Shown piece after piece: positions 1 through 64,000 of a stretch of DNA of 64,000 bases. The translations under genes and the position numbers were made by a program. The DNA is taken from IMG/VR virus record IMGVR_UViG_3300036768_001863, positions 62,001 to 126,000 of that record; one strand, 5' to 3'. The stretch is from a virus. Positions within the stretch are counted from its first letter, which is position 1. Each line of letters begins with the position of its first letter. Under the pieces are notes generated by a model. It saw only the letters and a list, made by a program, of their open reading frames with translations. It made no database searches and was not told where the DNA came from.

Positions 1-556
1 GCGTGTTAGAGTCCAGGGCATACTTGTGCCCGTCCAGCTCGTCGTTCTCGGTGGAGGCAGGATGGTCCGTGCCGCCGAGGCCGCCCTCTCTTTTGTCCTC
101 CTTGCCGGCCTTGGCGGACTCCGTTTCGTTCTTAGGGTCTTCGCCCGTGGGCTGGACGTTGGTGCCGATCTGCATTTGGTCGTCTGCAGCCGAGCCGCCG
201 ACGCTGACCGCTTCTCCCTCTGCTGTCTTCTGCCGGCCGCCGGGACGGCGAGCGAAACGCGCGGCCAGGTCGAAGATGTTGAAGGCGCCGTTGGCGCTGC
301 CTACCTTGGCCTCGGATGCATTCTGCACGCTGGGAGGACCTTGGTCCTCGTTGACGTCCTCCGTGTTCTCGTCGAAACGTTCTCCCGTGGTGACGTCCTG
401 CAAGCGGTCATCCACCTCACCGCTTGGATGATCGGTCTCGCCGCCCTGGGAACCAGGTTCGCTGAGAGGCTGATCGTCCTCAGCAGTCTTGATCTGGCCG
501 ACTTGCCGAAGGAACTGCTCGATGGTACGGATCGAATTCTGCGCGGAGGTAGGCAT
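1..556 (-). CDS. Acidic scaffold-like head protein, 3' end cut by window
   Basis: The reading frame opens with ATG at 556 behind AAAGGAGTG and stays open to base 1, giving about 185 residues without a stop. The protein starts MPTSAQNSIRTIEQFL, is rich in Asp, Glu, Gly and Ser, and has a helical stretch FNIFDLAARFARR. The visible end contains GTDHPASTENDELDGHKY, a low-complexity acidic style known from phage scaffolding proteins. It follows the prohead-protease-like gene by about 80 nt, the usual protease-scaffold-capsid order, so the major capsid gene probably lies just left of the window. The scaffold role is inferred from composition and position; no enzyme motif is visible. Confidence 0.6.
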   Translation of the reverse strand, partial: MPTSAQNSIRTIEQFLRQVGQIKTAEDDQPLSEPGSQGGETDHPSGEVDDRLQDVTTGERFDENTEDVNEDQGPPSVQNASEAKVGSANGAFNIFDLAARFARRPGGRQKTAEGEAVSVGGSAADDQMQIGTNVQPTGEDPKNETESAKAGKEDKREGGLGGTDHPASTENDELDGHKYALDSNT

Positions 557-637
557 GTGACTGCACTCCTTTGCAAGTTTCCGGCCGCGTGTGTTCCGTC
601 ACGGCGGCGAGTGGCCTTCGTGGACTGGGCCCGTTGG

Positions 638-2155
638 TTAGCGTGCCTGATTTTGGCAGCACGACAACCTTGCGGTCAAGAGGAAGTCATCATCGGACCC
701 GGCGATCCGCTGCAGGGCGGCCACCTTGTAGACCGCGTAGTCGCGGGCCAGCTCCTCTGCTGCCTGGTCGTCGTGGTCCGCTGCTGCTGTCCTGGCCGGC
801 GCGGCCGCAGCACCTTGCCGCAGCGCGGCCCGCTGCGCGCGCTGGAAAACGGCATTTTTCTCCAGGGAGTAAAGACAGCGCACCCGCTCGGCGTAGCGGC
901 GCTGGCTGGCAGACGCCAGCTTCTCTCCGGGCGCGTAACGGTTCCGCGACAGCCTTCTTTCCAGGCTGCCGTCCGCGATCATGCGACGGTAGACACCAGG
1001 CAGTCGGACGGCGGCGGCAGAGGCCAGCGCTGCGCGCTTGGTCAGGCGGGCAAAATCGCGCAACGGCAGGATGATTTTCTGGTCCGCCAGGGCGCCCAGG
1101 GCAGCGGCCATCTTGACGTTGTCATTGTCGCCCAGGCCAATGGCATCCAGGTCGAAGTCGGGTTGCACGCTGGTGGTGAAGGCGTACCGGGCCGCCGCAT
1201 CTGCCGGGTCGCTGGCTGCGCCGACCTGGTCCTCCAGGTCGGCCAGGCCGTGGGCCAGCTTCACCTGTCCGGCCAGGAAGAGCGCCCGGCGGTCTGCCCA
1301 GGGACCGTCCTGGGCCAGAACCACGTCCAGCGGCGCCAGAACGCCAAGGTCGTCCGCCAGCTGGGCCCCGCCGCGATACCCGGGCAGGAGGTCGGCAGCT
1401 GACTTGGTGAGATAGTCGGCCTTACCGCCGTAGGCGATGCGGTCCGCTGGCCGGAAAACGGCGCTGATGTCGAACCAGTGCGGCTCGTCGTTGTCCACGT
1501 AGAGGATGCGCGCGTCGTTGCCGTGCTTGACTAGACGGGTGAGGTTCTCGGCGCAACCTCCCCCCTTGCAGGAAGCAGACGTGCAATACTCCTCGCGCGA
1601 GCGCGCCCGGTTGCCGCACTCGCTGCACACGTCGTAGGGCACGCGGCACGCCATGCTGACCGGGATGTCGTCACCCCGGGCGAGCTTCTCCAGCTCCCGG
1701 TCGGCCACCCGGCCGCCGTTCCGCTCGGCCGCGGACTTCTCCCTGTTGAGGGCCACCAGAAGCTCGACGCGGCGCATGTCCGGGTTGTAGGCGGACAGCC
1801 GGACCTGGCCGTAGCTGATGTTTGGATCCTTGTTCTTGTGATTGCGGTAAAAACGGGCGAACTTGACGAAGGTGTCGTGGTACTTCTTGCAGACCGCTTC
1901 CCGGAAGGCGTCGCCGTTCCGGTTGGGGCCGTATGCCTCCGACGCCCCCAGAGCGATCAGGTGGACCGGTTCCTCGTCCGCGGCAATCTTGACTGTGTCC
2001 AGGTAGGGCAGGAAGACGTTGGCGGAGCCGGAGGCACGCTTGATGAACTGCCGGCGGTCGTGACCGCGCAGTCTGCCGGATGCCATCTTGACCAGGGATG
2101 CCACCGGGCCGTCAAAGTCCCAGCCGGACGGGCTGACGATCTTGACCATCGCCAT
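638..2155 (-). CDS. Prohead (capsid maturation) protease-like protein
   Basis: 505 residues, ATG behind AGGAGGCAAGAG. Residues about 70-135 carry the block GPNRNGDAFREA, then ARFYRNHKNKDP and RRVELLVALN, which matches the pattern of tailed-phage head maturation proteases (NRNGD..., NH.NKDP, ...RVELL). A Cys-rich insert at about 176-202 (CSECGN, EEYC, CKGGGC) looks like a zinc-binding knuckle. The C-terminal third is Ala/Arg-rich and probably helical. Its place immediately before an acidic scaffold-like gene fits a role cutting the scaffold during head maturation. I cannot assign the catalytic Ser/His pair with certainty. Confidence 0.7.
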   Translation of the reverse strand: MAMVKIVSPSGWDFDGPVASLVKMASGRLRGHDRRQFIKRASGSANVFLPYLDTVKIAADEEPVHLIALGASEAYGPNRNGDAFREAVCKKYHDTFVKFARFYRNHKNKDPNISYGQVRLSAYNPDMRRVELLVALNREKSAAERNGGRVADRELEKLARGDDIPVSMACRVPYDVCSECGNRARSREEYCTSASCKGGGCAENLTRLVKHGNDARILYVDNDEPHWFDISAVFRPADRIAYGGKADYLTKSAADLLPGYRGGAQLADDLGVLAPLDVVLAQDGPWADRRALFLAGQVKLAHGLADLEDQVGAASDPADAAARYAFTTSVQPDFDLDAIGLGDNDNVKMAAALGALADQKIILPLRDFARLTKRAALASAAAVRLPGVYRRMIADGSLERRLSRNRYAPGEKLASASQRRYAERVRCLYSLEKNAVFQRAQRAALRQGAAAAPARTAAADHDDQAAEELARDYAVYKVAALQRIAGSDDDFLLTARLSCCQNQAR

Positions 2156-2176
2156 GAGTTCTCTTGCCTCCTGCTT

Positions 2177-3631
2177 CTACTTCCGCTGTTGCTGCTGTTG
2201 CTGCTGTTGCTGCTGTTGCTGCTGTTGCTGCTGTTGCTGCTGCGTGGTCGTCGTGGGCTTGACGTGCTTCCGTACCAGCTCGCGCAGGCTTTCATGCCGC
2301 TTCGCTTCATCTCGTCTGACGTTGTACAACAGCTCTAATGCTGGCGGTAATGCATAGACTGCTAACCGGCCGCCGACACGTACGCCCTTGCTGGGCGAGG
2401 CGTACTGGTACGGTCCAATCCGGCGCAAGGGTCGTCCTGCCTGTCCCTCGGGAGATTTAAGGTAGCCCTCCTGCTTGTATTCGGAAAGTTGGTGGCGGGT
2501 AAGTTGCATCTTGACGGGATGGTCGATGCCTGTGGATTGAGTGCTTAATTGCGGTTCTCCTCCTGTGGTGGTTCCTCCTTTCGTGGTTTCTCCTTTCGTT
2601 GTTATCTTCGCCGGCGGGTTGTAAATCACCTCCGCTAAGACTTCGTCACGAGGCCCCGTCGTCGTGGAGGCTCTGCTCAGCAGTTCCATTGCCGTCATGC
2701 CTTTCTCTCTGCCCGTCGCCAATGTGGAATAAACCCTCTCCATTCGTTCGGGAGTAGCACCAGGCTTTGGGGTTTTGAGGTCGGGAGCAGTTCCTTTTTC
2801 GGCACTAACTCTATTCAAGATGTTGATGACTTCTTCTGGCAATGGTGGATTGATTTCTCTCATTCCCTTAGCCAGATGCAATGGTTCAATAGAAGCCTTC
2901 GGCCGGAGGTAGCCGACGCGGAGCCATTCCCCCGTGCGCAGTGGCTGAGTATGTGTCAGGATGTCAACGACCCCCAGGGCCGGCAGGATGGAAGAAGAGA
3001 CCGGCAGATTCTTGTCTATGAACGTGTCGCCTCCTCGCCAGGGTTGAAACGTCCTCTTCGCCACGGCTGCCAGGTTTTCGTAGATGTTGCCAGCGTACCT
3101 TCGGGCCGTGGAAGGCTCGGCGGTCAGATTCCTGACCTGTTCAGACAGCTCATCCAGCTTATTCTCGTCGATTACCACTTTCTTGCCGCCGCCGATGTCC
3201 ACCTCGATCTTTTTCCCTCCACTTGCATCTCCTCCTCCACTGCCGCTACTCCCCTTGTTGCCGCTTCCACCCTGGCCGGAGCCGGCGGCCGGGCCACCTA
3301 CTCCCATCAGGTGGGCGGCCCCTCCGCCCACTATGGTGCCCGCCAGACCGCCAAGCAGGGCAGGACCGAGGATGCTCCTCCGCTCGTGCTCTTCCTTTTC
3401 CTGGTTGCTCCAGATGGTGCCCAGTCCACCAATGGCAGCGCCGCCGACTCCGCCAATCAGGGCGCTCGCGGCCGTCGGGTTGGCCTTGGCCCATTCGCCA
3501 AAGGAGGTAAGGAAGTCGCGCTCTTTCTGGGCCTTCTTCTCCAACGGGGTCGGTAGGCGCGTGCGCAGCTCCACGGCGCGGCGGGCCAGTGCCTCCACCG
3601 CTCCTTCCAACGTGGTCCGGTCGGGGTGCAT
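2177..3631 (-). CDS. Glycine-zipper virion-like protein with polyglutamine tail
   Basis: 484 residues, ATG behind GGGAGGTAGG. Residues 50-115 have two Gly/Ala-rich hydrophobic stretches (SALIGGVGGAAIGGLG and ALLGGLAGTIVGGG), consistent with membrane-inserting or glycine-zipper helices. A Gly/Ser linker follows, then a mixed region, and the protein ends in about 22 consecutive Gln before the final RK. I recognise no enzyme domain. Similar architecture recurs in several genes of this window, which suggests a family of internal head or DNA-ejection proteins. That function is inferred only from style and from position beside the head genes. Confidence 0.6.
   Translation of the reverse strand: MHPDRTTLEGAVEALARRAVELRTRLPTPLEKKAQKERDFLTSFGEWAKANPTAASALIGGVGGAAIGGLGTIWSNQEKEEHERRSILGPALLGGLAGTIVGGGAAHLMGVGGPAAGSGQGGSGNKGSSGSGGGDASGGKKIEVDIGGGKKVVIDENKLDELSEQVRNLTAEPSTARRYAGNIYENLAAVAKRTFQPWRGGDTFIDKNLPVSSSILPALGVVDILTHTQPLRTGEWLRVGYLRPKASIEPLHLAKGMREINPPLPEEVINILNRVSAEKGTAPDLKTPKPGATPERMERVYSTLATGREKGMTAMELLSRASTTTGPRDEVLAEVIYNPPAKITTKGETTKGGTTTGGEPQLSTQSTGIDHPVKMQLTRHQLSEYKQEGYLKSPEGQAGRPLRRIGPYQYASPSKGVRVGGRLAVYALPPALELLYNVRRDEAKRHESLRELVRKHVKPTTTTQQQQQQQQQQQQQQQQQQQRK
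2182..2241 (-). repeat. CAG/CAA microsatellite encoding polyGln
   Basis: Short tandem repeat (CTGCTGTTG units on the + strand) at the 3' end of the preceding CDS. On the coding strand it alternates CAA and CAG codons, so the protein tract is pure Gln although the DNA is not a perfect triplet repeat. Confidence 0.9.
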
Positions 3632-3677
3632 GGCAACCTACCTCCCTGTCTCCTCCTGTCTTTGCCAGCTGTCCGTC

Positions 3678-5018
3678 CTAGCCAAGCACCGACTTGGGTG
3701 CCGAGGCGATCTCCTTCGTGAAAGGAGTTATATCCCTGCTCTGGGCCATGATCCGCTCCGTGTCTGCCAGTTCCTTGGCCTCGAACGGCTCCATCAGCCC
3801 CGCCAGCCGACGGTGCAGTACCGGCCGCAGCAGGGCCGCGTTGTCCGCCACGCGCGGCGCCACCTGGGAGATCTCGTTGTATGCCTGGAGTACCTTGTCC
3901 GGGTCGTAACCCGAAATGGGGTCGTCCGGGTCCGTCATGAATCGGGTCAGCATGGCATGCGACCGGATCTTGCGCAGCTCGTTCCGGTGGGTCGGGTCTT
4001 CCAGTTCTAGCCAGATGTCCTCCAGCAGCTCCTTCTTGGTCTGGGGCACGTTTTCCAGCAGGCGGGACACCATCGAGCCTGCCGTGGCAGCAATCGGAGT
4101 GTTGAACATCACAATGTCAGCGGCCGCCTTGTCACTGCCTCGTTGCGGTCCCGGCGGCCGTGGACCGCTGGCCTGAACGAAAGGGCGGAACGCTTCCTCC
4201 CGTACCGTGGCTTCCTTGGTCCGGCAGGCTGCCAGGGCCTGGCGGGCACGGACGCAGTCCTCCGCCGCCTGGATGCAGGCGCGGATGGAAGAGAACGGCT
4301 CGCTCTCCAGGTCCAGGGGCGACTTCTGGACCGTCAGTCCTGCCGCGGCCCGCTTCTCGCGTAGGTGGGCCTGAGAGTAGACCAGGTCAAGGAGCGGCGG
4401 CGCCGCGTTGCCGAAATAGGTCCGGGCCGCCTGCTCGACCGCGGCGAACGGCAGCCGGTCACGCGCCGTTTTCTTGAAGTAGTGTACCAGGCCGCCGACA
4501 TGGTGCCGGACCCGGTCGGCCGCCGCCGCTGCCCGGCGCGACCATTCCTCGGTCATCTGCTGGTGCCGCTGCACCGCGCCGTAGGCCCTGTGCAGCGCCG
4601 CCATTGAGTCCCGCGGATACGGCGCCGGGCGGTCAGCCAGAGGCGGCATCTCCCGCGCCGCCTTCTCCCGTGCGGGCCGCTTCCACCAGCGGTCCGGCGG
4701 GGAAGCATACTCATCCGGTAGGCGCTCCGACGCTTTCTTCTCGCCGCCGTAGAGATCGGCAATGACCTTCTCCGGGTCCGCCAGCGGATAGCTGGCCAGC
4801 TTGTCCAGGACGTTGCCGCCGCTCTGCCACTGGCCCAGCTGCCGGCCAGTGTTGTAGGCGTGGGCCACCAGCCGGATCTTGCCCGGCCCGAACTTCTCTT
4901 CCCGGGCAACCTTGGCCAGGGCCTGGTCCGGCGCCATGCCCCCTTCCACCAGGTCGTTGGCGCGCCGGACCGCTTCCACCAGCTGCTGCTCTTCCGCCGA
5001 GTCGATGGTCTGGACCAT
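3678..5018 (-). CDS. Hypothetical virion-region protein, helical
   Basis: 446 residues, ATG behind GGAGGGACGGC. The N-terminus (MVQTIDSAEEQQLVEAVRR, then GMAPDQALAKVARE) looks like a small helical domain also found at the start of other phage structural proteins. The remainder is mostly charged helix, with a C-terminal half about 295-446 of mixed composition. No signal peptide, clear membrane segment or catalytic motif is visible. It sits in a tight co-directional run between the polyGln protein and the 345-residue gene (gaps about 20-45 nt), so it is probably co-expressed with the head genes. Function unknown. Confidence 0.6.
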   Translation of the reverse strand: MVQTIDSAEEQQLVEAVRRANDLVEGGMAPDQALAKVAREEKFGPGKIRLVAHAYNTGRQLGQWQSGGNVLDKLASYPLADPEKVIADLYGGEKKASERLPDEYASPPDRWWKRPAREKAAREMPPLADRPAPYPRDSMAALHRAYGAVQRHQQMTEEWSRRAAAAADRVRHHVGGLVHYFKKTARDRLPFAAVEQAARTYFGNAAPPLLDLVYSQAHLREKRAAAGLTVQKSPLDLESEPFSSIRACIQAAEDCVRARQALAACRTKEATVREEAFRPFVQASGPRPPGPQRGSDKAAADIVMFNTPIAATAGSMVSRLLENVPQTKKELLEDIWLELEDPTHRNELRKIRSHAMLTRFMTDPDDPISGYDPDKVLQAYNEISQVAPRVADNAALLRPVLHRRLAGLMEPFEAKELADTERIMAQSRDITPFTKEIASAPKSVLG

Positions 5019-5039
5019 GCCGTCCCTCCTTCCTTCTCG

Positions 5040-6077
5040 TTAGGGCAGCGGCGCCTCCTTGCGCGCGGCAGCGCCGGACTTCCGGCTGGGAGCCGGCAAC
5101 TTGTCCGGCCAGTCCTTGCCCAGGTCCGGCGCCTGCCCTCCGGCCGCGACCTGGAGCAGCTCATCATCGCGCAGCTCGGCCGCCATGCGGTCGAAGCGAC
5201 CGACCTCCGTGTCGCGGTATACCTTGTCCCCCTCGTCGCCGAAGGCCCAGGGGATCTCGTCGATCATGGCCTGGATGTGCCGCTCCGTGACTGTCCGTTG
5301 CTGCTCGCGCGACTCCTCCGAGCGCTCGAACTCGATGATGCGGGCGTGGATCTGGAACAGCTCCATCGCGTTGTACTTGTTGACCTCGAACTGGAGCGCC
5401 GCCTGCACGGAGCGCCGCCGGATGATGGCCGCCCAGGTCGCGTCCAGCCAGTTGGCCATGTCATCTGGCGACGTCAGCGGCTTGCCGACAGGCAGCGCGT
5501 GGATGAAAAAGTCAACCAGGTGCGGGCCGCCGAAGTAGGCGAACAGCTTGAGCGAGGCGTCTAGGAACGGGTGAGCCACGGTGCTGTCACGCGGCATGAC
5601 CACGCCGTCGTGGCTGACCGGCGCGGGGGCATAGTGCCGGTCGAACGCGGGCAGCAGCACCTGCTTGGTGATCCAGTCCCGCGCGTTCAGGTGCTCGACC
5701 ACGTTGAAGAACAGTGCCTCGTACCAGCGGATGGCGCCTGGCGTCGTCTTCATGACCTCGGCGATGTGCTCGAAGCTCTGTCGGGCCAGCAGGCGCGCCT
5801 CGATGAACAGGGCCCCTTCCGGCTCGCTGCTGTACCGCTCGTGGAACTCGTGCGCGTAGTACAGGTCGGGCATGTCCCAGAACAGGCGCTCGCGGTCAGC
5901 TTCGCTTTCGATGTGCTGCCAGCGCAGCTGGAACTTGCGCGCGGCCCGGATGAACTCGTCGTCGTGCCGCGTGCAGCGGCCGGGATTGGACCAGCGCATC
6001 ATGGACATGACCCGTTCCCAGCGCCAGTCTGGCCGACAGAAGAAGCTCTTCTTCTGATAGGTGGCGTTCAACTTCAT
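5040..6077 (-). CDS. Hypothetical protein with a helix-turn-helix-like segment
   Basis: 345 residues, ATG behind GGGGAGAGGAC. Residues about 90-125 (EARLLARQSFEHIAEVMKT then TPGAIRWYEALFFNV) read like a helix-turn-helix followed by a long helix, resembling regions seen in large-phage hypothetical proteins. The N-terminus is Trp/Arg-rich (PDWRWERVMSMMRW). The last 30 residues are Lys/Pro/Ala-rich and probably disordered. It could bind DNA or be a packaging or head-completion protein, but I see nothing that decides this. Confidence 0.55.
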   Translation of the reverse strand: MKLNATYQKKSFFCRPDWRWERVMSMMRWSNPGRCTRHDDEFIRAARKFQLRWQHIESEADRERLFWDMPDLYYAHEFHERYSSEPEGALFIEARLLARQSFEHIAEVMKTTPGAIRWYEALFFNVVEHLNARDWITKQVLLPAFDRHYAPAPVSHDGVVMPRDSTVAHPFLDASLKLFAYFGGPHLVDFFIHALPVGKPLTSPDDMANWLDATWAAIIRRRSVQAALQFEVNKYNAMELFQIHARIIEFERSEESREQQRTVTERHIQAMIDEIPWAFGDEGDKVYRDTEVGRFDRMAAELRDDELLQVAAGGQAPDLGKDWPDKLPAPSRKSGAAARKEAPLP

Positions 6078-6092
6078 GCTTGTCCTCTCCCC

Positions 6093-6554
6093 TTACTGGC
6101 CCACGCACTGTTCGCCGCCGATGCACAGGGCAAACTTCTTCGCGCCGGACCCCTGCGGCGCGATCTTGACGTACAGCTTGCGCACGTTGCCGAGCTGCCG
6201 CCCGGGCGGCTGCCGGTCCTGACTGTAGAATATGAAGCCGTAGCCACCGGTGGCCGTGTCCGAGAAGTAGATGAGCTTGCCGTTGCTGCCGTGCAGGTCG
6301 GGCGTGACCCGATAGCAGTCGGGCGGGATCGGACCCGTCTCGGATCCGACCGTGTCGGACATCTCCGTCCCCTCCAGCACGCTGACGTGGTTGTACAGGG
6401 CCACGGTCAGGTCGGCGAGGACGCCGTCGTACTGGACCACGATGATCTTCGAGACCGACGTGCGGCTCGGAAAGTCCACCGCGACAACCCGAGCGTCGCC
6501 ACCCTGGATCTCGATGCCCGACATTGGCGGAATTTCGTAAGGCACGCCCCCCAT
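6093..6554 (-). CDS. Small beta-rich virion-like protein
   Basis: 153 residues, ATG behind GAGGAACTAGC. The sequence alternates hydrophobic and polar residues (ARVVAVDFPSRTSVSKIIVV, LADLTVALYNHVSVL), as expected for a beta-sandwich such as a small head or tail decoration protein. No catalytic motif is seen. It ends in a Cys-containing tail, LCIGGEQCVGQ. It lies 15 nt before the next gene in the morphogenesis run. Function unknown. Confidence 0.55.
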   Translation of the reverse strand: MGGVPYEIPPMSGIEIQGGDARVVAVDFPSRTSVSKIIVVQYDGVLADLTVALYNHVSVLEGTEMSDTVGSETGPIPPDCYRVTPDLHGSNGKLIYFSDTATGGYGFIFYSQDRQPPGRQLGNVRKLYVKIAPQGSGAKKFALCIGGEQCVGQ

Positions 6555-6556
6555 TG

Positions 6557-9202
6557 CTAGTTCCTCGCTGCTTCCAGGACGCTGGGCTCGGACGGGTCGG
6601 GGTTGCCCACGCCGTCCAGCAGGCTGCCGATGCCCTTGACTGTCTTCTCCTGGAGGAACAGGCAGACGTCGCCCAGCGTCTCAAAGGCGTTCCGGATGGA
6701 GTCCTCCAGCTCGGGCAAGTCTTGCTTGCCGTAGCGGTCCTCGAACTCCTCCTGGTGCCAGTAGAACATGAACAGGATCCGTCCCAGCTTGTCCAGCGCC
6801 TTCATCAGGTCGCCCAGGTAGCGGTCGATGAGGGTTTCCTGCCGCACCGACTTGAGCATGCCGCTTATCATGGCGGTGTCGAAGACCTCCTTCTGCCCGG
6901 ACATGACCGCCTGCTGCGCCACCTGCATGGCCCGCTCGTCCGGCAGGTAGAAGGGGTCGTAGGCGGACGGGTTGGCCAGCTGGGACGACAGCGCGTCCAC
7001 CGGCAGGAACTCCTCCTGCGGGTAGATGGCAGGGACCGCGCCCAGGCCGCTGGGCTCGACCCCCAATAGCGGCGGCGGGAGCGCGGGCGCCTGCGGCCCC
7101 GGTTGCAGGTCCGTTCCCAGAGGCAGAGGGAAGCCCTGGCCGTACTTGACGAAGTAGGTGACGGGGCGGCCGCGCAGCCGGCTGGCGGCTGCTTCCTTGA
7201 GCATGAGGCGTGCCTGCTTCTCGCGCAGGCCGTGGTCGCGCACCAGGGAGATGAGCGCCGCCTTCTTGGACATGCGCTCCTGTCCGCGCTCGCTCCGGAT
7301 CCACACCTCGCCGGCACCCGTGTCGTGCAACCGCACCTGCGGCAGCGTGCCTTGCAGCATGAACTGGACGTCAATCAGGTTGCCTGGCTGGATCGGAGTA
7401 TCAGCCGAGCCACTGTGGCCGCTGTCCTTCGCCTCGTCGTCCTCTTCCGCCCCGGAAGGCGCTTCGACCGTGATGACCTTGTAGTCTGCCGGCACGTACA
7501 GCTCTCCGTTGACCGAGCGCAGGCCGGAGCCCCGCCGCCGGTTGATGACCAGCCAGTCGCCTCCTTGACCGTAGACCATCCACTCGCGGTGGCGCGGCCA
7601 TTGCCTCCGGGCCGCTTGGCCAGGAGGGACGTCCCACCAGCGCACCTGGTCCTGCCATTCCACCCGGTAAGTGCCGTCGCCGTAGTCCTCCAGCACGCGG
7701 AACGGCACCGTACCCGAGCCGTTGGCGTGCAGGGCGACATAGGTGCCGCCCTCTTCCAGGCTGTCCACGCTGTCCAGGCCACGGACATAGTCCACGAAGT
7801 CCTGGCGCACCGGACAGTCGCAGGTCTTGACCCAGATGTTGTGGCGGTGCGTGTTTAGCCAGTCCCGCGGCCGTTCCCGCCGCAGCACCAGATAGAAGTC
7901 CTCGCGGCCGCGGCCGGAGTGAGGATGGCAGATGACCACCATCTCCTGGAAAGTGCCCGGCTTCTCCAGCACTTCGTACAGGCCGCTCTCCGCCGGGTTG
8001 GCCAGCTCCATCCGGACCTGCGTGTTGTAGGCGATGCTGGTGTCGTCACCGTGCGGGTCGCGCTGGTCCCGGATGAGTACCGTGTCGCGCAGCAGCCGCT
8101 CCCGTTCCTCCTCGGTCAGCTCGTCCTTGTTGACCGTGATGGGCACGTCGCCGTCCACGTCCAGGGCGATGACGGTCAGGCTGGCCTTCTTGGGCTCCTG
8201 CTCCTGCTCTGCCTCGTTCAGCAGCGCCGGCTGGGGCTGCTTATTCTTTTTGTTGCGCCGCAAGGGACGGGGAGGAACGATGTAGGACTCCGCTGCCTTG
8301 GTGACGAGGCTGTCCGCCGTGACCAGGGCCTGCTCGGCCAGGCGGCGGAAGAAGTCGGCGCCGTAGAACTGGTCGAAGCCTTTTTTGATGAGAGGATACT
8401 TCAGGTAGCACTGCTCGAAGGCTAGCTTGAGCAGAGGGAAGTCCGCCAGGAAGCCGGACAGGTCGAACCGGTGCGCATGGGGTGCCAGGGCAGCCTTCCA
8501 GGGGGACGCCACGACCTGGTCCAGGCGCAGGTCGGTGGCGTCCTTGACCAGGTCGGGGTACAGGGCACTAGCCTTTCCGACTGCCAGGGCGCAGGCAAGC
8601 GGAAGGAATGGCCGGGCCCAAGCGGCAACGTGGACCGGCAACACCTGGCCGTGCCGGTCGGCGGCATACTTGGAGACGGACGGCGGCAGCTGGAGGCGGG
8701 TCAGATTGGGCATCAGGCCGCCAAGCTGGAAGGTGGTCTGATCGGACGGCTCTCCCAGGGTGTGGGGCAGGCGCGAGATCAGGTGGTTGACCCAGTTCTC
8801 CTTCAGGGGGACAAAGGTGTTGTACTTCTTGATGTAGAGCAGCTCGTGCCCTTTCAGGTCGCCATTGAGGAAGAAGCAGGGGACGTAGAGCCACTGGTCT
8901 CCCACCTTGAAGCCGAACAGGCCCACCGCCTTGGTGTTGTCCTCGTTGCGGTCCACGAGCTGGAAGCCGATAATGAAGTCCAGCAGGCGCGGGCTCTTGT
9001 CCTTGATGTAGGAGTAGGCAAGCGAGGAGAATGCCTGCTCGAACCCTTGCTCCTGCTCGCCGCCCAGGGACGCTGTCTTGAAGTGGGTGGTAGCACAGGA
9101 GCGCAGGTGCTGCCGGAGCGCCCGCGGCGGCAGGGCCGAGCGCCAGTAGGAACCGACCGCCGTGGCCCGTTTCTCGAACAGCGACTTGCGCGCGGTGTAC
9201 AT
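6557..9202 (-). CDS. Large virion-associated protein, unknown function
   Basis: 881 residues from the ATG at 9202, which has GAGGTG about 9 nt upstream. The frame is open further back to a TTG at 9241 that overlaps the preceding stop but has no ribosome-binding site. The N-terminal region (about 60-190) is rich in aromatic and hydrophobic residues (LLDFIIGFQLVDRNED, GDQWLYVPCFFLNGD). The middle contains acidic linkers, and the C-terminus is helical (RQETLIDRYLGDLMKAL). A portal-like or adaptor role is possible from size and position, but I do not recognise a portal fold. Confidence 0.6.
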   Translation of the reverse strand: MYTARKSLFEKRATAVGSYWRSALPPRALRQHLRSCATTHFKTASLGGEQEQGFEQAFSSLAYSYIKDKSPRLLDFIIGFQLVDRNEDNTKAVGLFGFKVGDQWLYVPCFFLNGDLKGHELLYIKKYNTFVPLKENWVNHLISRLPHTLGEPSDQTTFQLGGLMPNLTRLQLPPSVSKYAADRHGQVLPVHVAAWARPFLPLACALAVGKASALYPDLVKDATDLRLDQVVASPWKAALAPHAHRFDLSGFLADFPLLKLAFEQCYLKYPLIKKGFDQFYGADFFRRLAEQALVTADSLVTKAAESYIVPPRPLRRNKKNKQPQPALLNEAEQEQEPKKASLTVIALDVDGDVPITVNKDELTEEERERLLRDTVLIRDQRDPHGDDTSIAYNTQVRMELANPAESGLYEVLEKPGTFQEMVVICHPHSGRGREDFYLVLRRERPRDWLNTHRHNIWVKTCDCPVRQDFVDYVRGLDSVDSLEEGGTYVALHANGSGTVPFRVLEDYGDGTYRVEWQDQVRWWDVPPGQAARRQWPRHREWMVYGQGGDWLVINRRRGSGLRSVNGELYVPADYKVITVEAPSGAEEDDEAKDSGHSGSADTPIQPGNLIDVQFMLQGTLPQVRLHDTGAGEVWIRSERGQERMSKKAALISLVRDHGLREKQARLMLKEAAASRLRGRPVTYFVKYGQGFPLPLGTDLQPGPQAPALPPPLLGVEPSGLGAVPAIYPQEEFLPVDALSSQLANPSAYDPFYLPDERAMQVAQQAVMSGQKEVFDTAMISGMLKSVRQETLIDRYLGDLMKALDKLGRILFMFYWHQEEFEDRYGKQDLPELEDSIRNAFETLGDVCLFLQEKTVKGIGSLLDGVGNPDPSEPSVLEAARN

Positions 9203-9237
9203 GGCTGACGTCACCTCGTCCTTGTTCCTGGTCACGG

Positions 9238-10413
9238 TCAATAGTAATTCGAGTTCAACAGTCTGTTGATGTCGTAGGCGGCGTATTGCTGCGCCTGCTG
9301 CTGGCGTTTGCGTTCGTCCTTCTTCTGCGGGAGGATGTGTTCATACGTGAACGCCTGGGGGCGATAGTTAAGTTTAACTGGAGCGTATGGATTCATGTAC
9401 GCATGGTGGATCTGGTTCCCCCGTTGCTGGTAACGGCCTGGACCAAAATGTGACAGGTAGCCGAGGCTGTCGTCTACTTCGTCATCAAACTTCTGTTGTC
9501 CAGGTTGTGCCGGCTGAGCTGGTGGCTTCGCTGGTGGCTGCGCTGGTGGCTGCGCTGGTGGCTGCGCTTGCTGCATCTCGGAAGGATGGTACGTTACGTT
9601 CAACGGTATAGGAAATCGCATATTTTCGCTCTTACTCTCTGGATTACTCCTGTAATAAGTTTGCCAGTTGCCCGAACCTTTTGCGAGTTCTCGCAGTTCT
9701 CCGAGCCTTGATGTTGGAATAAATTCCATCTGCTGACTGCTCCGCAGGCTTTCTATTTGGTCATTCAGCACTTGTTTACGAAAAGGATTGGTTTCATTGT
9801 TGGCCTCAGTTTCCAATAAACGTATGGTTTCAGCAATTCTTTTGCCAACGTCCGATTTGCTGTACTCGTAGTCGTATTCCTTTTTTAACTTACTTAATGC
9901 CTTCTGTGCGCTATCCAAGTAATACTGGGCATTCACTGATCCGCCGAAAGACTTTGGTAGGGAATCTAGGAGGGTATAATCTGAACCAAATTCGTTTTTC
10001 TTCAGCTGATTTATCAAACGCAGCTTCTTGCTAATATCTCCCGCTGATCCAATATCACTGTATAGTGATCGAACCAACTCATTGTAACGCTCCATAGCGT
10101 TTTGGTAGGCTTCCTCCGCTGGAACCTCTTTGAAGAAAGGTGACAACCAGGGTGGCGGAGCGTCTTTTGCACCATATTTCAGATCACGATGAACGTCGGA
10201 TATATGGCCATATAATCCTGTGCCAATACCAGTAATCCCGAGAGCACCGAGTATTTTTCCGTAATGATTTCTTAAAAGATTAGTAGCAGAGCCAAGCAAT
10301 GGAATCCTTGGCCCTCTGTACAGAGCATCCTTGTACAGACCATTGCGGCGGCAGATGTCGTCCAGTGTGGCACGGCAGGCGAGCGCCAACCCCGCGGTGA
10401 GTTCCCTGTTCAT
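9238..10413 (-). CDS. Virion-like protein with Pro/Gln repeats, AT-richer than its neighbours
   Basis: 391 residues from the ATG at 10413 behind GAGGACGAAACC. The N-terminus has a hydrophobic Gly-rich stretch, ILGALGITGIGTGLYG. The middle is lysine-rich helix, and residues about 275-305 hold repeated QPPA units. The C-terminus is Gln/Tyr-rich. The stretch 9600-10330 is visibly richer in A and T than the genes around it, and codons such as AAA, TTT and GAT are frequent, which may mean recent acquisition. No enzyme domain seen. Confidence 0.6.
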   Translation of the reverse strand: MNRELTAGLALACRATLDDICRRNGLYKDALYRGPRIPLLGSATNLLRNHYGKILGALGITGIGTGLYGHISDVHRDLKYGAKDAPPPWLSPFFKEVPAEEAYQNAMERYNELVRSLYSDIGSAGDISKKLRLINQLKKNEFGSDYTLLDSLPKSFGGSVNAQYYLDSAQKALSKLKKEYDYEYSKSDVGKRIAETIRLLETEANNETNPFRKQVLNDQIESLRSSQQMEFIPTSRLGELRELAKGSGNWQTYYRSNPESKSENMRFPIPLNVTYHPSEMQQAQPPAQPPAQPPAKPPAQPAQPGQQKFDDEVDDSLGYLSHFGPGRYQQRGNQIHHAYMNPYAPVKLNYRPQAFTYEHILPQKKDERKRQQQAQQYAAYDINRLLNSNYY

Positions 10414-10483
10414 GGTTTCGTCCTCTCTTCCTTCAGGCATGGCGATTATAATCACCAGCGCCGGTAAGTTGCCAGCCTGGCCG

Positions 10484-13400
10484 TTACCAGCCAAAGGTCT
10501 CGCGGAACTGGCGTCTCCAGTGCAGGGGATTGAGCGCCGGCAGCGTTCTGCCGCCCGTGCCTGGAATGACCGCATTGCCTGTCAAATAGTCATCCCAGCC
10601 GGCCGCGGGACGCGAAAGAACGTCAACGATAAATTCAGTAGCATTGACAGCTCGGCGGAGGCCCTTGGTGTCCTTGGTGCCCTTCGCGTTCTCTTCAGCT
10701 AGCGCGCCAGCTAGAGCGTCCCTGACCAAGGTGGCCTCTTCCAGCATCTTCCCTCCCGTGAGCGGGTTCAGCGCTTCCTTGCGCTCCTCGTGACTGAACG
10801 GGTTGATCATCTTGTGCCCCATCGCCATGTAAGTGAGGGACTGGGTGGGCGAAAGTTTGGAACTTTCTATGACAAGCTGGGCAGGCGTCTTGGTCTTGGC
10901 AATTTCCACATCGCGGATGAATTTCTCTTCCTGTTGGCTCAAACTTTCTCCTCTGGCCTTCTTGGCCTTGAGCCTCTCTGCTTCGGGGATGTCCTTTTCA
11001 TGCAGTTGCTTCATCACGATCTTCTCGGCCTCCGTGGCAATGCCTTCCGCCTGCGCTGACATCGTCGTGCCGGCCGTGTGGATGTCCGCGACCGTCTTGG
11101 TAATGTTCTTAATCAGGTTCATGCTGCCTTCTGGGTTGTTGCTGTCCCGCTCAACGCGCGTGATCCCCTTGAACAGCCGGTGGAGCGAGTCGGCGACGAC
11201 GTTGCCCAGGGGGCCGTAATCCTTCGCACGCTCGTCTTCACTCAGCTGCAGTGCCGGCGTGAACGCGAAGGGGTCCACCGCGTTTCCACTCGCCAGCTCG
11301 CCTCGCCGGAGCCTGTCAGCCTGGTGTTTCCGGATGAGATTGCCAACGGCCGCCTGCGCCTCGAAGTGCTTGCCGATGTTCGACTCGGACGTCAGCTTGC
11401 TCTTGGCGGCGCCGTCGTCTGCCTGATCTTCGGACAGTGCCCGGTACAGGTCTTTGAAAAGGTTGTAACCCTCCACGCCCAGCTGGGCCCCTCCTTCCAG
11501 CATGATACGGCCGGTGTTGACGTGGTTGGAGCGAATGCCAAGTGCCGTGAGCAAGTTCATGCCCGGCTGCTGCCGCCACTTGTACAAGTCGAACAGGTCG
11601 GCCGTTCCCTGGATGGCCTTCTGGTTCTCGCTGCGGAACTTTCCCTCGGACGAGAGCAGCCGGTCCCAGCCGCCCTCTTGCCAGTCCTCCAGAATGTTGC
11701 TTCCGGCTTCGCCCAGGCCAGCGATAATAGCCGCAGGATTGACGACATATTTGCCTAGCCAGCCGGCCACGTTGAGCATCTTCGTGCCGCCGGACGTCAG
11801 TCCTCCCGCCGCGTTGAGGAGCCGAGCCGTAGTTCTTTCGCCCAGCAGGCGTTTCGCCACGTTGCTGGACGCTAGCCAATTCAGGGCCGTGCCGGTGCCT
11901 TGCATTCCACTGCCGGAAATCGAGGACAGCGCCTGCACGCCGGAAAACGGCAAGGACGCCAGGCTGACATAATTGTGCCACTTGAGCTGATTGTCGTCTT
12001 TCTTGCCTGCTGCCTCTGCATTATTGCTATTGTTTACGGCGGCGTCGCTATTGTTTACGACAGCATCTTCATGGCCACGGCCCAGGTCGAAGGCCAAGTA
12101 GGCCGGCGGCACAGCATACTGGTGGGGCGAGTGGGACGATTGGGAATACGGGTGGGGCAAGTGGGGCGATTGGGAGAAATCGTAGCTGAAGGTCCGCGGG
12201 CCGGTGACGTAGTCACCGTAGTCAGGCTGCTGCTGGCTGTTCTCGCCGGGACGTCCCGTCCCAGGCAGGTATCCTGGCGGCACCGGTCTGCCCTGTCCCT
12301 GCTGGCCTGGTCCAAAGGGCTGGTACTGGTACTGGCCGCGCACGTAGGGGCTCCGGCTGGTCAGGACATGGATCGCGTTCGGGTCCAGCAGGGAGCCGAA
12401 GCGGATGGCAGAGCCGACCAGGCCGCCGAAGCCAGAGTTGGGATCGTTCGGGTTGCCGCCGCCGCGGACAAACATGGCGGCCTGACGCGGATCGTCGTGC
12501 TGCCACATCATGGGTCTGCCCCGCGTGTACTCCCCCTGGTGCGGCGCGTACTGGTAGGGCTGGTACATGGTGGCGGGAGTGCGCACGACGCCGCGGAACG
12601 GGTCTGGATTCCGGACAGAGGTTGGGCGGGTGGCCCCGGCGGTATGGGAGTTCCCTGCTGGCTGTGCCGCCGGCTTCGCCCCGCCGGAAGGATTCGCTCC
12701 GCCAGAGGCCGCCACCGGCTTGCTGCTGTCCTTGTTGTCGTCGGCGGCGGACTTGCCGAAGAACTGCGCCTCCGCCTGCCGCAGCAGGGCGTCCGCTTCC
12801 TGCCGCTGCGCTTCCTGGTCCCAGGACGACTTGTACCAGCCGCGGAAGATGCGGGACAGCATGCTGCCGCCCTCGTCGCTGCCGGCAGCTGCCGGAGGAG
12901 GTAAGTCGAGCGCCAGGCCGTCCGTGGCTACTAGCCGCGGTGCCGTCTTTCGCCGCGCCCCTCCCCGGGCGCTTTCCTCCATGCCGTCGGGAACGGTCCC
13001 CGGCTCCGGCTGACGTACCGGTCCGACCAGGCCGAAGTCCGAGGCCCTGGCCAGACCCGGCACGAAGCTGGTGCCGGACTCGTCCCAGCCGCGCCCCCGG
13101 TGGACGGCCTCCAGCAGGCCACCCTTGATGCCGGAGCCGTACATGCGCGCCAGGACGTCCGGGTCGTGCTGGAGAGAGTACATGCCGCGGATCATCTCGC
13201 CCTGGAACGGCGGCGGCTCGTCATGGACGACTACCCGCCGGATGCCGAACTGCTGAAGTTCCCGGATGACGCTGGGACGGACCCGGGTGCCGATGGTGTA
13301 GTGCAGCACCGGCTTCTCCAGGTACTTGCCGACCGCGCGGCGCACGTCCAGCTCCTGGTGGCCGGCGCGGGGCTGGTAGTTGTATTCCAGCGTGGCGTAG

Positions 13401-15370
13401 GGCACCACGTCGTCCGGCAGGTTCCCGCCGAACTCGTCCGTCAGGCGGACGTGGTTGATAAGGCCGCGGGCCAGGATTTCCACGTTGCGGCGGTTGACCT
13501 TCAGCCCGGCCGACCGCATGGCGTCCGTGTAAGCCTGGACAAAGTAGCGGCGCCCCTCGCCGATGCCCTTGTGCTGCACGATCAGGTGTGGCTGCGGGAT
13601 ACCGTCACTGATGACGTCACCGGCCTCGACCGTGTCGCCAGGACGGACCCGCAGGTTGAAGCCGGCGCCGACGTAGTGCCGGGTGCCGTTGATCCAGACA
13701 AACTTGCCTCCGGCCGGAGCGTCCTCGATGCGCTCCACCGTGCCATCCTCGGTCGCGTGCGCTGCTCCGCCGCGGAACACCTTGGGCACCTGGATCAGCT
13801 GGTTAATGTACTGGAAACCGCTCACGGCCTTCTCACGTCCGGCCACGCCACCGCTGTGCTTGGCCGAAAGCTGCGCCTGCGACAGCGGCTCCGACAGGGC
13901 CTGGGCGGCGGTGAGGCCAACCTGCTCGCCGCGGCCAGGCAGAACGCCGCGTTCACGCACACCAACGTCCCGTGCGTAAACACCACCATCAGGACTGCCG
14001 CCCACCACCGGACTTCGCACAAGAATGCGAGCATGGCCTCTCCGCCGGATGTCCTTGAGAATCTTTGGCGTCAGCACCGTGTTCTTCCGGTACGGCCCCA
14101 CGTCCTGAGCCAGCAGGGCGCCCTCGTTGTCCGGGTCGTCCACGTCCACGGGAAGTCCGCGCGGCGTCGGGTCGTCCCGCGGGTCTTCCTCGTCCACTAC
14201 CACCAGGCGGTGCGAGACCTGGTTGAGCTGCTTGCTGTTGGACACGACCATGCCGTTGGCCAGCACGAACAGGTGGTCCGGGTGGTCCACTTCGATGTCA
14301 TAGGTCGGCCGCCAGCCGACTTCTTCCCGCCGCACCAGGCGGCACAGCAGGACGTGCCTGTCCACCGGCCGCCGCGGCTCCTCTCCGTACCCGACCCCGG
14401 CCGGGACAAGGGCCGGCTGCCGCGGCCTCGCCGCCACCAGGCGGAGGCCGGCAGCTGCCACCTGACGCAGCGGCAGCAGGAGGTAGGGACGTCGTCCTCC
14501 CGGCGGCGCTGCCAGGACACGGTGGTCCTCTGTCGCCTCGATGGTGATGGCGGCCCTGCCGGCGCGGAAGACGTACCGCCAGACCCGGCGGAGACCGTGG
14601 ACAAACAGGGCCCGGACCCGCGTGGGGAACGTCCGTCCCCGCCGGTCGGCACCGAGGACAAGGTCGCCGGGACGCAGCTGCTCGATGGGGACGGAAGTCC
14701 CTTCCGGCCGGCACACCTGCGTTCCTTCCGCCAGGCACAGGAAACCGGCGTCCTGCGTGGAAAACTTGGTCGCCATGACGCCCTTGCGCGCCCCGTAGGT
14801 GCCTGCCCAGTATTCGACTGGCCGGTAGCCCTCGCTGTAGGACGACAGGATCGGCAGAGGCAGCACGTCGTCGCGGTGGTCGGCGAAGAGCAGGCCGGTG
14901 CCGCGCAGCTCCGCCAGGTTCATGGCGTTGCCGCGCGAACCGGACAGCACCTGGAAGGCCAGTGGGTTTTCCTCCCGCAGCGATTCCTGGTAGACCTCGT
15001 CTGGAATCTTCTCGGCCGCGCGGCCCACGGTCAGGACCAGCAGGTCGTTCCGCTGCCGGTCGGTCAGCCGGTCGTCGTCAAGGATCTTCTTGACCTTGGA
15101 CCACAGTTCCCGTTGCTTCCGACGGGCAATCTCGGACTTGGCCATGTGCCGCAGGCCGAAGGAGAAGCCGCCCGTCTCCGACGCGGCCTGGCGGCCGATG
15201 TCCGCCAGGTGCTTGCTAACGTCGCGGTATCGCTCCGTATGCTTCCGCGCCAGCTGGCGCAGCAACTCCGCCATGCCCTTCTTGTCCAGGACACGCTGGT
15301 AGTCGCGCAGGTCTTCTGGCAACGTCTCGTTGACCAGGAGCTGCCCCATGCTGGTGCGTAGAACTGGCAT
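10484..15370 (-). CDS. rpoC: RNA polymerase beta' C-terminal part with intein, fused to a long virion-like extension
   Basis: 1628 residues from the ATG at 15370 (TGACCATG, just after the previous stop). Residues 1-211 match beta' (LLVNETLPEDLRDYQRVLDK, GFSFGLRHM, GYRPVEYWAGTYGARKGVMA). A 167-residue intein interrupts after TQDAGFL; beta' resumes with SKQLNQVSHRLVVVDE and contains VGLTAAQALSEPLSQAQLSA, the counterpart of the conserved GE.VG..AAQS.GEP block, then continues to about residue 795. About 830 further residues follow without a stop: a Pro/Gln/Tyr/His-rich linker, a Gly/Ala hydrophobic region (LLNAAGGLTSGGTKMLNVAG) and helical segments. That extension resembles nearby virion proteins, not any bacterial beta'. 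A virion-attached polymerase is inference. Confidence 0.85.
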   Translation of the reverse strand: MPVLRTSMGQLLVNETLPEDLRDYQRVLDKKGMAELLRQLARKHTERYRDVSKHLADIGRQAASETGGFSFGLRHMAKSEIARRKQRELWSKVKKILDDDRLTDRQRNDLLVLTVGRAAEKIPDEVYQESLREENPLAFQVLSGSRGNAMNLAELRGTGLLFADHRDDVLPLPILSSYSEGYRPVEYWAGTYGARKGVMATKFSTQDAGFLCLAEGTQVCRPEGTSVPIEQLRPGDLVLGADRRGRTFPTRVRALFVHGLRRVWRYVFRAGRAAITIEATEDHRVLAAPPGGRRPYLLLPLRQVAAAGLRLVAARPRQPALVPAGVGYGEEPRRPVDRHVLLCRLVRREEVGWRPTYDIEVDHPDHLFVLANGMVVSNSKQLNQVSHRLVVVDEEDPRDDPTPRGLPVDVDDPDNEGALLAQDVGPYRKNTVLTPKILKDIRRRGHARILVRSPVVGGSPDGGVYARDVGVRERGVLPGRGEQVGLTAAQALSEPLSQAQLSAKHSGGVAGREKAVSGFQYINQLIQVPKVFRGGAAHATEDGTVERIEDAPAGGKFVWINGTRHYVGAGFNLRVRPGDTVEAGDVISDGIPQPHLIVQHKGIGEGRRYFVQAYTDAMRSAGLKVNRRNVEILARGLINHVRLTDEFGGNLPDDVVPYATLEYNYQPRAGHQELDVRRAVGKYLEKPVLHYTIGTRVRPSVIRELQQFGIRRVVVHDEPPPFQGEMIRGMYSLQHDPDVLARMYGSGIKGGLLEAVHRGRGWDESGTSFVPGLARASDFGLVGPVRQPEPGTVPDGMEESARGGARRKTAPRLVATDGLALDLPPPAAAGSDEGGSMLSRIFRGWYKSSWDQEAQRQEADALLRQAEAQFFGKSAADDNKDSSKPVAASGGANPSGGAKPAAQPAGNSHTAGATRPTSVRNPDPFRGVVRTPATMYQPYQYAPHQGEYTRGRPMMWQHDDPRQAAMFVRGGGNPNDPNSGFGGLVGSAIRFGSLLDPNAIHVLTSRSPYVRGQYQYQPFGPGQQGQGRPVPPGYLPGTGRPGENSQQQPDYGDYVTGPRTFSYDFSQSPHLPHPYSQSSHSPHQYAVPPAYLAFDLGRGHEDAVVNNSDAAVNNSNNAEAAGKKDDNQLKWHNYVSLASLPFSGVQALSSISGSGMQGTGTALNWLASSNVAKRLLGERTTARLLNAAGGLTSGGTKMLNVAGWLGKYVVNPAAIIAGLGEAGSNILEDWQEGGWDRLLSSEGKFRSENQKAIQGTADLFDLYKWRQQPGMNLLTALGIRSNHVNTGRIMLEGGAQLGVEGYNLFKDLYRALSEDQADDGAAKSKLTSESNIGKHFEAQAAVGNLIRKHQADRLRRGELASGNAVDPFAFTPALQLSEDERAKDYGPLGNVVADSLHRLFKGITRVERDSNNPEGSMNLIKNITKTVADIHTAGTTMSAQAEGIATEAEKIVMKQLHEKDIPEAERLKAKKARGESLSQQEEKFIRDVEIAKTKTPAQLVIESSKLSPTQSLTYMAMGHKMINPFSHEERKEALNPLTGGKMLEEATLVRDALAGALAEENAKGTKDTKGLRRAVNATEFIVDVLSRPAAGWDDYLTGNAVIPGTGGRTLPALNPLHWRRQFRETFGW
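14237..14737 (-). other. Mini-intein in RNA polymerase beta'
   Basis: 167 residues from the Cys of CLAEGTQVCRPEGTSV to the Asn of FVLANGMVVSN, followed by Ser+1. Splicing block A (CLAEGT), block B (ATEDHRVL) and block F (YDIEVDHPDHLFVLANG) are present and no homing-endonuclease insert is visible. The exteins rejoin as TQDAGFL-SKQLNQVSHRL, equivalent to the bacterial beta' segment after GARKGL..T....GYL. The residue before the terminal Asn is Ser, not the usual His. Confidence 0.88.
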
Positions 15371-15372
15371 GG

Positions 15373-15792
15373 TCACTTCACCCACACCCTCTGGCCGTCA
15401 GCCAGGCGCAGGCAGCGCGACCGAGGGGAGAACAACCAGATGGTGATGCGCGGCTGGTTTGCCATGCATACCTCGCGGCAACGCCATACATGGTGCTCGT
15501 CCTGGCTGCTGGACACCAGCAACAGGACCACAGGCAGGCGTCGGGAGCGGGCGCCGTAATAGAGGGACTTACCCACTGCCTCGGCCCAGTCGGGTGCCCA
15601 GGCCACGGCGACGGCATGGTGAGGGGTCAGAAGGTCGATGCGCGTGCCGTCGTAGTTGCTTGCCCCGGCCTGGGCCGGCAGGCCGCTGGAGGTCAGGCTG
15701 GCTGCCAGGCATCCAGCCCAGTCCTCCTCTTCGGGAACGTTGCCGCCGGTCAGCAGGCGGCGCAGCCACGACCGGAAGTGCTGGAGCATCAC
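15373..15792 (-). CDS. PD-(D/E)XK-nuclease-like small protein, catalytic acid apparently lost
   Basis: 139 residues, ending 2 nt before the beta' C-terminal gene. Residues 50-92 (TRIDLLTPHHAVAVAWAPDW, then AEAVGKSLYYGARSRRLPVV) follow the pattern of small nuclease-like proteins that read R-D-hh-T...A.EVdwa.kW.EA.GQ.l.Ya. Here the usual acidic residue in 'EV(D/E)' is Ala (AVAVAWA). The fold assignment is pattern recognition without alignment, so it is tentative. If right, the protein is probably not an active nuclease. Confidence 0.5.
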   Translation of the reverse strand: MMLQHFRSWLRRLLTGGNVPEEEDWAGCLAASLTSSGLPAQAGASNYDGTRIDLLTPHHAVAVAWAPDWAEAVGKSLYYGARSRRLPVVLLLVSSSQDEHHVWRCREVCMANQPRITIWLFSPRSRCLRLADGQRVWVK

Positions 15793-15812
15793 GCCGGCCC
15801 AAAATCCGTTTT

Positions 15813-16637
15813 TTAGCTGTCCGCGGGCACCTGCCCGTCCGCTGGGACCGGGACCGCCACGTCCACTTCCTCCTGGTCCTGCTCCTGTCGGGACCGTCCC
15901 TTCCGGGACCGTCCCTTCCGGGGACGCTGCTCCGTGGTCGCGTCAACGGCAGCGTCCGCTTCCTGGACGAAAGAGGAGGGAGAAGGGACGTCCTCCGTCT
16001 CCGCCGCTGGCAGGTTGGCTGGATGCAGCAGGCATTCATCCACGGGGCCGCTGCCTGGGTCCGGACGCGGCTGCCCTCCGTCCTGCTGGGCCCGGGCCGC
16101 CGGGGCCTCTTCGGCCGGAGTGTAGGACAGGCGGCATTTGTGGTACTGGTCCTCCGTGATGACCTCGCGCGTCACCATCATTTCCAGGGCAGCGCGGGTC
16201 CGGCGCAGCAGCGCTCCGGCGCCATGCCGGACGTAAATGACCAGGCCGATAGCACCCTGGTGCAGCCGGGCCGCCGCTTCCTGCAAGACCTCAGAGATGT
16301 CTCCTTCCTCACGCACGACCAGGCGGTCGTCGCCTCCTGTGGGCCAGAAGGCGGTCCTGGCCGGCGGCGGCGCAGCGGCCGTCCGCTCCGGGCAGCGGTA
16401 ATACTCATCCGCCGAATAGAGGACGTCCGGGTAGCGCGTGGCCGGTCGCCTAGCCAGCCGGCAGGCCGGCGCGGGCCGCGCCCGCGTGTAGCACTCCTTG
16501 GTCACGGCCGAGACGTCGTTGCTGGCGTAATACCTGTCCGCGCTGCTCCGGTCGCGCCAGAAGTTTGTCCGCCGGGAAGGGATGGATCTGCGTGGAAGTT
16601 CCGGTGCCAAGGGCATTCCCTCCTTGTGTGCCTGCAT
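15813..16637 (-). CDS. Hypothetical protein with basic/acidic low-complexity tail
   Basis: 274 residues from the ATG at 16637. A second ATG at 16616 is preceded by AAGGAGG but only a few bases away, so the start is uncertain. The first half is Arg/Tyr-rich (NFWRDRSSADRYYASNDVSA). Residues about 110-165 look like a small folded domain (REEGDISEVLQEAAARLHQG, AIGLVIYVRHGAGALL). The C-terminal 100 residues are Pro/Glu/Arg-rich with a repeated RKGRSRKGRSR motif. Function unknown. It is one of five genes lying between the two beta' gene parts. Confidence 0.5.
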   Translation of the reverse strand: MQAHKEGMPLAPELPRRSIPSRRTNFWRDRSSADRYYASNDVSAVTKECYTRARPAPACRLARRPATRYPDVLYSADEYYRCPERTAAAPPPARTAFWPTGGDDRLVVREEGDISEVLQEAAARLHQGAIGLVIYVRHGAGALLRRTRAALEMMVTREVITEDQYHKCRLSYTPAEEAPAARAQQDGGQPRPDPGSGPVDECLLHPANLPAAETEDVPSPSSFVQEADAAVDATTEQRPRKGRSRKGRSRQEQDQEEVDVAVPVPADGQVPADS

Positions 16638-16676
16638 GGCAAGGGCCGTTTCCGCCTGGGATTATCACCCGTCACG

Positions 16677-16958
16677 TCACTCGCGTGGACGGGGTCCAGC
16701 GATCAGCTGGGCTCCCGGGGGTGGGCCCGACAAACGGATGCGGTCCACCACGGTCGTCTGGGAGACGCCGAGGCGGCGCAGCAGGCGGTTAAAGTCCTCC
16801 ATGCCCGCCATGCTGGCCGAGTAGGCGCCGTCCGGGCCGTAGTGAGCGGCGGCGAAGATCGGCGTGCCGTCGTCCGTCTCCAGGATGACCTGGCTGACCG
16901 GAAGGACCAGTACCTGCCCGCGGCCAATGCCGTCGAGCGGGATGAGCTTGGCGATCAT
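16677..16958 (-). CDS. Small hypothetical protein
   Basis: 93 residues. Its ATG overlaps the TGA of the preceding gene (ATGA), implying translational coupling. The first half is beta-like (KLIPLDGIGRGQVLVLPVSQ, VILETDDGTPIFAAAHYG) and the second is a short helix. No family recognised. Confidence 0.55.
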   Translation of the reverse strand: MIAKLIPLDGIGRGQVLVLPVSQVILETDDGTPIFAAAHYGPDGAYSASMAGMEDFNRLLRRLGVSQTTVVDRIRLSGPPPGAQLIAGPRPRE

Positions 16959-17785
16959 GCAGCGCCGCCCTTTGCCGCCCGTGCCGCCTGGCGGAAACGG
17001 GCAATGGCAGCCGCCCGGTCCTGCACGGCGCTGAAGCCACTTGTGTCAAAGGATGAGCCGTCAAAGGCGTGGCCGTTGCCGCGGTAGGCCCGGCGGTCAT
17101 GCGCCGGCTTCTCTGCCCCCGGCTTGCCCGCCGGCTGTATGCCCTCCAGGGGAGGAATGGGAGGGATCGCGCCCTCCTCGCCCCCTGCGCCGTCAGCAGA
17201 CGGGTCGATGCCAGGCATGGGACCGCCCGTGGTCGAGGCGTGGGCCAGGTTCGTGAGGTCTTGCTGGGTGGCGACCATCTCCGAGGCAGGGATCTTGATG
17301 CCGAGCTGGTCGGCGATGCGTGCCTGGATCTTCAGGATCGACAGCAGCACGGCGTTGGTGTCGATCTTGGGCTTGATGACGCCGCCCGTGTTGCCACCGT
17401 TGCCACCGTTGCCACCGTTGCCACCGTTGCCACCAGAACCGTTGCTCGACTGCATCTGCTGGATCTGCTGCTGGAGCTGACGTACCTGGTCCTGCAAGGC
17501 AGCCACGTCCGCGCTGTTGTCCGGCGACGGCGGTGGCGACGGCATGCCGCCCGCTGCCATCATGCTGGGGTCTGCCGGCATGCCGCCCGCTGCCATCATG
17601 CTGGGGTCTGCCGGCATGCCGCCCGCTGCCATCATGCTAGGGTCTGCCGGCATGCCGCCCGCTGCCATCATGCTGGGGTCGCCGGCGGGCACGAAGGCAC
17701 GCTTGTGGAACCCGCCCAGGTTCCGCCGTGCCATCTTGAGGACTTCAAAATTGACCAGATGGTCGTCGCGCGTGGGGGCGCCCAT
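16955..17785 (-). CDS. Low-complexity repeat protein with Gly-Gly-Asn linker
   Basis: 276 residues from the ATG at 17785 (GGAGC upstream). After a basic N-terminus it has four tandem copies of the 12-residue unit DPSMMAAGGMPA, then a short coiled-coil-like helix (DVAALQDQVRQLQQQIQQMQ). A run of GGN triplets follows, then a helical segment (AVLLSILKIQARIADQLGIK) and a Pro/Gly-rich acidic tail. This resembles flexible virion or internal-head proteins. Function unknown. The downstream 93-residue gene starts inside its stop. Confidence 0.6.
   Translation of the reverse strand: MGAPTRDDHLVNFEVLKMARRNLGGFHKRAFVPAGDPSMMAAGGMPADPSMMAAGGMPADPSMMAAGGMPADPSMMAAGGMPSPPPSPDNSADVAALQDQVRQLQQQIQQMQSSNGSGGNGGNGGNGGNGGNTGGVIKPKIDTNAVLLSILKIQARIADQLGIKIPASEMVATQQDLTNLAHASTTGGPMPGIDPSADGAGGEEGAIPPIPPLEGIQPAGKPGAEKPAHDRRAYRGNGHAFDGSSFDTSGFSAVQDRAAAIARFRQAARAAKGGAA
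17543..17686 (-). repeat. Four tandem 36-bp repeats inside a CDS
   Basis: Nearly identical 36-bp units on the + strand (atgccgcccgctgccatcat...), each encoding DPSMMAAGGMPA. The unit nearest the 3' side is slightly diverged. A second in-frame repeat of gccaccgtt units (GGN codons) lies at about 17393-17431. Confidence 0.92.
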
Positions 17786-17877
17786 GTGAAAGCTCCATTT
17801 TTCGTGGTCACGTACCGTGTGGCCCAGTCTACCGTACCTTGCCGGGCGCACACCAGTCCGCTTCGTCCGCCGCCCCC

Positions 17878-18378
17878 CTACGACGCCCGCCGCGGCCGCC
17901 GGAGACGGCGCCACAGCCGGCGGAGCGGCCGGACGTAGTAGTGGCCGACGAAGCCGCGGACCAGGGGCCAGCCGAGAGCCCGGCGGACGTCGTTTTCCCA
18001 GGCCGTGATCGGGCACTCGGCCCGGCTGCACACGGACCAGATGATGGCGAAGCAGGCAGGAAAGGCCAGATACCACGGGGCGTAGAACGGGGCGACGCAG
18101 AAGGCGGCCGCGTTCGCGCCCACCAGGGCCGAGTGGAACAGCCAGATCGCGGCCCAGCGGAATATGAGCCACGTCCGCTGCCACTCCCGCTCCCGGACGG
18201 CCCCCACCTCCTCCGCTGCCCGGCGCAGCATGGCCAGCGACTGCCGGAGCGAGTCGTTCGTGCTGGTCTGGCCCACGGCCTCGTCCAGGGCGGTAAAGAG
18301 ACAGCGCAGGTCCGCGTCCGAAAGGTACTCCCGTGCCAGGGCCAGGATGTTGCTGGCCTCCTCGGTCGTTGTTGGCAT
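17878..18378 (-). CDS. Small membrane protein, unknown
   Basis: 166 residues. The ATG at 18378 is 1 nt past the TGA of the beta/beta' gene, with GGGAGG covering that stop, so the two are coupled. An N-terminal soluble helical part (about 1-65) is followed by two hydrophobic segments at about 70-115 (IFRWAAIWLFHSALVGANAA and PFYAPWYLAFPACFAIIW). The C-terminus is very basic (PLRRLWRRLRRPRRAS), which suggests two membrane passes with the tail in the cytoplasm. No family recognised. Confidence 0.55.
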   Translation of the reverse strand: MPTTTEEASNILALAREYLSDADLRCLFTALDEAVGQTSTNDSLRQSLAMLRRAAEEVGAVREREWQRTWLIFRWAAIWLFHSALVGANAAAFCVAPFYAPWYLAFPACFAIIWSVCSRAECPITAWENDVRRALGWPLVRGFVGHYYVRPLRRLWRRLRRPRRAS

Positions 18379-18379
18379 G

Positions 18380-20134
18380 TCAACCTCCCAGGATCTCGAC
18401 AGGGGTGTCCACTGTGATTTCACCGCGCCGATAGGCCCGGATGGCATCCTGGCGGGAACGGAACACGCGCGGGCGCTTCCTTGACACGGAGCGCCGCCGG
18501 GTGGACTCGTACAGCCCGCCCAGGTACTCCTGCCCCGGCATGTGTACCGGCGACTGGAAGTCCGCCGGCGAGAACAGGGACCGGCTGGGCAGCAGCCGGT
18601 CGTATGCCTCCTTCACCGCCTCCGGCGACGTCGGCACGTGGAACTGCATGGCGTCGCCGTCGAAGTCGGCGTTGAACCCCTTGGTCACGAGGGGGCTCAG
18701 GTGGATGGTGTTTCCGCTTACCAGCCGGGGGCGAAAGGCCAGGATGCCGAACTTGTGCAGCACGGGGGCCCGGTTGACGTACACGGGGCGCTCTTCCATT
18801 TCCTCTTGCATGATGGAGCGGGCCAGCGGCGTCCGCTCCCGGACGTGGCGCAGGGCCTCGCGGATCGGCAGGCCGCGCCGCCGGAGCCGGCGGACGATGA
18901 ACTTGCTGTAGACGTCGAACGCCTGGTTCTCCGGGATGCCGATGGAGTCCATGTCCATGTCCGGGTCCGGCGTGATGACGGCCCGGCCGACGTTGTCCAC
19001 GGTGGTGGAGAGCAGCTTGCGCTGCATCGTGCCGAACTTGGGGGATTCTCCGAAGATGCTCTTCAGGATCCCACTGACGCCCTTCTCCTGGAGCTTGGGG
19101 TGCATGGGCTCGCCGAGACCCACGACGGCCTGGAAGGCGTGGTAGACGGCCAGGCGCTCGGGGCCCGCGTTCTTCTTGCCCACCTGCTTGACCATGTCGT
19201 TGTAGTTGCGGATGGCGTCCAGCAGCTCCTTGTACAGGTAGTTGGGGTCCGATATAAGCGGGATGCCCGTGTCTCCCAGCATGGACACGGGCCGGAAGGC
19301 AGGCGGCAGCACGGGCACCCGATGCAGCACCCAGTCGCGCGGGTGCAGGCCGAGCTTCTTGGCGCTGTCCAGGTACTGCCAGCGACGGATCGCCTCGTCC
19401 CGGTGGGAAGCGCGGCCGTACCGCCACTCCGCCCGGGCCTTGTCCAGCTCCTTGTCCAGGTCCAGCTGGTCCAGCGCCTTGGCCACGGCCTGGGGTCCGC
19501 TGCCGTACCCCGGCAGAGACTCGTCTCCGGCCAGCACCGCCTCGAACTTCTTCTGCGTCAGGCCCAGGATGCGGCGGATCGGCTCCTCCATGACCGGGTT
19601 CGGCAGCGGCTCGGGCAACTCGATGGCGGCCCAGCGCCGGCCGCCGTGTCCACCCGTCAGTTTGGGGTCAAACAGGCCGCCGGGGATGGGACTCATGTTG
19701 TCGTCGAAGCGCACCAGCTCCCCGGAACGGATGATGCGGTTGCCTGCCAGCTCCTTGACGTCCTGGTCCGTCAGGGCCATGACGTTTGCCCGGTGCCCGT
19801 CCGGGACGACATTGATGCCTGCCGCCTTCAGCTGGTGGACGAACTTATCGTACACGTAGGGCACCTTGGGCTTCACCGGCGTGAAGCCCAACATGAACTG
19901 GAGCCAGAACTGTTCGTTCTTCTGTCCCCGGATGAGGCGGGCGTCCCGGAGCGTCTCCGTGGCCCCGTGGGACATCAGGGCGTTGACGTCCAGCATGGAC
20001 AGCCTCTTCGAGTTGCTGACGAGCACGCCGCAGACCGCGTACAGGTGGACGTCAGCGACCGTGATGTCGTAGACATCGGCCAGGCTGTCCCTGCCGGCAG
20101 ACGGACAGTATGGCCGGACCTCCCTGACGCGCAT
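18380..20134 (-). CDS. rpoC: Split-intein C-half + RNA polymerase beta C-terminus + beta' N-terminal part
   Basis: 584 residues, own ATG with GGAGGGCG upstream. Residues 1-41 are an intein C-terminal half (VYDITVADVHLYAV...VSN). From Ser42 the extein SKRLSMLDVNALMSHGATET is the end of beta (compare bacterial GGQRFGEMEVWALEAYGA). It runs directly into beta' (GILAFRP, VNRAPVLHKF) with the catalytic NADFDGDAMQFHVP at 488-501 holding the three Mg-binding Asp (490, 492, 494). The usual N-terminal Cys4 zinc finger of beta' is missing. The chain stops after GEITVDTPVEILGG, near where cyanobacteria split rpoC1 from rpoC2. The remaining beta' is encoded at 10484-15370. Confidence 0.9.
   Translation of the reverse strand: MRVREVRPYCPSAGRDSLADVYDITVADVHLYAVCGVLVSNSKRLSMLDVNALMSHGATETLRDARLIRGQKNEQFWLQFMLGFTPVKPKVPYVYDKFVHQLKAAGINVVPDGHRANVMALTDQDVKELAGNRIIRSGELVRFDDNMSPIPGGLFDPKLTGGHGGRRWAAIELPEPLPNPVMEEPIRRILGLTQKKFEAVLAGDESLPGYGSGPQAVAKALDQLDLDKELDKARAEWRYGRASHRDEAIRRWQYLDSAKKLGLHPRDWVLHRVPVLPPAFRPVSMLGDTGIPLISDPNYLYKELLDAIRNYNDMVKQVGKKNAGPERLAVYHAFQAVVGLGEPMHPKLQEKGVSGILKSIFGESPKFGTMQRKLLSTTVDNVGRAVITPDPDMDMDSIGIPENQAFDVYSKFIVRRLRRRGLPIREALRHVRERTPLARSIMQEEMEERPVYVNRAPVLHKFGILAFRPRLVSGNTIHLSPLVTKGFNADFDGDAMQFHVPTSPEAVKEAYDRLLPSRSLFSPADFQSPVHMPGQEYLGGLYESTRRRSVSRKRPRVFRSRQDAIRAYRRGEITVDTPVEILGG
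20012..20134 (-). other. Split intein, C-terminal half (IntC)
   Basis: 41 residues opening the gene, with block F-like YDITVADVHLYAVCGVLVSN and Ser+1. The size matches known split-intein C-halves (about 35-41 residues). Its partner is the 98-residue IntN at the end of the upstream gene. Confidence 0.88.
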
Positions 20135-20165
20135 GCTACGCCCTCCCTGGAGACCGCGCCGGACC

Positions 20166-23100
20166 CTAGCACTCCATCAGGTCGTCTCCCGCCGCCAGCT
20201 GGCACGCCAGCTTCCTGCTGCCATCTTGCAGCACGAACTCATGGTTGCGGGTGCATACCAGCGTGGCTCCGTCCGCCAGCTCGACCTCCACCAGCGTGGA
20301 CGCGGGCACCCGGTAGTGGAACCAGTCCGTGACGGCGTACCAGCCTGCCTCCTGGCCCTCCAGGCCCCGCGCGCGGACGCGCAGAGGCAGACGTCCCTCC
20401 ACCACCTGCCGGATCGTCCGCGGCCCCTGGTCCGTGTGCAACACGGTGTCGCCCAGGAAGCAGCCCATTTCCCCTCCCTTGGACGGGCTCTCGTCCAGGG
20501 AGTACGCGCCCCCGCCGCGGCCCTGGCCCTTGGAATTGCCGGACAGCATCGGCTTGCCGTTGCGACGGACATACAGCAGACCTGTCTCCATTTCCGCGCA
20601 GTAGACGATGCCGTTGTAGTCCTTGGTCCAGAAACGGCCCTCGCCCGGACCGGCCCAGGCATCGGTGCGCTCCGGCACCACGCGGCAGACCCAGGAGGGC
20701 AGGAAGTGGGAACTGGGCCCGGGCGGCCGCCGCTGCACGATGGCGCCAAGTCCCGCCCGGATGAACAGCTCCTGGAAATCGTCCGCCAGGCCCCGGGACA
20801 GGGACACGTAGCCCAGGCGCCGCCCCGCCTCGTCCCTGCCGCAGCTAGCCAGCCAGGCGGCACAGGTCCGGCGCAGCACGTCCGGCGGCTGCTCCAGCAA
20901 GTGGCGTGGCAGGCGCTTGGAGCGGGCATGCCCGCCGTACCGCCGCAGGTGTTGCGCAAGAGGACGGTGCGCCAGGACGTAACCCTTACCGGGGACGTAC
21001 TCCCACGGCAGGGCCAGACGTTGCAGCAGCTCCTCCAGCGCCGCAGCCCGCGCCGGCCCGTCGCCCGGCTTTTGCCCACGGACGAAGAAGGTGACGTCCG
21101 CGCGCCGCGGCGTCACCCGGGCATGGCCCGCGCCGGCCCACCAGCCGACCAGCTCGGCGTAGTCCCCGCAGTCCATCTCCTGGCCGCACACGAGCAGTCT
21201 GGCAGCGCAGACCTGGCCATTCTCCACTGGCCAGCCAAACTGGGGCACGCGGAAGCGGCGGCCATGCACCTCCTGCGCCGGCAGCAGGGCGCACACCGGG
21301 TCGGGACACTGGCCCAGGTCCGCGTACAGGCGGTGGTTTCCCGTGACCAGGTAGTCGAGGTCGCGGCTCGTGAAGCCGTACAGGGTGCCACGGAAGGAAG
21401 CCCGGATGAGGCGCAGCGGCCGCTCGAACACCAGCCGGCCGCCACGCACCGTGGCCAGCTCGTCGTCGCAGCGCACCTGGGGCCAGGGCACCCAGCCACG
21501 GGCAGTCAGGGCCTCCGTGGCGGCATCGAAGCACTCCGCCGTGTGGTGCAGCTTCATGAAGAAGCGGTTGCCGGTAGCGATCCCGCGGACCTTCATGTCC
21601 CTTTCCGGCCAGAAGATGTCCTCGGTGTCCTTCAGGCCGTGCCGCTCCAGCTGCCGCCGCACCCAGGCGGTCATGTCCTCCTCGCCCTCGAAATCAGTCA
21701 CCTTGATGGGGCGTCCCAGCTTCCGGGCCAGCTTGCCCAGCATGGCCTCCGCGATCTGGGCCGGGTTGACACGGGTGATGACGCCGAGCGGGTTCAGCAG
21801 GACTTCCAAAGGCTCGCCGTCCTCGCCCCGCGGCATCAGGCTGTCTGGCACAATGGCGGCGACCACGCCCTTGTCCCCGTAGCGCCCGGACATCTTGTCG
21901 CCGACCTGCATTGGCTCGACGGACTTGACCACGACGACCGGCCCGCTCTTGCTCCAGACCACGTCGGTGACGACGCCCGGCTGGTGGTGCTTCCACAGCA
22001 CGCTCTCGTCGTTGTACCCAGGCTGCTTCTTCCGGTGGACCTTGTTCTGTGCATGCTCCCGCTGCCGCGCCGCCAAGATGAGCGGGTCGCCGTACTGGAC
22101 GACCGTGCCCGGCTTGACCGTGCCGTCGTCGTTGATGGTGTCCAGCACCTTCCGCTCGAACTTCTGGGGAAAGAGGCCGATGAAATCGCGCTTGCCCAGC
22201 TTGTGTCGGTCGCTCACCTCCAGACTGTGCTGGTACATGTGCTCGGACGACATCTTCTTGGCCATGCCCTCGGAGATCACGACGGCGTCCTCGTAGTTGT
22301 ACCCCAGGTAGGGCCAGTAGGCCACGCGGGCATTGACCCCCAGGGCCATCGCGCCGTTGTTGTCCGTGTAGTTGCTCCGGGCCAAAAGCTGGCCGCGTCG
22401 GAAGTTGTCGCCTGGTCGGACCAGGGGGATCTGGTGGATGAACGTCTTGCGGTTGAATGGATAGTTGTCGTACAGCTCGATCTCTTCCTTCCGGCCATCC
22501 GCGTACTGGACCTTGATTACTCCGTCACGGACGTCGATGACCCGTCCGTCCGCACCAGCCTCCACTGCGCCAAGGTGCTTGCCGTACTCTTCCTCAAAAG
22601 ATCTCTTCCCCTTGGACTCTGGTGTGCCGGATTGTACAAGCGGAGCCTCGGCGGCGATGAGAGGAAGGGCCTGCGTAATGTAGCGGCTGCCCATCGCCAC
22701 GCGCTGTCCCTTGACCATGCTTTTAAGCGGCACCAGGTTGCCCAGAGGGCTGAACGTGTCCTCGAAATGAGGGATGACAAAGTCGATGTCTTTCTTGCGC
22801 ACATAGGACAGTTTGCCTCCCTTCATCACAGGCACGCGCTTGCTGTCCCAGCGGAGGACGTCCGGCGTGGCCACGGCCGCGTCGGCCAGGTCGCGCGGCC
22901 CCTTCCAGACCAGCTTTCCCCTCCGGTCGAGCAGCTGCACGTACAAGCTGCCGTCACTCCCCTTGCGCGCACCCCGGGCCACATGCAGGTCCACGCCTGC
23001 CCGGAAGCTGTTACCAGACCAGTGACCCGGAGTGCCGTCCCGGCGGACGTAGAGAAGTCCGCCCGGCACCGTGGCGCAGTAGACGGGGCCGTCGTAGTCC

Positions 23101-25328
23101 AGCCGGTAGTAGGACGCTGGCGATGCGCCCCATTCCTCGTCGCCAGCATAGAGGCGGACGCGGTGCCGGCGCCGCTGCCCGTCCGGCTCAGGACGCAGCA
23201 CGCTGGGGATGCCCAGCGTGAAGGCCAGCAGGACCATCTGCTTGGCCAGGGCCAGGCTGCTAGACTGGAACTGGACGAACCGGCCGTGCCGGTCCTTCCT
23301 TCCACCGGCCAGCAGCAGGACCGCGTACAGGCGGCGGCGGGACTCCAGGCTGCCGGCCAGCAGACAATCCGGCAGCCTGCGGCCGTGTGGACCGTCCAGC
23401 TCCCGGCAGAGACCGGCCAGGCGCCTGTCCTCCAACACGAAGACCTGGCCGGCCGCGTCATACTCCCAGACAAGTCCCAGGCGCGTCAGCAGGGCGGTGA
23501 GCCGCGCGTGCTGGGAACGGTACGCTTGCGGACGGCAAGACAGGCGCAGCCTGTCCGGGTTGATGACGTCTTCCTCCTGGTCAGCCGTCCCGGCCGCGGC
23601 CGTGTACCAGCAGACCAGCTCCGCCCAATCCTCCGCCGACCCGGGCCGACCCGAGGTCCACTCCTCCCAGGCACCGTATAGATCATCGCCGCGGTAGCAG
23701 GGACCGCCGCCGAGATGGAGGCGGGGCCGGCCAAAGGCTGCCGCGGCCGTCTCTTCCTGGTAAGTCCCGTCCGCCTGGCCGCGCGGCCGCACCCACAGGC
23801 GATGGTCCGGCGTGACCAGATAGCTCAGCAGCCGCGTCCGCACACCCAGCAGCTTGCCACGGTAATGGCCACAGTGCAGCTGCGTGGGCCGGTGCCACTC
23901 CACGGTGCCACCGACCAGGCAGGCCAGCTCGTCCTTCTGGGCCACTTCCGGCCACGCCTTCCAGCCGGAGCGAGTCATCACCTCGGTCCGGGCGTCGTAG
24001 CACTCCGGCGTGCGCAGCGGGTCGATGAAGCCCAGGTGCGACGGCTGCACGGAGCGGGCCTCGTCCGGAATGGAGTCGATGTTCGGGATGCCGCCCTCTC
24101 CCATGCGCGTGATCCGCGTCTGCTTGTCAAACACTTCCGCCGGGTTGATCTCCTCCAGCGCCTCTGCCAGGCCGCTGCCCAGCAAGACCTCCTCGATCTG
24201 AGGCGTCAGGGCACCGCTCGGCATCTTGTCCAGCGAGCCGGCCAGGGAGACCTTGCGGAACAGCTGCGCCAGGGTCCGGCCGTGGTCGCGGGCGATGCGC
24301 TCGGCGAACATGTCCTCGGGACCGAGGAAGACCTGGTAAGCCAGGTGGTCGCGGTCGTCCGGGTCGGTTTCCCGGCGGCTGACCTGGAGCAGCTTCTGCG
24401 TGGCCTTGAGGATGACCTCCTTGCTGAGCCGGTCATACGGCTGCCCCAGGGTGTGGCGGGTGACTTCCGGGTCCAGCTCCATCGCCTGGAACTTGGCGAC
24501 CAGCTTTTGCCGTTCGCTGCCCTCGTCCCCGTCCCGCTCGTTCTTCCGCAGCAGGCGGTCGGCCAGTTTTCGCATGGTCCCCCGGTCGGGATACTGGGCA
24601 TTGGCGGCGTACAGATCGTTGCCCCAGTAGGCCCGCACCTCCCGGTCGGTGGCCCCCATAGCTTGCAGCAGCGGCAGTAGCGGCATCTCCGCCTGGCCCA
24701 GGCGGATCTTGAACAATCCCTTTTCTGGGTCCAGGAAGTAACGGTGCGAGACGCCCTTCCCTGGCAGCACGTTGACGTGGCTTTCCAGCTCCCCGTTGTC
24801 CTTGATGCGGGTGAAGATGCCCGGCCGCAGCCGTTGCTGGTGGCTGACCGTGTACTCGTTGCCCCGGTGGATGAACGTCCCCAGGCTGGACAGATAGGGC
24901 ACGCGCGCGATGACCTGGGTGCGACGTTGTAGCTCCTTGCCAGTGGCCGAGTCCTCCAGCACCCAGGTGCCCTGCAAGCGCCGGGCCAGCGTGCCGCCCG
25001 TGAGAACGGCCTGCTTGCGCTGACGGCGAGAGAAGCGCTCCGGGTCGGCCCACTTCACGTCGGTCAGGCGCAGACGGTGCTTGCCGTCATCCAGCGGAGC
25101 AATGGACTGGGCGGCATGGAGCACGTTGTCGTAGAGGGAACGGCGCGTGGCATCGGTGTCGCCAAAGGCGCGCAATGCCGGCAGAGGTGACGGCGGAGCC
25201 GCGCCGGCGCCGGCGAGCACGGCGTCGGCCCTCGTTGGTGGCAGTAGCGACGACACGGCTTGCCCCTTCCTTGCCAAGTCACCTTCCCGTCCGCCGCTAC
25301 CGTGTCCGGCCGGACGGAGCGCGGCCAT
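20166..25328 (-). CDS. rpoB: RNA polymerase beta subunit with two inteins and a split-intein N-half
   Basis: 1720 residues, ATG behind AGGGGGAC. Exteins carry beta landmarks: GTFIHRGNEYTVSHQQRLRP, HLGFIDPLRTPE, YNYEDAVVISEGMAKKM, QVGDKMSGRYGDKGVVAAIV, EVLLNPLGVITRVNPAQI, FFMKLHHTAE. Intein 1 is residues 443-773 and intein 2 is 1266-1598. From Cys1623, after SPSKGGEMG, the last 98 residues are an intein N-half that ends the protein. Extein totals 958 residues before trans-splicing. The true beta C-terminus (MLDVNALMSHGA...) is in the next gene, 31 nt on. The 5' end overlaps the previous gene by 32 nt. No alpha or sigma subunit is seen in the window. Confidence 0.92.
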   Translation of the reverse strand: MAALRPAGHGSGGREGDLARKGQAVSSLLPPTRADAVLAGAGAAPPSPLPALRAFGDTDATRRSLYDNVLHAAQSIAPLDDGKHRLRLTDVKWADPERFSRRQRKQAVLTGGTLARRLQGTWVLEDSATGKELQRRTQVIARVPYLSSLGTFIHRGNEYTVSHQQRLRPGIFTRIKDNGELESHVNVLPGKGVSHRYFLDPEKGLFKIRLGQAEMPLLPLLQAMGATDREVRAYWGNDLYAANAQYPDRGTMRKLADRLLRKNERDGDEGSERQKLVAKFQAMELDPEVTRHTLGQPYDRLSKEVILKATQKLLQVSRRETDPDDRDHLAYQVFLGPEDMFAERIARDHGRTLAQLFRKVSLAGSLDKMPSGALTPQIEEVLLGSGLAEALEEINPAEVFDKQTRITRMGEGGIPNIDSIPDEARSVQPSHLGFIDPLRTPECYDARTEVMTRSGWKAWPEVAQKDELACLVGGTVEWHRPTQLHCGHYRGKLLGVRTRLLSYLVTPDHRLWVRPRGQADGTYQEETAAAAFGRPRLHLGGGPCYRGDDLYGAWEEWTSGRPGSAEDWAELVCWYTAAAGTADQEEDVINPDRLRLSCRPQAYRSQHARLTALLTRLGLVWEYDAAGQVFVLEDRRLAGLCRELDGPHGRRLPDCLLAGSLESRRRLYAVLLLAGGRKDRHGRFVQFQSSSLALAKQMVLLAFTLGIPSVLRPEPDGQRRRHRVRLYAGDEEWGASPASYYRLDYDGPVYCATVPGGLLYVRRDGTPGHWSGNSFRAGVDLHVARGARKGSDGSLYVQLLDRRGKLVWKGPRDLADAAVATPDVLRWDSKRVPVMKGGKLSYVRKKDIDFVIPHFEDTFSPLGNLVPLKSMVKGQRVAMGSRYITQALPLIAAEAPLVQSGTPESKGKRSFEEEYGKHLGAVEAGADGRVIDVRDGVIKVQYADGRKEEIELYDNYPFNRKTFIHQIPLVRPGDNFRRGQLLARSNYTDNNGAMALGVNARVAYWPYLGYNYEDAVVISEGMAKKMSSEHMYQHSLEVSDRHKLGKRDFIGLFPQKFERKVLDTINDDGTVKPGTVVQYGDPLILAARQREHAQNKVHRKKQPGYNDESVLWKHHQPGVVTDVVWSKSGPVVVVKSVEPMQVGDKMSGRYGDKGVVAAIVPDSLMPRGEDGEPLEVLLNPLGVITRVNPAQIAEAMLGKLARKLGRPIKVTDFEGEEDMTAWVRRQLERHGLKDTEDIFWPERDMKVRGIATGNRFFMKLHHTAECFDAATEALTARGWVPWPQVRCDDELATVRGGRLVFERPLRLIRASFRGTLYGFTSRDLDYLVTGNHRLYADLGQCPDPVCALLPAQEVHGRRFRVPQFGWPVENGQVCAARLLVCGQEMDCGDYAELVGWWAGAGHARVTPRRADVTFFVRGQKPGDGPARAAALEELLQRLALPWEYVPGKGYVLAHRPLAQHLRRYGGHARSKRLPRHLLEQPPDVLRRTCAAWLASCGRDEAGRRLGYVSLSRGLADDFQELFIRAGLGAIVQRRPPGPSSHFLPSWVCRVVPERTDAWAGPGEGRFWTKDYNGIVYCAEMETGLLYVRRNGKPMLSGNSKGQGRGGGAYSLDESPSKGGEMGCFLGDTVLHTDQGPRTIRQVVEGRLPLRVRARGLEGQEAGWYAVTDWFHYRVPASTLVEVELADGATLVCTRNHEFVLQDGSRKLACQLAAGDDLMEC
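20169..20462 (-). other. Split intein, N-terminal half (IntN)
   Basis: 98 residues from Cys1623 (CFLGDTVLHTDQGPRTIRQV) with block B CTRNHEFVLQDG, ending LAAGDDLMEC and a TAG stop. Only 31 nt with a ribosome-binding site separate this from the IntC gene. The split is natural in form, with two complete halves and no remaining endonuclease. Confidence 0.88.
20535..21533 (-). other. Intein 2 in beta, with degenerate LAGLIDADG domain
   Basis: 333 residues from CFDAATEALTARGW to MLSGN, Ser+1, between MKLHHTAE and SKGQGRGGGAYSL (bacterial MLKLNHLVDDKMHARSTG). Block B is TGNHRLYA. Its LAGLIDADG helices read LVGWWAGAGHAR and CAAWLASCGRDE, again without the usual Asp. Its C-terminal LLYVRRNGKP is nearly the same as in intein 1, so the two are probably related by duplication or transfer. 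Confidence 0.87.
23010..24002 (-). other. Intein 1 in beta, with degenerate LAGLIDADG domain
   Basis: 331 residues from CYDARTEVMTRSGW to SGN, Ser+1. It sits in the most conserved beta site, between RTPE and SFRAGVDLHVARG (bacterial IETPEGPNIGLI). Block B is TPDHRLWV. The inserted domain has two LAGLIDADG-like helices, LVCWYTAAAGTA and LYAVLLLAGG, but the acidic residues are replaced by Ala or Gly, so cleavage activity is probably lost. Confidence 0.87.
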
Positions 25329-26295
25329 GTCCCCCTTCTGTCCCGGCAGGCACTGGCGGCACCATGACCGGCTCGGGAATGGCGTAGATCGCGTCCGGCT
25401 GCTGCTCGAACAGGCGCCGCTGCTGGCGACGCAAGGCGTTCTCCAGGAGCTTCCGCCGCGAACGCTTCTCTATCCGGTCGTACACGATGGCCCCCGTCAG
25501 CAAGGCGCTGAGGCCGGCATAGGCCCCATAAATGCCGGGAAGGCGCTCCAGGAAGCCGGGAATGCGATCCATGAGGCCGCCGATGTCCAGTGCCTCCTTT
25601 TCCAGGGAAGTGCCCAGCAGCTGCTGCATCCTGCCCCACAGTGCGTCGAGCGCCTTGCCGACCTTGACCATGTCCGGCTCGTCCTTCTCCTGGCCACGGT
25701 CGGCGGCCTTCTTGGGAGAAACGCCAGGCAGCGACTCCAGGGGCTCGTCGTACTGCGCGAGAATGGCCTGGCGGAACTCACGCCGCGCCTTGCTCAGCTC
25801 CTCCTCGTTTTCCCGCCGCCGCTGCTCCCGGAGCAGGTTCGTCAGGCCACCGTAGCCCAGGCCGAAGCCGCCGAGCGCGGCGGCGAACATGGCGGGGTAG
25901 TACCAGGGGAAGCCACCCTTGGAACGGGGCGGCGACACCTCCACCTGCACCTTCTCCACCTGCCCCTCCTTCACCTGCCCCTGCGGGGACTCCTCCACCG
26001 GGTAGGGCAGCGGCAGCAGGGCAGGCCCCCAGCGCCGACGCTTGCGCTGCTTCGAGCGCATCATGTTGTACATGCCCACCGCGCTGGCGCCGGCGGCGCC
26101 GATGCCCAACGAGGCAAGGCCCAGTTTGCGGATGTCCTGCAATGCCTCGTCCTGGAGCTTGGACAGCTTCAGCCGCTTCACCGCGTTGACGAAGTTCTGC
26201 ACGTCGTCCGGCGTGACATTCATCCCTTGCTTACTGGCGATTTCTTTCACCTGTGACGGGGAGAGAAAATTCGCGTTGCTGCGGAGGCCAAACAT
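25297..26295 (-). CDS. Membrane or glycine-zipper virion-like protein
   Basis: 332 residues, ATG behind GGAGTTAGGAC. Hydrophobic Gly/Ala segments occur at about 57-75 (LGLASLGIGAAGASAVGMY), 130-152 (YYPAMFAAALGGFGLGYGGL) and 262-285 (IYGAYAGLSALLTGAIVYD), separated by charged helices. This resembles the other glycine-zipper proteins of the window. It overlaps the beta gene start by 32 nt and the preceding gene end by 65 nt, so the run is tightly packed. Function unknown. Confidence 0.6.
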   Translation of the reverse strand: MFGLRSNANFLSPSQVKEIASKQGMNVTPDDVQNFVNAVKRLKLSKLQDEALQDIRKLGLASLGIGAAGASAVGMYNMMRSKQRKRRRWGPALLPLPYPVEESPQGQVKEGQVEKVQVEVSPPRSKGGFPWYYPAMFAAALGGFGLGYGGLTNLLREQRRRENEEELSKARREFRQAILAQYDEPLESLPGVSPKKAADRGQEKDEPDMVKVGKALDALWGRMQQLLGTSLEKEALDIGGLMDRIPGFLERLPGIYGAYAGLSALLTGAIVYDRIEKRSRRKLLENALRRQQRRLFEQQPDAIYAIPEPVMVPPVPAGTEGGHGRAPSGRTR

Positions 26296-26665
26296 GTCCT
26301 AACTCCACTGTCTTGTCACTCAAGAACGGCGTGCGCGTGCCATCTTCCAGGTAATACTCAAACCACTCGACGTAATGCTTGGTGGTCCCGCGCCAGAATC
26401 GTTCCAGGTAAAACAGCTGAAACCAGCCGTTGCCGCAACACTCCATGACGTCGCAGAACAGCTTGTTCTCCCGAGGCACGGTCACGTCAAAGAACGCATT
26501 GCGGAAGTCCGAGACCTTGACGACGCGAGCCTCGTACTCGTCCTCGGGCAGCACGGGCGCGGTCGGCCCACGGAACGGCAGGCCGTCCACAGACGACCTG
26601 CCCCACCAGAGCCGCTGCCCGGCGCTGTGCGTCCGGTTGCTGAACTTGACCAGGCTGGAAGGCAT
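26231..26665 (-). CDS. Small hypothetical protein, aromatic-rich
   Basis: 144 residues. The start has only a weak ribosome-binding site. The core (FRNAFFDVTVPRENKLFCDV, WFQLFYLERFWRG, HYVEWFEYYLEDG) is rich in Phe, Tyr and Trp and looks like a compact beta-rich domain. The last 22 codons overlap the next gene in another frame. No family recognised. Confidence 0.5.
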   Translation of the reverse strand: MPSSLVKFSNRTHSAGQRLWWGRSSVDGLPFRGPTAPVLPEDEYEARVVKVSDFRNAFFDVTVPRENKLFCDVMECCGNGWFQLFYLERFWRGTTKHYVEWFEYYLEDGTRTPFLSDKTVELGHVWPPQQREFSLPVTGERNRQ

Positions 26666-26683
26666 GGACGACGCTCGCGGGTT

Positions 26684-27094
26684 CTAGGGGAAGACACGCC
26701 CCGTCTTCCGCTTCTTCTTGGCATAGTCCTTGATGGCCCGCCGGCGGCGGAGGGCTTCCGTCTCCCGCTTGTACGCCTCCACCAGCTCCATGTTCTTGAC
26801 TTCCTCGATGTCCTGGTAGTCGATGTCGGTGGCGCGAGACAGGGCGTAACCGCCGATGCCGCCAATGATGGGCGGAGCAGCCAGAGCCAGCGGTAGGCCG
26901 TACATGAACAAGCCCTTTGCGACCCCCTCGCCCAGGCCGTACAACTTGTCCAGCATGCCCGTGATGAAGGCGCGCTTCTCCAGCAGGTCGTTGGCTGCCT
27001 GGACCCGTTCCAGCATCTGCGCCGGTGTCAGCTGCTCTTCCACACAGCGGGAGAGGAAGCCGACCTTGAAAGCCTCCCTGGCAGAAAGCGCCAT
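26684..27094 (-). CDS. Small membrane-anchored phage protein
   Basis: 136 residues from the ATG at 27094 behind GGAAGGACG. It opens MALSAREAFKVGFLSRCVEE, a pattern seen at the start of small proteins of large phages. A hydrophobic Gly/Pro stretch follows (LFMYGLPLALAAPPIIGGIG), and the tail is basic (LRRRRAIKDYAKKKRKTGR). A single membrane helix is likely. Function unknown. Confidence 0.55.
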   Translation of the reverse strand: MALSAREAFKVGFLSRCVEEQLTPAQMLERVQAANDLLEKRAFITGMLDKLYGLGEGVAKGLFMYGLPLALAAPPIIGGIGGYALSRATDIDYQDIEEVKNMELVEAYKRETEALRRRRAIKDYAKKKRKTGRVFP

Positions 27095-27117
27095 GCCCCA
27101 CGTCCTTCCCATACCAT

Positions 27118-27507
27118 TTACAGCCCGCCGCCGTATCCTGGCATGACCAGGCTGAGAGGACGACGGCGCACCAGATCCCGGCGGGCACTCGCGTCCGACG
27201 GCATCCCCTGCTGCTGGGCCTTGCGGCAGACCTCGATCATGGCATCCAGGTAGTCTTGCAGGCGCTGCCGGTTGGCCTGGTCGAACTGGTCCTCCGTGTA
27301 GGGCACGCGCCGGCTGTTGTTGAGCATGTCCTGGATGCTGCGCAGGCGGTGCAGGCAGGTGCGGACGGAAATGACCTCATACGAGTTGTCCCGCTCGTCC
27401 TCTATGTGGATAAGGCCGCGCTCGGCCCAGAAGCGGAGAGGACCCAGGCGTACCAGGTCGCCAGCGGTCCCTGTGACCGCGCCGTCCGTGAACGTGGTAC
27501 TTCCCAT
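27118..27507 (-). CDS. Hypothetical protein
   Basis: 129 residues from the ATG at 27507. An upstream in-frame alternative at 27603 is basic low-complexity and unlikely. The N-terminal part is beta-like (LVRLGPLRFWAERGLIHIED) and the C-terminal part is helical, with a Gln/Arg-rich end. No family recognised. Confidence 0.45.
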   Translation of the reverse strand: MGSTTFTDGAVTGTAGDLVRLGPLRFWAERGLIHIEDERDNSYEVISVRTCLHRLRSIQDMLNNSRRVPYTEDQFDQANRQRLQDYLDAMIEVCRKAQQQGMPSDASARRDLVRRRPLSLVMPGYGGGL

Positions 27508-27625
27508 CAGCAAGCCATCCCGTCTTGCCGGCGAAGAGGGATCGGAACCCGCCCCGGCACCGCGCCGGGGCGGGCCGTTCGCAGCCCTCCTGCACGTCGC
27601 CACACATCACGTGAGGAGGAAGCTC

Positions 27626-28033
27626 TCAGTACGGCACCCAGTTCTGTGACGGTCCGGCGGCGCCAGGCCAGCCAGCCTGGTTGAACACGTGGACCAGGCC
27701 GTCCACCAGGACAGCGACGAGCCGGAGCCACAGCTTCTTGAGGATGGGATCAATCAGTCCCGCCTCCAGGAATTCCGGCACCTTGGGAATGTCTATCGGG
27801 GCAATGACCTCGTCGTAGAACTTTGCCGCGGCCGCCAGGACGGCCTCCTTCTTGTCCGCGCCGCTGGCGCCGCGGAACTGTTCTGCCAGCAGCACCAGGA
27901 ACGTCACGGCCCGGATCGCCATCGACCAGACCTCGTCCAGGGAGAGGTTGGCCGGCATGCTCTCCCGTGCGCGGGTAATGAATTTGGCCACGTGGCCATC
28001 CATCTGCTCGGTCAGGTTGCTGTCACTGTCCAT
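27626..28033 (-). CDS. Small helical protein, possible membrane-associated phage protein
   Basis: 135 residues from the ATG at 28033, 7 nt after GGAGG. It has amphipathic or hydrophobic helices (VWSMAIRAVTFLVLLAEQF and LWLRLVAVLVDGLVHVFN). The segment AAKFYDEVIAPIDIPKVPEF recalls small phage proteins sometimes annotated as holin-like, but this is not decisive. Function unknown. Confidence 0.5.
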   Translation of the reverse strand: MDSDSNLTEQMDGHVAKFITRARESMPANLSLDEVWSMAIRAVTFLVLLAEQFRGASGADKKEAVLAAAAKFYDEVIAPIDIPKVPEFLEAGLIDPILKKLWLRLVAVLVDGLVHVFNQAGWPGAAGPSQNWVPY

Positions 28034-28075
28034 TGCATGTCCTCCGTCCAAGTGTCCAGTAAAGTGACCTTCGCC

Positions 28076-29302
28076 CTAGCCGCCAAAGAGCTTGGGGACC
28101 GCGGCGCCGATGATGCCAAGGGCCACGTTTCCTAACCCGAAGGACTGGGGAGAGAAAGGCGTACCGACTAGCAAGTTGAGGACATCGCCGACCAGCACGC
28201 CATTCATGTAATTGCCCGCCGCGTTCATGGCCAGCTGCCCCAACTGGTGGAAAGTCACCCGGCCAGGGCGCGACTGCGGGTCGGGCATCTGTTGCGCCGC
28301 GTACATGGCTCCCATCGTCGAGCCGGCCAGCCTCGGTGAGGCCCCCGACTGCCACAGCGTCTGGCCCAGCGCGTTGATGTTGACGTCATAGGTTGACGGC
28401 TGGCGCCGCGCGTCATCGCCCAGAGTGTCGGCGAAAGCCCGCTTGATGAAGAAGTCCACGGCTTTCCGGTAGGGCTCCGCCAGCGGCACGTCCGCCAGCT
28501 GGTCCGACCCTCCCTTACCCATCCACGCCGACCGCGGCGACGGAGAAGGGGAGTTGCCGCCGGCGCCCATGCTGTTGATGCGGATGTCATGAAGCTGCTG
28601 GATAGTGTCCTTCCAGGCACTGCTGGGCTGCTTGCTGGTCGTCAGGCCATCCTTGCCGGAAAGGTCTGCGTTGGACAGGGAGGCCGTGTCGTCCCCCGGC
28701 TCGCCCCGGAGCAGCTCCGGGTCGTTGAAGCGGCGGCCGGTCATCTTGTTGGTGATGCCCCACAGCAGACCAGGAGAAGCACCCACCAGACCGCCAAGGA
28801 TGAGCCCCGTGGTGCCCAGGTTGTCGCCGAACTGGTCGGGCAGCACAGAGGCCAATAGCTTGCCTCCGGCCCAGCCCAGGCCGGCGCCAAGCAGGCCCGA
28901 TGTCAGCATGGCAGCCAGAGGGGAAGCCTGGTTGGGCAGGCCGATGACCGGATACTGTCCGGGAAAGAAGTTCAGGGCCTCGCCGATGCGCCGCAGCACC
29001 TTGCTATACGCGACTTTAACCCAGCGCGTGTCCGGGTCCGACAGCTCGTCCAGGGACAGGGGAGACTGCCGCACCGCCGTGCGGCCGGCCCCGTGTTCCG
29101 CCGCCAGCTTGCAGCGGGCGAAATCGGTAGCCGTTGCCTGCGGGGCAAACAGGGCCACGCGGCCGCTGTCCGCGTGGCAGTAGTAGCCGACCGGGCTCAG
29201 AGTGTAGACGCCGGCAGCGCTCTGGCGCACGTCATGGGCCAGGGCGGCGAGCTTCTCGGCCCAGGTGTCGATGGTTTCCGGCAGTTCTTCCCAGCGCAAC
29301 AT
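28076..29302 (-). CDS. Glycine-zipper virion-like protein
   Basis: 408 residues from the ATG at 29302 behind GGGAGGCACGG. The N-terminal 90 residues are soluble. Residues about 150-205 are strongly hydrophobic and Gly-rich (AAMLTSGLLGAGLGWAGGKL, TTGLILGGLVGASPGLLWGI), and another such stretch ends the protein. The Ser/Pro middle looks disordered. A CATAACCGG motif lies 59 nt upstream of the start. Function inferred only as virion or ejection-type by style. Confidence 0.6.
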   Translation of the reverse strand: MLRWEELPETIDTWAEKLAALAHDVRQSAAGVYTLSPVGYYCHADSGRVALFAPQATATDFARCKLAAEHGAGRTAVRQSPLSLDELSDPDTRWVKVAYSKVLRRIGEALNFFPGQYPVIGLPNQASPLAAMLTSGLLGAGLGWAGGKLLASVLPDQFGDNLGTTGLILGGLVGASPGLLWGITNKMTGRRFNDPELLRGEPGDDTASLSNADLSGKDGLTTSKQPSSAWKDTIQQLHDIRINSMGAGGNSPSPSPRSAWMGKGGSDQLADVPLAEPYRKAVDFFIKRAFADTLGDDARRQPSTYDVNINALGQTLWQSGASPRLAGSTMGAMYAAQQMPDPQSRPGRVTFHQLGQLAMNAAGNYMNGVLVGDVLNLLVGTPFSPQSFGLGNVALGIIGAAVPKLFGG

Positions 29303-29360
29303 CCGTGCCTCCCACTTGGGGCCGGGAGAGTCCATTCCCAGGACCACGGCTGCCGCCCAT

Positions 29361-29372
29361 CATAACCGGCCG
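29361..29372 (-). promoter_or_regulatory. Candidate promoter motif CGGCCGGTTATG
   Basis: Minus-strand CGGCCGGTTATGAT; TATGAT could serve as a -10. The same CCGGTTATG core recurs in intergenic sequence at 34304-34315 and 38973-38981, each upstream of a gene. Confidence 0.35.
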
Positions 29373-29412
29373 CTCCTGGCCAATCCAGAGAAAAGAGGCC
29401 AGGGCAGGCCGG

Positions 29413-32226
29413 CTACAGCTCGCAGCGGTCGCCGGTACAGGCCCAGGAGCGCACGGGGCTGGCACTGTCCTCCTGCTCGTAATGCACCAGCTTGGCCCAG
29501 TTAAGCGTGGGAAAGCTGGCCACGAACTCGTCGTACTGCGCGCGGGTGAGTTCCTCGTTGGGGGCGTAGGTGTAGCGGCCGTTGTCCTTGGGCAGGAAGC
29601 TCAGGCCGGTGATATGGTCCCAGTGTTCCTGCCGGTAGACCCAGGCGCCGACCTCCAGCCACTCGTCGGCGTCGATGTAGATGGTGGCGGACACGGAATG
29701 CTCCGCGTAGTTCTTCTTCCAGCTCAGCCAGTTCTCCAGCTGCTGCACCGCCGTCAGGTCGTCCCGCGTGATGGCCCCCGCCGGCGCCGCCTTGGGGAAG
29801 CCGAAGACCAGCAGCTCGCCCGGTGCCTCCGGGGCCGGCGCGTGCGGCACGCCACTGTCGATCAGGAAGCGGGCGATGGCGCTGTCCTTGCGCTCGCGCA
29901 CCCAGCGGACCTGGTAGGGGGCGAAGCGCGGGCTGATGCCGGCTGCGCAGTCAAAAAAGATGCTGGAATCGCCGCCTGGCTTGATGCACGTGTCCGCGGC
30001 AGACAGGGCGATGCCGAAGCGGGGCGCGTACTGGGCCTTGGTGTCATGCACCACCTGCCGGAGGGCGCGCTGCAACTCGGCCAGACCCGCCGCGCCGTGA
30101 TGCAGCAACGGGCAGTCGGCGTGGCCGGTGATGTCCACGCCTAGCAGCCGCTCCTCCTCGCAATTCTTCTTCCAGTCCGGCCGGATGTACTGGAACTGGG
30201 TGCAGGTGGACTGCATCAGTCCGAACAAGGTGGCCAGGCGGACCTTCCGCTTCAGGGAGTCCACCGTGTCGTCCGGCCGGGCGACCGCGATGCTCAGGTT
30301 GCAGAACTCATATGGCCGCAGGATGACCTCGGCGCACGGGTTCACGCCGAAGCGGGCCTTCCTGCGCCGCGCCGGCCGGTGGTTGACCGCCGCCTGCCGG
30401 TTGTAAATGCCGCGCTCGCCCGAGCGGGAATTGAGCAGGGCCAGCCACTCCCGCAAGAAGACGTCGATGGGGGGCCGTTCCTCGTAGACGGCCGAGTTGT
30501 TGGCCATCGTCAGGTACTTGCCGTCCGTCCAGTACGTCCGGTCGTTGTACCAGTCCCCCGACTTGATGTCGCGCATGCCGGCCGAGGCCAGATCGGAAAG
30601 GGACAGCGTTGCGGCCCGGCGCACGCCGCCGACCTGGACGATGCGCCCCGTGAAGCAGGCCAGACGGTGGGCGTCCGTGTCATCCAGGTAGCGACCCTGG
30701 CGGGCCAGGATGACGTTACGGCTGAACTCCATCAGCTCCAGAAACGGGCCAGGCCCCGAGGCCAGACCGCCCTTGGTACGAAGACGGCTGCCGGCCGGAC
30801 GCACGCCGCTGACGTCGAAGCGCACGTCATGGCCGTCAAACCAACGCTGGAGGGCCTCGAAGTAGGCCGTGCACCAGCCCTCCGTGCTGTCGGTCACAGC
30901 AAGGACGTCCGCCTTCTTGCCCCGCTGCTTCTTGACGCGCGGCAGCTCGCCGACGTAGTCCGACTCCACGCTGAAGCCGACCCCCGTGCCCTGCATGAGA
31001 ATGTAAAGCATCTCAGGGAACGAGAAGATGTCCGCCATCGGCTGGTAGGCGCAGTTGCCAGTAACGATGCAGCCGTCCAGGACAAAGGACTGCTCGCCTG
31101 GCACCTCCAGGCACCAGACGTCCGTGTCCTCGCCGTGGCTGCCCACTTCCAGGACGAGAGGAGGCAAGGAGGCCGCGTCCGTGCCACCGGCGTCCGCGGC
31201 AAGGGACACGGCCTCGGCCGGAGCCGGGCACAGCTTGTCTCCGGCCACGATCCACGGCAGGACGTTGCCGTCCTGGCCAAGCCAGCGGTGGTCGCGCGTG
31301 GCATGCACGACATGCCGCTCTAGCCCCCGCGCCAGCACGATGGGATAGGTCACGTCCCTGCCGTAGCAGCGCACCGTGGCCGTGCGCCAGTTCCCCATGT
31401 GGGTCAGGACGTCCACCGTGTCACCGTCAGCAAAGTCGAGAAAGGAACGCACGCCGTCCCGCGTCCAGAAGCGCGTGTCACGCCGCAGGCAGTTGTACAC
31501 GCCGACGTGGCAGCGGTCGAGAGCCGGCCCCGCCATCTGCACCACGCGCAGGGCGGGGGACACCTCCAGGCGGTACATGGCGTCCGCCAGCTCGTCCCAC
31601 TCGGCCGCCGATAGTTTGCCGGCCACCAGCGGCAGGCGCTGGAACCAGGGGATGACCCGCTCGTACACTGCCTCCCGCCACGTCTCGCGCCGGCCGTCCT
31701 GGTCGCGCCAGCGGGAGAACTTGCCCATGAACTGGTAGTATTGCAGGTCGGTCGGAAAGTGCTTCCGGTCCTCCAGGAAGCGCGCGGCAACCTCGGGCGG
31801 GATGGGGCGCAGCTCCCGCGCCCGGCGCCGCTCCTCCCGGTAGTTCTGGTACTGCTCCGCCGCCTCGAACAGGCCGGCGCCCCACAGCTGCTGGATGACC
31901 AGGCGCTGGACCTCCTCCACCCCCGGACGGGTGATGCCCTGGGCCGCCAGGTTGTTGCAGACGGCACGGGTGATCTGTTCGATCAGCGCCTGCTCCTCGC
32001 CAGCTCCCGGCACAAGGGAAGAAGGGCCACCGGCGTCCGCGCGGATGCTGTGGAAACACCGGGACAGGGCCCGGCGGATCTTGTCCGGGTCGAAGGGGAC
32101 GGCCTGGCCGTCCCGCTTCACGCACGTCCAGCCCGCGGACATTTCCTCGGGAGTGAGTGCTTTGCCGTTGCGAAGACCGGGATGGATGGCCGCTGCGCGC
32201 GCGGCCGACGAAGTGCCATGTTGCAT
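29413..32226 (-). CDS. nrdJ: Class II (adenosylcobalamin-dependent) ribonucleoside-triphosphate reductase with intein
   Basis: 937 residues, ATG behind GGGAGGAG. It reduces ribonucleotides for phage DNA synthesis. An ATP-cone-like N-terminus (about 35-130) precedes the reductase. After VYN a 146-residue intein intervenes, and the extein resumes CAYQPMADIFSFPEMLYILM, then GTGVGFSVE. The active-site block FGVNPCAEVILRPYEFCNLS (about 626-645) and a C-terminal CTGDRC redox pair are present. No NrdB partner is seen, which fits class II. It has its own -10 TATAAT about 200 nt upstream. Confidence 0.88.
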   Translation of the reverse strand: MQHGTSSAARAAAIHPGLRNGKALTPEEMSAGWTCVKRDGQAVPFDPDKIRRALSRCFHSIRADAGGPSSLVPGAGEEQALIEQITRAVCNNLAAQGITRPGVEEVQRLVIQQLWGAGLFEAAEQYQNYREERRRARELRPIPPEVAARFLEDRKHFPTDLQYYQFMGKFSRWRDQDGRRETWREAVYERVIPWFQRLPLVAGKLSAAEWDELADAMYRLEVSPALRVVQMAGPALDRCHVGVYNCLRRDTRFWTRDGVRSFLDFADGDTVDVLTHMGNWRTATVRCYGRDVTYPIVLARGLERHVVHATRDHRWLGQDGNVLPWIVAGDKLCPAPAEAVSLAADAGGTDAASLPPLVLEVGSHGEDTDVWCLEVPGEQSFVLDGCIVTGNCAYQPMADIFSFPEMLYILMQGTGVGFSVESDYVGELPRVKKQRGKKADVLAVTDSTEGWCTAYFEALQRWFDGHDVRFDVSGVRPAGSRLRTKGGLASGPGPFLELMEFSRNVILARQGRYLDDTDAHRLACFTGRIVQVGGVRRAATLSLSDLASAGMRDIKSGDWYNDRTYWTDGKYLTMANNSAVYEERPPIDVFLREWLALLNSRSGERGIYNRQAAVNHRPARRRKARFGVNPCAEVILRPYEFCNLSIAVARPDDTVDSLKRKVRLATLFGLMQSTCTQFQYIRPDWKKNCEEERLLGVDITGHADCPLLHHGAAGLAELQRALRQVVHDTKAQYAPRFGIALSAADTCIKPGGDSSIFFDCAAGISPRFAPYQVRWVRERKDSAIARFLIDSGVPHAPAPEAPGELLVFGFPKAAPAGAITRDDLTAVQQLENWLSWKKNYAEHSVSATIYIDADEWLEVGAWVYRQEHWDHITGLSFLPKDNGRYTYAPNEELTRAQYDEFVASFPTLNWAKLVHYEQEDSASPVRSWACTGDRCEL
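31054..31491 (-). other. Mini-intein in ribonucleotide reductase
   Basis: 146 residues from CLRRDTRFWTRDGVRS to CIVTGN, with Cys+1. Block B is ATRDHRWLG and block F is DVWCLEVPGEQSFVLDGC. It interrupts VYN-CAYQP, where the +1 Cys is the conserved active-site-region cysteine of the reductase. No endonuclease domain. The penultimate residue is Gly instead of His. Confidence 0.87.
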
Positions 32227-32429
32227 GGCTTCTCCTCCCTATGGACACTGGAAGTACCGTCGTGTGCCCGCGTGCCACCGCACCGGCGCCCTCCGCGCCT
32301 CGCAGCCAGGACCAGTGACGTCCGGCACCTCCCCGGCCCGGTGGTGGCGGGACAGCTACCCGGGACCCAGCGCTCCTGCCCGCGTCCTGCCTTTCCTTAC
32401 GCGCCCGGTCCCGGACTGCCACAGTGCCT

Positions 32430-32435
32430 ATTATA
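32430..32435 (-). promoter_or_regulatory. -10 box TATAAT for the reductase
   Basis: A perfect TATAAT on the minus strand, in the 271-nt gap between the HAD-domain gene and the reductase. The -35 is weak (TTCGTA at 18 bp). The leader of roughly 195 nt is GC-rich. I looked for a cobalamin-riboswitch B12 box and did not see one. Confidence 0.5.
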
Positions 32436-32468
32436 CTGCGGTCCGTCCTCTCCTACGAAGTATTTTCC

Positions 32469-32503
32469 GGCTGACGGCGACGCCCCGGGACAGGCCGTCA
32501 GCC
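32469..32503 (-). other. Hairpin over the stop of the HAD-domain gene
   Basis: GGCTGACGGC pairs with GCCGTCAGCC (10 bp) and includes the TGA stop at 32498-32500. No U-tract follows, so it is not a classical terminator. Confidence 0.45.
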
Positions 32504-33601
32504 GTCCTCCTCCCCTTCCTCATCCTCCTCATCACCCTCCTCGTCGCCGTCGTCCTCCATTTCCATCGCCCCCAGCACGTCCTCCGGCGACAACATGACG
32601 CAGGTGTCCTCCTGTACGACCGTGACGCTGACCTGCGCCGGGCCGCCTGCCAGCCAACCGTCGCCCCAGTAGGCGTCCGCAGCCACGCCGTCCTCTCCTG
32701 GGCGTCCAGCAGGGACAGGCAGGCAGCAAGCGTCCCGGCCGACACGGACGTCGTCGGCGGGAACCTTGTGCTTCTTCAGCCAGTCCCGTACCTGCTCCTC
32801 GTCCGCGCGGGACGTGCAGACCACGAGGCGGGCGCCGGCATCATGCAGACGGCGGGCCCACTCCAGCGCGCGCTCCCGGGGGCGCCCCAGGCCCGCGCCG
32901 CCCTTCCCTTCCTCCTCATCCTCCTCCTCCGGGCCGCCGTCCAGCAGGACGCTGTCCAGGTCCACCGCCAGGGTAAACGGCTCCTCCTCGGAACGGGCGC
33001 GCTTGACGACCCGCAGGGGGGCCACGGCGTCGGCGCCCTTCTTCGTGTCGTTCCGTCCCAGCACGCCGCGGCGACGGCAGGCGACGACCACGTGGAAGCC
33101 GTGCGTCGAGTCGGGCAGGGAGGGCAGGCCGTAGCTGCGGCGCAGGGCCTGCAACTCGGGGGAATGCACGCGCACGGACCAGATCCTGGCCATCCCAGGC
33201 CAGTGCCAGTCCTCGTCCGGCGCGGACTCGTACAGCCTCCCCAGGGAGTAGTGGAACTGCTTGCCCCGCTCCGTGATCTGGTCCGCGCCGCCGGCCCGCG
33301 CCACCTCCTCGGGGTGCATGACGACGATGTGCGCATTCATCCGGCCGCCGTCCCGTCCCGGCGGCAGCTCGACCCCCGGGGCGCCCAGGGCCGAGAAGAT
33401 GCCGTGGACCAGGGCATTCGGCACGGACAGCAACAGCCAGTCGCCGGCGGACAGGTAGAGCTGGCCGGCCAGGTCCGAGGACAGTTCCGGGGTGCCACCG
33501 TCCTCCTCATCCTCCGCTGCCTGCTTGGTCAGGGACTGGCCGAGACGAAAGACGGCTGCCACCCAGTCCGGCAGGCCGTCGCGCACGCGCAAGATGGACA
33601 T
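32498..33601 (-). CDS. Two-domain protein: unknown N-domain and HAD-like C-domain, acidic tail
   Basis: 367 residues from the ATG at 33601 behind GGGGAGGCGCG. The N-terminal half contains NAHIVVMHPEEV and, about 90 residues later, STHGFHVVVACRR. The two spaced His-containing strands faintly recall 2H phosphoesterases but lack the Thr/Ser of HxTx. The C-terminal half has PFTLAVDLDSVLLDGG (motif I DxDxV) and ARLVVCTSRADEEQ (motif II), as in HAD phosphatases such as the 3'-phosphatase of polynucleotide kinases. The last 30 residues are almost all Asp and Glu. A nucleotide or RNA-end phosphatase is possible but unproven. Confidence 0.55.
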   Translation of the reverse strand: MSILRVRDGLPDWVAAVFRLGQSLTKQAAEDEEDGGTPELSSDLAGQLYLSAGDWLLLSVPNALVHGIFSALGAPGVELPPGRDGGRMNAHIVVMHPEEVARAGGADQITERGKQFHYSLGRLYESAPDEDWHWPGMARIWSVRVHSPELQALRRSYGLPSLPDSTHGFHVVVACRRRGVLGRNDTKKGADAVAPLRVVKRARSEEEPFTLAVDLDSVLLDGGPEEEDEEEGKGGAGLGRPRERALEWARRLHDAGARLVVCTSRADEEQVRDWLKKHKVPADDVRVGRDACCLPVPAGRPGEDGVAADAYWGDGWLAGGPAQVSVTVVQEDTCVMLSPEDVLGAMEMEDDGDEEGDEEDEEGEEDG

Positions 33602-33633
33602 TCGCGCCTCCCCGCGCCTTGCCTGTTCCGCGC

Positions 33634-34083
33634 CTACTTCATGAGCTGGGCAATGATGGCACCCAGGGACATCAGGGCGCTGATGATGACGCCTGCCACG
33701 CCGGCAAGCAGCTGGCCCTGCGTGACCACCCGCGCCGCCTGGATACCGTTCAGGTGTTTCTGCAAGGAGGCAATGTCCCGCGCGTGCTGACTTTGCACCA
33801 CGGCCGCCCGCGCGTACATGACCTCCAACTCGGCCAGACGGTGCATGAGAGAGGGCTGGCCGTTGCCGTCCCGGACCAGCTTGACCAGCAGCTTGAAGTC
33901 GTCGGCCAATGTCTCCTGGATGCGCTGGATGCCGGCCAGCTGCACGCCCAGGCCGTGCTGGTACTTCGTGTTCTCGCGCAGGTCCGAGCGCAGCTCGCTG
34001 ACAGCCTTCGTGAGGCTCTCCAGCTCCGTGGTCAGGCTGTGGATTGCCCGTTGCTCCGGCGTAGGGCCAGAGGTGGGTGACAT
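33634..34083 (-). CDS. Coiled-coil protein with C-terminal membrane helix
   Basis: 149 residues, ATG behind GGAGGCGCGCC. Residues 10-120 are heptad-rich (ELESLTKAVSELRSDLREN; VMYARAAVVQSQHARDIASL). Residues 122-147 form one hydrophobic helix (GQLLAGVAGVIISALMSLGA). The layout matches small tail-anchored phage proteins placed near lysis genes (XhlA-type), but a lysis role is only a possibility. Confidence 0.55.
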   Translation of the reverse strand: MSPTSGPTPEQRAIHSLTTELESLTKAVSELRSDLRENTKYQHGLGVQLAGIQRIQETLADDFKLLVKLVRDGNGQPSLMHRLAELEVMYARAAVVQSQHARDIASLQKHLNGIQAARVVTQGQLLAGVAGVIISALMSLGAIIAQLMK

Positions 34084-34386
34084 CGGCGCGCCTCCGTTTC
34101 CTTACGTTGGCCACCAGGGAATGGGAAAGGCTGGCCGGACGCTGTCTCCCCAGCTTCCCCAGGTGCTGGGGCACCGCCGCGCACCTTGCAGGCACGCGCC
34201 ACGAGCGGCCAGACGGCGTTCCGCTCGACCTCCTAGCCCCCGGCTTTTCGCCACGGGACCGTACCCGACCAGGGTAGCGCCATCCTAAACGCTCCCCGGC
34301 ACCCATAACCGGCCGACGCCAGCGGCAGGCAGCGGCCGGCCAGCGACACGCATTGTAACGGCGGGCAGCGCCACGGGGCCAGACCA
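34084..34386. other. 303-bp gap, one candidate promoter motif
   Basis: No ORF is supported here. The minus strand carries CGGCCGGTTATGG at 34304-34315, about 220 nt upstream of the coiled-coil gene. Otherwise the region is GC-rich spacer and may include an untranslated leader. Confidence 0.4.
34304..34315 (-). promoter_or_regulatory. Candidate promoter motif CGGCCGGTTATG
   Basis: Second intergenic copy of the motif; 12 of 12 bases match the copy at 29361-29372. Confidence 0.35.
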
Positions 34387-34650
34387 TCAGCCCACGGGTC
34401 GCACGCAACGCCCCTCGGTGAAGCTGTGACAGTGGTACGGCCGGCCGCAGTCGCAGGAATGGGTCAACGTGGCCAGAACCCGGGACACGGCGGCCTTGGA
34501 ATGGGACCAGACCGGACCGACGCGCACGCCGCTGTAAAGGCATTCCGCGTACACGCAAAGCTGGTTCTGGCCCCTTTCGTTGCGGGACCGTGTGAAGTGA
34601 ACGACGGCAGGCGCCGCCCGGCGTGGCAGGAAATGTCGGCGGCTGGTCAT
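34387..34650 (-). CDS. Small Cys/His-containing protein
   Basis: 87 residues. Its ATG overlaps the TGA of a 29-codon ORF upstream (ATGA), which explains the lack of its own strong ribosome-binding site. The C-terminal half has a compact pattern (YAECLYSG, THSCDCGRPYHCHSFTEGRC) that could bind a metal. No family recognised. Confidence 0.45.
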   Translation of the reverse strand: MTSRRHFLPRRAAPAVVHFTRSRNERGQNQLCVYAECLYSGVRVGPVWSHSKAAVSRVLATLTHSCDCGRPYHCHSFTEGRCVRPVG

Positions 34651-34736
34651 GGTCGGGGCACTCGGAAAAGAAACCGGCAGACGTCCGTGGCCTGCCGGTT
34701 TCGACGGTACTCCTCCGCCCAGGAGGAGATGCGCAT
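34647..34736 (-). CDS. 29-residue leader-like microprotein
   Basis: ATG at 34736 behind GGAAGGAGAGCGGGACC, the strongest ribosome-binding site in this gap. The product is MRISSWAEEYRRNRQATDV followed by CRFLFRVPRP. Its stop overlaps the next start. The coding sequence contains the 34671-34701 hairpin, so it may be a coupling leader instead of a functional protein. Confidence 0.4.
   Translation of the reverse strand: MRISSWAEEYRRNRQATDVCRFLFRVPRP
34671..34701 (-). terminator. Terminator-like hairpin inside the microprotein ORF
   Basis: AAACCGGCAG pairs with CTGCCGGTTT (10 bp), followed on the minus strand by CTTTTCC. It lies 105 nt past the stop of the GT2 gene. It could end that transcript, or act as an attenuator for the two small genes it precedes. 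Confidence 0.5.
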
Positions 34737-34805
34737 GGTCCCGCTCTCCTTCCAGTCTACCACCCGGGGCGCGAGCTTTCCAGCCCGCCCGACGCAGGCC
34801 AGGGG

Positions 34806-35681
34806 CTAGACCTCCTGGACAATCTCCACACTATCGTCGGCCTGCAAGTTGACAGGGTAGAGGCCGTCCGGCCAGCGGCCCGAGGTTTCGTGGGTGAAGG
34901 CCACGGCGTCCACGCCGCTCACCGTCACCGTGGCAGCGTCCCACAGGTAGTGGTCCAGAGCGGCCCGCACGTCCGGCTCATGCCGCCGCAGCCACTCCGC
35001 CGTCCGTCCCCGGGACTGCGCCAGCTTGCGATGGGCCTCGTGGCCGCGCAGGTTGTTATGAGTCACGCCGACCATGTGGTGATAGGTCAGGTCGCCCAAC
35101 GCGACCAGGCGCGGCCGCTGGCCGATGGTGTGCGGCCCGCTCAGAATCTCAACTGCCGGCGACAGACGGAAATGCCCCTCCGGGCAGGGGAACACGTCCC
35201 GCGGCCCCATGACCGTCGAGGGGACAACGCGCTCGGCAGCCGGCGCCCCAGGCACCTCGCAGTGGACCACAAAGACCTCGTTGCTGTCATGGAAGTAATA
35301 GAGCGACCCCGCGAACGCGGTCAGCGCGTCCGGGAAGCGCAGCTGCCGGTCCACCTGCACCTCCAGGCGTTCCGGCTGGTTCAGGTTGTCGTCGTCCCAG
35401 ACAGTGATGAAGTCGCCCCGTGCCTGGCACAGGGCGTACAGCAAGCCCTCGGACGGCTGGTACACGCCGCGCGCGAACACCTTGACCACGCCTTCCCCAT
35501 CCACGCGCTGGGAAACGAAGTCCTGCACCAGAGAGGCGTAGTCGTTCTGGTCGCCCACCACGATGACCAGCTCGCGCCGCGGATAGGTCTGCCGCTGAAA
35601 GTCCAGGATGGCGCGTTGCAGCTGCCCCCAGCGCTCCGGGCGGCTGCTGCACAGGCACGATACCAGGGGGCCGTCCGCCAT
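34806..35681 (-). CDS. Glycosyltransferase family 2-like
   Basis: 291 residues, ATG behind GAGGAGGAC. The N-terminal SCLCSSRPERWGQLQRAILD and TYPRRELVIVVGDQND are typical of the GT-A nucleotide-binding start. ARGDFITVWDDDNLNQPERL carries the DxD-type metal/UDP-sugar motif at about 112-117. The C-terminal part (to 291) is likely an acceptor domain. It is probably cytosolic and acts in building or altering a surface glycan. The acceptor and sugar are unknown. Confidence 0.75.
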   Translation of the reverse strand: MADGPLVSCLCSSRPERWGQLQRAILDFQRQTYPRRELVIVVGDQNDYASLVQDFVSQRVDGEGVVKVFARGVYQPSEGLLYALCQARGDFITVWDDDNLNQPERLEVQVDRQLRFPDALTAFAGSLYYFHDSNEVFVVHCEVPGAPAAERVVPSTVMGPRDVFPCPEGHFRLSPAVEILSGPHTIGQRPRLVALGDLTYHHMVGVTHNNLRGHEAHRKLAQSRGRTAEWLRRHEPDVRAALDHYLWDAATVTVSGVDAVAFTHETSGRWPDGLYPVNLQADDSVEIVQEV

Positions 35682-35706
35682 GCAAAGTCCTCCTCTCGCC
35701 TTCCAC

Positions 35707-36267
35707 CTAGACCGCGCCGCACAGGACCAGGGCGCTGGCGACCCGGTAGCCGTCCGGCTCGTTCACGTCCAGGGCCTCCACCAGCCCGACCGGGACAATG
35801 TCCACGCGGACCGCCGGCGCCGGCGGCGCGGCGAACACACGCAGGCTGTCCAGCAGGACGTGCCCCTGCCGGAACAACCACGCCGGCTGGCACGCCGGAC
35901 TGCCGCCGTCCACGACCCGGGCGACGCACTCCTCGATCTTGGCCGCTGGCAAGAACGGAGTGGCAGGCCGCAGCACGGCCACGGCCGCGGCGCCGGCGGC
36001 CGGCCCCTGCGGCCCGCACAGCCAACTATCTAGACCGGCACGGTCGGCCAGCAGGTCCGCGGGGGCCGGCACCACCTCGACCTCCTCCGGCACCGCCAGC
36101 AGCTGCCGGGCCGTGTCTGCCAGGCCCGCGGAAACGACGCAGACGGACCGGTCCACGCCGCGGGCCTCCAGCAACTGCCCCAGGCACCAAGACAGCACGG
36201 TCAGGTGCCCCAGGCGACGGAACGCCTGGTCGTCCTGGACAATCATGCAGGCCACCGTCCTGGCCAT
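35707..36267 (-). CDS. Cytidylyltransferase-like protein, possibly degenerate
   Basis: 186 residues, ATG behind AAGGGACTG. The pattern VAVLRPATPFLPAAKIEECV resembles the '.QP.SPl....I..a' block, and ALDVNEPDGYRVASAL resembles the '.iDIdtpeD...A' end of CMP-sugar synthetases. The N-terminal R..SKR-type substrate loop is not evident, so activity is doubtful. It sits between a glycosyltransferase and a membrane protein. Tentative. Confidence 0.45.
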   Translation of the reverse strand: MARTVACMIVQDDQAFRRLGHLTVLSWCLGQLLEARGVDRSVCVVSAGLADTARQLLAVPEEVEVVPAPADLLADRAGLDSWLCGPQGPAAGAAAVAVLRPATPFLPAAKIEECVARVVDGGSPACQPAWLFRQGHVLLDSLRVFAAPPAPAVRVDIVPVGLVEALDVNEPDGYRVASALVLCGAV

Positions 36268-36278
36268 CGCGCAGTCCC

Positions 36279-36872
36279 TTACGGCTGACCAGAAGAAGAC
36301 CAGCGCGGACGCCGCTCCGCCCTCCCCCGGCGCTCCACGCGCCCGTCCGTGTGGTAGATGGTGGACGACCCGTCATGCGGGTCCAGCGTGACCACCCGGT
36401 CGCGGCCAATGAAGGTGATGACCGCGTCCACCGGCACGTCCACCACGCCATCGTCACAAACAATCAGTCGGCCAGGGGTGCGGGCCGGGCCGGCCGGTCC
36501 CTTCCCAGACCACCCCTGACCATTCCCGCCGGCACCAGCAGCCGGCTGCGGCACCGGCCCGGGCTCCGTCAGCTGTTTCCTCTGTCCGTCCGGCCCCTCC
36601 AGAAAGCTCGACCCGTCCTCGTACAGCACAGCCCACCAGCCCCGCGCTCCTGCCACCGGCAGACGGCGCGGCCAGCGGCCAGGAGACGTCTCCTTCTCCT
36701 CCGTCTCTTCCACGCTGCCGGCCACCCCGGCCGACGACGTGGAAGGCACAGGAGAGGGAGCAGCGCCGTCCAGGATGACAGCCAACGCGACCAGCCCCAA
36801 GACAGCGGCGGCCGCCGCGGCGGCCAGCAGTCCAGGCCGCGCGGGCCAGCGGTCATGTCCCATCCCAACCAT
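36279..36872 (-). CDS. Membrane-anchored hypothetical protein
   Basis: 197 residues, GGAGC upstream of ATG. It overlaps neither neighbour, with a 12-nt gap to each. A basic start and a hydrophobic helix at about 12-33 (GLLAAAAAAAVLGLVALAVI) are followed by a Ser/Pro/Glu linker. A soluble region contains DGVVDVPVDAVITFIGRDRV and a basic tail. No family recognised; probably exposed outside the cytoplasmic membrane. Confidence 0.5.
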   Translation of the reverse strand: MVGMGHDRWPARPGLLAAAAAAAVLGLVALAVILDGAAPSPVPSTSSAGVAGSVEETEEKETSPGRWPRRLPVAGARGWWAVLYEDGSSFLEGPDGQRKQLTEPGPVPQPAAGAGGNGQGWSGKGPAGPARTPGRLIVCDDGVVDVPVDAVITFIGRDRVVTLDPHDGSSTIYHTDGRVERRGRAERRPRWSSSGQP

Positions 36873-36883
36873 GTTGCTCCGCC

Positions 36884-37684
36884 TCAGACCAGGTCGTCTG
36901 CCAGCAGGCAGTCCCGGACGTCCGAGGGTACGCAGCGCAACAGGCTGTCCAGGTTCGCAATGCGCTCCCGGACCCGGTTGCGGTTGCGTAGGCGGCGGCA
37001 GCCCGGGACCGCCCGGTCCGCGCAGGAAGGCAGCTCCAGGAAGTCAAATACCCGCTGCATCTCCCTCTGATAGTCCCGCAGCAGGTCACGGTACTGCACC
37101 TCCAGACGGTCGGCGCAGGAGGCCCGGACCTTGCCCAGGGTGGCGGCGTGGCAGCGGCAGAACTCCGTCACCTCGTCCGCGTCCAGGTGGACCGGAGCAG
37201 GACAGGCCGCCGGCGCCGCGTCCCAGCCGCGCGTCCACACACCGGAGCGCTCGGCCTGCTTGAGGCTCACCAGGCAAGCCACCGGATTGCGCAGGACAAC
37301 GACCAGGCAGAAGTCCCCCTCGCGGTAACGCGACTCGAACAGCTCCCACAGCTCCAGCCGGCGCACGTCCGGGTACAGCACGCGGAAGCCGACCGCGCGC
37401 TCCCCCCGAAGGGGACGGTCCAGGATGACATGGTTGATGTACTGCCAGGGGGACGTCACGCCTTCCTGGAACCACTCCGGCAGGTGCCGCGGCCACCGGC
37501 TGGGGCCGAAGTATTCCTCGTGGCTGGCCCGCCGGACCTTCTCGTCCGGGTGAAACAGGTCGCCGTGGCAGACCGCGACGTGCCCCGGACGGTTGTTCAA
37601 GGTGGACTGGACCACGCGGGAGCCGCTGCGCACTTCGCCCACGACCACGTAGTTCAGGACGCGGACGTCCTGTCCTAGCAACAC
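36884..37684 (-). CDS. Sulfotransferase-like protein
   Basis: 266 residues with a GTG start behind GGGGGGACGG. NYVVVGEVRSGSRVVQSTLN is a variant of the PAPS 5'-phosphosulfate loop seen in Stf0-type sulfotransferases (G..RSGS). FCLVVVLRNPVACLVSLKQA supplies the '(L)RNP....S' 3'-phosphate-binding pattern, and a C-terminal YRDLLRDYQREMQRVFDFLE matches the family helix. It would transfer sulfate to a sugar or lipid. Its place among glycosyltransferases suggests glycan sulfation. The substrate is not determinable. Confidence 0.65.
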   Translation of the reverse strand: MLLGQDVRVLNYVVVGEVRSGSRVVQSTLNNRPGHVAVCHGDLFHPDEKVRRASHEEYFGPSRWPRHLPEWFQEGVTSPWQYINHVILDRPLRGERAVGFRVLYPDVRRLELWELFESRYREGDFCLVVVLRNPVACLVSLKQAERSGVWTRGWDAAPAACPAPVHLDADEVTEFCRCHAATLGKVRASCADRLEVQYRDLLRDYQREMQRVFDFLELPSCADRAVPGCRRLRNRNRVRERIANLDSLLRCVPSDVRDCLLADDLV

Positions 37685-37709
37685 GGTCCGTCCCCCCTTT
37701 CCCTGACGG

Positions 37710-38765
37710 TCAGGACAGCAACTGGCCGGCAGTCCCTGCCACTACCTCGTCGGACGTCCGGGGCCTGGCCTCGATGCCGAAGCCGGCCAGCAACACGCGC
37801 AGGTGCATGGCCTCCTGCTCGTCCAGCTCCCAGCGGCCGTGGTACTCCTCCTCGCTGTGGCCGTACATGAACTCCTCCCGGGGAGTGACGTTGTGCCCGT
37901 GGTAGGCTGCCACGGACAGGCCGTTAAAGGGGAACTGGCCATTGTCCACGGCCACGGTCCTGTCGCCGTAGTTCTCCAGCCAGAACGCCTGGGCATCGTT
38001 CACGTCCACGTCCGGGAAGCGCGCCTGGGAAGAGCGGGGCACCAGCATGGTGTTGGGGATGCCCTCTTCCTGGTGGTGGACGTAAGCCGTGGCCGTGTTA
38101 ATGTCCACGCGCATCTGGTGCGTGAGCAGGGAGGCATGCCCAGGACGGCGAAAGCACATCTGGTAAGCCAGCTGGAGCGGATGGTAGTAGTCATCGTCGT
38201 CCCAGCAGGGACGGACCCAGTCGCCGTCCGCCAGCTCCAGGCCAATGTTGCGCATCTGGCCCAGGGTGAGCCGCCGCGGCAGGCTGACCCGGCGCTCCTT
38301 GATGGCGAAGTGGGGCACCGTGGTCACGTCCAGGTCGGTCGTGTTGACGATGACCAGCTGCTTGCGCGGGTAGACCTGCTCCACGAACTGCTGCACGGCC
38401 TTGCGGGCCATGCGGATGCGCTCCCGCAGGCCAAAGACCAGGATGCACGTCACCAGGGGCAAGTCCTCCCCCAGGCCGGAAGGAGGCACCACGGACTCCT
38501 TGCCCGCGTGCGGGTCCACCAGGGGGAACGGGAACGCGGACAGCGGTGCCGGCAGAAGGCTGGCCCCGCCGACCTGCCCACCTGCCTCTTCCTCCTTCTT
38601 TTCCTCCGGGCCTCGGTAGTCCGGGCTGGGAGGGACCGGCCTACCGGCCCGAATCGCCTCGACCTGCTCCCGCGTCAGATGAGGGAAGATCTCCCCCAGA
38701 CTAGCCTTGGCCATCTCGCCGATGGGAATCCGCGCACTACCTCGGATCGGCATGCCGTTGCCCAT
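37710..38765 (-). CDS. Glycosyltransferase family 2-like with N-terminal extension
   Basis: 351 residues from the ATG at 38765 behind GGAGGGAGC; the frame is open further upstream but low-complexity. An N-terminal tail of about 100 residues (EKKEEEAGG linker) precedes a GT-A domain: TCILVFGLRERIRMARKAVQ, QVYPRKQLVIVNTTD, and DGDWVRPCWDDDDYYHPLQL with the DDDD metal site. The closing GHSEEEYHGRWELDEQE may form an acceptor domain. Long gap upstream with its own promoter motif. Confidence 0.75.
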   Translation of the reverse strand: MGNGMPIRGSARIPIGEMAKASLGEIFPHLTREQVEAIRAGRPVPPSPDYRGPEEKKEEEAGGQVGGASLLPAPLSAFPFPLVDPHAGKESVVPPSGLGEDLPLVTCILVFGLRERIRMARKAVQQFVEQVYPRKQLVIVNTTDLDVTTVPHFAIKERRVSLPRRLTLGQMRNIGLELADGDWVRPCWDDDDYYHPLQLAYQMCFRRPGHASLLTHQMRVDINTATAYVHHQEEGIPNTMLVPRSSQARFPDVDVNDAQAFWLENYGDRTVAVDNGQFPFNGLSVAAYHGHNVTPREEFMYGHSEEEYHGRWELDEQEAMHLRVLLAGFGIEARPRTSDEVVAGTAGQLLS

Positions 38766-39056
38766 GTGTCGGATGCTCCCTCCAGAAAGAAAGGAGAAGG
38801 AAAGGACAGCGATGGGGCCGATGCCCCGCCGGACGGAAGGGACCACGCGACCGGGAACGGCAGAAGGGAAACGGACCGCCTGGTAAGGGTAAGGGGCTAA
38901 AGGGAAAGTTACCGTCACCGGCCGCGTGGACCCGTCCGTCCTGCCACAGGACAGCGGCGGACGACAGCATAACATAACCGGTCTTCCGACAAAAGCAACT
39001 CGATTTTTGCAGGCAATGGTCCCCGCGGCAGGGACGGACCGGAAGCAAAAGAACGG
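38766..39056. other. Leader and promoter region before the GT2 gene
   Basis: No supported ORF. The minus strand carries CCGGTTATGTTATGCT at 38966-38981, about 208 nt before the start, and a GGAGGGAG ribosome-binding site near 38777. The remainder is purine-rich on the + strand. Confidence 0.4.
38973..38981 (-). promoter_or_regulatory. Candidate promoter motif CCGGTTATG
   Basis: Third intergenic copy of the motif. A TATGTT or TATGCT -10 follows at once. It sits just downstream of the 39057-39086 terminator, where a new promoter is expected. Confidence 0.4.
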
Positions 39057-39086
39057 GGCCGGCCACGTAGACAGTCATGACCGGCC
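39057..39086 (-). terminator. Rho-independent terminator
   Basis: GGCCGG and CCGGCC arms, extended with flanking G/C, followed on the minus strand by GTTCTTTTGC. Confidence 0.65.
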
Positions 39087-39532
39087 CCAGCGGAGGGGAA
39101 GGAACGAACAGGTTGACAGCACTCGTACCCTTTGAGGAGGAAGGAGAAAGTTCCCTTGTGGCGGCCGCGCCGAACCGCCTTAACCCGCCAAGTACCCGCC
39201 CGGACAGCGTGCAGGCCAGCTGCTCCTCCCACCTTCGCCCCTGGTGGCAGCTTCCTTGCCCGGGTAGCCAGCCACAGCACGGCTGCTCCACCCCTGCGCC
39301 AGGACCGCCACGGCCTCCGTCATCCCAAACGCCGTCCGTGCCGGGAGGAAAAAAGCAACAGGATGCAACCCCCACCGGGCGGGACAAGGTACAGGGACAG
39401 ATACCGACGCTACCGTGGCCGGCCACGGCCAGCCGGCCCACGCTCGGCTTCTTGCCTGGTCCGAGCCGGACATGACAGTCGCCACGGCACCGTGGTCCTG
39501 GTCCCGCCTGGCGCACTGCAAGAGTTGCGCCA
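39057..39532 (-). ncRNA. Candidate non-coding transcript between a sigma-70 promoter and a terminator
   Basis: About 475 nt bounded upstream by TTGACA-N17-TACACT (39539-39567) and downstream by the 39057-39086 hairpin with a T-rich tail. No ORF inside has a ribosome-binding site and protein-like composition; the best frame (to 39180) is Pro/Gly/Arg-rich shadow sequence. It has several local stems but I recognise no known RNA family. It could also be a decayed gene. Confidence 0.4.
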
Positions 39533-39538
39533 AGAGGG

Positions 39539-39567
39539 AGTGTAGAAAACGGCACGCGCACTGTCAA
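39539..39567 (-). promoter_or_regulatory. Sigma-70-type promoter TTGACA-N17-TACACT
   Basis: Minus strand: a perfect -35 TTGACA at 39562-39567, exactly 17 bp, then -10 TACACT at 39539-39544. It points at a stretch without a convincing gene and ends at a terminator 450 nt on. Confidence 0.6.
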
Positions 39568-39649
39568 TAGGCCAGCTTCGACTTTTCTGCCAGGACGGAC
39601 CTGGGCTCCACCACCCCCACACCCACCTATTCCAGCCAGCCCTACACCA

Positions 39650-39740
39650 GCCGAAAGCGACCACAAGAAGACATGCCTTGCTGATAGCTAAGAAAAAGAA
39701 CGACGCCCCAGCCGATCCGCTTCCTGCGAATCGGCTGGGG
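39650..39740 (-). repeat. Cassette spacer copy 0 (partial)
   Basis: Shares with the full spacers the stretch containing gatagctaagaaaaagaacg and the terminator stem, but homology stops at about 39650, where unique sequence begins. It therefore marks the downstream boundary of the cassette array. Confidence 0.8.
39706..39740 (-). terminator. Terminator of cassette gene A
   Basis: CCCCAGCCGATCCGC pairs with GCGAATCGGCTGGGG (one mismatch), followed on the minus strand by CGTCGTTCTTTTTCTTAG. The T-tract starts about 5 nt after the stem. Confidence 0.75.
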
Positions 39741-39745
39741 AGAGA

Positions 39746-39773
39746 GGAGTAGTCACTACATGGTGACTACTCC
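39746..39773 (-). other. Stop-codon hairpin of gene A
   Basis: GGAGTAGTCAC pairs perfectly with GTGACTACTCC around a 6-nt loop. The TAG stop at 39767-39769 lies in one arm. Confidence 0.75.
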
Positions 39774-40222
39774 ATCACAGCCCTAACCTCCTCCATGACG
39801 ATGGAGGATGCCTTCATCCAGCGGATGAAGGCATCAAAAGAACTCGCTCTTTTGATGCCTTCCCTGGCCAGCTCCAACCTCCATCCTGGCGGACCATGCG
39901 TACCGTCCACCTGGATGGTCTCCCCACCCAGGCGGAACATTATCTTCCCATCCCTCGATGGGAAGAATGCAGCCCCCCCACTACCCTCCGTCAGCATCCT
40001 TGCCATTTCCGAGACAATCCTGTTCCCTTCCTGGGTTCTCACCTTCTCCCAGCCCCATAGGGCCGGGTGGTGACACTTCCTTTCCCTCCCGGCCAAGTCG
40101 GCCAGGAGGATGACCGCTACGTGGTGGTCGACGCCTTGGCGTCGACCTCCACGCCCTTGGCGGGAGATAATATACTCCTCTGCCGCTTGGCGGAGGAGTC
40201 CAAAGGTATTGGTGGTGGACAT
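39767..40222 (-). CDS. Cassette gene A, unknown, paralogue of cassette gene B
   Basis: 151 residues, ATG behind AGGAGGGGAC. It shares with gene B the order AEEY near the start, HPA.WGW, and HGPPGWRL..AREG, over otherwise diverged sequence, so both come from one family. No signal peptide, membrane helix or catalytic motif seen. The stop codon sits in an 11-bp hairpin. It is transcribed as its own unit, with spacer copy 1 upstream and a terminator downstream, like a phage moron. Confidence 0.65.
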   Translation of the reverse strand: MSTTNTFGLLRQAAEEYIISRQGRGGRRQGVDHHVAVILLADLAGRERKCHHPALWGWEKVRTQEGNRIVSEMARMLTEGSGGAAFFPSRDGKIMFRLGGETIQVDGTHGPPGWRLELAREGIKRASSFDAFIRWMKASSIVMEEVRAVME

Positions 40223-40237
40223 AAGAGTCCCCTCCTT

Positions 40238-40539
40238 TGCGGCATCTAGCCGCAGTTGTGTGGTAATAAAAATTGGACAGGAACGTCCTGTCCACCTTTT
40301 GTGACATCAATGGAGAAGATATTTAGGCAGGAGGCGGAGCACCCTGGTCAGAGCAGGGAGCATGGCGCAGGTAGCGCGCCTGAGCCTGATGGGAAGTACA
40401 CTGGCCTGATTGGTGGGAAACGTCTCCCGTGCTTGCTGACCCACGCCAGACGAAAGCGACCACAGGAAAACATGCCTGGCTGATAACTAAGAAAAAGAAC
40501 GACGCCCCAGCTGGTCCGCTTCCTGCGGATCGGCTGGGG
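40238..40539 (-). repeat. Cassette spacer copy 1 (full)
   Basis: About 300 bp nearly identical to copies 2 and 3. From the gene B side it contains the terminator (40505-40539), a conserved middle with GGTGGGAAACGTCTC and GGTAGCGCGCCTGA on the + strand, the inverted repeat (40275-40293), and a TGCGGC/GCCGCA hairpin (40238-40254) just before the gene A ribosome-binding site. Two base changes in the terminator keep wobble pairing. Confidence 0.88.
40275..40293. promoter_or_regulatory. Inverted repeat, candidate operator, copy 1
   Basis: GGACAGG-N5-CCTGTCC with centre AACGT. The same site occurs at 41148-41166 and 42425-42443, and with centre TACGT at 42883-42901. Its symmetry fits a dimeric repressor site, or an RNA stem if transcribed. 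Confidence 0.55.
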
Positions 40540-40543
40540 AAGA

Positions 40544-40570
40544 GGAGTAAGCCGCTACGCGGCTTACTCC
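40544..40570 (-). other. Stop-codon hairpin of gene B
   Basis: GGAGTAAGCCGC pairs perfectly with GCGGCTTACTCC around TAC. The TAA stop is within an arm. The arm sequence differs from those of genes A and C while pairing is kept. Confidence 0.75.
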
Positions 40571-41100
40571 TTTCGGATCTCTTCCGTGATACTCCTCACG
40601 ACCGTACTCCAGATGGGTAGGTCATGAGGGATGGATATTACGTGAATCATTCTAAGTTGGGGTGGATACCCCGCTGATCGGAGTAGCCCTTCACGGGCTA
40701 CTCTTAACCTCCATCCTGGAGGTCCGTGCTCGCGGCCGAGCAGTACCCTGCGTCCGTCATCCGTGACGAACACCAGCCTTTCTATCTCGGGGTGAAATAC
40801 CCCGCCGTAAAACGGCGGCGATCCCCCTACGCTGCAGCGTCTTGCGACGGCCCGGATCGCCATCGACCATACCTCAATCCTTGCTTTGGGCTGTTGGCCG
40901 CTGCCCCAGCCCCAGAAAGCCGGGTGGCGTGCGCATCCCTCCTCTTCTCCGGCCATGTCAAGCATGGCGATGGCCGCAGAGTGTGCTGCAAGCTCCTCCG
41001 AGGAAACGTCTTTGCGATCCAGCCCGGCGAGGCGTAGGTAGTATTCCTCGGCCATGTTTGCCGCCATTATGAACCTGGTGGTTTCGTGATGGGACATCAT
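40564..41100 (-). CDS. Cassette gene B, unknown, paralogue of cassette gene A
   Basis: 178 residues, ATG behind AAAGGAGGACACC. Shared family motifs are MAEEYYLRLAG, RHPAFWGWG and EHGPPGWRLRVAREG. Compared with gene A it has extra residues around MAIRAVARRCSVGG. No recognised domain. Flanked by spacer copies 1 and 2, it forms an independent transcription unit. The two paralogues may have arisen by duplication of a whole cassette followed by divergence of the gene but not of the spacer. Confidence 0.65.
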   Translation of the reverse strand: MMSHHETTRFIMAANMAEEYYLRLAGLDRKDVSSEELAAHSAAIAMLDMAGEEEGCARHPAFWGWGSGQQPKARIEVWSMAIRAVARRCSVGGSPPFYGGVFHPEIERLVFVTDDGRRVLLGREHGPPGWRLRVAREGLLRSAGYPPQLRMIHVISIPHDLPIWSTVVRSITEEIRKE

Positions 41101-41147
41101 GGTGTCCTCCTTTGCGGCTGTGCCGCAGTTGTGTGGTAATAAAAATT

Positions 41148-41166
41148 GGACAGGAACGTCCTGTCC
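41148..41166. promoter_or_regulatory. Inverted repeat, candidate operator, copy 2
   Basis: GGACAGG-AACGT-CCTGTCC, identical to copy 1, about 48 nt upstream of the gene B start. Confidence 0.55.
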
Positions 41167-41382
41167 GCGGCATTTATTGTGACATCAATGGAGAAGATAT
41201 TTAGGCAGGATGTGAAGCACCCTGGTCAGGGCAGGGAGCATGGCGCAGGTAGCGCGCCTGAGCCTGATGGGAAGTACACTGGCCTGATTGGTGGGAAACG
41301 TCTCTCGTGCTTGCTGACCCACACCAGCAGGAAGCTACCGCGAGAAAACACGACGGGCTGATAGCTAAGAAAAAGAACGACG

Positions 41383-41417
41383 CCCCAGCCGATCCGCTTC
41401 CTGCAGATCGGCTGGGG
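41383..41417 (-). terminator. Terminator of cassette gene C
   Basis: CCCCAGCCGATCCGC pairs with a near-complementary GCAGATCGGCTGGGG arm, followed on the minus strand by CGTCGTTCTTTTTCTTAG. Confidence 0.75.
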
Positions 41418-41428
41418 AGAGAGAGAGA

Positions 41429-41456
41429 GGAGTAGTCACCGAGTAGTGACTACTCC
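41429..41456 (-). other. Stop-codon hairpin of gene C
   Basis: GGAGTAGTCAC pairs perfectly with GTGACTACTCC around CGAGTA. The TAG stop at 41450-41452 is in an arm. Confidence 0.75.
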
Positions 41457-42364
41457 TCTTCTTTCTTGCCGCCAATCCTCCTCATGGCCTCGGCGACGGA
41501 CTGTCGTACTCTTTCGTTTTGGTCCAGCCTATACCTGTTCAAGGCTGGCACGGCGTCCTTGCCGTCCGGGCCGAGCTTGCCGATGGCCTTGCACACATGC
41601 TCTCGGATCATCCTGTTCTCGAGGGCTTTGACAAGAACCGGCAGCAAGGCCCTACCCTTGGAGGGGAAATCATCCACGATCTCCCCGAGGACCTCGACCG
41701 CTGCTACCTGGGCGATATAGTGAAAGTAACCCGAACTAGAGTTCGGGTCGGATGAGATCAGCTTGACCATCATGGCGACCGTTTCGCCATCGTCCGGCGA
41801 CACGGCGCCAAGGGCCTTGACCAGGCCCCTCACGTTTACGGTCTTGCTGTCCAGGCAGCGCTGAAGCGCTGCCCTCATAAGCGGGGCAAGCGGCCGAGCA
41901 CCACGCTTCATCTCTTTGACTTCGTCGGCCAACGCCAGCAACTCTCTTGGCTGGCCGACTGCAAAGACGACCGCGTACTTGTACAGGTCTGGGCGAACCT
42001 GCCGCAACGCTTTGGCGGCAGCCTGCACAACCTCCTTGTTGTTAGCCGACACCGCCATCGCCTCACACAGGGCATAGGCAGACTCCTCTTCCCTGGACTT
42101 TGCCAATGCCTTGGCGGCGATCTTCTCGGCATCCGTACCTTCATGGCGCGCAATGGCTTCCTTGCACTTGGCCTTCGCCTGCTCTCCTCTCACGTCGCAG
42201 CCGCAGCCGCATTGCCAACCTAGCTTGGCCGCTGCACATGCCCCGATCACCATCCCGATCACCACTCCGAGCAGCAGGGCGGGAATGATGCCCTTGCTGC
42301 GGGAAGTTGCCGGCTGCAGCAGCACGACTACCTTGCACGAGTCGAGGACGAAGATGGTGTTCAT
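41450..42364 (-). CDS. Cassette gene C, membrane-anchored HEAT-repeat protein
   Basis: 304 residues, ATG 6 nt after GGGGAG. After about 25 residues a hydrophobic helix appears (GIIPALLLGVVIGMVIGACA) with a following CGCGC cluster. From about residue 60 on, the protein is a series of alpha-helical HEAT-like units, clearest at AAVEVLGEIV, ALENRMIREHVCKAIGKLGP and NERVRQSVAEAMRRIGG. Such repeats bind proteins; they are very common in planctomycetes. It is unrelated to genes A and B although its spacers are the same. Confidence 0.65.
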   Translation of the reverse strand: MNTIFVLDSCKVVVLLQPATSRSKGIIPALLLGVVIGMVIGACAAAKLGWQCGCGCDVRGEQAKAKCKEAIARHEGTDAEKIAAKALAKSREEESAYALCEAMAVSANNKEVVQAAAKALRQVRPDLYKYAVVFAVGQPRELLALADEVKEMKRGARPLAPLMRAALQRCLDSKTVNVRGLVKALGAVSPDDGETVAMMVKLISSDPNSSSGYFHYIAQVAAVEVLGEIVDDFPSKGRALLPVLVKALENRMIREHVCKAIGKLGPDGKDAVPALNRYRLDQNERVRQSVAEAMRRIGGKKEEE

Positions 42365-42393
42365 AACGAACTCCCCAAATGGGCGACGCCCAA

Positions 42394-42411
42394 CTGACGC
42401 ACATGCGTCAG
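42394..42411 (-). other. Start-side hairpin of gene C
   Basis: CTGACGC pairs with GCGTCAG around ACAT, upstream of the ribosome-binding site. It occupies the place of the TGCGGC/GCCGCA hairpins of genes A and B but has a different sequence. Confidence 0.55.
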
Positions 42412-42424
42412 TCGTGGTTAGATT

Positions 42425-42443
42425 GGACAGGAACGTCCTGTCC
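42425..42443. promoter_or_regulatory. Inverted repeat, candidate operator, copy 3
   Basis: GGACAGG-AACGT-CCTGTCC, identical to copies 1 and 2. Confidence 0.55.
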
Positions 42444-42657
42444 GCGGCATTTATTGTGGCACCAATGGAGAAGATATTTAGGCAGGAGGCGGAGCACCCT
42501 GGTCAGGGCAGGGAGCATGGCGCAGGTAGCGCGCCTGAACCTGATGGGAAGTACACTGGCCTGGTTGGTGGGAAACGTCTCTCGTGCTTGCTGACCCATG
42601 CCAGCCGGAGGCTACCACGAGAAAACATGCCGGGCCGATAGCTAAGAAAAAGAACGA

Positions 42658-42692
42658 CCCCAGCCGATCCGCTTCCTGCAGATCGGCTGGGG
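42658..42692 (-). terminator. Terminator of cassette gene D
   Basis: CCCCAGCCGATCCGC pairs with a GCAGATCGGCTGGGG arm, followed on the minus strand by GTCGTTCTTTTTCTTAG. Confidence 0.75.
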
Positions 42693-42697
42693 GGAAT

Positions 42698-42724
42698 GCG
42701 GGCAGCCCTAAACGGGCCACCCGC
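42698..42724 (-). other. Stop-codon hairpin of gene D
   Basis: GCGGGCAGCCC pairs with GGGCCACCCGC at 9 of 11 positions. The TAG stop is at the loop edge. The sequence is unrelated to the hairpins of genes A-C. Confidence 0.6.
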
Positions 42725-42854
42725 AGGTGGGACACTCCTCCGTGAAACACGGAGGAGTGTCCTCACCGCAGTGAGGACACCTGTCGGCCCCCACTGCCTC
42801 CTCCTCATCGAGGAGGATGTCGTCGTCGTACTCGAAGTCGTAGTAGTACATCAT
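42708..42854 (-). CDS. Cassette gene D, 48-residue zinc-ribbon protein
   Basis: 48 residues starting MMYYYDFEYDDDILLDEEE, with a textbook AAGGAGGGG ribosome-binding site 5 nt before the ATG. The C-terminal half has RCPHCGEDTPPC and ECPTCGWPV, two CxxC knuckles 11-12 residues apart, forming a probable zinc ribbon. The acidic N-terminal tail could contact a basic partner. Proteins of this size and form often act as regulators or anti-host factors in phages, but no function can be assigned. Confidence 0.7.
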   Translation of the reverse strand: MMYYYDFEYDDDILLDEEEAVGADRCPHCGEDTPPCFTEECPTCGWPV

Positions 42855-42880
42855 TTCCCCTCCTTAAGGGATAACGTTTA

Positions 42881-42945
42881 TTGGACAGGTACGTCCTGTC
42901 CACCTTTTATGACACCAGTGGAGGGGATATTTAGGCGGGGAGGAT
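42881..42945 (-). repeat. Cassette spacer copy 4 (truncated)
   Basis: Only the inverted repeat and about 45 bp beyond it (including ggatatttaggcggggagg on the + strand) match copies 1-3. Unrelated sequence with the metacaspase terminator follows. This marks the upstream boundary of the array. Confidence 0.8.
42883..42901. promoter_or_regulatory. Inverted repeat, candidate operator, copy 4
   Basis: GGACAGG-TACGT-CCTGTCC; arms identical to copies 1-3, centre changed from AACGT. Confidence 0.55.
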
Positions 42946-42978
42946 GGAGCGCCTGAATGTTGGCAGAGAAAGGAAAAA

Positions 42979-43008
42979 CCCCGCCACCGTGACGCCACGG
43001 CGGCGGGG
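42979..43008 (-). terminator. Terminator of the metacaspase gene
   Basis: A stem of CCCCGCC...GGCGGGG with an inner CCGTG/CACGG pairing, followed on the minus strand by TTTTTCCTTTC. It starts 34 nt after the metacaspase stop. Confidence 0.8.
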
Positions 43009-43041
43009 CCGTCAGGGATGACCGGAGGTGGAGCGCCCCGG

Positions 43042-43845
43042 TCAGAACAGGGGAGTATTCCGAAGCGCCGGCAGCGCGTTAAGCTGAGGCGTCTGCTGGA
43101 AGTCCCAGGAGGGCAAATACTGCCGCAACTGGCGGAAAACGTCCTGATACGTGCCGCCCCGCGACTGCACCAGCCGGAAGGCACGCAGGGCGTAATAGGT
43201 CATGGCGCCGCAGAAGCGGCCGCCAATCCGCGCGTCCGCGCTGTACTCATGGTCCCGGCAGGCCGAGAAGTGAATGACGCCAGGCAGAGGCTGGTCCTGC
43301 CACCGGACCTGCTGGCCAAAGGCGCGCTCCATGCCATGCCACAACGGACTGTCGGGCGAAAGGAAGTGGGACGGCGGCAGGAAACGGACCCTCCGCTCCG
43401 ACACGCTGCTGTCCGTGGCGAAGCGGAAGACCGAGCCCGAATGGCAGCAGTCACTGATCCAGAGCAGGCGCGCTCCCGGACGCAGCCGGCCAAACAGATC
43501 GGCCAGTTCGTCGTCCAGGATCAGGTTGCGGCCATTGTCGCCCATGTCCGCCGGGCACAGCGCCTCGTCCCGGCCGTCCGGCTCGTCCCCGGAGAGGTCC
43601 GGCAGCCAGGTGCCGTGGCCAGAATACGTCACGGCGCTGCACGTGCCCGGCGACGTCTGGTCGATGACCTGCCGCAGGGCCGTCAGGATGTTACAGCGGC
43701 TGGCCTGGCGCTCCAGCATGGAGACGACGTCGAAGCCCTGGCCATGCAGGAAGCTGCCCCAGTCGTTGGCATCGTTGATGCAGCCGCGCAGCTCAAACGG
43801 AGTGCCCGTGTAATTGATGCCGATGCACAGTGCCTTGCCCGACAT
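43042..43845 (-). CDS. Metacaspase / caspase-like cysteine protease (C14)
   Basis: 267 residues, ATG behind GAGGAGGGC. The p20-type fold starts ALCIGINYTGTPFELRGCIN, with DANDWGSFLHGQGF next. The catalytic dyad is visible: His77 in AVTYSGHGTWLPD and Cys134 in LLWISDCCHSGSVF. DEALCPADMGDNGRNLILDD matches the loop between them. It is a stand-alone catalytic domain without obvious prodomain. Metacaspases cut after Arg or Lys and are abundant in planctomycetes; in a phage this could serve in host takeover, polyprotein processing or counter-defence. It has its own terminator. Confidence 0.85.
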   Translation of the reverse strand: MSGKALCIGINYTGTPFELRGCINDANDWGSFLHGQGFDVVSMLERQASRCNILTALRQVIDQTSPGTCSAVTYSGHGTWLPDLSGDEPDGRDEALCPADMGDNGRNLILDDELADLFGRLRPGARLLWISDCCHSGSVFRFATDSSVSERRVRFLPPSHFLSPDSPLWHGMERAFGQQVRWQDQPLPGVIHFSACRDHEYSADARIGGRFCGAMTYYALRAFRLVQSRGGTYQDVFRQLRQYLPSWDFQQTPQLNALPALRNTPLF

Positions 43846-43911
43846 GCCTGCCCTCCTCTCCCATTGCCTCCGGGCGACGGCCCAGCCCGCAGGAAACCTA
43901 AAAAACGGATT

Positions 43912-44154
43912 TTACCGGGCAGACGGCTGGACCGGGGCATCTCCCCCGCTTCTGGCCGCCGACGTCTCCCGATCCGTCGGCGGCCGGCTGGCCGGCGGCC
44001 AGCCACGGAACCAGACGCCCAGGTAGTAGCAGACCTGGGCCAGTACCGTCCCGGCCACGAACAGCAGCACAAGCCCGAGGACCAGGACGCTGAGGCTGAA
44101 GGCCATCTGGCTCAGCGCGGGCCACTTCCCGTAGGCTTCCAACCACCTGTCCAT
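43912..44154 (-). CDS. Small single-pass membrane protein
   Basis: 80 residues from the ATG at 44154; an earlier TTG at 44217 is less likely. A helix at about 17-45 (MAFSLSVLVLGLVLLFVAGT) spans the membrane and a Pro/Arg-rich polar tail follows. Function unknown. The size would fit a holin-like or accessory membrane peptide, but nothing specific supports that. Confidence 0.5.
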   Translation of the reverse strand: MDRWLEAYGKWPALSQMAFSLSVLVLGLVLLFVAGTVLAQVCYYLGVWFRGWPPASRPPTDRETSAARSGGDAPVQPSAR

Positions 44155-44251
44155 TGCGCCCCCAGACAACAGCCCGCCAGCGAAGGCGGCACGGAACGAC
44201 CTGACGTCCGGTGCCAAGTATAGACGGCACGGCCCCTGACAGCAAGCCGGC

Positions 44252-44830
44252 CTAACGCGCCGCCAGCAGCTCCCGCGCCTGCCGCAGGGCCTCCTCGTAG
44301 CGCTCCCCGAAGTAGCACCGGTCCCCCGCGTGGGCCTCCTGGAGAAGTCCCTGGATAAAGCAGGGGGACACGCCCAGGTCGAGCAGGTCGGACATCAGCA
44401 GACGGGTCGCGCGGCGATAGCCCAGGTACGGGTAGCCCGAGTCACCGGCGGCATGGCAGTAGGAGCGGTAGCTGGACAGGGAGGCATAACGCTGGGCCAG
44501 CGGACAGTCCCCTTCCATCACATAGGTCCGGCGGCGCGTGCAGTACCACAGGCCGTCCAGGCAGGGGTAGGGCTCCAGCTCCTCCAGCCAGGCCGCGTGC
44601 AGGGCGTCCAGCAGCCGGCGGGAGCGGCGCGCGACCTCCGCGTCCGGGTGGGTCCGCCCCGCCAGCAGGACGGGCCGGACCTGCCAGCCCAGGCGCTCCA
44701 GCCGGACGGACGCCTCCTCGCGCCGGCCGAAGTCCGGGTCGCCCAGCTGGTGGACCAGGGACCAGGCGTCCGGGTCCAGGCACAGGGGCCCCGCCGCCCA
44801 CAGGTAAAGGCCAAGGAACAGGGCGTCCAT
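44252..44830 (-). CDS. HEAT-like repeat protein of planctomycete style
   Basis: 192 residues, ATG behind GGAGGGAGAAC. A short hydrophobic N-terminus (ALFLGLYLWAAGPLCL) could be a signal peptide. Residues 28-78 read LGDPDFGRREEASVRLERLG, then PDAEVARRSRRLLDAL. This is the pattern 'L.dpdf..RE.A...L..lG......L......peV..Ra..lL', extremely common in Gemmata-type planctomycetes. The C-terminal half is Tyr/Cys-rich. The role is unknown; it is useful mainly as a host clue. Confidence 0.6.
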   Translation of the reverse strand: MDALFLGLYLWAAGPLCLDPDAWSLVHQLGDPDFGRREEASVRLERLGWQVRPVLLAGRTHPDAEVARRSRRLLDALHAAWLEELEPYPCLDGLWYCTRRRTYVMEGDCPLAQRYASLSSYRSYCHAAGDSGYPYLGYRRATRLLMSDLLDLGVSPCFIQGLLQEAHAGDRCYFGERYEEALRQARELLAAR

Positions 44831-44868
44831 CGTTCTCCCTCCATCCTCTTCTCGGAAGCCAGTCAGAG

Positions 44869-45510
44869 CTAGTTATGCACGAACAGCGTGGCGCGGACCT
44901 TCACGACCAGCCGGGGGCCAGCTACCCGGACCAGCCGGTCGATCCAGTCGCCGTCCGCGTTGAACGATGTCTTGTCGAAGGGCACCCGCCGGGCCAGCGC
45001 CGCCGCCACCAGCAGGCCGCCCAGGTCCAGGTGCCGGTAGCGCGGCTGAGTGACCAGCGGCTGCCACAGCCGATGGCTATGGACCATGTCGCAGTAGGCC
45101 AGCTGGGCCGGAGGCCGCGCCGCCGTGGCCTCGGCCAGCAGCCACTCCAGGAAGACCGGGGCGTACCAGTTGTCGTCGTTGGTCAGCAGCAGCCACGGAC
45201 ACGTCCCCGCCAGCTCCTCGATGGCGCGCTGCCGCCAAGGGTGGCCGAACTGCTGCTTCCGGCTGGGCGTCTCCACCAGGGACAGGCGGGAGTCGCGGGC
45301 CGCTTCCTGCTCCCATTCCCGCCGGACGTCCGCGCTGGCCGGCCCGTCGTGGTAGGCCACCAGCCGCCAGTGGGGGTAGGTCTGAGCCTGGAAGGAGGCC
45401 AGCAGGGAACGCAGGGCGGCGCGGCGGCGCGGCTCGTCGTTGAGATAGGTGGCGACTCCGATGCCGACCGTGGGCGTGCCCCGGACCTGCTTGCTCCGCC
45501 AGTAGCGCAC
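44869..45510 (-). CDS. Glycosyltransferase family 2-like
   Basis: 213 residues with a GTG start behind GGAGGCCACG. TVGIGVATYLNDEPRRRAAL opens a GT-A fold, followed by AQTYPHWRLVAYHDGPASAD and the sugar-nucleotide/metal site WLLLTNDDNWYAPVFLEWLL (TNDDN instead of DxD). FNADGDWIDRLVR supplies the late acidic residues. It is compact for the family and lacks a membrane segment. The following methyltransferase gene suggests glycan tailoring. Confidence 0.7.
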   Translation of the reverse strand: MRYWRSKQVRGTPTVGIGVATYLNDEPRRRAALRSLLASFQAQTYPHWRLVAYHDGPASADVRREWEQEAARDSRLSLVETPSRKQQFGHPWRQRAIEELAGTCPWLLLTNDDNWYAPVFLEWLLAEATAARPPAQLAYCDMVHSHRLWQPLVTQPRYRHLDLGGLLVAAALARRVPFDKTSFNADGDWIDRLVRVAGPRLVVKVRATLFVHN

Positions 45511-45532
45511 CGTGGCCTCCCGCCGCCCGCCG

Positions 45533-46144
45533 TCAGGGGCGCAGCGTCACCTCCACCATGCGGATGTCCAGGCCCGTGTGGGTGAAGTGGTCCACCGGGT
45601 CCAGCAGGACCACCTGGTAGCGCTCCCGGTCCAGGCCGTTCACCAGGGGGCGGCAGCCAAAGTCGTCCCGTCCCTCGTAGTAGTCGTCCAGCAGGACAAG
45701 CGTGTGCGGCCCCATGACCCGGGCGACAGCGCCCCAGTCCGAGGCCACCGTGTCCAGGCTGTGCCCGCCGTCCAGGAAGATCAGGTCCGGCCGGATGTCC
45801 GTGTGCTTCGACCAGGGAACCAGCCGGTCGCGCGTGAAGCCCTTGAACAGCGTGACCTGGGCGCCCGTGGCCAGCAGCCGGAGCTTGACCTCGCTCTCGC
45901 GCGGCGGCAGGCGCTCCTTGGACAGCTCCGCCCGCGCGATCTCCGGCGTGCATAGCTCGAACAGGTCGAAGCCGATGTAGTGGGCCGTGCGGCCGGCGCT
46001 GTCCTTCAGCCAGGTGCTGAGCAGCTGGCTGGCGCGCACGCCGTCGTACGTCCCCACCTCCAGGAAGACCAGGTGCTTCCGCCCGCTCCGGCCGATCCGG
46101 TCCAGGGCACGGAACAGGTGGACATACCTTCCTAGCATGGCCAT
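45533..46144 (-). CDS. SAM-dependent methyltransferase-like (class I)
   Basis: 203 residues from the ATG at 46144, 9 nt after GGAGG; the ATG at 46153 sits on the ribosome-binding site and is unlikely. The fold is recognisable: motif I HLVFLEVGTYDGVRASQLLS, an acidic strand end in HYIGFDLFE, and RPDLIFLDGGHSLDTVASDW, as in sugar- or O-methyltransferases of the MTase_24 type. The nearby DUF115-like and glycosyltransferase genes suggest a glycan as substrate. Confidence 0.7.
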   Translation of the reverse strand: MAMLGRYVHLFRALDRIGRSGRKHLVFLEVGTYDGVRASQLLSTWLKDSAGRTAHYIGFDLFELCTPEIARAELSKERLPPRESEVKLRLLATGAQVTLFKGFTRDRLVPWSKHTDIRPDLIFLDGGHSLDTVASDWGAVARVMGPHTLVLLDDYYEGRDDFGCRPLVNGLDRERYQVVLLDPVDHFTHTGLDIRMVEVTLRP

Positions 46145-46202
46145 GCCATCCATCCTCCTCCCAGACATTCCCATGCGGCCGTGACTCCCCGCCCTTCCCC
46201 CA

Positions 46203-46901
46203 TCACAGCCTGGGCCGCGCCCTACGGTACGGCGACGTGTCCCGCGGCGGAGGCAGACGGGACAGGCCCCGCTCCAGGCAGAGGCGCTGGTAGTCCTCCT
46301 GCGGAGCGTCCAGGCCGACAAACGGGCTCAGAGTCAGCGTCTGCACGCCGAACGCCTCGCGCAGGGCCTTGCGGACCTTGGCCGTGTACCGGCGGTACTC
46401 CTTGTAGATGATGTCCGGCTCCAGGCCATAGAAGCGGACATGCTGGTCGTGGCCGTGGTGGTCGCCGCACAGGTCGCAGTGGTCGCAGCCGACCAGGATG
46501 ACCGTGCGCGCCCCCATGCGGGCGGCCATGTCCATCGCCGTACACTGGACGCCGCGACCCAAAAACAGAGTGTCCCGCGGCCGGGCGCGCAGCGTGTTCC
46601 AGTCCTCGCTGGTATGGAAGACGTAGTGGCTCGGGTCGTCCAGCTCCAGGCATTTCATGGGCGGCTTCTTCTTGATGAGCCACTGCGTTGCCGGCCGCGA
46701 CGGCAGCTGGAGGTACTCCAGGACCAGCTCCGGATGGACCGTGATGGAGTAGGTGGGCGCGAAGTAGCGGAACGCCTGGTTGAGGCCGATGGTGACGCGG
46801 CCGCGCAAGAACTCCATTGGGAAGCAGCGCATGGACGGCCCCGTGCCAACCACGTAGATGTCGTCGTTGCAGTGCTTGCGGTAAAGTTGTTCGATACGCA
46901 T
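46203..46901 (-). CDS. DUF115/MptE-like putative transferase
   Basis: 232 residues from the ATG at 46901. It has DDIYVVGTGPSMRCFPMEFL, then RVTIGLNQAFRYFAPTYSIT, the G-x-GPS loop and 'N......p.y....D' pattern of DUF115 / sialyltransferase-like proteins. VILVGCDHCDLCGDHHGHD supplies a second conserved 'GxD' region followed by a His/Cys-rich insertion that may bind metal. It is paralogous in layout to the gene at 50571. Likely cytosolic glycan modification; donor unknown. Confidence 0.6.
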   Translation of the reverse strand: MRIEQLYRKHCNDDIYVVGTGPSMRCFPMEFLRGRVTIGLNQAFRYFAPTYSITVHPELVLEYLQLPSRPATQWLIKKKPPMKCLELDDPSHYVFHTSEDWNTLRARPRDTLFLGRGVQCTAMDMAARMGARTVILVGCDHCDLCGDHHGHDQHVRFYGLEPDIIYKEYRRYTAKVRKALREAFGVQTLTLSPFVGLDAPQEDYQRLCLERGLSRLPPPRDTSPYRRARPRL

Positions 46902-46920
46902 GGCGTCACCCTGTCTACGG

Positions 46921-47061
46921 CTAGCGCCACAGGACCACGTTGGTGCGCCAGGGAGCGGACCGCATGTAACGGCGGAAGCGGCGCGTGGCCAGTCCCAGGA
47001 ACACGCCGGTCCCGCCCCGCTGCTCCAGCCGGTGCGGCGCCAGCTCCACGCACCAGGGCAT
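46921..47061 (-). CDS. 46-residue basic peptide
   Basis: ATG at 47061 directly behind GGAGGAAGGGACC, a strong ribosome-binding site. The product is MPWCVELAPHRLEQRGGTGV followed by FLGLATRRFRRYMRSAPWRT and NVVLWR. It may be a real microprotein; the frame upstream is open but has no better start. Function unknown. Confidence 0.4.
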   Translation of the reverse strand: MPWCVELAPHRLEQRGGTGVFLGLATRRFRRYMRSAPWRTNVVLWR

Positions 47062-47110
47062 GGTCCCTTCCTCCAGCAGACGGCGCGCCCGCCAGCACCT
47101 GCCCTTCTGC

Positions 47111-47731
47111 TCAGGCCGGCGCGGGCGAGATGTCCAGGCCGTGCTCCCGCAGCCACTCCTCCACGTCCAGCTGGACGGCAGCGTAAGCGTCGTGCCGCTC
47201 CGCGTGGCGCCGGTTCCAGATGCGTGGGCACAGGATGGCGCCGGCTGGCACGCCATCCTCCTGGGCCCGGCCAAGGAAGGAGTCCACGTTCTCGTCCGAG
47301 TCGTCGATCAGGAGCGCGTGGGGCGCCGCGCACAGGTGCTTGTGCCGCGTCATGACGTAGCGGTCAAAGCCCGGATCTCCCGTCCATGCCCGCAGCCAGC
47401 GCTCCTTGCCCCAGGAGGCGGCGCCGCTGGGCGGCGCCGTCAGGAAGAAGACATCGGCCCGCTGGCGCAGCCAGGCATAAAAGTCCCGCGCTCCCGGGTA
47501 CTCCTCCAAGGAGGACCAGAAGGAGGCATCGAGCCGCCGCAGGCGGCGACGGTACTGCCCCAGCGACCAGCCCAGAGAAACGCTCAGGTGCCAGTAGTCG
47601 CCCGGCGGCCAGGAAGCCTGCCTCTCCTCGGCGTCCAGGCCAAGGGAGCGGTACATGCCGCCGACGAAATCGGCCACGACTCCGTCCATGTCCAGCAGGA
47701 CCGTGGCCCTTCTCTTCTTCCTGCGGCGCAC
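47111..47731 (-). CDS. HAD-family 5'-nucleotidase-like (NT5C type)
   Basis: 206 residues with a GTG start that immediately follows the stop of the previous gene. The nucleophile motif is ATVLLDMDGVVADFVGGMY (Asp14, Asp16), motif II is ADVFFLTAPPS, and motif IV is HALLIDDSDENVDSF. The order and the helical cap between motifs fit 5'(3')-deoxyribonucleotidases, which dephosphorylate (deoxy)nucleoside monophosphates. Phages use these in nucleotide pool control. The family is well supported, the substrate is not. Confidence 0.7.
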   Translation of the reverse strand: MRRRKKRRATVLLDMDGVVADFVGGMYRSLGLDAEERQASWPPGDYWHLSVSLGWSLGQYRRRLRRLDASFWSSLEEYPGARDFYAWLRQRADVFFLTAPPSGAASWGKERWLRAWTGDPGFDRYVMTRHKHLCAAPHALLIDDSDENVDSFLGRAQEDGVPAGAILCPRIWNRRHAERHDAYAAVQLDVEEWLREHGLDISPAPA

Positions 47732-48235
47732 CTATTCCACCTCGCTCTCCCCGTCTCCGTCCGCGGCGGCGCCACGGAACGGCCGCAGGAACTCCCACTC
47801 CTCATCATGCCACCGGCCGTCGCCGGGCAACTGCGACCACTGGCAGCGCAGCCGGCCGTCCGGCAAGATGGCCATGACGGCCACCCCGCGCTCCCGGCCG
47901 CTTCTGCCGCTGAAGCCGACCACCAGCGTGTTGTGCATGCGCTTGCCGGGGCCATACGGGCTGTCGTCGCCGTACCACTGCACCAGGTAGATGTCCCGCG
48001 CCTTGCGGATGCTGGCGACCAGCTCGTAGCTCTGGCCGCTGGCGATGTAGTAGCCTTCCCGCAGCTCGTTCTGCCGCAGCGCGGCCGGCACGTCCAGGCG
48101 GTCGTCCGCCCCCGCCCGAGGGGGCGGCAGGTGCTCCGCCACGACGCCCTGGCGGACACAGGCGCAGTCCAGCAGCGGCGGCAGGCCGCAGGTAAGGGCC
48201 AGGAAGGAAGACAGGAACCAGCCATGCAGGGACAT
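47732..48235 (-). CDS. Secreted or lipoprotein-like hypothetical
   Basis: 167 residues from the ATG at 48235, 8-9 nt after AGGAGG. The N-terminus MSLHGWFLSSFLALTCGLPP then LLDCAC looks like a signal peptide, with a Cys at a possible lipobox. The rest is a small beta-rich domain (YIASGQSYELVASIRKARDI, HNTLVVGFSG) with an acidic tail. Function unknown. Confidence 0.5.
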   Translation of the reverse strand: MSLHGWFLSSFLALTCGLPPLLDCACVRQGVVAEHLPPPRAGADDRLDVPAALRQNELREGYYIASGQSYELVASIRKARDIYLVQWYGDDSPYGPGKRMHNTLVVGFSGRSGRERGVAVMAILPDGRLRCQWSQLPGDGRWHDEEWEFLRPFRGAAADGDGESEVE

Positions 48236-48290
48236 GAAGATACCCTCCTGTGCGGTTAGGTGAAAGCCGGGGGCCACCCGGGCGGCCGCG

Positions 48291-49157
48291 TCACGTCATG
48301 ATCCCGCGGCCGCGGCCGCGCGAGTGGCGCCCCTTGTCGTGTACGATGAAGCCGGCCAGCGCGCTGTAAGGGACCACCGCCGCGTGTTCCCCGACCCCGT
48401 GGGCCAGGTCCACCCGGGGCACGTCCGGGCAACGCTCCAGAGCCTTTTGCAAGACGTAGCAGTCGTCCCAGCGCTGGAGGCCGCGGTAGGACTTGCTGAC
48501 GTAACACTGCCGCATCCAGTCCAGGCAGACAGCCCCGCTCCGGTCGATGCGGTAGCCGACGACGCAACCCTCCAGGACCGGGCGCGTGCTGCGCAGGTAG
48601 AAAACGTCCGCCTGGCCGCGCTGGAACCACTCCCACAGCCGGTCCACGGACACGGCCTGCTGGAACTCGCAGTCGGCGTCGATCCAGACTAGCGTGTCCG
48701 CTGCCAGCGTGCCCGCCCGCGCCAGCTCCCAGGCCAGGTCCAGCGCCGCCATCTTGCGGAACCAGCGGCTGGCGTTGCGGCAAAACCACTGGCCGACGCA
48801 GGGCATGCGGTGCCGCTTGTCGTGCGGCCCGTACGGGCCGCCAGGGCACTGGCAGCCGCGCTCCTCCCGGCCGCCCAGGTGGGTCGGGATGATGTCCGCG
48901 TTGTCCTCCAGCCAGCGGCGCAGGAACTCCCGGCTGCCCAGGTCCACGGCCAGCACCCGCTGGTCCCCCGGAGGGGCGCCGGCGGCGGCCACCGCGTCCG
49001 GGTCCAGCCCCTCCGTGCAGGCCAGCAGCCGGCCCGCCGTCCCCTGGTCGCGGAAGGACGCCAGCAGGGGCGCGCCGCTGATAGCGTACATGTCGGCGGC
49101 AAAGGACGTCACCCACAAGGGACGCAGCACGTCAGGCGGCACGGACCGTTCCTCCAT
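48291..49157 (-). CDS. Glycosyltransferase-like (GT-A fold)
   Basis: 288 residues, ATG behind GGGAGAGGGGG. LWVTSFAADMYAISGAPLLA opens the fold. A Cys/His-rich loop lies at about 101-125 (CQCPGGPYGPHDKRHRMPC), and DTLVWIDADCEFQQAVSVDR carries the DxD sugar-nucleotide site at about 158-160. The end is basic (RHSRGRGRGIMT). It overlaps the small gene before it by 26 nt, so both are co-translated. The sugar and acceptor are unknown. Confidence 0.6.
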   Translation of the reverse strand: MEERSVPPDVLRPLWVTSFAADMYAISGAPLLASFRDQGTAGRLLACTEGLDPDAVAAAGAPPGDQRVLAVDLGSREFLRRWLEDNADIIPTHLGGREERGCQCPGGPYGPHDKRHRMPCVGQWFCRNASRWFRKMAALDLAWELARAGTLAADTLVWIDADCEFQQAVSVDRLWEWFQRGQADVFYLRSTRPVLEGCVVGYRIDRSGAVCLDWMRQCYVSKSYRGLQRWDDCYVLQKALERCPDVPRVDLAHGVGEHAAVVPYSALAGFIVHDKGRHSRGRGRGIMT

Positions 49158-49401
49158 CCCCCTCTCCCGGGGCGGCAGCCATGACGTCGTACTCCTCCGG
49201 CCAGGGGCAGTAGCCGCCGTCCGCTGACCAATAGCGCCGGCCGTTCCGGCCGACGACCCAGACCTCCTGCCTGCTACCGTCCAGCAGAAGTAGTTCCCGG
49301 GCGGCCCGCACCGCCTCGGCCAGACAGCTCTGGCCCAGCTCCTGACGGCACACCCACGGCCCGCCCGGAAGACGGTGCATCGGCCAGTACAGAGGGACCA
49401 T
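49132..49401 (-). CDS. Small hypothetical protein
   Basis: 89 residues. ATG at 49401, 6 nt after the previous stop. A compact domain with NGRRYWSADGGYCPWPEEYD near its end. No family recognised. Confidence 0.5.
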   Translation of the reverse strand: MVPLYWPMHRLPGGPWVCRQELGQSCLAEAVRAARELLLLDGSRQEVWVVGRNGRRYWSADGGYCPWPEEYDVMAAAPGEGDGGTVRAA

Positions 49402-49406
49402 CCGCG

Positions 49407-50213
49407 TCACGCTCCCTTCTTCTTGCCGCCCTTGCTCAGAAAGCGGGCATAGTCCGGGTGCAGGCCATTGGTCGTCCGCCAGTCCTCCCGGACATTCCAC
49501 TTCGCCAGGGCCTGCCGCAACATGTCGTCGGTGACGTAGCCGGTGGCGATGGCCACGCTCAGCTCCAGCTGCCACTCCCGCGCGTACGGATGGTCGGGCC
49601 GATACCAGGGCTGCTCCGGCTCCTTGGTGTAGTGCAGGAGCTTGGTCTGGCCCGGCTGGTACACGTTGAGGTGGTTCCAGGCGTCCTCGATCCGCTGCGG
49701 CGGCGGCTCCATCCAGGTGCAGTGCATGAAGTCGGCGTACGCCTGCTTGCTGGGATGGCGGCGCAGATGGTCCAGCACCCGCGCGATGTCCCATCCCCAC
49801 TGGCCCCGGGCCGCCTCGCAGTCGATGACCATGACGCTGGACTGCGGCCAGGGAGCGGCCGAGAACTTGTCCGGCTGGTAGGTCAGCCAGGCCGACGTGC
49901 CGCGCGGACCCGGCACCTGCTCCGGCTTGGTCCACAGATCCCAGATGTCGGACAGGACCAGCTGGTCCGCGTCCAGGTAAATGGCACGGCCCTGCCAGTT
50001 GCAGGCGGCCGGGACCATCCAGCGGCGGAGAGAGAAGCCCGTCCCCTGGGTGAAGCCGTCCGTCGGGTACTCCCAGGCCGGTCCCAGCATGGGCGTGAAC
50101 TCGACCGTCATGTCCGTACGCCGCTGGATGCTGCACTCCAGTACCTTGCGAGCAATCTCTGTCTTGGGCTCCGTGCCGATGAAGATACGGATCCGTTCAC
50201 CCACGTACCTCAT
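49407..50213 (-). CDS. Glycosyltransferase family 8-like
   Basis: 268 residues from the ATG at 50213. RIRIFIGTEPKTEIARKVLE begins the fold, and GRAIYLDADQLVLSDIWDLW has the DxD metal/sugar site typical of GT8 (yLDaD.vv..di..L). Further on SSVMVIDCEAARGQWGWDI and LLHYTKEPEQPWYRPDH match the family's 'KPW' area. No membrane segment. Probably transfers a hexose to a surface glycan or protein. Confidence 0.7.
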   Translation of the reverse strand: MRYVGERIRIFIGTEPKTEIARKVLECSIQRRTDMTVEFTPMLGPAWEYPTDGFTQGTGFSLRRWMVPAACNWQGRAIYLDADQLVLSDIWDLWTKPEQVPGPRGTSAWLTYQPDKFSAAPWPQSSVMVIDCEAARGQWGWDIARVLDHLRRHPSKQAYADFMHCTWMEPPPQRIEDAWNHLNVYQPGQTKLLHYTKEPEQPWYRPDHPYAREWQLELSVAIATGYVTDDMLRQALAKWNVREDWRTTNGLHPDYARFLSKGGKKKGA

Positions 50214-50227
50214 TGCTGGCAACCTCA

Positions 50228-50536
50228 CTACCTCCCCATGCTCCCAGGGAACGTGTCCGCGGCCGGGGGCGCTGGCCCGACCTCCTTCTCGTGCGGCCAG
50301 GGCGGCCGGCCGCCCGGCTCCTGGTGGTCCACGTCCACCAGGACGCCCGTGATCTCCGGCAGAGTGCAAGTGAATTCCCGGCCCGTAACCAGGCAGCGCA
50401 GCACCACCGGCATGACCCAGCGGCTGCGCGTCAGGTCGAAGCTGCGCACCTCGCAGATGGAGCCGTCCGGCACCCGCACCACCGTGCCGGGGCGCAGCAT
50501 CTGGAGCAAGGACCAGACGTCCACGCTCGCGTTCAT
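50228..50536 (-). CDS. Small beta-rich hypothetical protein
   Basis: 102 residues from the ATG at 50536 behind GGAGGCGGGC. TVVRVPDGSICEVRSFDLTR, then PVVLRCLVTGREFTCTLPE, suggests a small SH3-like barrel. The tail is Pro-rich. Function unknown. Confidence 0.5.
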   Translation of the reverse strand: MNASVDVWSLLQMLRPGTVVRVPDGSICEVRSFDLTRSRWVMPVVLRCLVTGREFTCTLPEITGVLVDVDHQEPGGRPPWPHEKEVGPAPPAADTFPGSMGR

Positions 50537-50570
50537 GCCCGCCTCCACCTCTCCCTCCCTTCCTCTCCCC

Positions 50571-51218
50571 TCATGCCAGCGCCGCCAGGTTGACCCAGAC
50601 CATGTGGTGCCGCGCCAGCGTCCGCTGGATTTCCTGGAACTGGCAGTCAAAGCTGTCCCGGCCGTTGGCCAGGCAGTGCCGAGGGTCCATGCCGGCAGCA
50701 TAGGACGTACCGCCGTCGATCCCCAGCGTATACACTTCCTTGCAGCCGGCCAATGCCAGCAAGTTGAAGGCGGCCACCGCGCTGAAGTAGCGGACCCGCA
50801 CCCGCCGGAGCCCGGGATGGTGACGCTGCCGCGGCACGCGCGTCGAGTTGTAAGACCACAGGCGGCCGGCAGCGGCCAGGTGGTCCAGGCCGCCCCAGCC
50901 GTCCCGCACCAGCTCCTCCAGGGTGAAATGGCCAGGGCCCATGTTCCGGTGCGGCACCCAGGGGAGGACCACGTCCGGGACATGGGGCAGGACCACGCCG
51001 TCCGCGGACAGGACGTCCGCGCGGCAGTCCAGGTACGCCTCCAGGTCCATGAAGTGGACGCAGGTGGCCGGCCAGACCCGGCACGCATGGTTGAGGGCCA
51101 GGACGTGAAAGCGGTCGAGGTCGAAGCAGTCCCGCAGGTCCAGCGACGGCCCCTTGCCCAGGACCAGCCAGGGCCTGGAACGGTACGTGCCCAGCCGCTC
51201 CACCGCGTCACCGATCAC
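50571..51218 (-). CDS. DUF115/sialyltransferase-like protein
   Basis: 215 residues with a GTG start behind GAGGGCC. RPWLVLGKGPSLDLRDCFDL has the GxGPS loop, and FHVLALNHACRVWPATCVHF the following conserved strand. GCKEVYTLGIDGGTSYA supplies the second G-x-D motif. The same layout occurs in the gene at 46203, so two distant paralogues lie in one cluster. A nucleotide-sugar transferase role is inferred. Confidence 0.6.
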   Translation of the reverse strand: MIGDAVERLGTYRSRPWLVLGKGPSLDLRDCFDLDRFHVLALNHACRVWPATCVHFMDLEAYLDCRADVLSADGVVLPHVPDVVLPWVPHRNMGPGHFTLEELVRDGWGGLDHLAAAGRLWSYNSTRVPRQRHHPGLRRVRVRYFSAVAAFNLLALAGCKEVYTLGIDGGTSYAAGMDPRHCLANGRDSFDCQFQEIQRTLARHHMVWVNLAALA

Positions 51219-51248
51219 ACGGAGGCCCTCTCTTTCCCGCCCATCTGC

Positions 51249-52265
51249 CTACCACACCCTGCCGTCCACCACGCGCAGGTTCTCCACATGGAAGCCGCCG
51301 TCCCGGGAAATCTCGACGTAGGCGAAGCCGTGGTTCCAGTTGTTGAGCGGCGCATACTCCGGATGCATGTCGCACAGGCAACCCGTGGAGAAGGTGGTGA
51401 TGACCCGCTGCTCCAGGTCTTTCTCGCTGTGCTCGCTGCTGTGATGGAAATGGCCGCCCAGTACATGAGTCTTGGCCCGAAGGAAGAAGCCCCGGGCCGG
51501 GTTGACCGGATTGGAAATGCGGAAGCGGTACTCATGCCCGTGGATGACGTTCAGCTTGCCCAGCTGGATCGGCCTCCGGTCGGCCACCACCTGGATGCGC
51601 TGCTTCTTTAGCCCGACTACATTGTCCCAGCTGAAGGCGGGCACGTCCAGCAGCTCCGGCGCCTTGACCCGCATGTAGCGCTCGTACCTCTCCTCGTGGT
51701 TGCCAAGCTTGTAGACGATGCGGGCCCGAGGAAACTGCCGCCGCAGGCCAGACAGGAAGTATTGCAGGCTGCACAGCTCTTCCCAGAAGTCGCGCTTGCG
51801 CGGGTCACGCTCCCAGTGACTCACCGCATAGTGGTCGGCAATGTCGCCGTTGAGCAAGAGGAAGTTCACCTTGCGCGCAGCGGCAAGGTCCAGGGCCAGA
51901 CGCAGGCTGGTCTCGTTGTGATAAGGGATGTGCAGGTCAGACAAGACCAGGGCGCGCATGGGGCCCGGAAAAGACACCGCCCGCCAGGAGTCGAAGTAGG
52001 ACTGGGGCGGCGGGACCACGTTCTGCCAGGGGTCGCCCGGCCGCCGCGCGGGCCGGCGGCGAGAACTGTCCCCCTGCGGCCGACGGCTGGACGCGCCCGC
52101 CTGGCCCAGACGCCGACGGACCAGCGTGCGGGCATGCTCGATGCTGTTGAACAGCTCAGGGTGCTCCCGCACCGCCTTGCGCGCCAGGGTCAGGGCCGGC
52201 GCGTCCGGGAACCGATCAAGCAGCTCATCGACCACGGCGCCGGCTGCCGTCATGCGCCTGGCCAC
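51249..52265 (-). CDS. Metallophosphoesterase with N-terminal helical region
   Basis: 338 residues with a GTG start 8 nt after AAGGAGG. After about 100 residues of basic helical sequence, all calcineurin-like motifs appear in order: DLH (110-112), NGDIAD (139-144), GNHE (188-191), IHGH (241-244) and GHFH (271-274). These residues bind two metals and hydrolyse phosphoester bonds. Phage relatives commonly have a DNA-binding N-terminus. The substrate (nucleic acid or nucleotide) is not determinable. Confidence 0.8.
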   Translation of the reverse strand: MARRMTAAGAVVDELLDRFPDAPALTLARKAVREHPELFNSIEHARTLVRRRLGQAGASSRRPQGDSSRRRPARRPGDPWQNVVPPPQSYFDSWRAVSFPGPMRALVLSDLHIPYHNETSLRLALDLAAARKVNFLLLNGDIADHYAVSHWERDPRKRDFWEELCSLQYFLSGLRRQFPRARIVYKLGNHEERYERYMRVKAPELLDVPAFSWDNVVGLKKQRIQVVADRRPIQLGKLNVIHGHEYRFRISNPVNPARGFFLRAKTHVLGGHFHHSSEHSEKDLEQRVITTFSTGCLCDMHPEYAPLNNWNHGFAYVEISRDGGFHVENLRVVDGRVW

Positions 52266-52282
52266 GGACCGCCTCCTTGTCG

Positions 52283-52675
52283 TTACACCCGCGCCTGCAC
52301 CCGCATCCCGCCCTGGTCGTGCCGCTCGATGTCAGACGGGTCAACGGCGTCGGTCCAGTACCATTCCACCAGTTCCACGTCGGTGACAGCCTCGAAGCGG
52401 TGCCACTCGCCCCGTCCGCAGACCAGCTTCTGACCCGCCGTGAGACGGACCGTGGCGCACGGGTCCTGGTCCCCACGCTGACGGTAAAAATGGACCAGCA
52501 GCTCACCGCGGACCACGTAAAAGGCGTTAGACTTGTCGCGGTGACAGTGCTGGCTGCTGTAACCGCCCGCCCGGATGGAAGCGTGGTGGACCTCGAAAGC
52601 GTGGCTGCGCTCCAGACCACGGTTGGTCCCCCAGGACTTCTCCAAGGCCACCGGCTCCGTCACTTCCGCTGGCAT
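52283..52675 (-). CDS. Cupin-domain protein
   Basis: 130 residues from the ATG at 52675 behind GGGGAGAAG. The single cupin barrel has SSQHCHRDKSNAFYVVRGEL (HxH...E) and a second motif around GEWHRFEAVTDVELVEWYW. It resembles the cupins that close mannose-6-phosphate isomerase / GDP-mannose pyrophosphorylases. Placed at the edge of the glycan cluster, it may be a sugar-phosphate isomerase-like enzyme, but only the fold is clear. Confidence 0.65.
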   Translation of the reverse strand: MPAEVTEPVALEKSWGTNRGLERSHAFEVHHASIRAGGYSSQHCHRDKSNAFYVVRGELLVHFYRQRGDQDPCATVRLTAGQKLVCGRGEWHRFEAVTDVELVEWYWTDAVDPSDIERHDQGGMRVQARV

Positions 52676-52719
52676 GCTCTCTTCTCCCCGGCGAAGAACA
52701 CCACGGCCGGCCCAGCGCC

Positions 52720-53343
52720 TCATTCCGTCACGGCCGGCGGCAGGCTCAGGGAGGACTGCCACGGCGGCGCCGGCGCTGCCAGCACCGCGCACCAGTAGGG
52801 CCGGCCCGAGCTGTCATAGGACAGGCCGAAGCCGGCATGCTGGTAGGCCGTGTCCTGGATGTTCTGCCGGTGGCCCGGACTGCTCAGCCAGGCCGCCACC
52901 ACCTGCTCCGGCCCCCGCTGGCCCAGGGCAATGTTCTCTCCACCCGTGCGCAGGCGATAACCCGCCAGGTGGACCCGTTCGGCAAGATTACGGCCAAAGA
53001 AGCCCGGCGTCCCCGTCTCCTGCCAGTGCTCCAGGGACCGGTTCAGAGACATCCAGTCCGCATGCTTCTGGGCCGCCAGGTGCAGCTTCCGGTCCAAAGA
53101 CAGCGGACGCGCGCCGACCTGGGCGCGAGCCCGGTTGTGCAGCTCCAGCAGCCGGTAAGAAGTCGCGTCCGGTGCCGGCTCCGGCGGCGGAGGAGCTGGC
53201 AAAGGCGGCGGGGCCGAGGGGGACGCCGGGGGCGGAGCAGGCGCGGGCGACGGCGCCCCGCCCAGCGCGGATAGCAGCCAGTCCAGCAGGCTGCCACCAA
53301 GCTGAATGCACAACTGCCACAGGCTCTGCCAGAGCGACGACAT
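52720..53343 (-). CDS. CAP/SCP-domain secreted protein
   Basis: 207 residues, ATG behind GAGGAGGACC. An N-terminal hydrophobic stretch (LCIQLGGSLLDWLLSALGG) is followed by a Pro/Ala linker of about 30 residues. The CAP domain then runs LLELHNRARAQVGARPLSLD, KLHLAAQKHADWM, GENIALGQRGPEQVVAAWLS, SPGHRQNIQD. The two His of the CAP pocket (in AQKHADWM and SPGHRQN) are present. Bacterial CAP proteins are extracytoplasmic; some bind or cut other molecules. Unusual in a phage. Confidence 0.75.
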   Translation of the reverse strand: MSSLWQSLWQLCIQLGGSLLDWLLSALGGAPSPAPAPPPASPSAPPPLPAPPPPEPAPDATSYRLLELHNRARAQVGARPLSLDRKLHLAAQKHADWMSLNRSLEHWQETGTPGFFGRNLAERVHLAGYRLRTGGENIALGQRGPEQVVAAWLSSPGHRQNIQDTAYQHAGFGLSYDSSGRPYWCAVLAAPAPPWQSSLSLPPAVTE

Positions 53344-53397
53344 GGAACGGTCCTCCTCTTCTTTTTTCCTCCCCTGTGCCTGCCACTCCCACCGGCC

Positions 53398-54381
53398 TCA
53401 GCGGCCGCCGCCAGCGGGCAGGCGCCGGTACTGCTGGAAGTAGTCGTGCGCCGGATAGACGAAGCAGCCGTACTCCAGCGTGTCCGCGGGACGGTGAATG
53501 CCGTCGTCGATGTCCTGGTTGCTGGGCAACTTGCCCGTAAAGGGACGCACCGCGACGGCGTGAGACGGTGGCGGCAGGAAGGACCGCCAGACGGCGGCGC
53601 CGGCCGTGTCCCGCCGCAACAGGAGAGACGGATCCTGCTCGCGCGGGCTGAAGGCGTACGCCCGCCCGGTCCAGGCCGAGACGAACCACTGCCAGGTGTG
53701 CGTGTAGTCGCTGTCCGGATAGTTCGGGTCGATGTAGCGCACCACCCAGTCCCGCGTCCGGTAGCCCTGGCCGTTGTCGAAATCGACCTTGTTGGATGTG
53801 ATGTGCGTCAGCAGGATGGCGTGGTTCCCCTCCCGCACGGTAGAGATGCTGGCCACGACGGGCAGCCCCTCCCGCAACTGCTGCATCAGCCAGTCATACC
53901 CCGCCCGGGTGTTGCCGTGCGGGTTGGTCCGCGCCCGCACACGCAGCGTCCGCAGCCAGTAGGCCACCGCCTCGTCCGTAGCTCCCGAGTGGAAGCCGAT
54001 GCCGCTCTCGACCACCTGGCGCGTGATCGTGGTCAGCGGCGCGATGCCGGCGTGCCGCCCCGCCATCTCCGCGCAGCACCACCAGCAGATGCCGTGGTCC
54101 CGACGGTTGCCCACACGCTCCTGCACGGTGATCGGGGCTTCCTGCCCCCGCGCCGCTGCCGCCAGCAGCAGACAGACAGCCACGACCAACACGTGGACGA
54201 CCGCGGCTACCCAGAACAGCCGCCGTGCCAGCGGACATTTGCCACTGCCTCCACGGGCAGCGTCCTTCTCTTCCCGCAACGGACGGGAACAGGCCCTCCG
54301 GCACACGCCCCGCGACGGACAGGAGGCCCGGCAACGTCCACCACCGTCCGCGTCCGGCCCCACGCCCACGCCACCTGCCAT
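53398..54381 (-). CDS. Membrane-anchored C39/papain-like cysteine protease
   Basis: 327 residues from the ATG at 54381, 8 nt after AAGGAGG. A Cys/Arg-rich head and one membrane helix (LFWVAAVVHVLVVAVCLLLA) precede the domain. The protease core has the nucleophile Cys in DHGICWWCCAEMAGRHAG, His in EGNHAILLTHITSNKVDF and a following Asp in VRYIDPNYPDSD. This is the C39-like order Cys-His-Asp. It may process a surface or secreted protein; the adjacent CAP gene may be a partner. Confidence 0.65.
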   Translation of the reverse strand: MAGGVGVGPDADGGGRCRASCPSRGVCRRACSRPLREEKDAARGGSGKCPLARRLFWVAAVVHVLVVAVCLLLAAAARGQEAPITVQERVGNRRDHGICWWCCAEMAGRHAGIAPLTTITRQVVESGIGFHSGATDEAVAYWLRTLRVRARTNPHGNTRAGYDWLMQQLREGLPVVASISTVREGNHAILLTHITSNKVDFDNGQGYRTRDWVVRYIDPNYPDSDYTHTWQWFVSAWTGRAYAFSPREQDPSLLLRRDTAGAAVWRSFLPPPSHAVAVRPFTGKLPSNQDIDDGIHRPADTLEYGCFVYPAHDYFQQYRRLPAGGGR

Positions 54382-54576
54382 ACCCTGACCTCCTTGTGGA
54401 GCAGGCACGGCCATCCTGGCCATCCGCGAGGACTGCTCCATCTCCTCATCCTGCCGAACTCAGACCAGCGCTCCACGGCGCCTGGCCTTCCCCCTCACAA
54501 GCTGCAAGGTGGCGGTCTTAGAAGTTATGGAGAACGGGTTAAGCTACCCCGCTAGAGAGAATAGCTAAAAGAAAGA
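54382..54576. other. Spacer between the TROVE terminator and the protease gene
   Basis: About 195 bp without a supported gene. It probably holds the protease-operon promoter, but no good -35/-10 pair is obvious. Confidence 0.4.
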
Positions 54577-54606
54577 CCCCGATCAATCCAACAAGGATGA
54601 TCGGGG
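54577..54606 (-). terminator. Terminator of the Ro60-like gene
   Basis: CCCCGATCA pairs with TGATCGGGG around a 12-nt loop, followed on the minus strand by TCTTTCTTTTAGCTATTC. The distal TTAGCTAT also follows the four cassette terminators. Confidence 0.8.
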
Positions 54607-54657
54607 CCAAAGGAGTCTGGAAGCAAGCCCGCCGAGGCAAGCAGATGGCCAAACGGT

Positions 54658-56343
54658 CTAAATCTCGACTGCCTTGACCATGTCCACGAACCGCTGGCTG
54701 TCGTCAGCCAGGTGCGCGGCCATGACCTCAAAGACCACGTCGCTGAAGCCGCCGATATTCAGCGTTTCGGCAGTCTCCGGGGCCTGGGAGCTGCCGCCCA
54801 TCTGCAAGTCACAGCAGATGAGCTTCGGCCGCGGAAACCGACCCAACCGCCGCTGGTTGGCCACAAACTTATCCCACTCATGCACGAGTGCCGTGACACA
54901 GTGGAACATCCTCACTGACGGCGTTACCCAGCTCTGATTGTCAGAGATCAGGATAACACCGCAGAACGCCCGATCCTTGAGTTTCTCGTTGGCGTGCGCA
55001 ACCGGCAAATGGCAGTCGGTGCCGCCACCGCCGAAGCGCGAAAGCCGAGTCGAGATGCTCAGAATCTGATCGCCCGGGTCAGCGCTGAACGGACGGACCC
55101 AGTCGCTGAATGGCACGACGACCGAGTCGGGATTCTTGCGCAGAATCGCTGCTGAGATCAGCGCCGCCACGTCGATGCACCGCATCTTCGAGGACTGCCC
55201 CGGCTTGTCACGGCGTCCCGTGATCGGCGCAAGCATGGAACCGGAGACGTCGCAGCCAATGACGACAGGGCCAGGGAACTTCGGCACCGCCTCGCACGCC
55301 ACCTCCGCGGCATCGTTGAGGGCCTTGCGGATGCAGTACGGGATCTCCTCGCTGGCGTTCAGATACGCCGCGAAGAACTGGTACGGCATCTGCTTGGACC
55401 GACGGACCTCGTTCATGTCGGCAAGACGGCTGGCCACCTCATCGACCATGCGCGGGTCCCGGAATACACCGTGGCGGTTGAGCGTATTCAGGTTCATGCG
55501 CAACGCCTGGTAGCCCATGTTCCTGGCTATCTCCGCCCACACCGGACTCGGACGGACCAGGCGCCGGGTGGCGCCACAACCCTCGTACACCTCGCCCTTG
55601 ACCGCGTCCACCAGGAGATCCCAGCGGATGTAGGTCTTGGCGAACTGCCGCGCAAGCTGCACCTGCTCGTCCGGGTCCGTGGTGCCGCGGAACCGGTCGA
55701 GCAGCCGGATCTCCAGCGGGAGATCGTCGTAGGTAGCCGGCCTCCACTTCTCGACCGGATTGCCGCACAGCCAGCCATACAACGCGCGACGGGCATTGTT
55801 GGGCGGCGTCGGCCGCACCAGGCGCAGCACGTCGCGCAACGACGGGTTCTTGCCGACCGAGGCCGACAGGAGCTTGTCGTCGCTAGCGTTGTTCAGCAGC
55901 CTGGACATGACCCGCTGCTTGGCGTGGCTGAAGCACCGCTTCCTGGTGCCGGCGCCGCTGCGCACCATCTGGAAGGCCGTCAGGATCATCTTGCCACTGT
56001 CCACGACACGGTCAGCAATCCGGTCCCACAGCTTGATGTCCATATCGGCGAGCTTCGCCCAACCCGCCGCCGGGGCGTCCTTGAGCAAACCGTCCCGACG
56101 CGCGGCAATGCACGCCTTGGCCAAGAACTCGGGCGTCACGCACGCTGCCAGCTCGTGAAACCTGGCAAGCTGCTCGGCGCCGCTCTCGTAGTACGCCCCG
56201 TTGAAGCAGGACGTGAACAGGAACTGTGCCAGGGCATGTTCGGACCCGTAAGCGTAAGCCGAGCCGCCAGCCTGATTGATGGCATCAACCGGGCGGTCAA
56301 CCAGGGCGGACGAACTGGTGCCGAAGAGGGACTTGCTGGCCAC
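54658..56343 (-). CDS. rsr: Ro60/RSR-like TROVE-domain RNA-binding protein
   Basis: 561 residues with a GTG start behind AAGGAGG. The TROVE helical-repeat ring covers about 15-350 (ALAQFLFTSCFNGAYYESGA, DGLLKDAPAAGWAKLADMDI). The von Willebrand A domain follows, with an intact MIDAS: DVSGS (364-368), GGGTD (Thr441) and LISDN (Asp467). Ro60 binds Y RNAs and misfolded RNAs; in bacteria it links a Y RNA to RNases. The gene has its own promoter, structured leader and terminator, so it is an autonomous unit. Confidence 0.88.
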   Translation of the reverse strand: MASKSLFGTSSSALVDRPVDAINQAGGSAYAYGSEHALAQFLFTSCFNGAYYESGAEQLARFHELAACVTPEFLAKACIAARRDGLLKDAPAAGWAKLADMDIKLWDRIADRVVDSGKMILTAFQMVRSGAGTRKRCFSHAKQRVMSRLLNNASDDKLLSASVGKNPSLRDVLRLVRPTPPNNARRALYGWLCGNPVEKWRPATYDDLPLEIRLLDRFRGTTDPDEQVQLARQFAKTYIRWDLLVDAVKGEVYEGCGATRRLVRPSPVWAEIARNMGYQALRMNLNTLNRHGVFRDPRMVDEVASRLADMNEVRRSKQMPYQFFAAYLNASEEIPYCIRKALNDAAEVACEAVPKFPGPVVIGCDVSGSMLAPITGRRDKPGQSSKMRCIDVAALISAAILRKNPDSVVVPFSDWVRPFSADPGDQILSISTRLSRFGGGGTDCHLPVAHANEKLKDRAFCGVILISDNQSWVTPSVRMFHCVTALVHEWDKFVANQRRLGRFPRPKLICCDLQMGGSSQAPETAETLNIGGFSDVVFEVMAAHLADDSQRFVDMVKAVEI

Positions 56344-56462
56344 GGTGTTGGCCTCCTTGGGTCATTGGAGTAAGCGCAGGTCGAACCCGTATCCCATCAC
56401 TGGCGGTGAGTACGCTCCACCGAGACAGTCAGATTGTTCACACAACGGGAGTCGAAGGGCGA

Positions 56463-56527
56463 ATACCGACGAGTTCTCGAAGCAGCCTTTCTATCCTCAA
56501 GATGAAAGCCGCCCCGACAGTCGGTAT
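56463..56527 (-). other. Structured leader element upstream of the Ro60-like gene
   Basis: ATACCGAC (56463-56470) pairs perfectly with GTCGGTAT (56520-56527). The enclosed sequence forms a second stem (GCGGCTTTC with GAAAGGCTGC, one bulge) and a small CGAG-AA-CTCG hairpin. It may be part of the mRNA leader or a second small RNA. Confidence 0.45.
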
Positions 56528-56567
56528 GCTCCTTTCAGAATCAGACCATTCGGAGTCTCTTGATCTT

Positions 56568-56721
56568 CCAACTGCTGAGCCGCCGAAGGTTCGCCATGAC
56601 CAAGGACTCGAACCCAGAACAGAGAGATTACGGGCCCAAGAATGGCAGCCAGGTTAACTGGGTCCCGACGAATTCGTCGCGGCAGAGAAACATTCAGCAT
56701 GTACTCCGCCACAGCAGTCGG
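56568..56721 (-). ncRNA. Candidate Y-type RNA with tRNA-like T-loop
   Basis: About 154 nt starting at the expected +1 of the 56729-56757 promoter. Its ends pair over 10 bp (CCGACTGCTG with CAGCAGTTGG, one G-U). The interior contains GGGTTCGAGTCC, which fits the T-arm consensus GTTCGANYC with 4 of 5 stem pairs. Bacterial Y RNAs have just this build (a terminal stem plus a tRNA-like module) and are encoded beside rsr. No terminator is seen at its 3' end, so it may be processed from the leader. I could not identify the Ro60-binding motif with confidence. Confidence 0.45.
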
Positions 56722-56728
56722 GATGCCT

Positions 56729-56757
56729 ATAAAACATGGTAGCGGGACGAGTGCCAA
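56729..56757 (-). promoter_or_regulatory. Promoter TTGGCA-N17-TTTTAT before the rsr leader
   Basis: Minus strand: -35 TTGGCA at 56752-56757, 17 bp, -10 TTTTAT(AGG) at 56729-56734. The predicted start, near 56722, coincides with the first base of the 10-bp terminal stem. It lies directly after the preceding gene's terminator. Confidence 0.55.
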
Positions 56758-56763
56758 AATCAA

Positions 56764-56795
56764 GAGGTTCGCGCCAGAAATCCGGCGCGAACCTC
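56764..56795 (-). terminator. Terminator of the 1266-residue virion-like gene
   Basis: A perfect 12-bp stem, GAGGTTCGCGCC with GGCGCGAACCTC and an 8-nt loop, followed on the minus strand by TTGATTTTGG. Confidence 0.85.
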
Positions 56796-56849
56796 TTCTC
56801 GCCGCATGGGACAATGACTTCCTTCCGTCTGCCACGCCCGCAGCCAGCC

Positions 56850-60650
<3,801 letters not shown>

Positions 60651-60723
60651 GCTTACCTTCCCGGGACAGGATGGCCAGAAGTGTCAGGAGACATCATCAC
60701 TGTCGCCAGGCCAGGGACAGCAG

Positions 60724-60754
60724 CAGGGATGGTGGGAGGGCTGGCAGCCATCCC
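60724..60754. other. Strong intergenic hairpin
   Basis: CAGGGATGGTGGGA pairs with TCCCACCATCCCTG (14 bp) in the 122-bp gap between two large virion-like genes. No U-tract follows on either side; possible RNA-processing or stability element. Confidence 0.55.
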
Positions 60755-60772
60755 ACCATCCCTGCCACGTTC

Positions 60773-63442
60773 CTAGCGACGGCCGCCACTTGCCAGCTGG
60801 GCCAGCGCCTGGGCATTGGCGGACACGCGGTCGCCGATGGAGCCTATCGCTCCGCCGAGCGTGCCGCCGGCCAGAATGCCTGGCAACAGGCGGAGCAGGG
60901 CCCCATACCTTCCTCCTAACCGACCACCGCCGACCGGCAGCCGTTGCAAGTGGCGTGGCAAGTTGCTCAGTCCCTGGGACGCCCGCAGGTAGGCGTTGCG
61001 CATGGCGGGCATGGCAGTTCTGGCAGGACTCAACAGGTGCTGGGCACCGGCACCGATCATGGAACCGATAGCGGCGCCGCCAATGCCGATGGGGCCGATG
61101 CCCTGGTCGTCAACTGCCTGGGGTTGCTGCTGCGCCGGGGCTGTCTGCGTGCCGAAGAAGAGCGCCTTCTTCGTCATCCGTTCCAGTTCCTTGGCGCCAC
61201 GGCTGACAGGCCCCGTGAAGGTGCGCTGCTTCGTGTACCGCAAGCGCGGTCTCGAAGGGAGGACATCCAAATCGGAATCCTCCTCATCGGCCTTCTTGGC
61301 CCAGGCCACCGTGCTGCGCGCTATCTTGGTCGCCAGCACGCCGCGCTGCTCGCCATTCAGGTGAGGATAGGCGGACCGGATCGCCCGCGTCAGCGACTTG
61401 CCGGCTAGCAGCTCGCTCTGGAGCTTGCGCACCTGCGCCGCCTTCTCCAGCGGCAGAACCCGGCAGATGTCATCCAGGTGGCTGCACATCAAACAGGCCG
61501 CCTGCTGCCGCACCAGGTCGCTCGCCTTCTTGACGACCGCCGAGCGCATGGCGTTCAACAGCAAGTCAGAAGCCCGCTTCTGCCGCCGCCGACGCCGGAG
61601 AAGGCGACCGATGCCGTAACCCGCCGAACCACCAGCACCCAGAAGACCGCCGCCAATTATCAAGGCGCGCGCTACCGGGTCCATCGACTCCCAATTCTTC
61701 TGGGCACTGTCCAGCAAGGGTGCAACACGCTCAGCGTAAAAGGCAGGGATGTCCTTCTCCACGAGCCCCCTGGCCCTCTCCTGCATCGCCTGCCAGCCCT
61801 CCTGAAGAGGAGCGCCAAACTGATTATACAGTTTCCGCAGCCAGCCAGGCTCTTCCTCCACATTGCTTGTCGTCGCACCACTGCCTGCAGCCGCACCACT
61901 GCCTGCAGACGCATCGCTCGCTGCGGCCGCATCGCTTGCCGCCGCAGCCGCATCGCCCGCTGCCTTCACGCCTCTTCTCTTGCGCAGACGCCGGAGAAGA
62001 CGGCTGAGGCCGTAACCCGACGCACCGCCAGCACCCAGAAGTCCGCCACCAACTATCAAGGCGCGCGCCAACGGGTCTAGCGACTCCCAATTCTTCTGGG
62101 CACTGTCCAGCAAGGGCGAAACACTCTCTGTGTAAAAGGCAGGGATGTCCTTTTCCACGAGCCCCCTGGCTCTGTCCTGCACCGCCTGCAAGCCCTCATT
62201 AAACCTGTTCACCAGGGGAGCGCCATGCTGCTCATACAGTTTCCGCAGCCAGCCAGGCTCTTCCTCCACGTTGCTTGTCGCCGCACCACTGCCTGCGGCC
62301 GCACCACTGCCTGCGGCCGCACCACTGCCTGCGGCCGCATCGCTTGCCGCCGCAGCTGCATCGCCCGCTTCCTTCTCGCCTCTTCTCTTGCGCCGGCGCC
62401 GGCGCTCTATCAGGCGATCCAGGCCGAAGCCGGCCAGGCCGCCAGCTCCCAGAAGTCCGCCGCCAATCAGCAGGGCACGGGTGGTCGGGTCCAGCTTGTC
62501 CAGCCCCAGTCTGCTCCCCAGACGGGACAGCCAGTTCAGACTACCGGAGTCATCAGGCGCTGTAGGCAGAGTTAGCAAGCTCTTCAGGCGGCGGAGATGC
62601 TCATCCTTGATAGGAGACGAAGCTAGCCCGCGATTCAGACGGTGGATAGACTCAGCAGCCGCGATAGGAGGAGAAGTTAGCCAGCGACTCAGGCTGCGAG
62701 AGAGAGGACCAATATAACTATTATCATTGGTAGGAGGCGAAAGTAGCTGGCTCTGCAGTTGCTCAATGTTCTTCAGATTGCGGCTAAACTCATCTCCGAC
62801 AGAATCCTGAGACGGAGGAGGTATCTGGCGTCGCAGGTTGCGGAAAAGCCCAAGATTATCATTATTGTTAGAAGGCGAACTATCATCCTTGGTAGGAGAA
62901 ATTAGCCAGCGCTGCAGGTGCTGCAGGTTGCGGAGAGGCTCCTCCTCAGCAAGAGGCTGAGGCGGAGCTAGATATTTCCTCATGTAGCCGCTGAGAGATG
63001 AATCAATAGGCTCTCCACGGGAAGGCGCGGCCATCTTTTGGAACCAAAGACGGCGCACCGCCGGCACGGTCGTCTCGTACAGCTCCTGGAGTCTCCTAGC
63101 CCCCAGGGAAGAACCGGAACCACCGGCCACCCCGGCCCTCTTCTCTCTTCTCCGTGCGTCCATGTCGATCCTCCGTCTGACGCCGGCGGACGTGCCGGCA
63201 GGAAACGTCTCCATGCCAGCCACTCCCCGGGCCGGCCCACCCAGCGCCGCCATGTCCGGCGCACCGTCCACGGCGCTGCACCTCTTCTCCCTCCCCTTCC
63301 CGTTCCCCTTCCCGTTCCCCTTCTTCTGGCCAACGCGCTCCGGCAAGTCCGCGTCGTCCGGGGTATGGGCCTCCCAGCGCCGCGCCATCTCCGGATCGTT
63401 GGCCCACATCCAGCGGCGCTGCGCCTCGCTACGAAAAGGCAT
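60773..63442 (-). CDS. Large virion-like protein with triplicated glycine-zipper module
   Basis: 889 residues. The ATG at 63442 (AGGGAG upstream) gives MPFRSEAQRRWMWANDPEMA, a start widely shared by phage proteins, so I prefer it to the longer frame. The centre has about three copies of a 150-residue module: ALIVGGGLLGAGGASGYGLS, a basic stretch, Ala/Ser/Gly spacer repeats, then EEEPGWLRKLY and ARGLVEKDIPAFY. The C-terminal part has helices and another Gly-rich segment. Probably a membrane-active or internal virion protein. Confidence 0.65.
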   Translation of the reverse strand: MPFRSEAQRRWMWANDPEMARRWEAHTPDDADLPERVGQKKGNGKGNGKGREKRCSAVDGAPDMAALGGPARGVAGMETFPAGTSAGVRRRIDMDARRREKRAGVAGGSGSSLGARRLQELYETTVPAVRRLWFQKMAAPSRGEPIDSSLSGYMRKYLAPPQPLAEEEPLRNLQHLQRWLISPTKDDSSPSNNNDNLGLFRNLRRQIPPPSQDSVGDEFSRNLKNIEQLQSQLLSPPTNDNSYIGPLSRSLSRWLTSPPIAAAESIHRLNRGLASSPIKDEHLRRLKSLLTLPTAPDDSGSLNWLSRLGSRLGLDKLDPTTRALLIGGGLLGAGGLAGFGLDRLIERRRRRKRRGEKEAGDAAAAASDAAAGSGAAAGSGAAAGSGAATSNVEEEPGWLRKLYEQHGAPLVNRFNEGLQAVQDRARGLVEKDIPAFYTESVSPLLDSAQKNWESLDPLARALIVGGGLLGAGGASGYGLSRLLRRLRKRRGVKAAGDAAAAASDAAAASDASAGSGAAAGSGATTSNVEEEPGWLRKLYNQFGAPLQEGWQAMQERARGLVEKDIPAFYAERVAPLLDSAQKNWESMDPVARALIIGGGLLGAGGSAGYGIGRLLRRRRRQKRASDLLLNAMRSAVVKKASDLVRQQAACLMCSHLDDICRVLPLEKAAQVRKLQSELLAGKSLTRAIRSAYPHLNGEQRGVLATKIARSTVAWAKKADEEDSDLDVLPSRPRLRYTKQRTFTGPVSRGAKELERMTKKALFFGTQTAPAQQQPQAVDDQGIGPIGIGGAAIGSMIGAGAQHLLSPARTAMPAMRNAYLRASQGLSNLPRHLQRLPVGGGRLGGRYGALLRLLPGILAGGTLGGAIGSIGDRVSANAQALAQLASGGRR
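61620..62480 (-). repeat. Intragenic repeats of the glycine-zipper module
   Basis: Long direct repeats visible in DNA, for example gcgcgc-accgggtc/gccaacgggtc followed by the same gactcccaattcttctgggc at 61688 and 62082. Shorter gcctgcggccgcaccact units sit between them (62287-62340). Confidence 0.8.
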
Positions 63443-63470
63443 GACTGGTTCTCCCTTCCTGTCGGCGCAA

Positions 63471-63998
63471 CTATCCTTCACCCCTACCTGCCGCTTCCTT
63501 ATCCCCGCCCTCTCCGTCCCGGAGGAAAAATCGGAGGCAGCGCTCCTCGGTGCCGGCCGGCAGGACGCCCCGGAACCGGTCCAGATAGGACAGCAAGGCC
63601 CCACGGAGAAGCTGACGGTCCACGGAAACGTGGACCTCCTGGTCCTCGTCGGTGCCCAACGTCAGACGGTAACGGCCGGTAGGGACCACTACCCCGGCAG
63701 CGGGACAGCGCAGGAACTGCCGCGCGCACAGGATGCGGAACAGACCGCCGCGCGTGTGCAGGGCGAGCGAGTTCTCCACCCACTCCGAGGACCAGCCGTC
63801 CGGGCCAGAGGAGACCGGCGGCGCCGCGTCCGTCTCTGCCTCGGACAGGAACCCTTCCAGATAGGCCACGCCAGCAAGCACCTGGCGCAGGCCGAACGCC
63901 AGCTCGGGGTGGTCTGTCTCCCGGAGTAGACCGTCCGCAAGTAGCAGCAGGCGCCGCAGCTCGCCACGGGACGGAAAGTTGGCGGGCAACACCGGCAT
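63471..63998 (-). CDS. Hypothetical protein, start near window edge
   Basis: 175 residues if the ATG at 63998 is used. The frame may begin further upstream outside the window. The N-terminal half is helical and Leu-rich (GELRRLLLLADGLLRETDHP). The second half looks beta-rich (VVVPTGRYRLTLGTDEDQEV). The C-terminus is charged and low-complexity. It precedes the triplicated-module gene by 28 nt. No family recognised. Confidence 0.5.
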   Translation of the reverse strand: MPVLPANFPSRGELRRLLLLADGLLRETDHPELAFGLRQVLAGVAYLEGFLSEAETDAAPPVSSGPDGWSSEWVENSLALHTRGGLFRILCARQFLRCPAAGVVVPTGRYRLTLGTDEDQEVHVSVDRQLLRGALLSYLDRFRGVLPAGTEERCLRFFLRDGEGGDKEAAGRGEG

Positions 63999-64000
63999 GG

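Follow-up and report, generated by a model that had tools for sequence, protein, structure and literature searches.

Split inteins have been described in DNA polymerases, reductases, and helicases, and the rpoB-rpoC fusions of Helicobacter and Wolbachia encode RNA polymerase beta with full beta' attached. The cyanobacterial DnaE split inteins (Npu, Ssp), which assemble the catalytic subunit of a polymerase from two parts, consist of about 100 and 36-41 residues, are broken at the endonuclease site, adopt the Hint fold, and possess Cys1, the TxxH motif, Asp and His in block F, and a penultimate residue other than His (Npu ends in ...IASN; PDB 4LX3_B). In phages and metagenomes, split inteins reside in replication and nucleotide genes, including the 'fractured genes' (gp41-1, NrdJ-1, IMPDH-1, and TerL) and PolB of jumbo phage MIJ3; another ORF is sometimes located between the halves, in MIJ3 that of a homing endonuclease (PMC6892783). 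The inteins in beta homologues of eukaryotes and NCLDV (RPB2/RPO) occupy conserved sites close to the active center or to a subunit interface, and those described by Goodwin et al. (2006) are all single-gene cis inteins (PMC1635734). Finally, near-cellular beta and beta' are encoded by the mReC phages, members of Caudovirales; the main text describing them mentions no inteins, splits, or beta-beta' fusion in the mReC themselves (Weinheimer and Aylward 2020).

In the window (the whole 64,000-nucleotide stretch of viral DNA that was analyzed), the RNA polymerase main chain of a large uncultured phage is encoded by two separate genes, each carrying half an intein (Table 1). The verified coordinates agree with the sequence-only reading, in which the beta gene ends in a 98-residue N-half (IntN) and the next gene, with its own ribosome-binding site, opens with a 41-residue C-half (IntC). 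The beta precursor matches RNA_pol_Rpb2_6 (E 4e-49) and PRK00405 (E 6e-70), and the C-extein was assigned by its match to TIGR02386 rpoC (E 7e-62) and by alignment of the beta tail to cellular RpoB. The GGAGG of the Shine-Dalgarno-like site lies 7 nt from the IntC ATG, and no terminator-like or promoter-like sites were seen in 19900-20600.

Table 1. RNA polymerase genes and intein elements in the window (a slash marks a splice junction)
Feature	Coordinates	Strand	Profile match
beta gene, 1720 aa precursor; two cis inteins in the body, IntN at the end	20166..25328	-	
cis intein 1 in beta, 331 aa, RTPE/C...GN/SFRAG	23010..24002	-	
cis intein 2 in beta, 333 aa, HHTAE/C...GN/SKGQGRG	20535..21533	-	
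IntN, 98 aa (CFLGDTVLHT...GDDLMEC, then TAG), after ...KGGEMG	20169..20462	-	TIGR01445
31-nt spacer with Shine-Dalgarno-like GGGAGGG at 20141-20147	20135..20165	-	
Downstream gene: IntC, then C-extein; starts at its own ATG (20134)	18380..20134	-	
IntC, 41 aa (MRVREV...VLVSN), before SKRLSML	20012..20134	-	TIGR01443
C-extein, 543 aa: ~115 residues of the beta C-terminal part, then beta'N with NADFDGD	18383..20011	-	
beta'C gene (rpoC2-like), long C-terminal extension	10484..15385	-	TIGR02386 E 2.5e-50, rpoC2_cyan E 1.5e-17
cis mini-intein in beta'C, 167 aa, DAGFL/C...VVSN/SKQLNQ	14237..14737	-	TIGR01443, 22.1 bits > 15.6

The locus resembles the DnaE inteins in the features listed above, its Hint fold and the joining of its halves being predicted, but its host protein is the beta-beta'N chain of a viral DNA-dependent RNA polymerase, its +1 residue is Ser rather than Cys, and its halves belong to neighboring genes. 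It differs from the fractured genes and MIJ3 in that the host gene encodes a multi-subunit RNA polymerase, and from the RPB2/RPO inteins in being split; the Cre RPB2-a intein, nearest by domain (the anchor domain), has Cys at +1, not Ser as here (PMC1635734). The likeness to mReC phages is drawn from RNA polymerase similarity and the IMG/VR origin. As in Helicobacter and Wolbachia, beta and beta' would occur in one polypeptide, but here beta'N only is included, beta'C has a gene of its own, and a split intein breaks the chain. The literature searched contained no report of a split intein in the gene of a DNA-dependent RNA polymerase.

In relatives, beta and beta'N form a single uninterrupted gene of ~1500 aa, and the empty site ...GG.xG/[SA]KR... 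reads straight through the junction in 77 of 83 distinct relative sequences. The site is conserved, belongs to the beta C-terminal part, and aligns with cellular ...FG/GQRFGEMEVWALEAYGA. After subtraction of the two cis inteins from beta, the product length given by the sequence-only reading is exact (958 + 543 = 1501 residues); the predicted spliced product is 61% identical to the gene of the nearest unsplit relative (L004, 1498 aa), with no gap at the junction. As expected of a natural split intein, the two exteins placed end to end correspond to a protein that is continuous in relatives. The fused beta-beta'N gene is also present in cultured Salmonella phage Arash and Vibrio phage D69, with beta and beta' near the cellular ones as in our phage, and the intein is absent from this site in both. 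The initial suggestion that the intein welds beta to beta', with the downstream gene holding the end of beta followed by beta', is supported, with two refinements. The split intein would join two halves, and the downstream gene does contain the beta end and NADFDGD, but the beta-beta' link is already genetic and ancestral. Since the intein sits within the beta C-terminal region, it would join the beta body to a pre-existing chain of beta tail and beta'N, and beta' is represented by its N-terminal half only, because beta'C is a separate gene.

Examination of related phages for the same break, as had been proposed, revealed it at the same site in two diverged phages, L003 and L005 (extein identity 65% and 73%), giving three distinct split copies in this collection. 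ORFs of 637 and 134 aa are located between the intein halves in L003 and L005, and the IntC starts there are coupled to the preceding stops by GTGA/ATGA overlaps. Neither PHROG nor Pfam gave a match for these intervening genes, and no homologues turned up elsewhere among the loci, so that they are not recognizable homing endonucleases, in contrast to the one in MIJ3; in the window no gene intervenes. Two other phages contain in-frame inteins at this site: L111 has a cis intein of 369 aa (LAGLIDADG_2, 62 bits; Intein_splicing, 38.2 > 35.8), and L137 a reduced one of 217 aa with a nested ORF inside. Searches for further split copies with the C-half, the N-half, and a DNA pattern retrieved only L003, L005, a second IMG/VR contig identical to the window over 20,297 bp and, by the pattern, the cis-frame L137; the split copy search of GTDB genomes was negative. 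HMMs of both halves yielded nothing new among six-frame ORFs of the collected loci beyond L111 and L023, the intein of the latter being located at a different, beta' site.

Alignment of the halves with intein families, another check suggested at the outset, supports their identity. IntN scores 26.4 bits against TIGR01445 intein_Nterm (cut-off 24.5) and IntC 17.1 bits against TIGR01443 intein_Cterm (cut-off 15.6), and the C-halves of L003 and L005 also pass the NCBIfam cut-off; the match of the window IntN to the Pfam intein profile is weak (E 0.018). In PDB, the joined halves of the window alone match RecA inteins at E about 5e-4, and the joined-halves profile matches Npu DnaE (2KEQ, E 2.7e-13) as well as NrdJ-1 and RecA inteins. 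Six positions (C1, T71, H74, D121, H128, and N139) are invariant in the alignment of five related inteins: these include the Cys1 nucleophile of block A, T71 and H74 of the block B TxxH, and, within block F, VYD and H128. The L137 cis allele lacks His at the block F position. In block G the terminal Asn is present, and the penultimate His is replaced by Ser in all three split copies as well as in L111, L023, and L137; this counts against the splicing interpretation, but the His is not universal, being absent from Npu DnaE and from the Cre RPB2 intein, which ends Gly-Asn (PMC1635734). The +1 extein residue is Ser in the window, L003, L005, L111, and L137. The break inside the intein coincides with the usual position of endonuclease insertion. 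The Hint core was predicted with pLDDT about 90 in a model of the L111 cis intein, for which the window halves served as alignment rows, and Foldseek matches of this model were Npu DnaE, Synechocystis DnaE, and RecA inteins. Finally, the degenerate 53-nt pattern '[S]N/SKR...HG' matches the window once, whereas 100 shuffled versions gave no match.

From these comparisons we infer with high confidence a natural split intein that trans-splices the viral beta-beta'N chain into the 1501-residue product, an interpretation supported by the unsplit relatives, the splits of L003 and L005, and the allelic cis inteins. It is improbable that the element is instead a non-splicing remnant, the precursors keeping their intein halves, which would at most dock non-covalently, in a multi-chain enzyme similar to the phiKZ-type RNA polymerases. 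Jumbo-phage RNA polymerases do function with beta and beta' each in several polypeptides (PMC7598289), the split falls between the beta body and the beta C-terminal part, and among the split copies the intein halves (39-54% amino acid identity) diverge faster than the exteins (65-73%), implying weaker constraint on the intein than on the polymerase. However, three diverged split copies have kept every nucleophile and the residues of blocks B and F, the continuous chain is maintained in the 77 relatives with the empty site, and an unspliced intein would interrupt a highly conserved beta motif; Goodwin et al. (2006) argue that inteins at such buried RNA polymerase sites need removal for folding (PMC1635734).

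We give still less credence to a frameshift introduced by assembly or sequencing, or to programmed frameshifting across the break, either of which would make the intein one in cis. Ahead of the TAG there is an overlap of a few codons between the frames, and a one-base slip would yield a continuous intein; the frame at this site is continuous in L137. An assembly error is nevertheless rejected on the strength of the second contig, which matches 20,297 bp without mismatch, although it is possibly not fully independent, and of L003 and L005, where entire genes lie between the halves, for which no one-base error could account. The IntC start with its own ATG and Shine-Dalgarno-like sequence, and the coupled starts in L003 and L005, argue in the same direction; the one-piece gene of at least 77 relatives and the recurrence of the break in two diverged ones show that it is no sequencing slip. 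The possibility, raised with the original proposal, that the two ORFs are one gene in the true sequence is very improbable. Chance similarity of the terminal extensions of two genes, with no intein involved, has a negligible probability and is rejected: each half alone scores modestly above its cut-off, but both pass, the splicing residues are invariant, the pattern is absent from shuffles, the joint profile matches PDB inteins at E about 1e-13, the extein boundaries are exact against unsplit relatives, and allelic cis inteins occupy the same site.

With one intein half on each of two genes, the functional chain is expected to form only post-translationally. In the trans-splicing model, a single transcript would serve both precursors, whose IntN and IntC would associate into the Hint fold. 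Cys1, assisted by the block B TxxH, would form the thioester, followed by attack of Ser+1 and cyclization of Asn139, so that the 98 + 41 aa intein would be excised and the GGEMG-SKRLS peptide bond formed. With the three cis inteins also spliced out, two from beta and one from beta'C, the result would be a 1501-aa beta-beta'N chain assembling with beta'C. The enzyme may act like that of Arash, possibly traveling in the particle and being injected to carry out early transcription; the homologous fused chain gp206 is the top virion protein of purified Arash particles (128 unique peptides, 3516 spectra; PMC10585845). By analogy, trans-splicing might serve as a control point, the polymerase being inactive until the precursors meet and the virion enzyme maturing by splicing before or during packaging. 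We regard such a role as unlikely; if it exists, splicing would set the timing of viral transcription or gate it, and would not be the scar of a neutral parasite.

Under the trans-splicing model, the virus would need protein splicing in trans for its entire transcription enzyme, in a chain, beta-beta'N, documented as one gene across a large phage group. The allelic set offers a rare view of the possible origin of a split intein: it includes the empty site (at least 77 relatives), the full intein with endonuclease (L111), the reduced in-frame form with a nested ORF (L137), the split with a gene between the halves (L003, L005), and the bare split of the window. Its probable ancestor is an intein with a homing endonuclease, similar to the one in L111, which would have been reduced and then split when a gene was inserted. 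In the phylogenetic tree, L004 nests among the split copies, so that loss or transfer must be invoked; a single clade of split copies is not rejected (p-AU 0.111). The new putative split intein with Ser at +1 may also be of use in protein ligation.

The cis inteins of beta show their own distribution. Intein 1 has a weak LAGLIDADG_3 match (E 0.035), and its site is without an intein in L003, L005, and L004. Intein 2 gave no match in the family profile search, and an insert is seen at its site in another relative, L122.

The RNA polymerase locus of the window contains two open reading frames (ORFs) lying in different reading frames, of which the first matches RNA_pol_Rpb2_6 and the second matches rpoC as far as NADFDGD. 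The N-terminal intein half at the end of beta (IntN, 98 aa; CFLGDTVLHT...GDDLMEC) is followed by a TAG stop and a 31-nt spacer to the next ATG, which contains a Shine-Dalgarno-like GGGAGGG; no promoter-like or terminator-like matches were found between the two ORFs. Further cis inteins interrupt beta (two, 331 and 333 aa) and beta'C, the separate gene for the C-terminal half of beta' (one, 167 aa). Removal of both beta cis inteins and joining of the split-intein exteins reproduced the previously proposed product of 958 + 543 = 1501 aa. The beta'C protein extends ~950 aa past its rpoC-matching part, with no Pfam match in this extension.

Coordinates of polymerase genes, inserted elements and other features (slashes mark intein boundaries)
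Feature	Location	Strand	Description
beta gene, 1720 aa	20166-25328	-	3' end encodes ...SPSKGGEMG, then IntN
Downstream gene (IntC, beta tail, N-terminal half of beta')	ATG at 20134	-	begins MRVREVRPY...VYDITVADVHLYAVCGVLVSN/SKRLSMLDVNALMSHGA...
beta'C gene	10484-15385	-	match to C-terminal half of rpoC
ORF between intein halves, L003	5971-7884		637 aa
ORF between intein halves, L005	7479-7883		134 aa
Group I intron, Vibrio phage D181 (L134)	5536-5816		Rfam RF00028, 100.7 bits
Two intein-like inserts, L111	4777-12312		DFDGDQ/QIGIVFAS...VILSN/TSNYYVP; GGIP/C...GN/SMDSIPDEARS
Full intein, L023	6669-7997		GGNNG/C...VSN/SRWSAV
Ro60-like protein	54658-56343	-	TROVE + vWA
Ribonucleotide reductase	29413-32226	-	class II (B12-dependent)
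Tandem repeat	17540-17690		36-bp unit
ORF containing the repeat	16955-18184	-	

Judged by its sequence, the element between the beta body and the beta tail is an intein. IntN and the 41-aa C-terminal half (IntC) score 26.4 and 17.1 bits, above the curated NCBIfam cut-offs of 24.5 and 15.6, respectively. A profile of joined halves matched Npu DnaE best (2KEQ, E 2.7e-13), then the RecA and NrdJ-1 inteins, and the window's 139 residues on their own retrieved RecA inteins at E about 5e-4. We aligned the joined halves from the window and from L003 and L005, two diverged phages with the same split, with cis inteins of the relatives L111 and L023. Invariant columns in the five inteins include C1, T71, H74, D121, H128 and N139, positions that belong to blocks A, B, F and G in the scheme of PMC7765530. 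The penultimate residue is Ser, not His, in all five; Npu DnaE, ending in ...IASN (PDB 4LX3_B), likewise lacks this His. AlphaFold2 modelling of the allelic intein of L111, in which the halves from the window served as rows of the alignment, gave a Hint core at pLDDT about 90 and a poorly modelled endonuclease part; Foldseek matched the model to DnaE and RecA inteins.

Comparison of contigs shows that the break between beta and the IntC gene is real; the sequence-only reading was right to treat the ORFs as separate, and the search of related phages that it suggested found the same break. A second IMG/VR contig is identical to the window across 20,297 bp, and IntN and IntC occupy exactly the same site in L003 (extein identity 73%) and L005 (65%), giving three distinct split copies, with an ORF between the halves in both relatives. 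In both phages the ORF overlaps the start codon of IntC (GTGA, ATGA), and in L005 the IntN stop as well (TGATG), an arrangement suggesting that the ORF and the intein halves form a single translationally coupled operon. Neither ORF has a family match in Pfam or PHROG; they have in common the N-terminal motif LAAKAAxLRxK, absent elsewhere among the loci searched.

Most IMG/VR relatives encode beta and beta'N (the N-terminal half of beta') as a single ORF of about 1460-1510 aa. Pattern matching found a continuous junction ...KGG.xG/[SA]KR... in 77 of 83 distinct relatives; the other six are the split L003 and L005, L111, L109, and L021 and L122, whose junctions were missed by the pattern and are continuous by eye. 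The predicted spliced product of the window is 61% identical to the uninterrupted protein of L004, the nearest unsplit relative (1498 aa), and the junction is gap-free. Among isolated phages, the fused gene is present in Salmonella phage Arash (gp206, 1525 aa) and Vibrio phage D69 (1527 aa); gp206 yielded the most spectra of all particle proteins, with full coverage (PMC10585845). In the alignment with cellular RpoB, the intein site is ...FG/GQRFGEMEVWALEAYGA, and the C-extein first follows the RpoB C-terminus, beta' starting after that. Given the fused genes in relatives and the RpoB alignment, the beta-beta'N fusion is ancestral and the intein is a break in the C-terminal part of beta itself. 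This corrects the proposal that a split intein joins beta to beta'; the rejoining would take place within beta. The fused gene of Vibrio phage D181 carries a group I intron with an adjoining homing endonuclease ORF, and D69 is without this insert; the beta-beta'N gene has therefore been invaded by both introns and inteins.

Gene structure, boundaries, conserved residues and uninterrupted homologues are direct observations; from sequence, we infer trans-splicing of the beta-beta'N chain. IntN and IntC would associate, a thioester would form at Cys1 and be attacked by Ser+1, and Asn cyclisation and ligation of GGEMG-SKRLS would yield a chain that, with beta'C, would constitute the core enzyme. 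By analogy with the Arash homologue, the window's polymerase may be packaged in the virion.

At the split site, L111 has an in-frame intein of 369 aa with a LAGLIDADG endonuclease, and the relative L137 one of 217 aa, whose linker is open in the intein frame and has a codon-position composition fitting an 83-aa ORF in another frame. The sequences suggest a series, its direction not proven, that starts with an endonuclease-bearing intein, passes through a reduced intein with an inserted gene and then a split intein, and ends with the window's bare split. Phylogenetically, L003 is sister to the window, with the unsplit L004 branching next and L005 after it; placing all split copies in one clade lowers the log-likelihood by 8.2 units, and this topology is not rejected (p-AU 0.11). 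The full intein of L023 is kin to the split one and occupies a different beta' site, suggesting movement between sites. L111 carries two other intein-like inserts, one of them within the catalytic DFDGD region.

As a kind, natural split inteins and the "fractured genes" of phages are already known. A split intein occurs in PolB of jumbo phage MIJ3 (PMC6892783), and cis inteins in RPB2 homologues (PMC1635734). In the open-access literature subset, where absence is not proof, we found no RNA polymerase reported to contain a split intein; inteins are not mentioned in the main text on mReC, a phage group with near-cellular beta/beta' genes (PMC7481178), or in a review of jumbo phage RNA polymerases (PMC7598289). 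The element belongs to the split inteins, and the polymerase system is a new variant. The window is assigned to a phage by its IMG/VR class and polymerase relatives.

Elsewhere the window encodes a Ro60-like protein (NCBIfam RNA-binding protein Rsr, E 2e-13), a ribonucleotide reductase with an N-terminal ATP-cone, and an ORF with in-frame PADPSMMAAGGM repeats.
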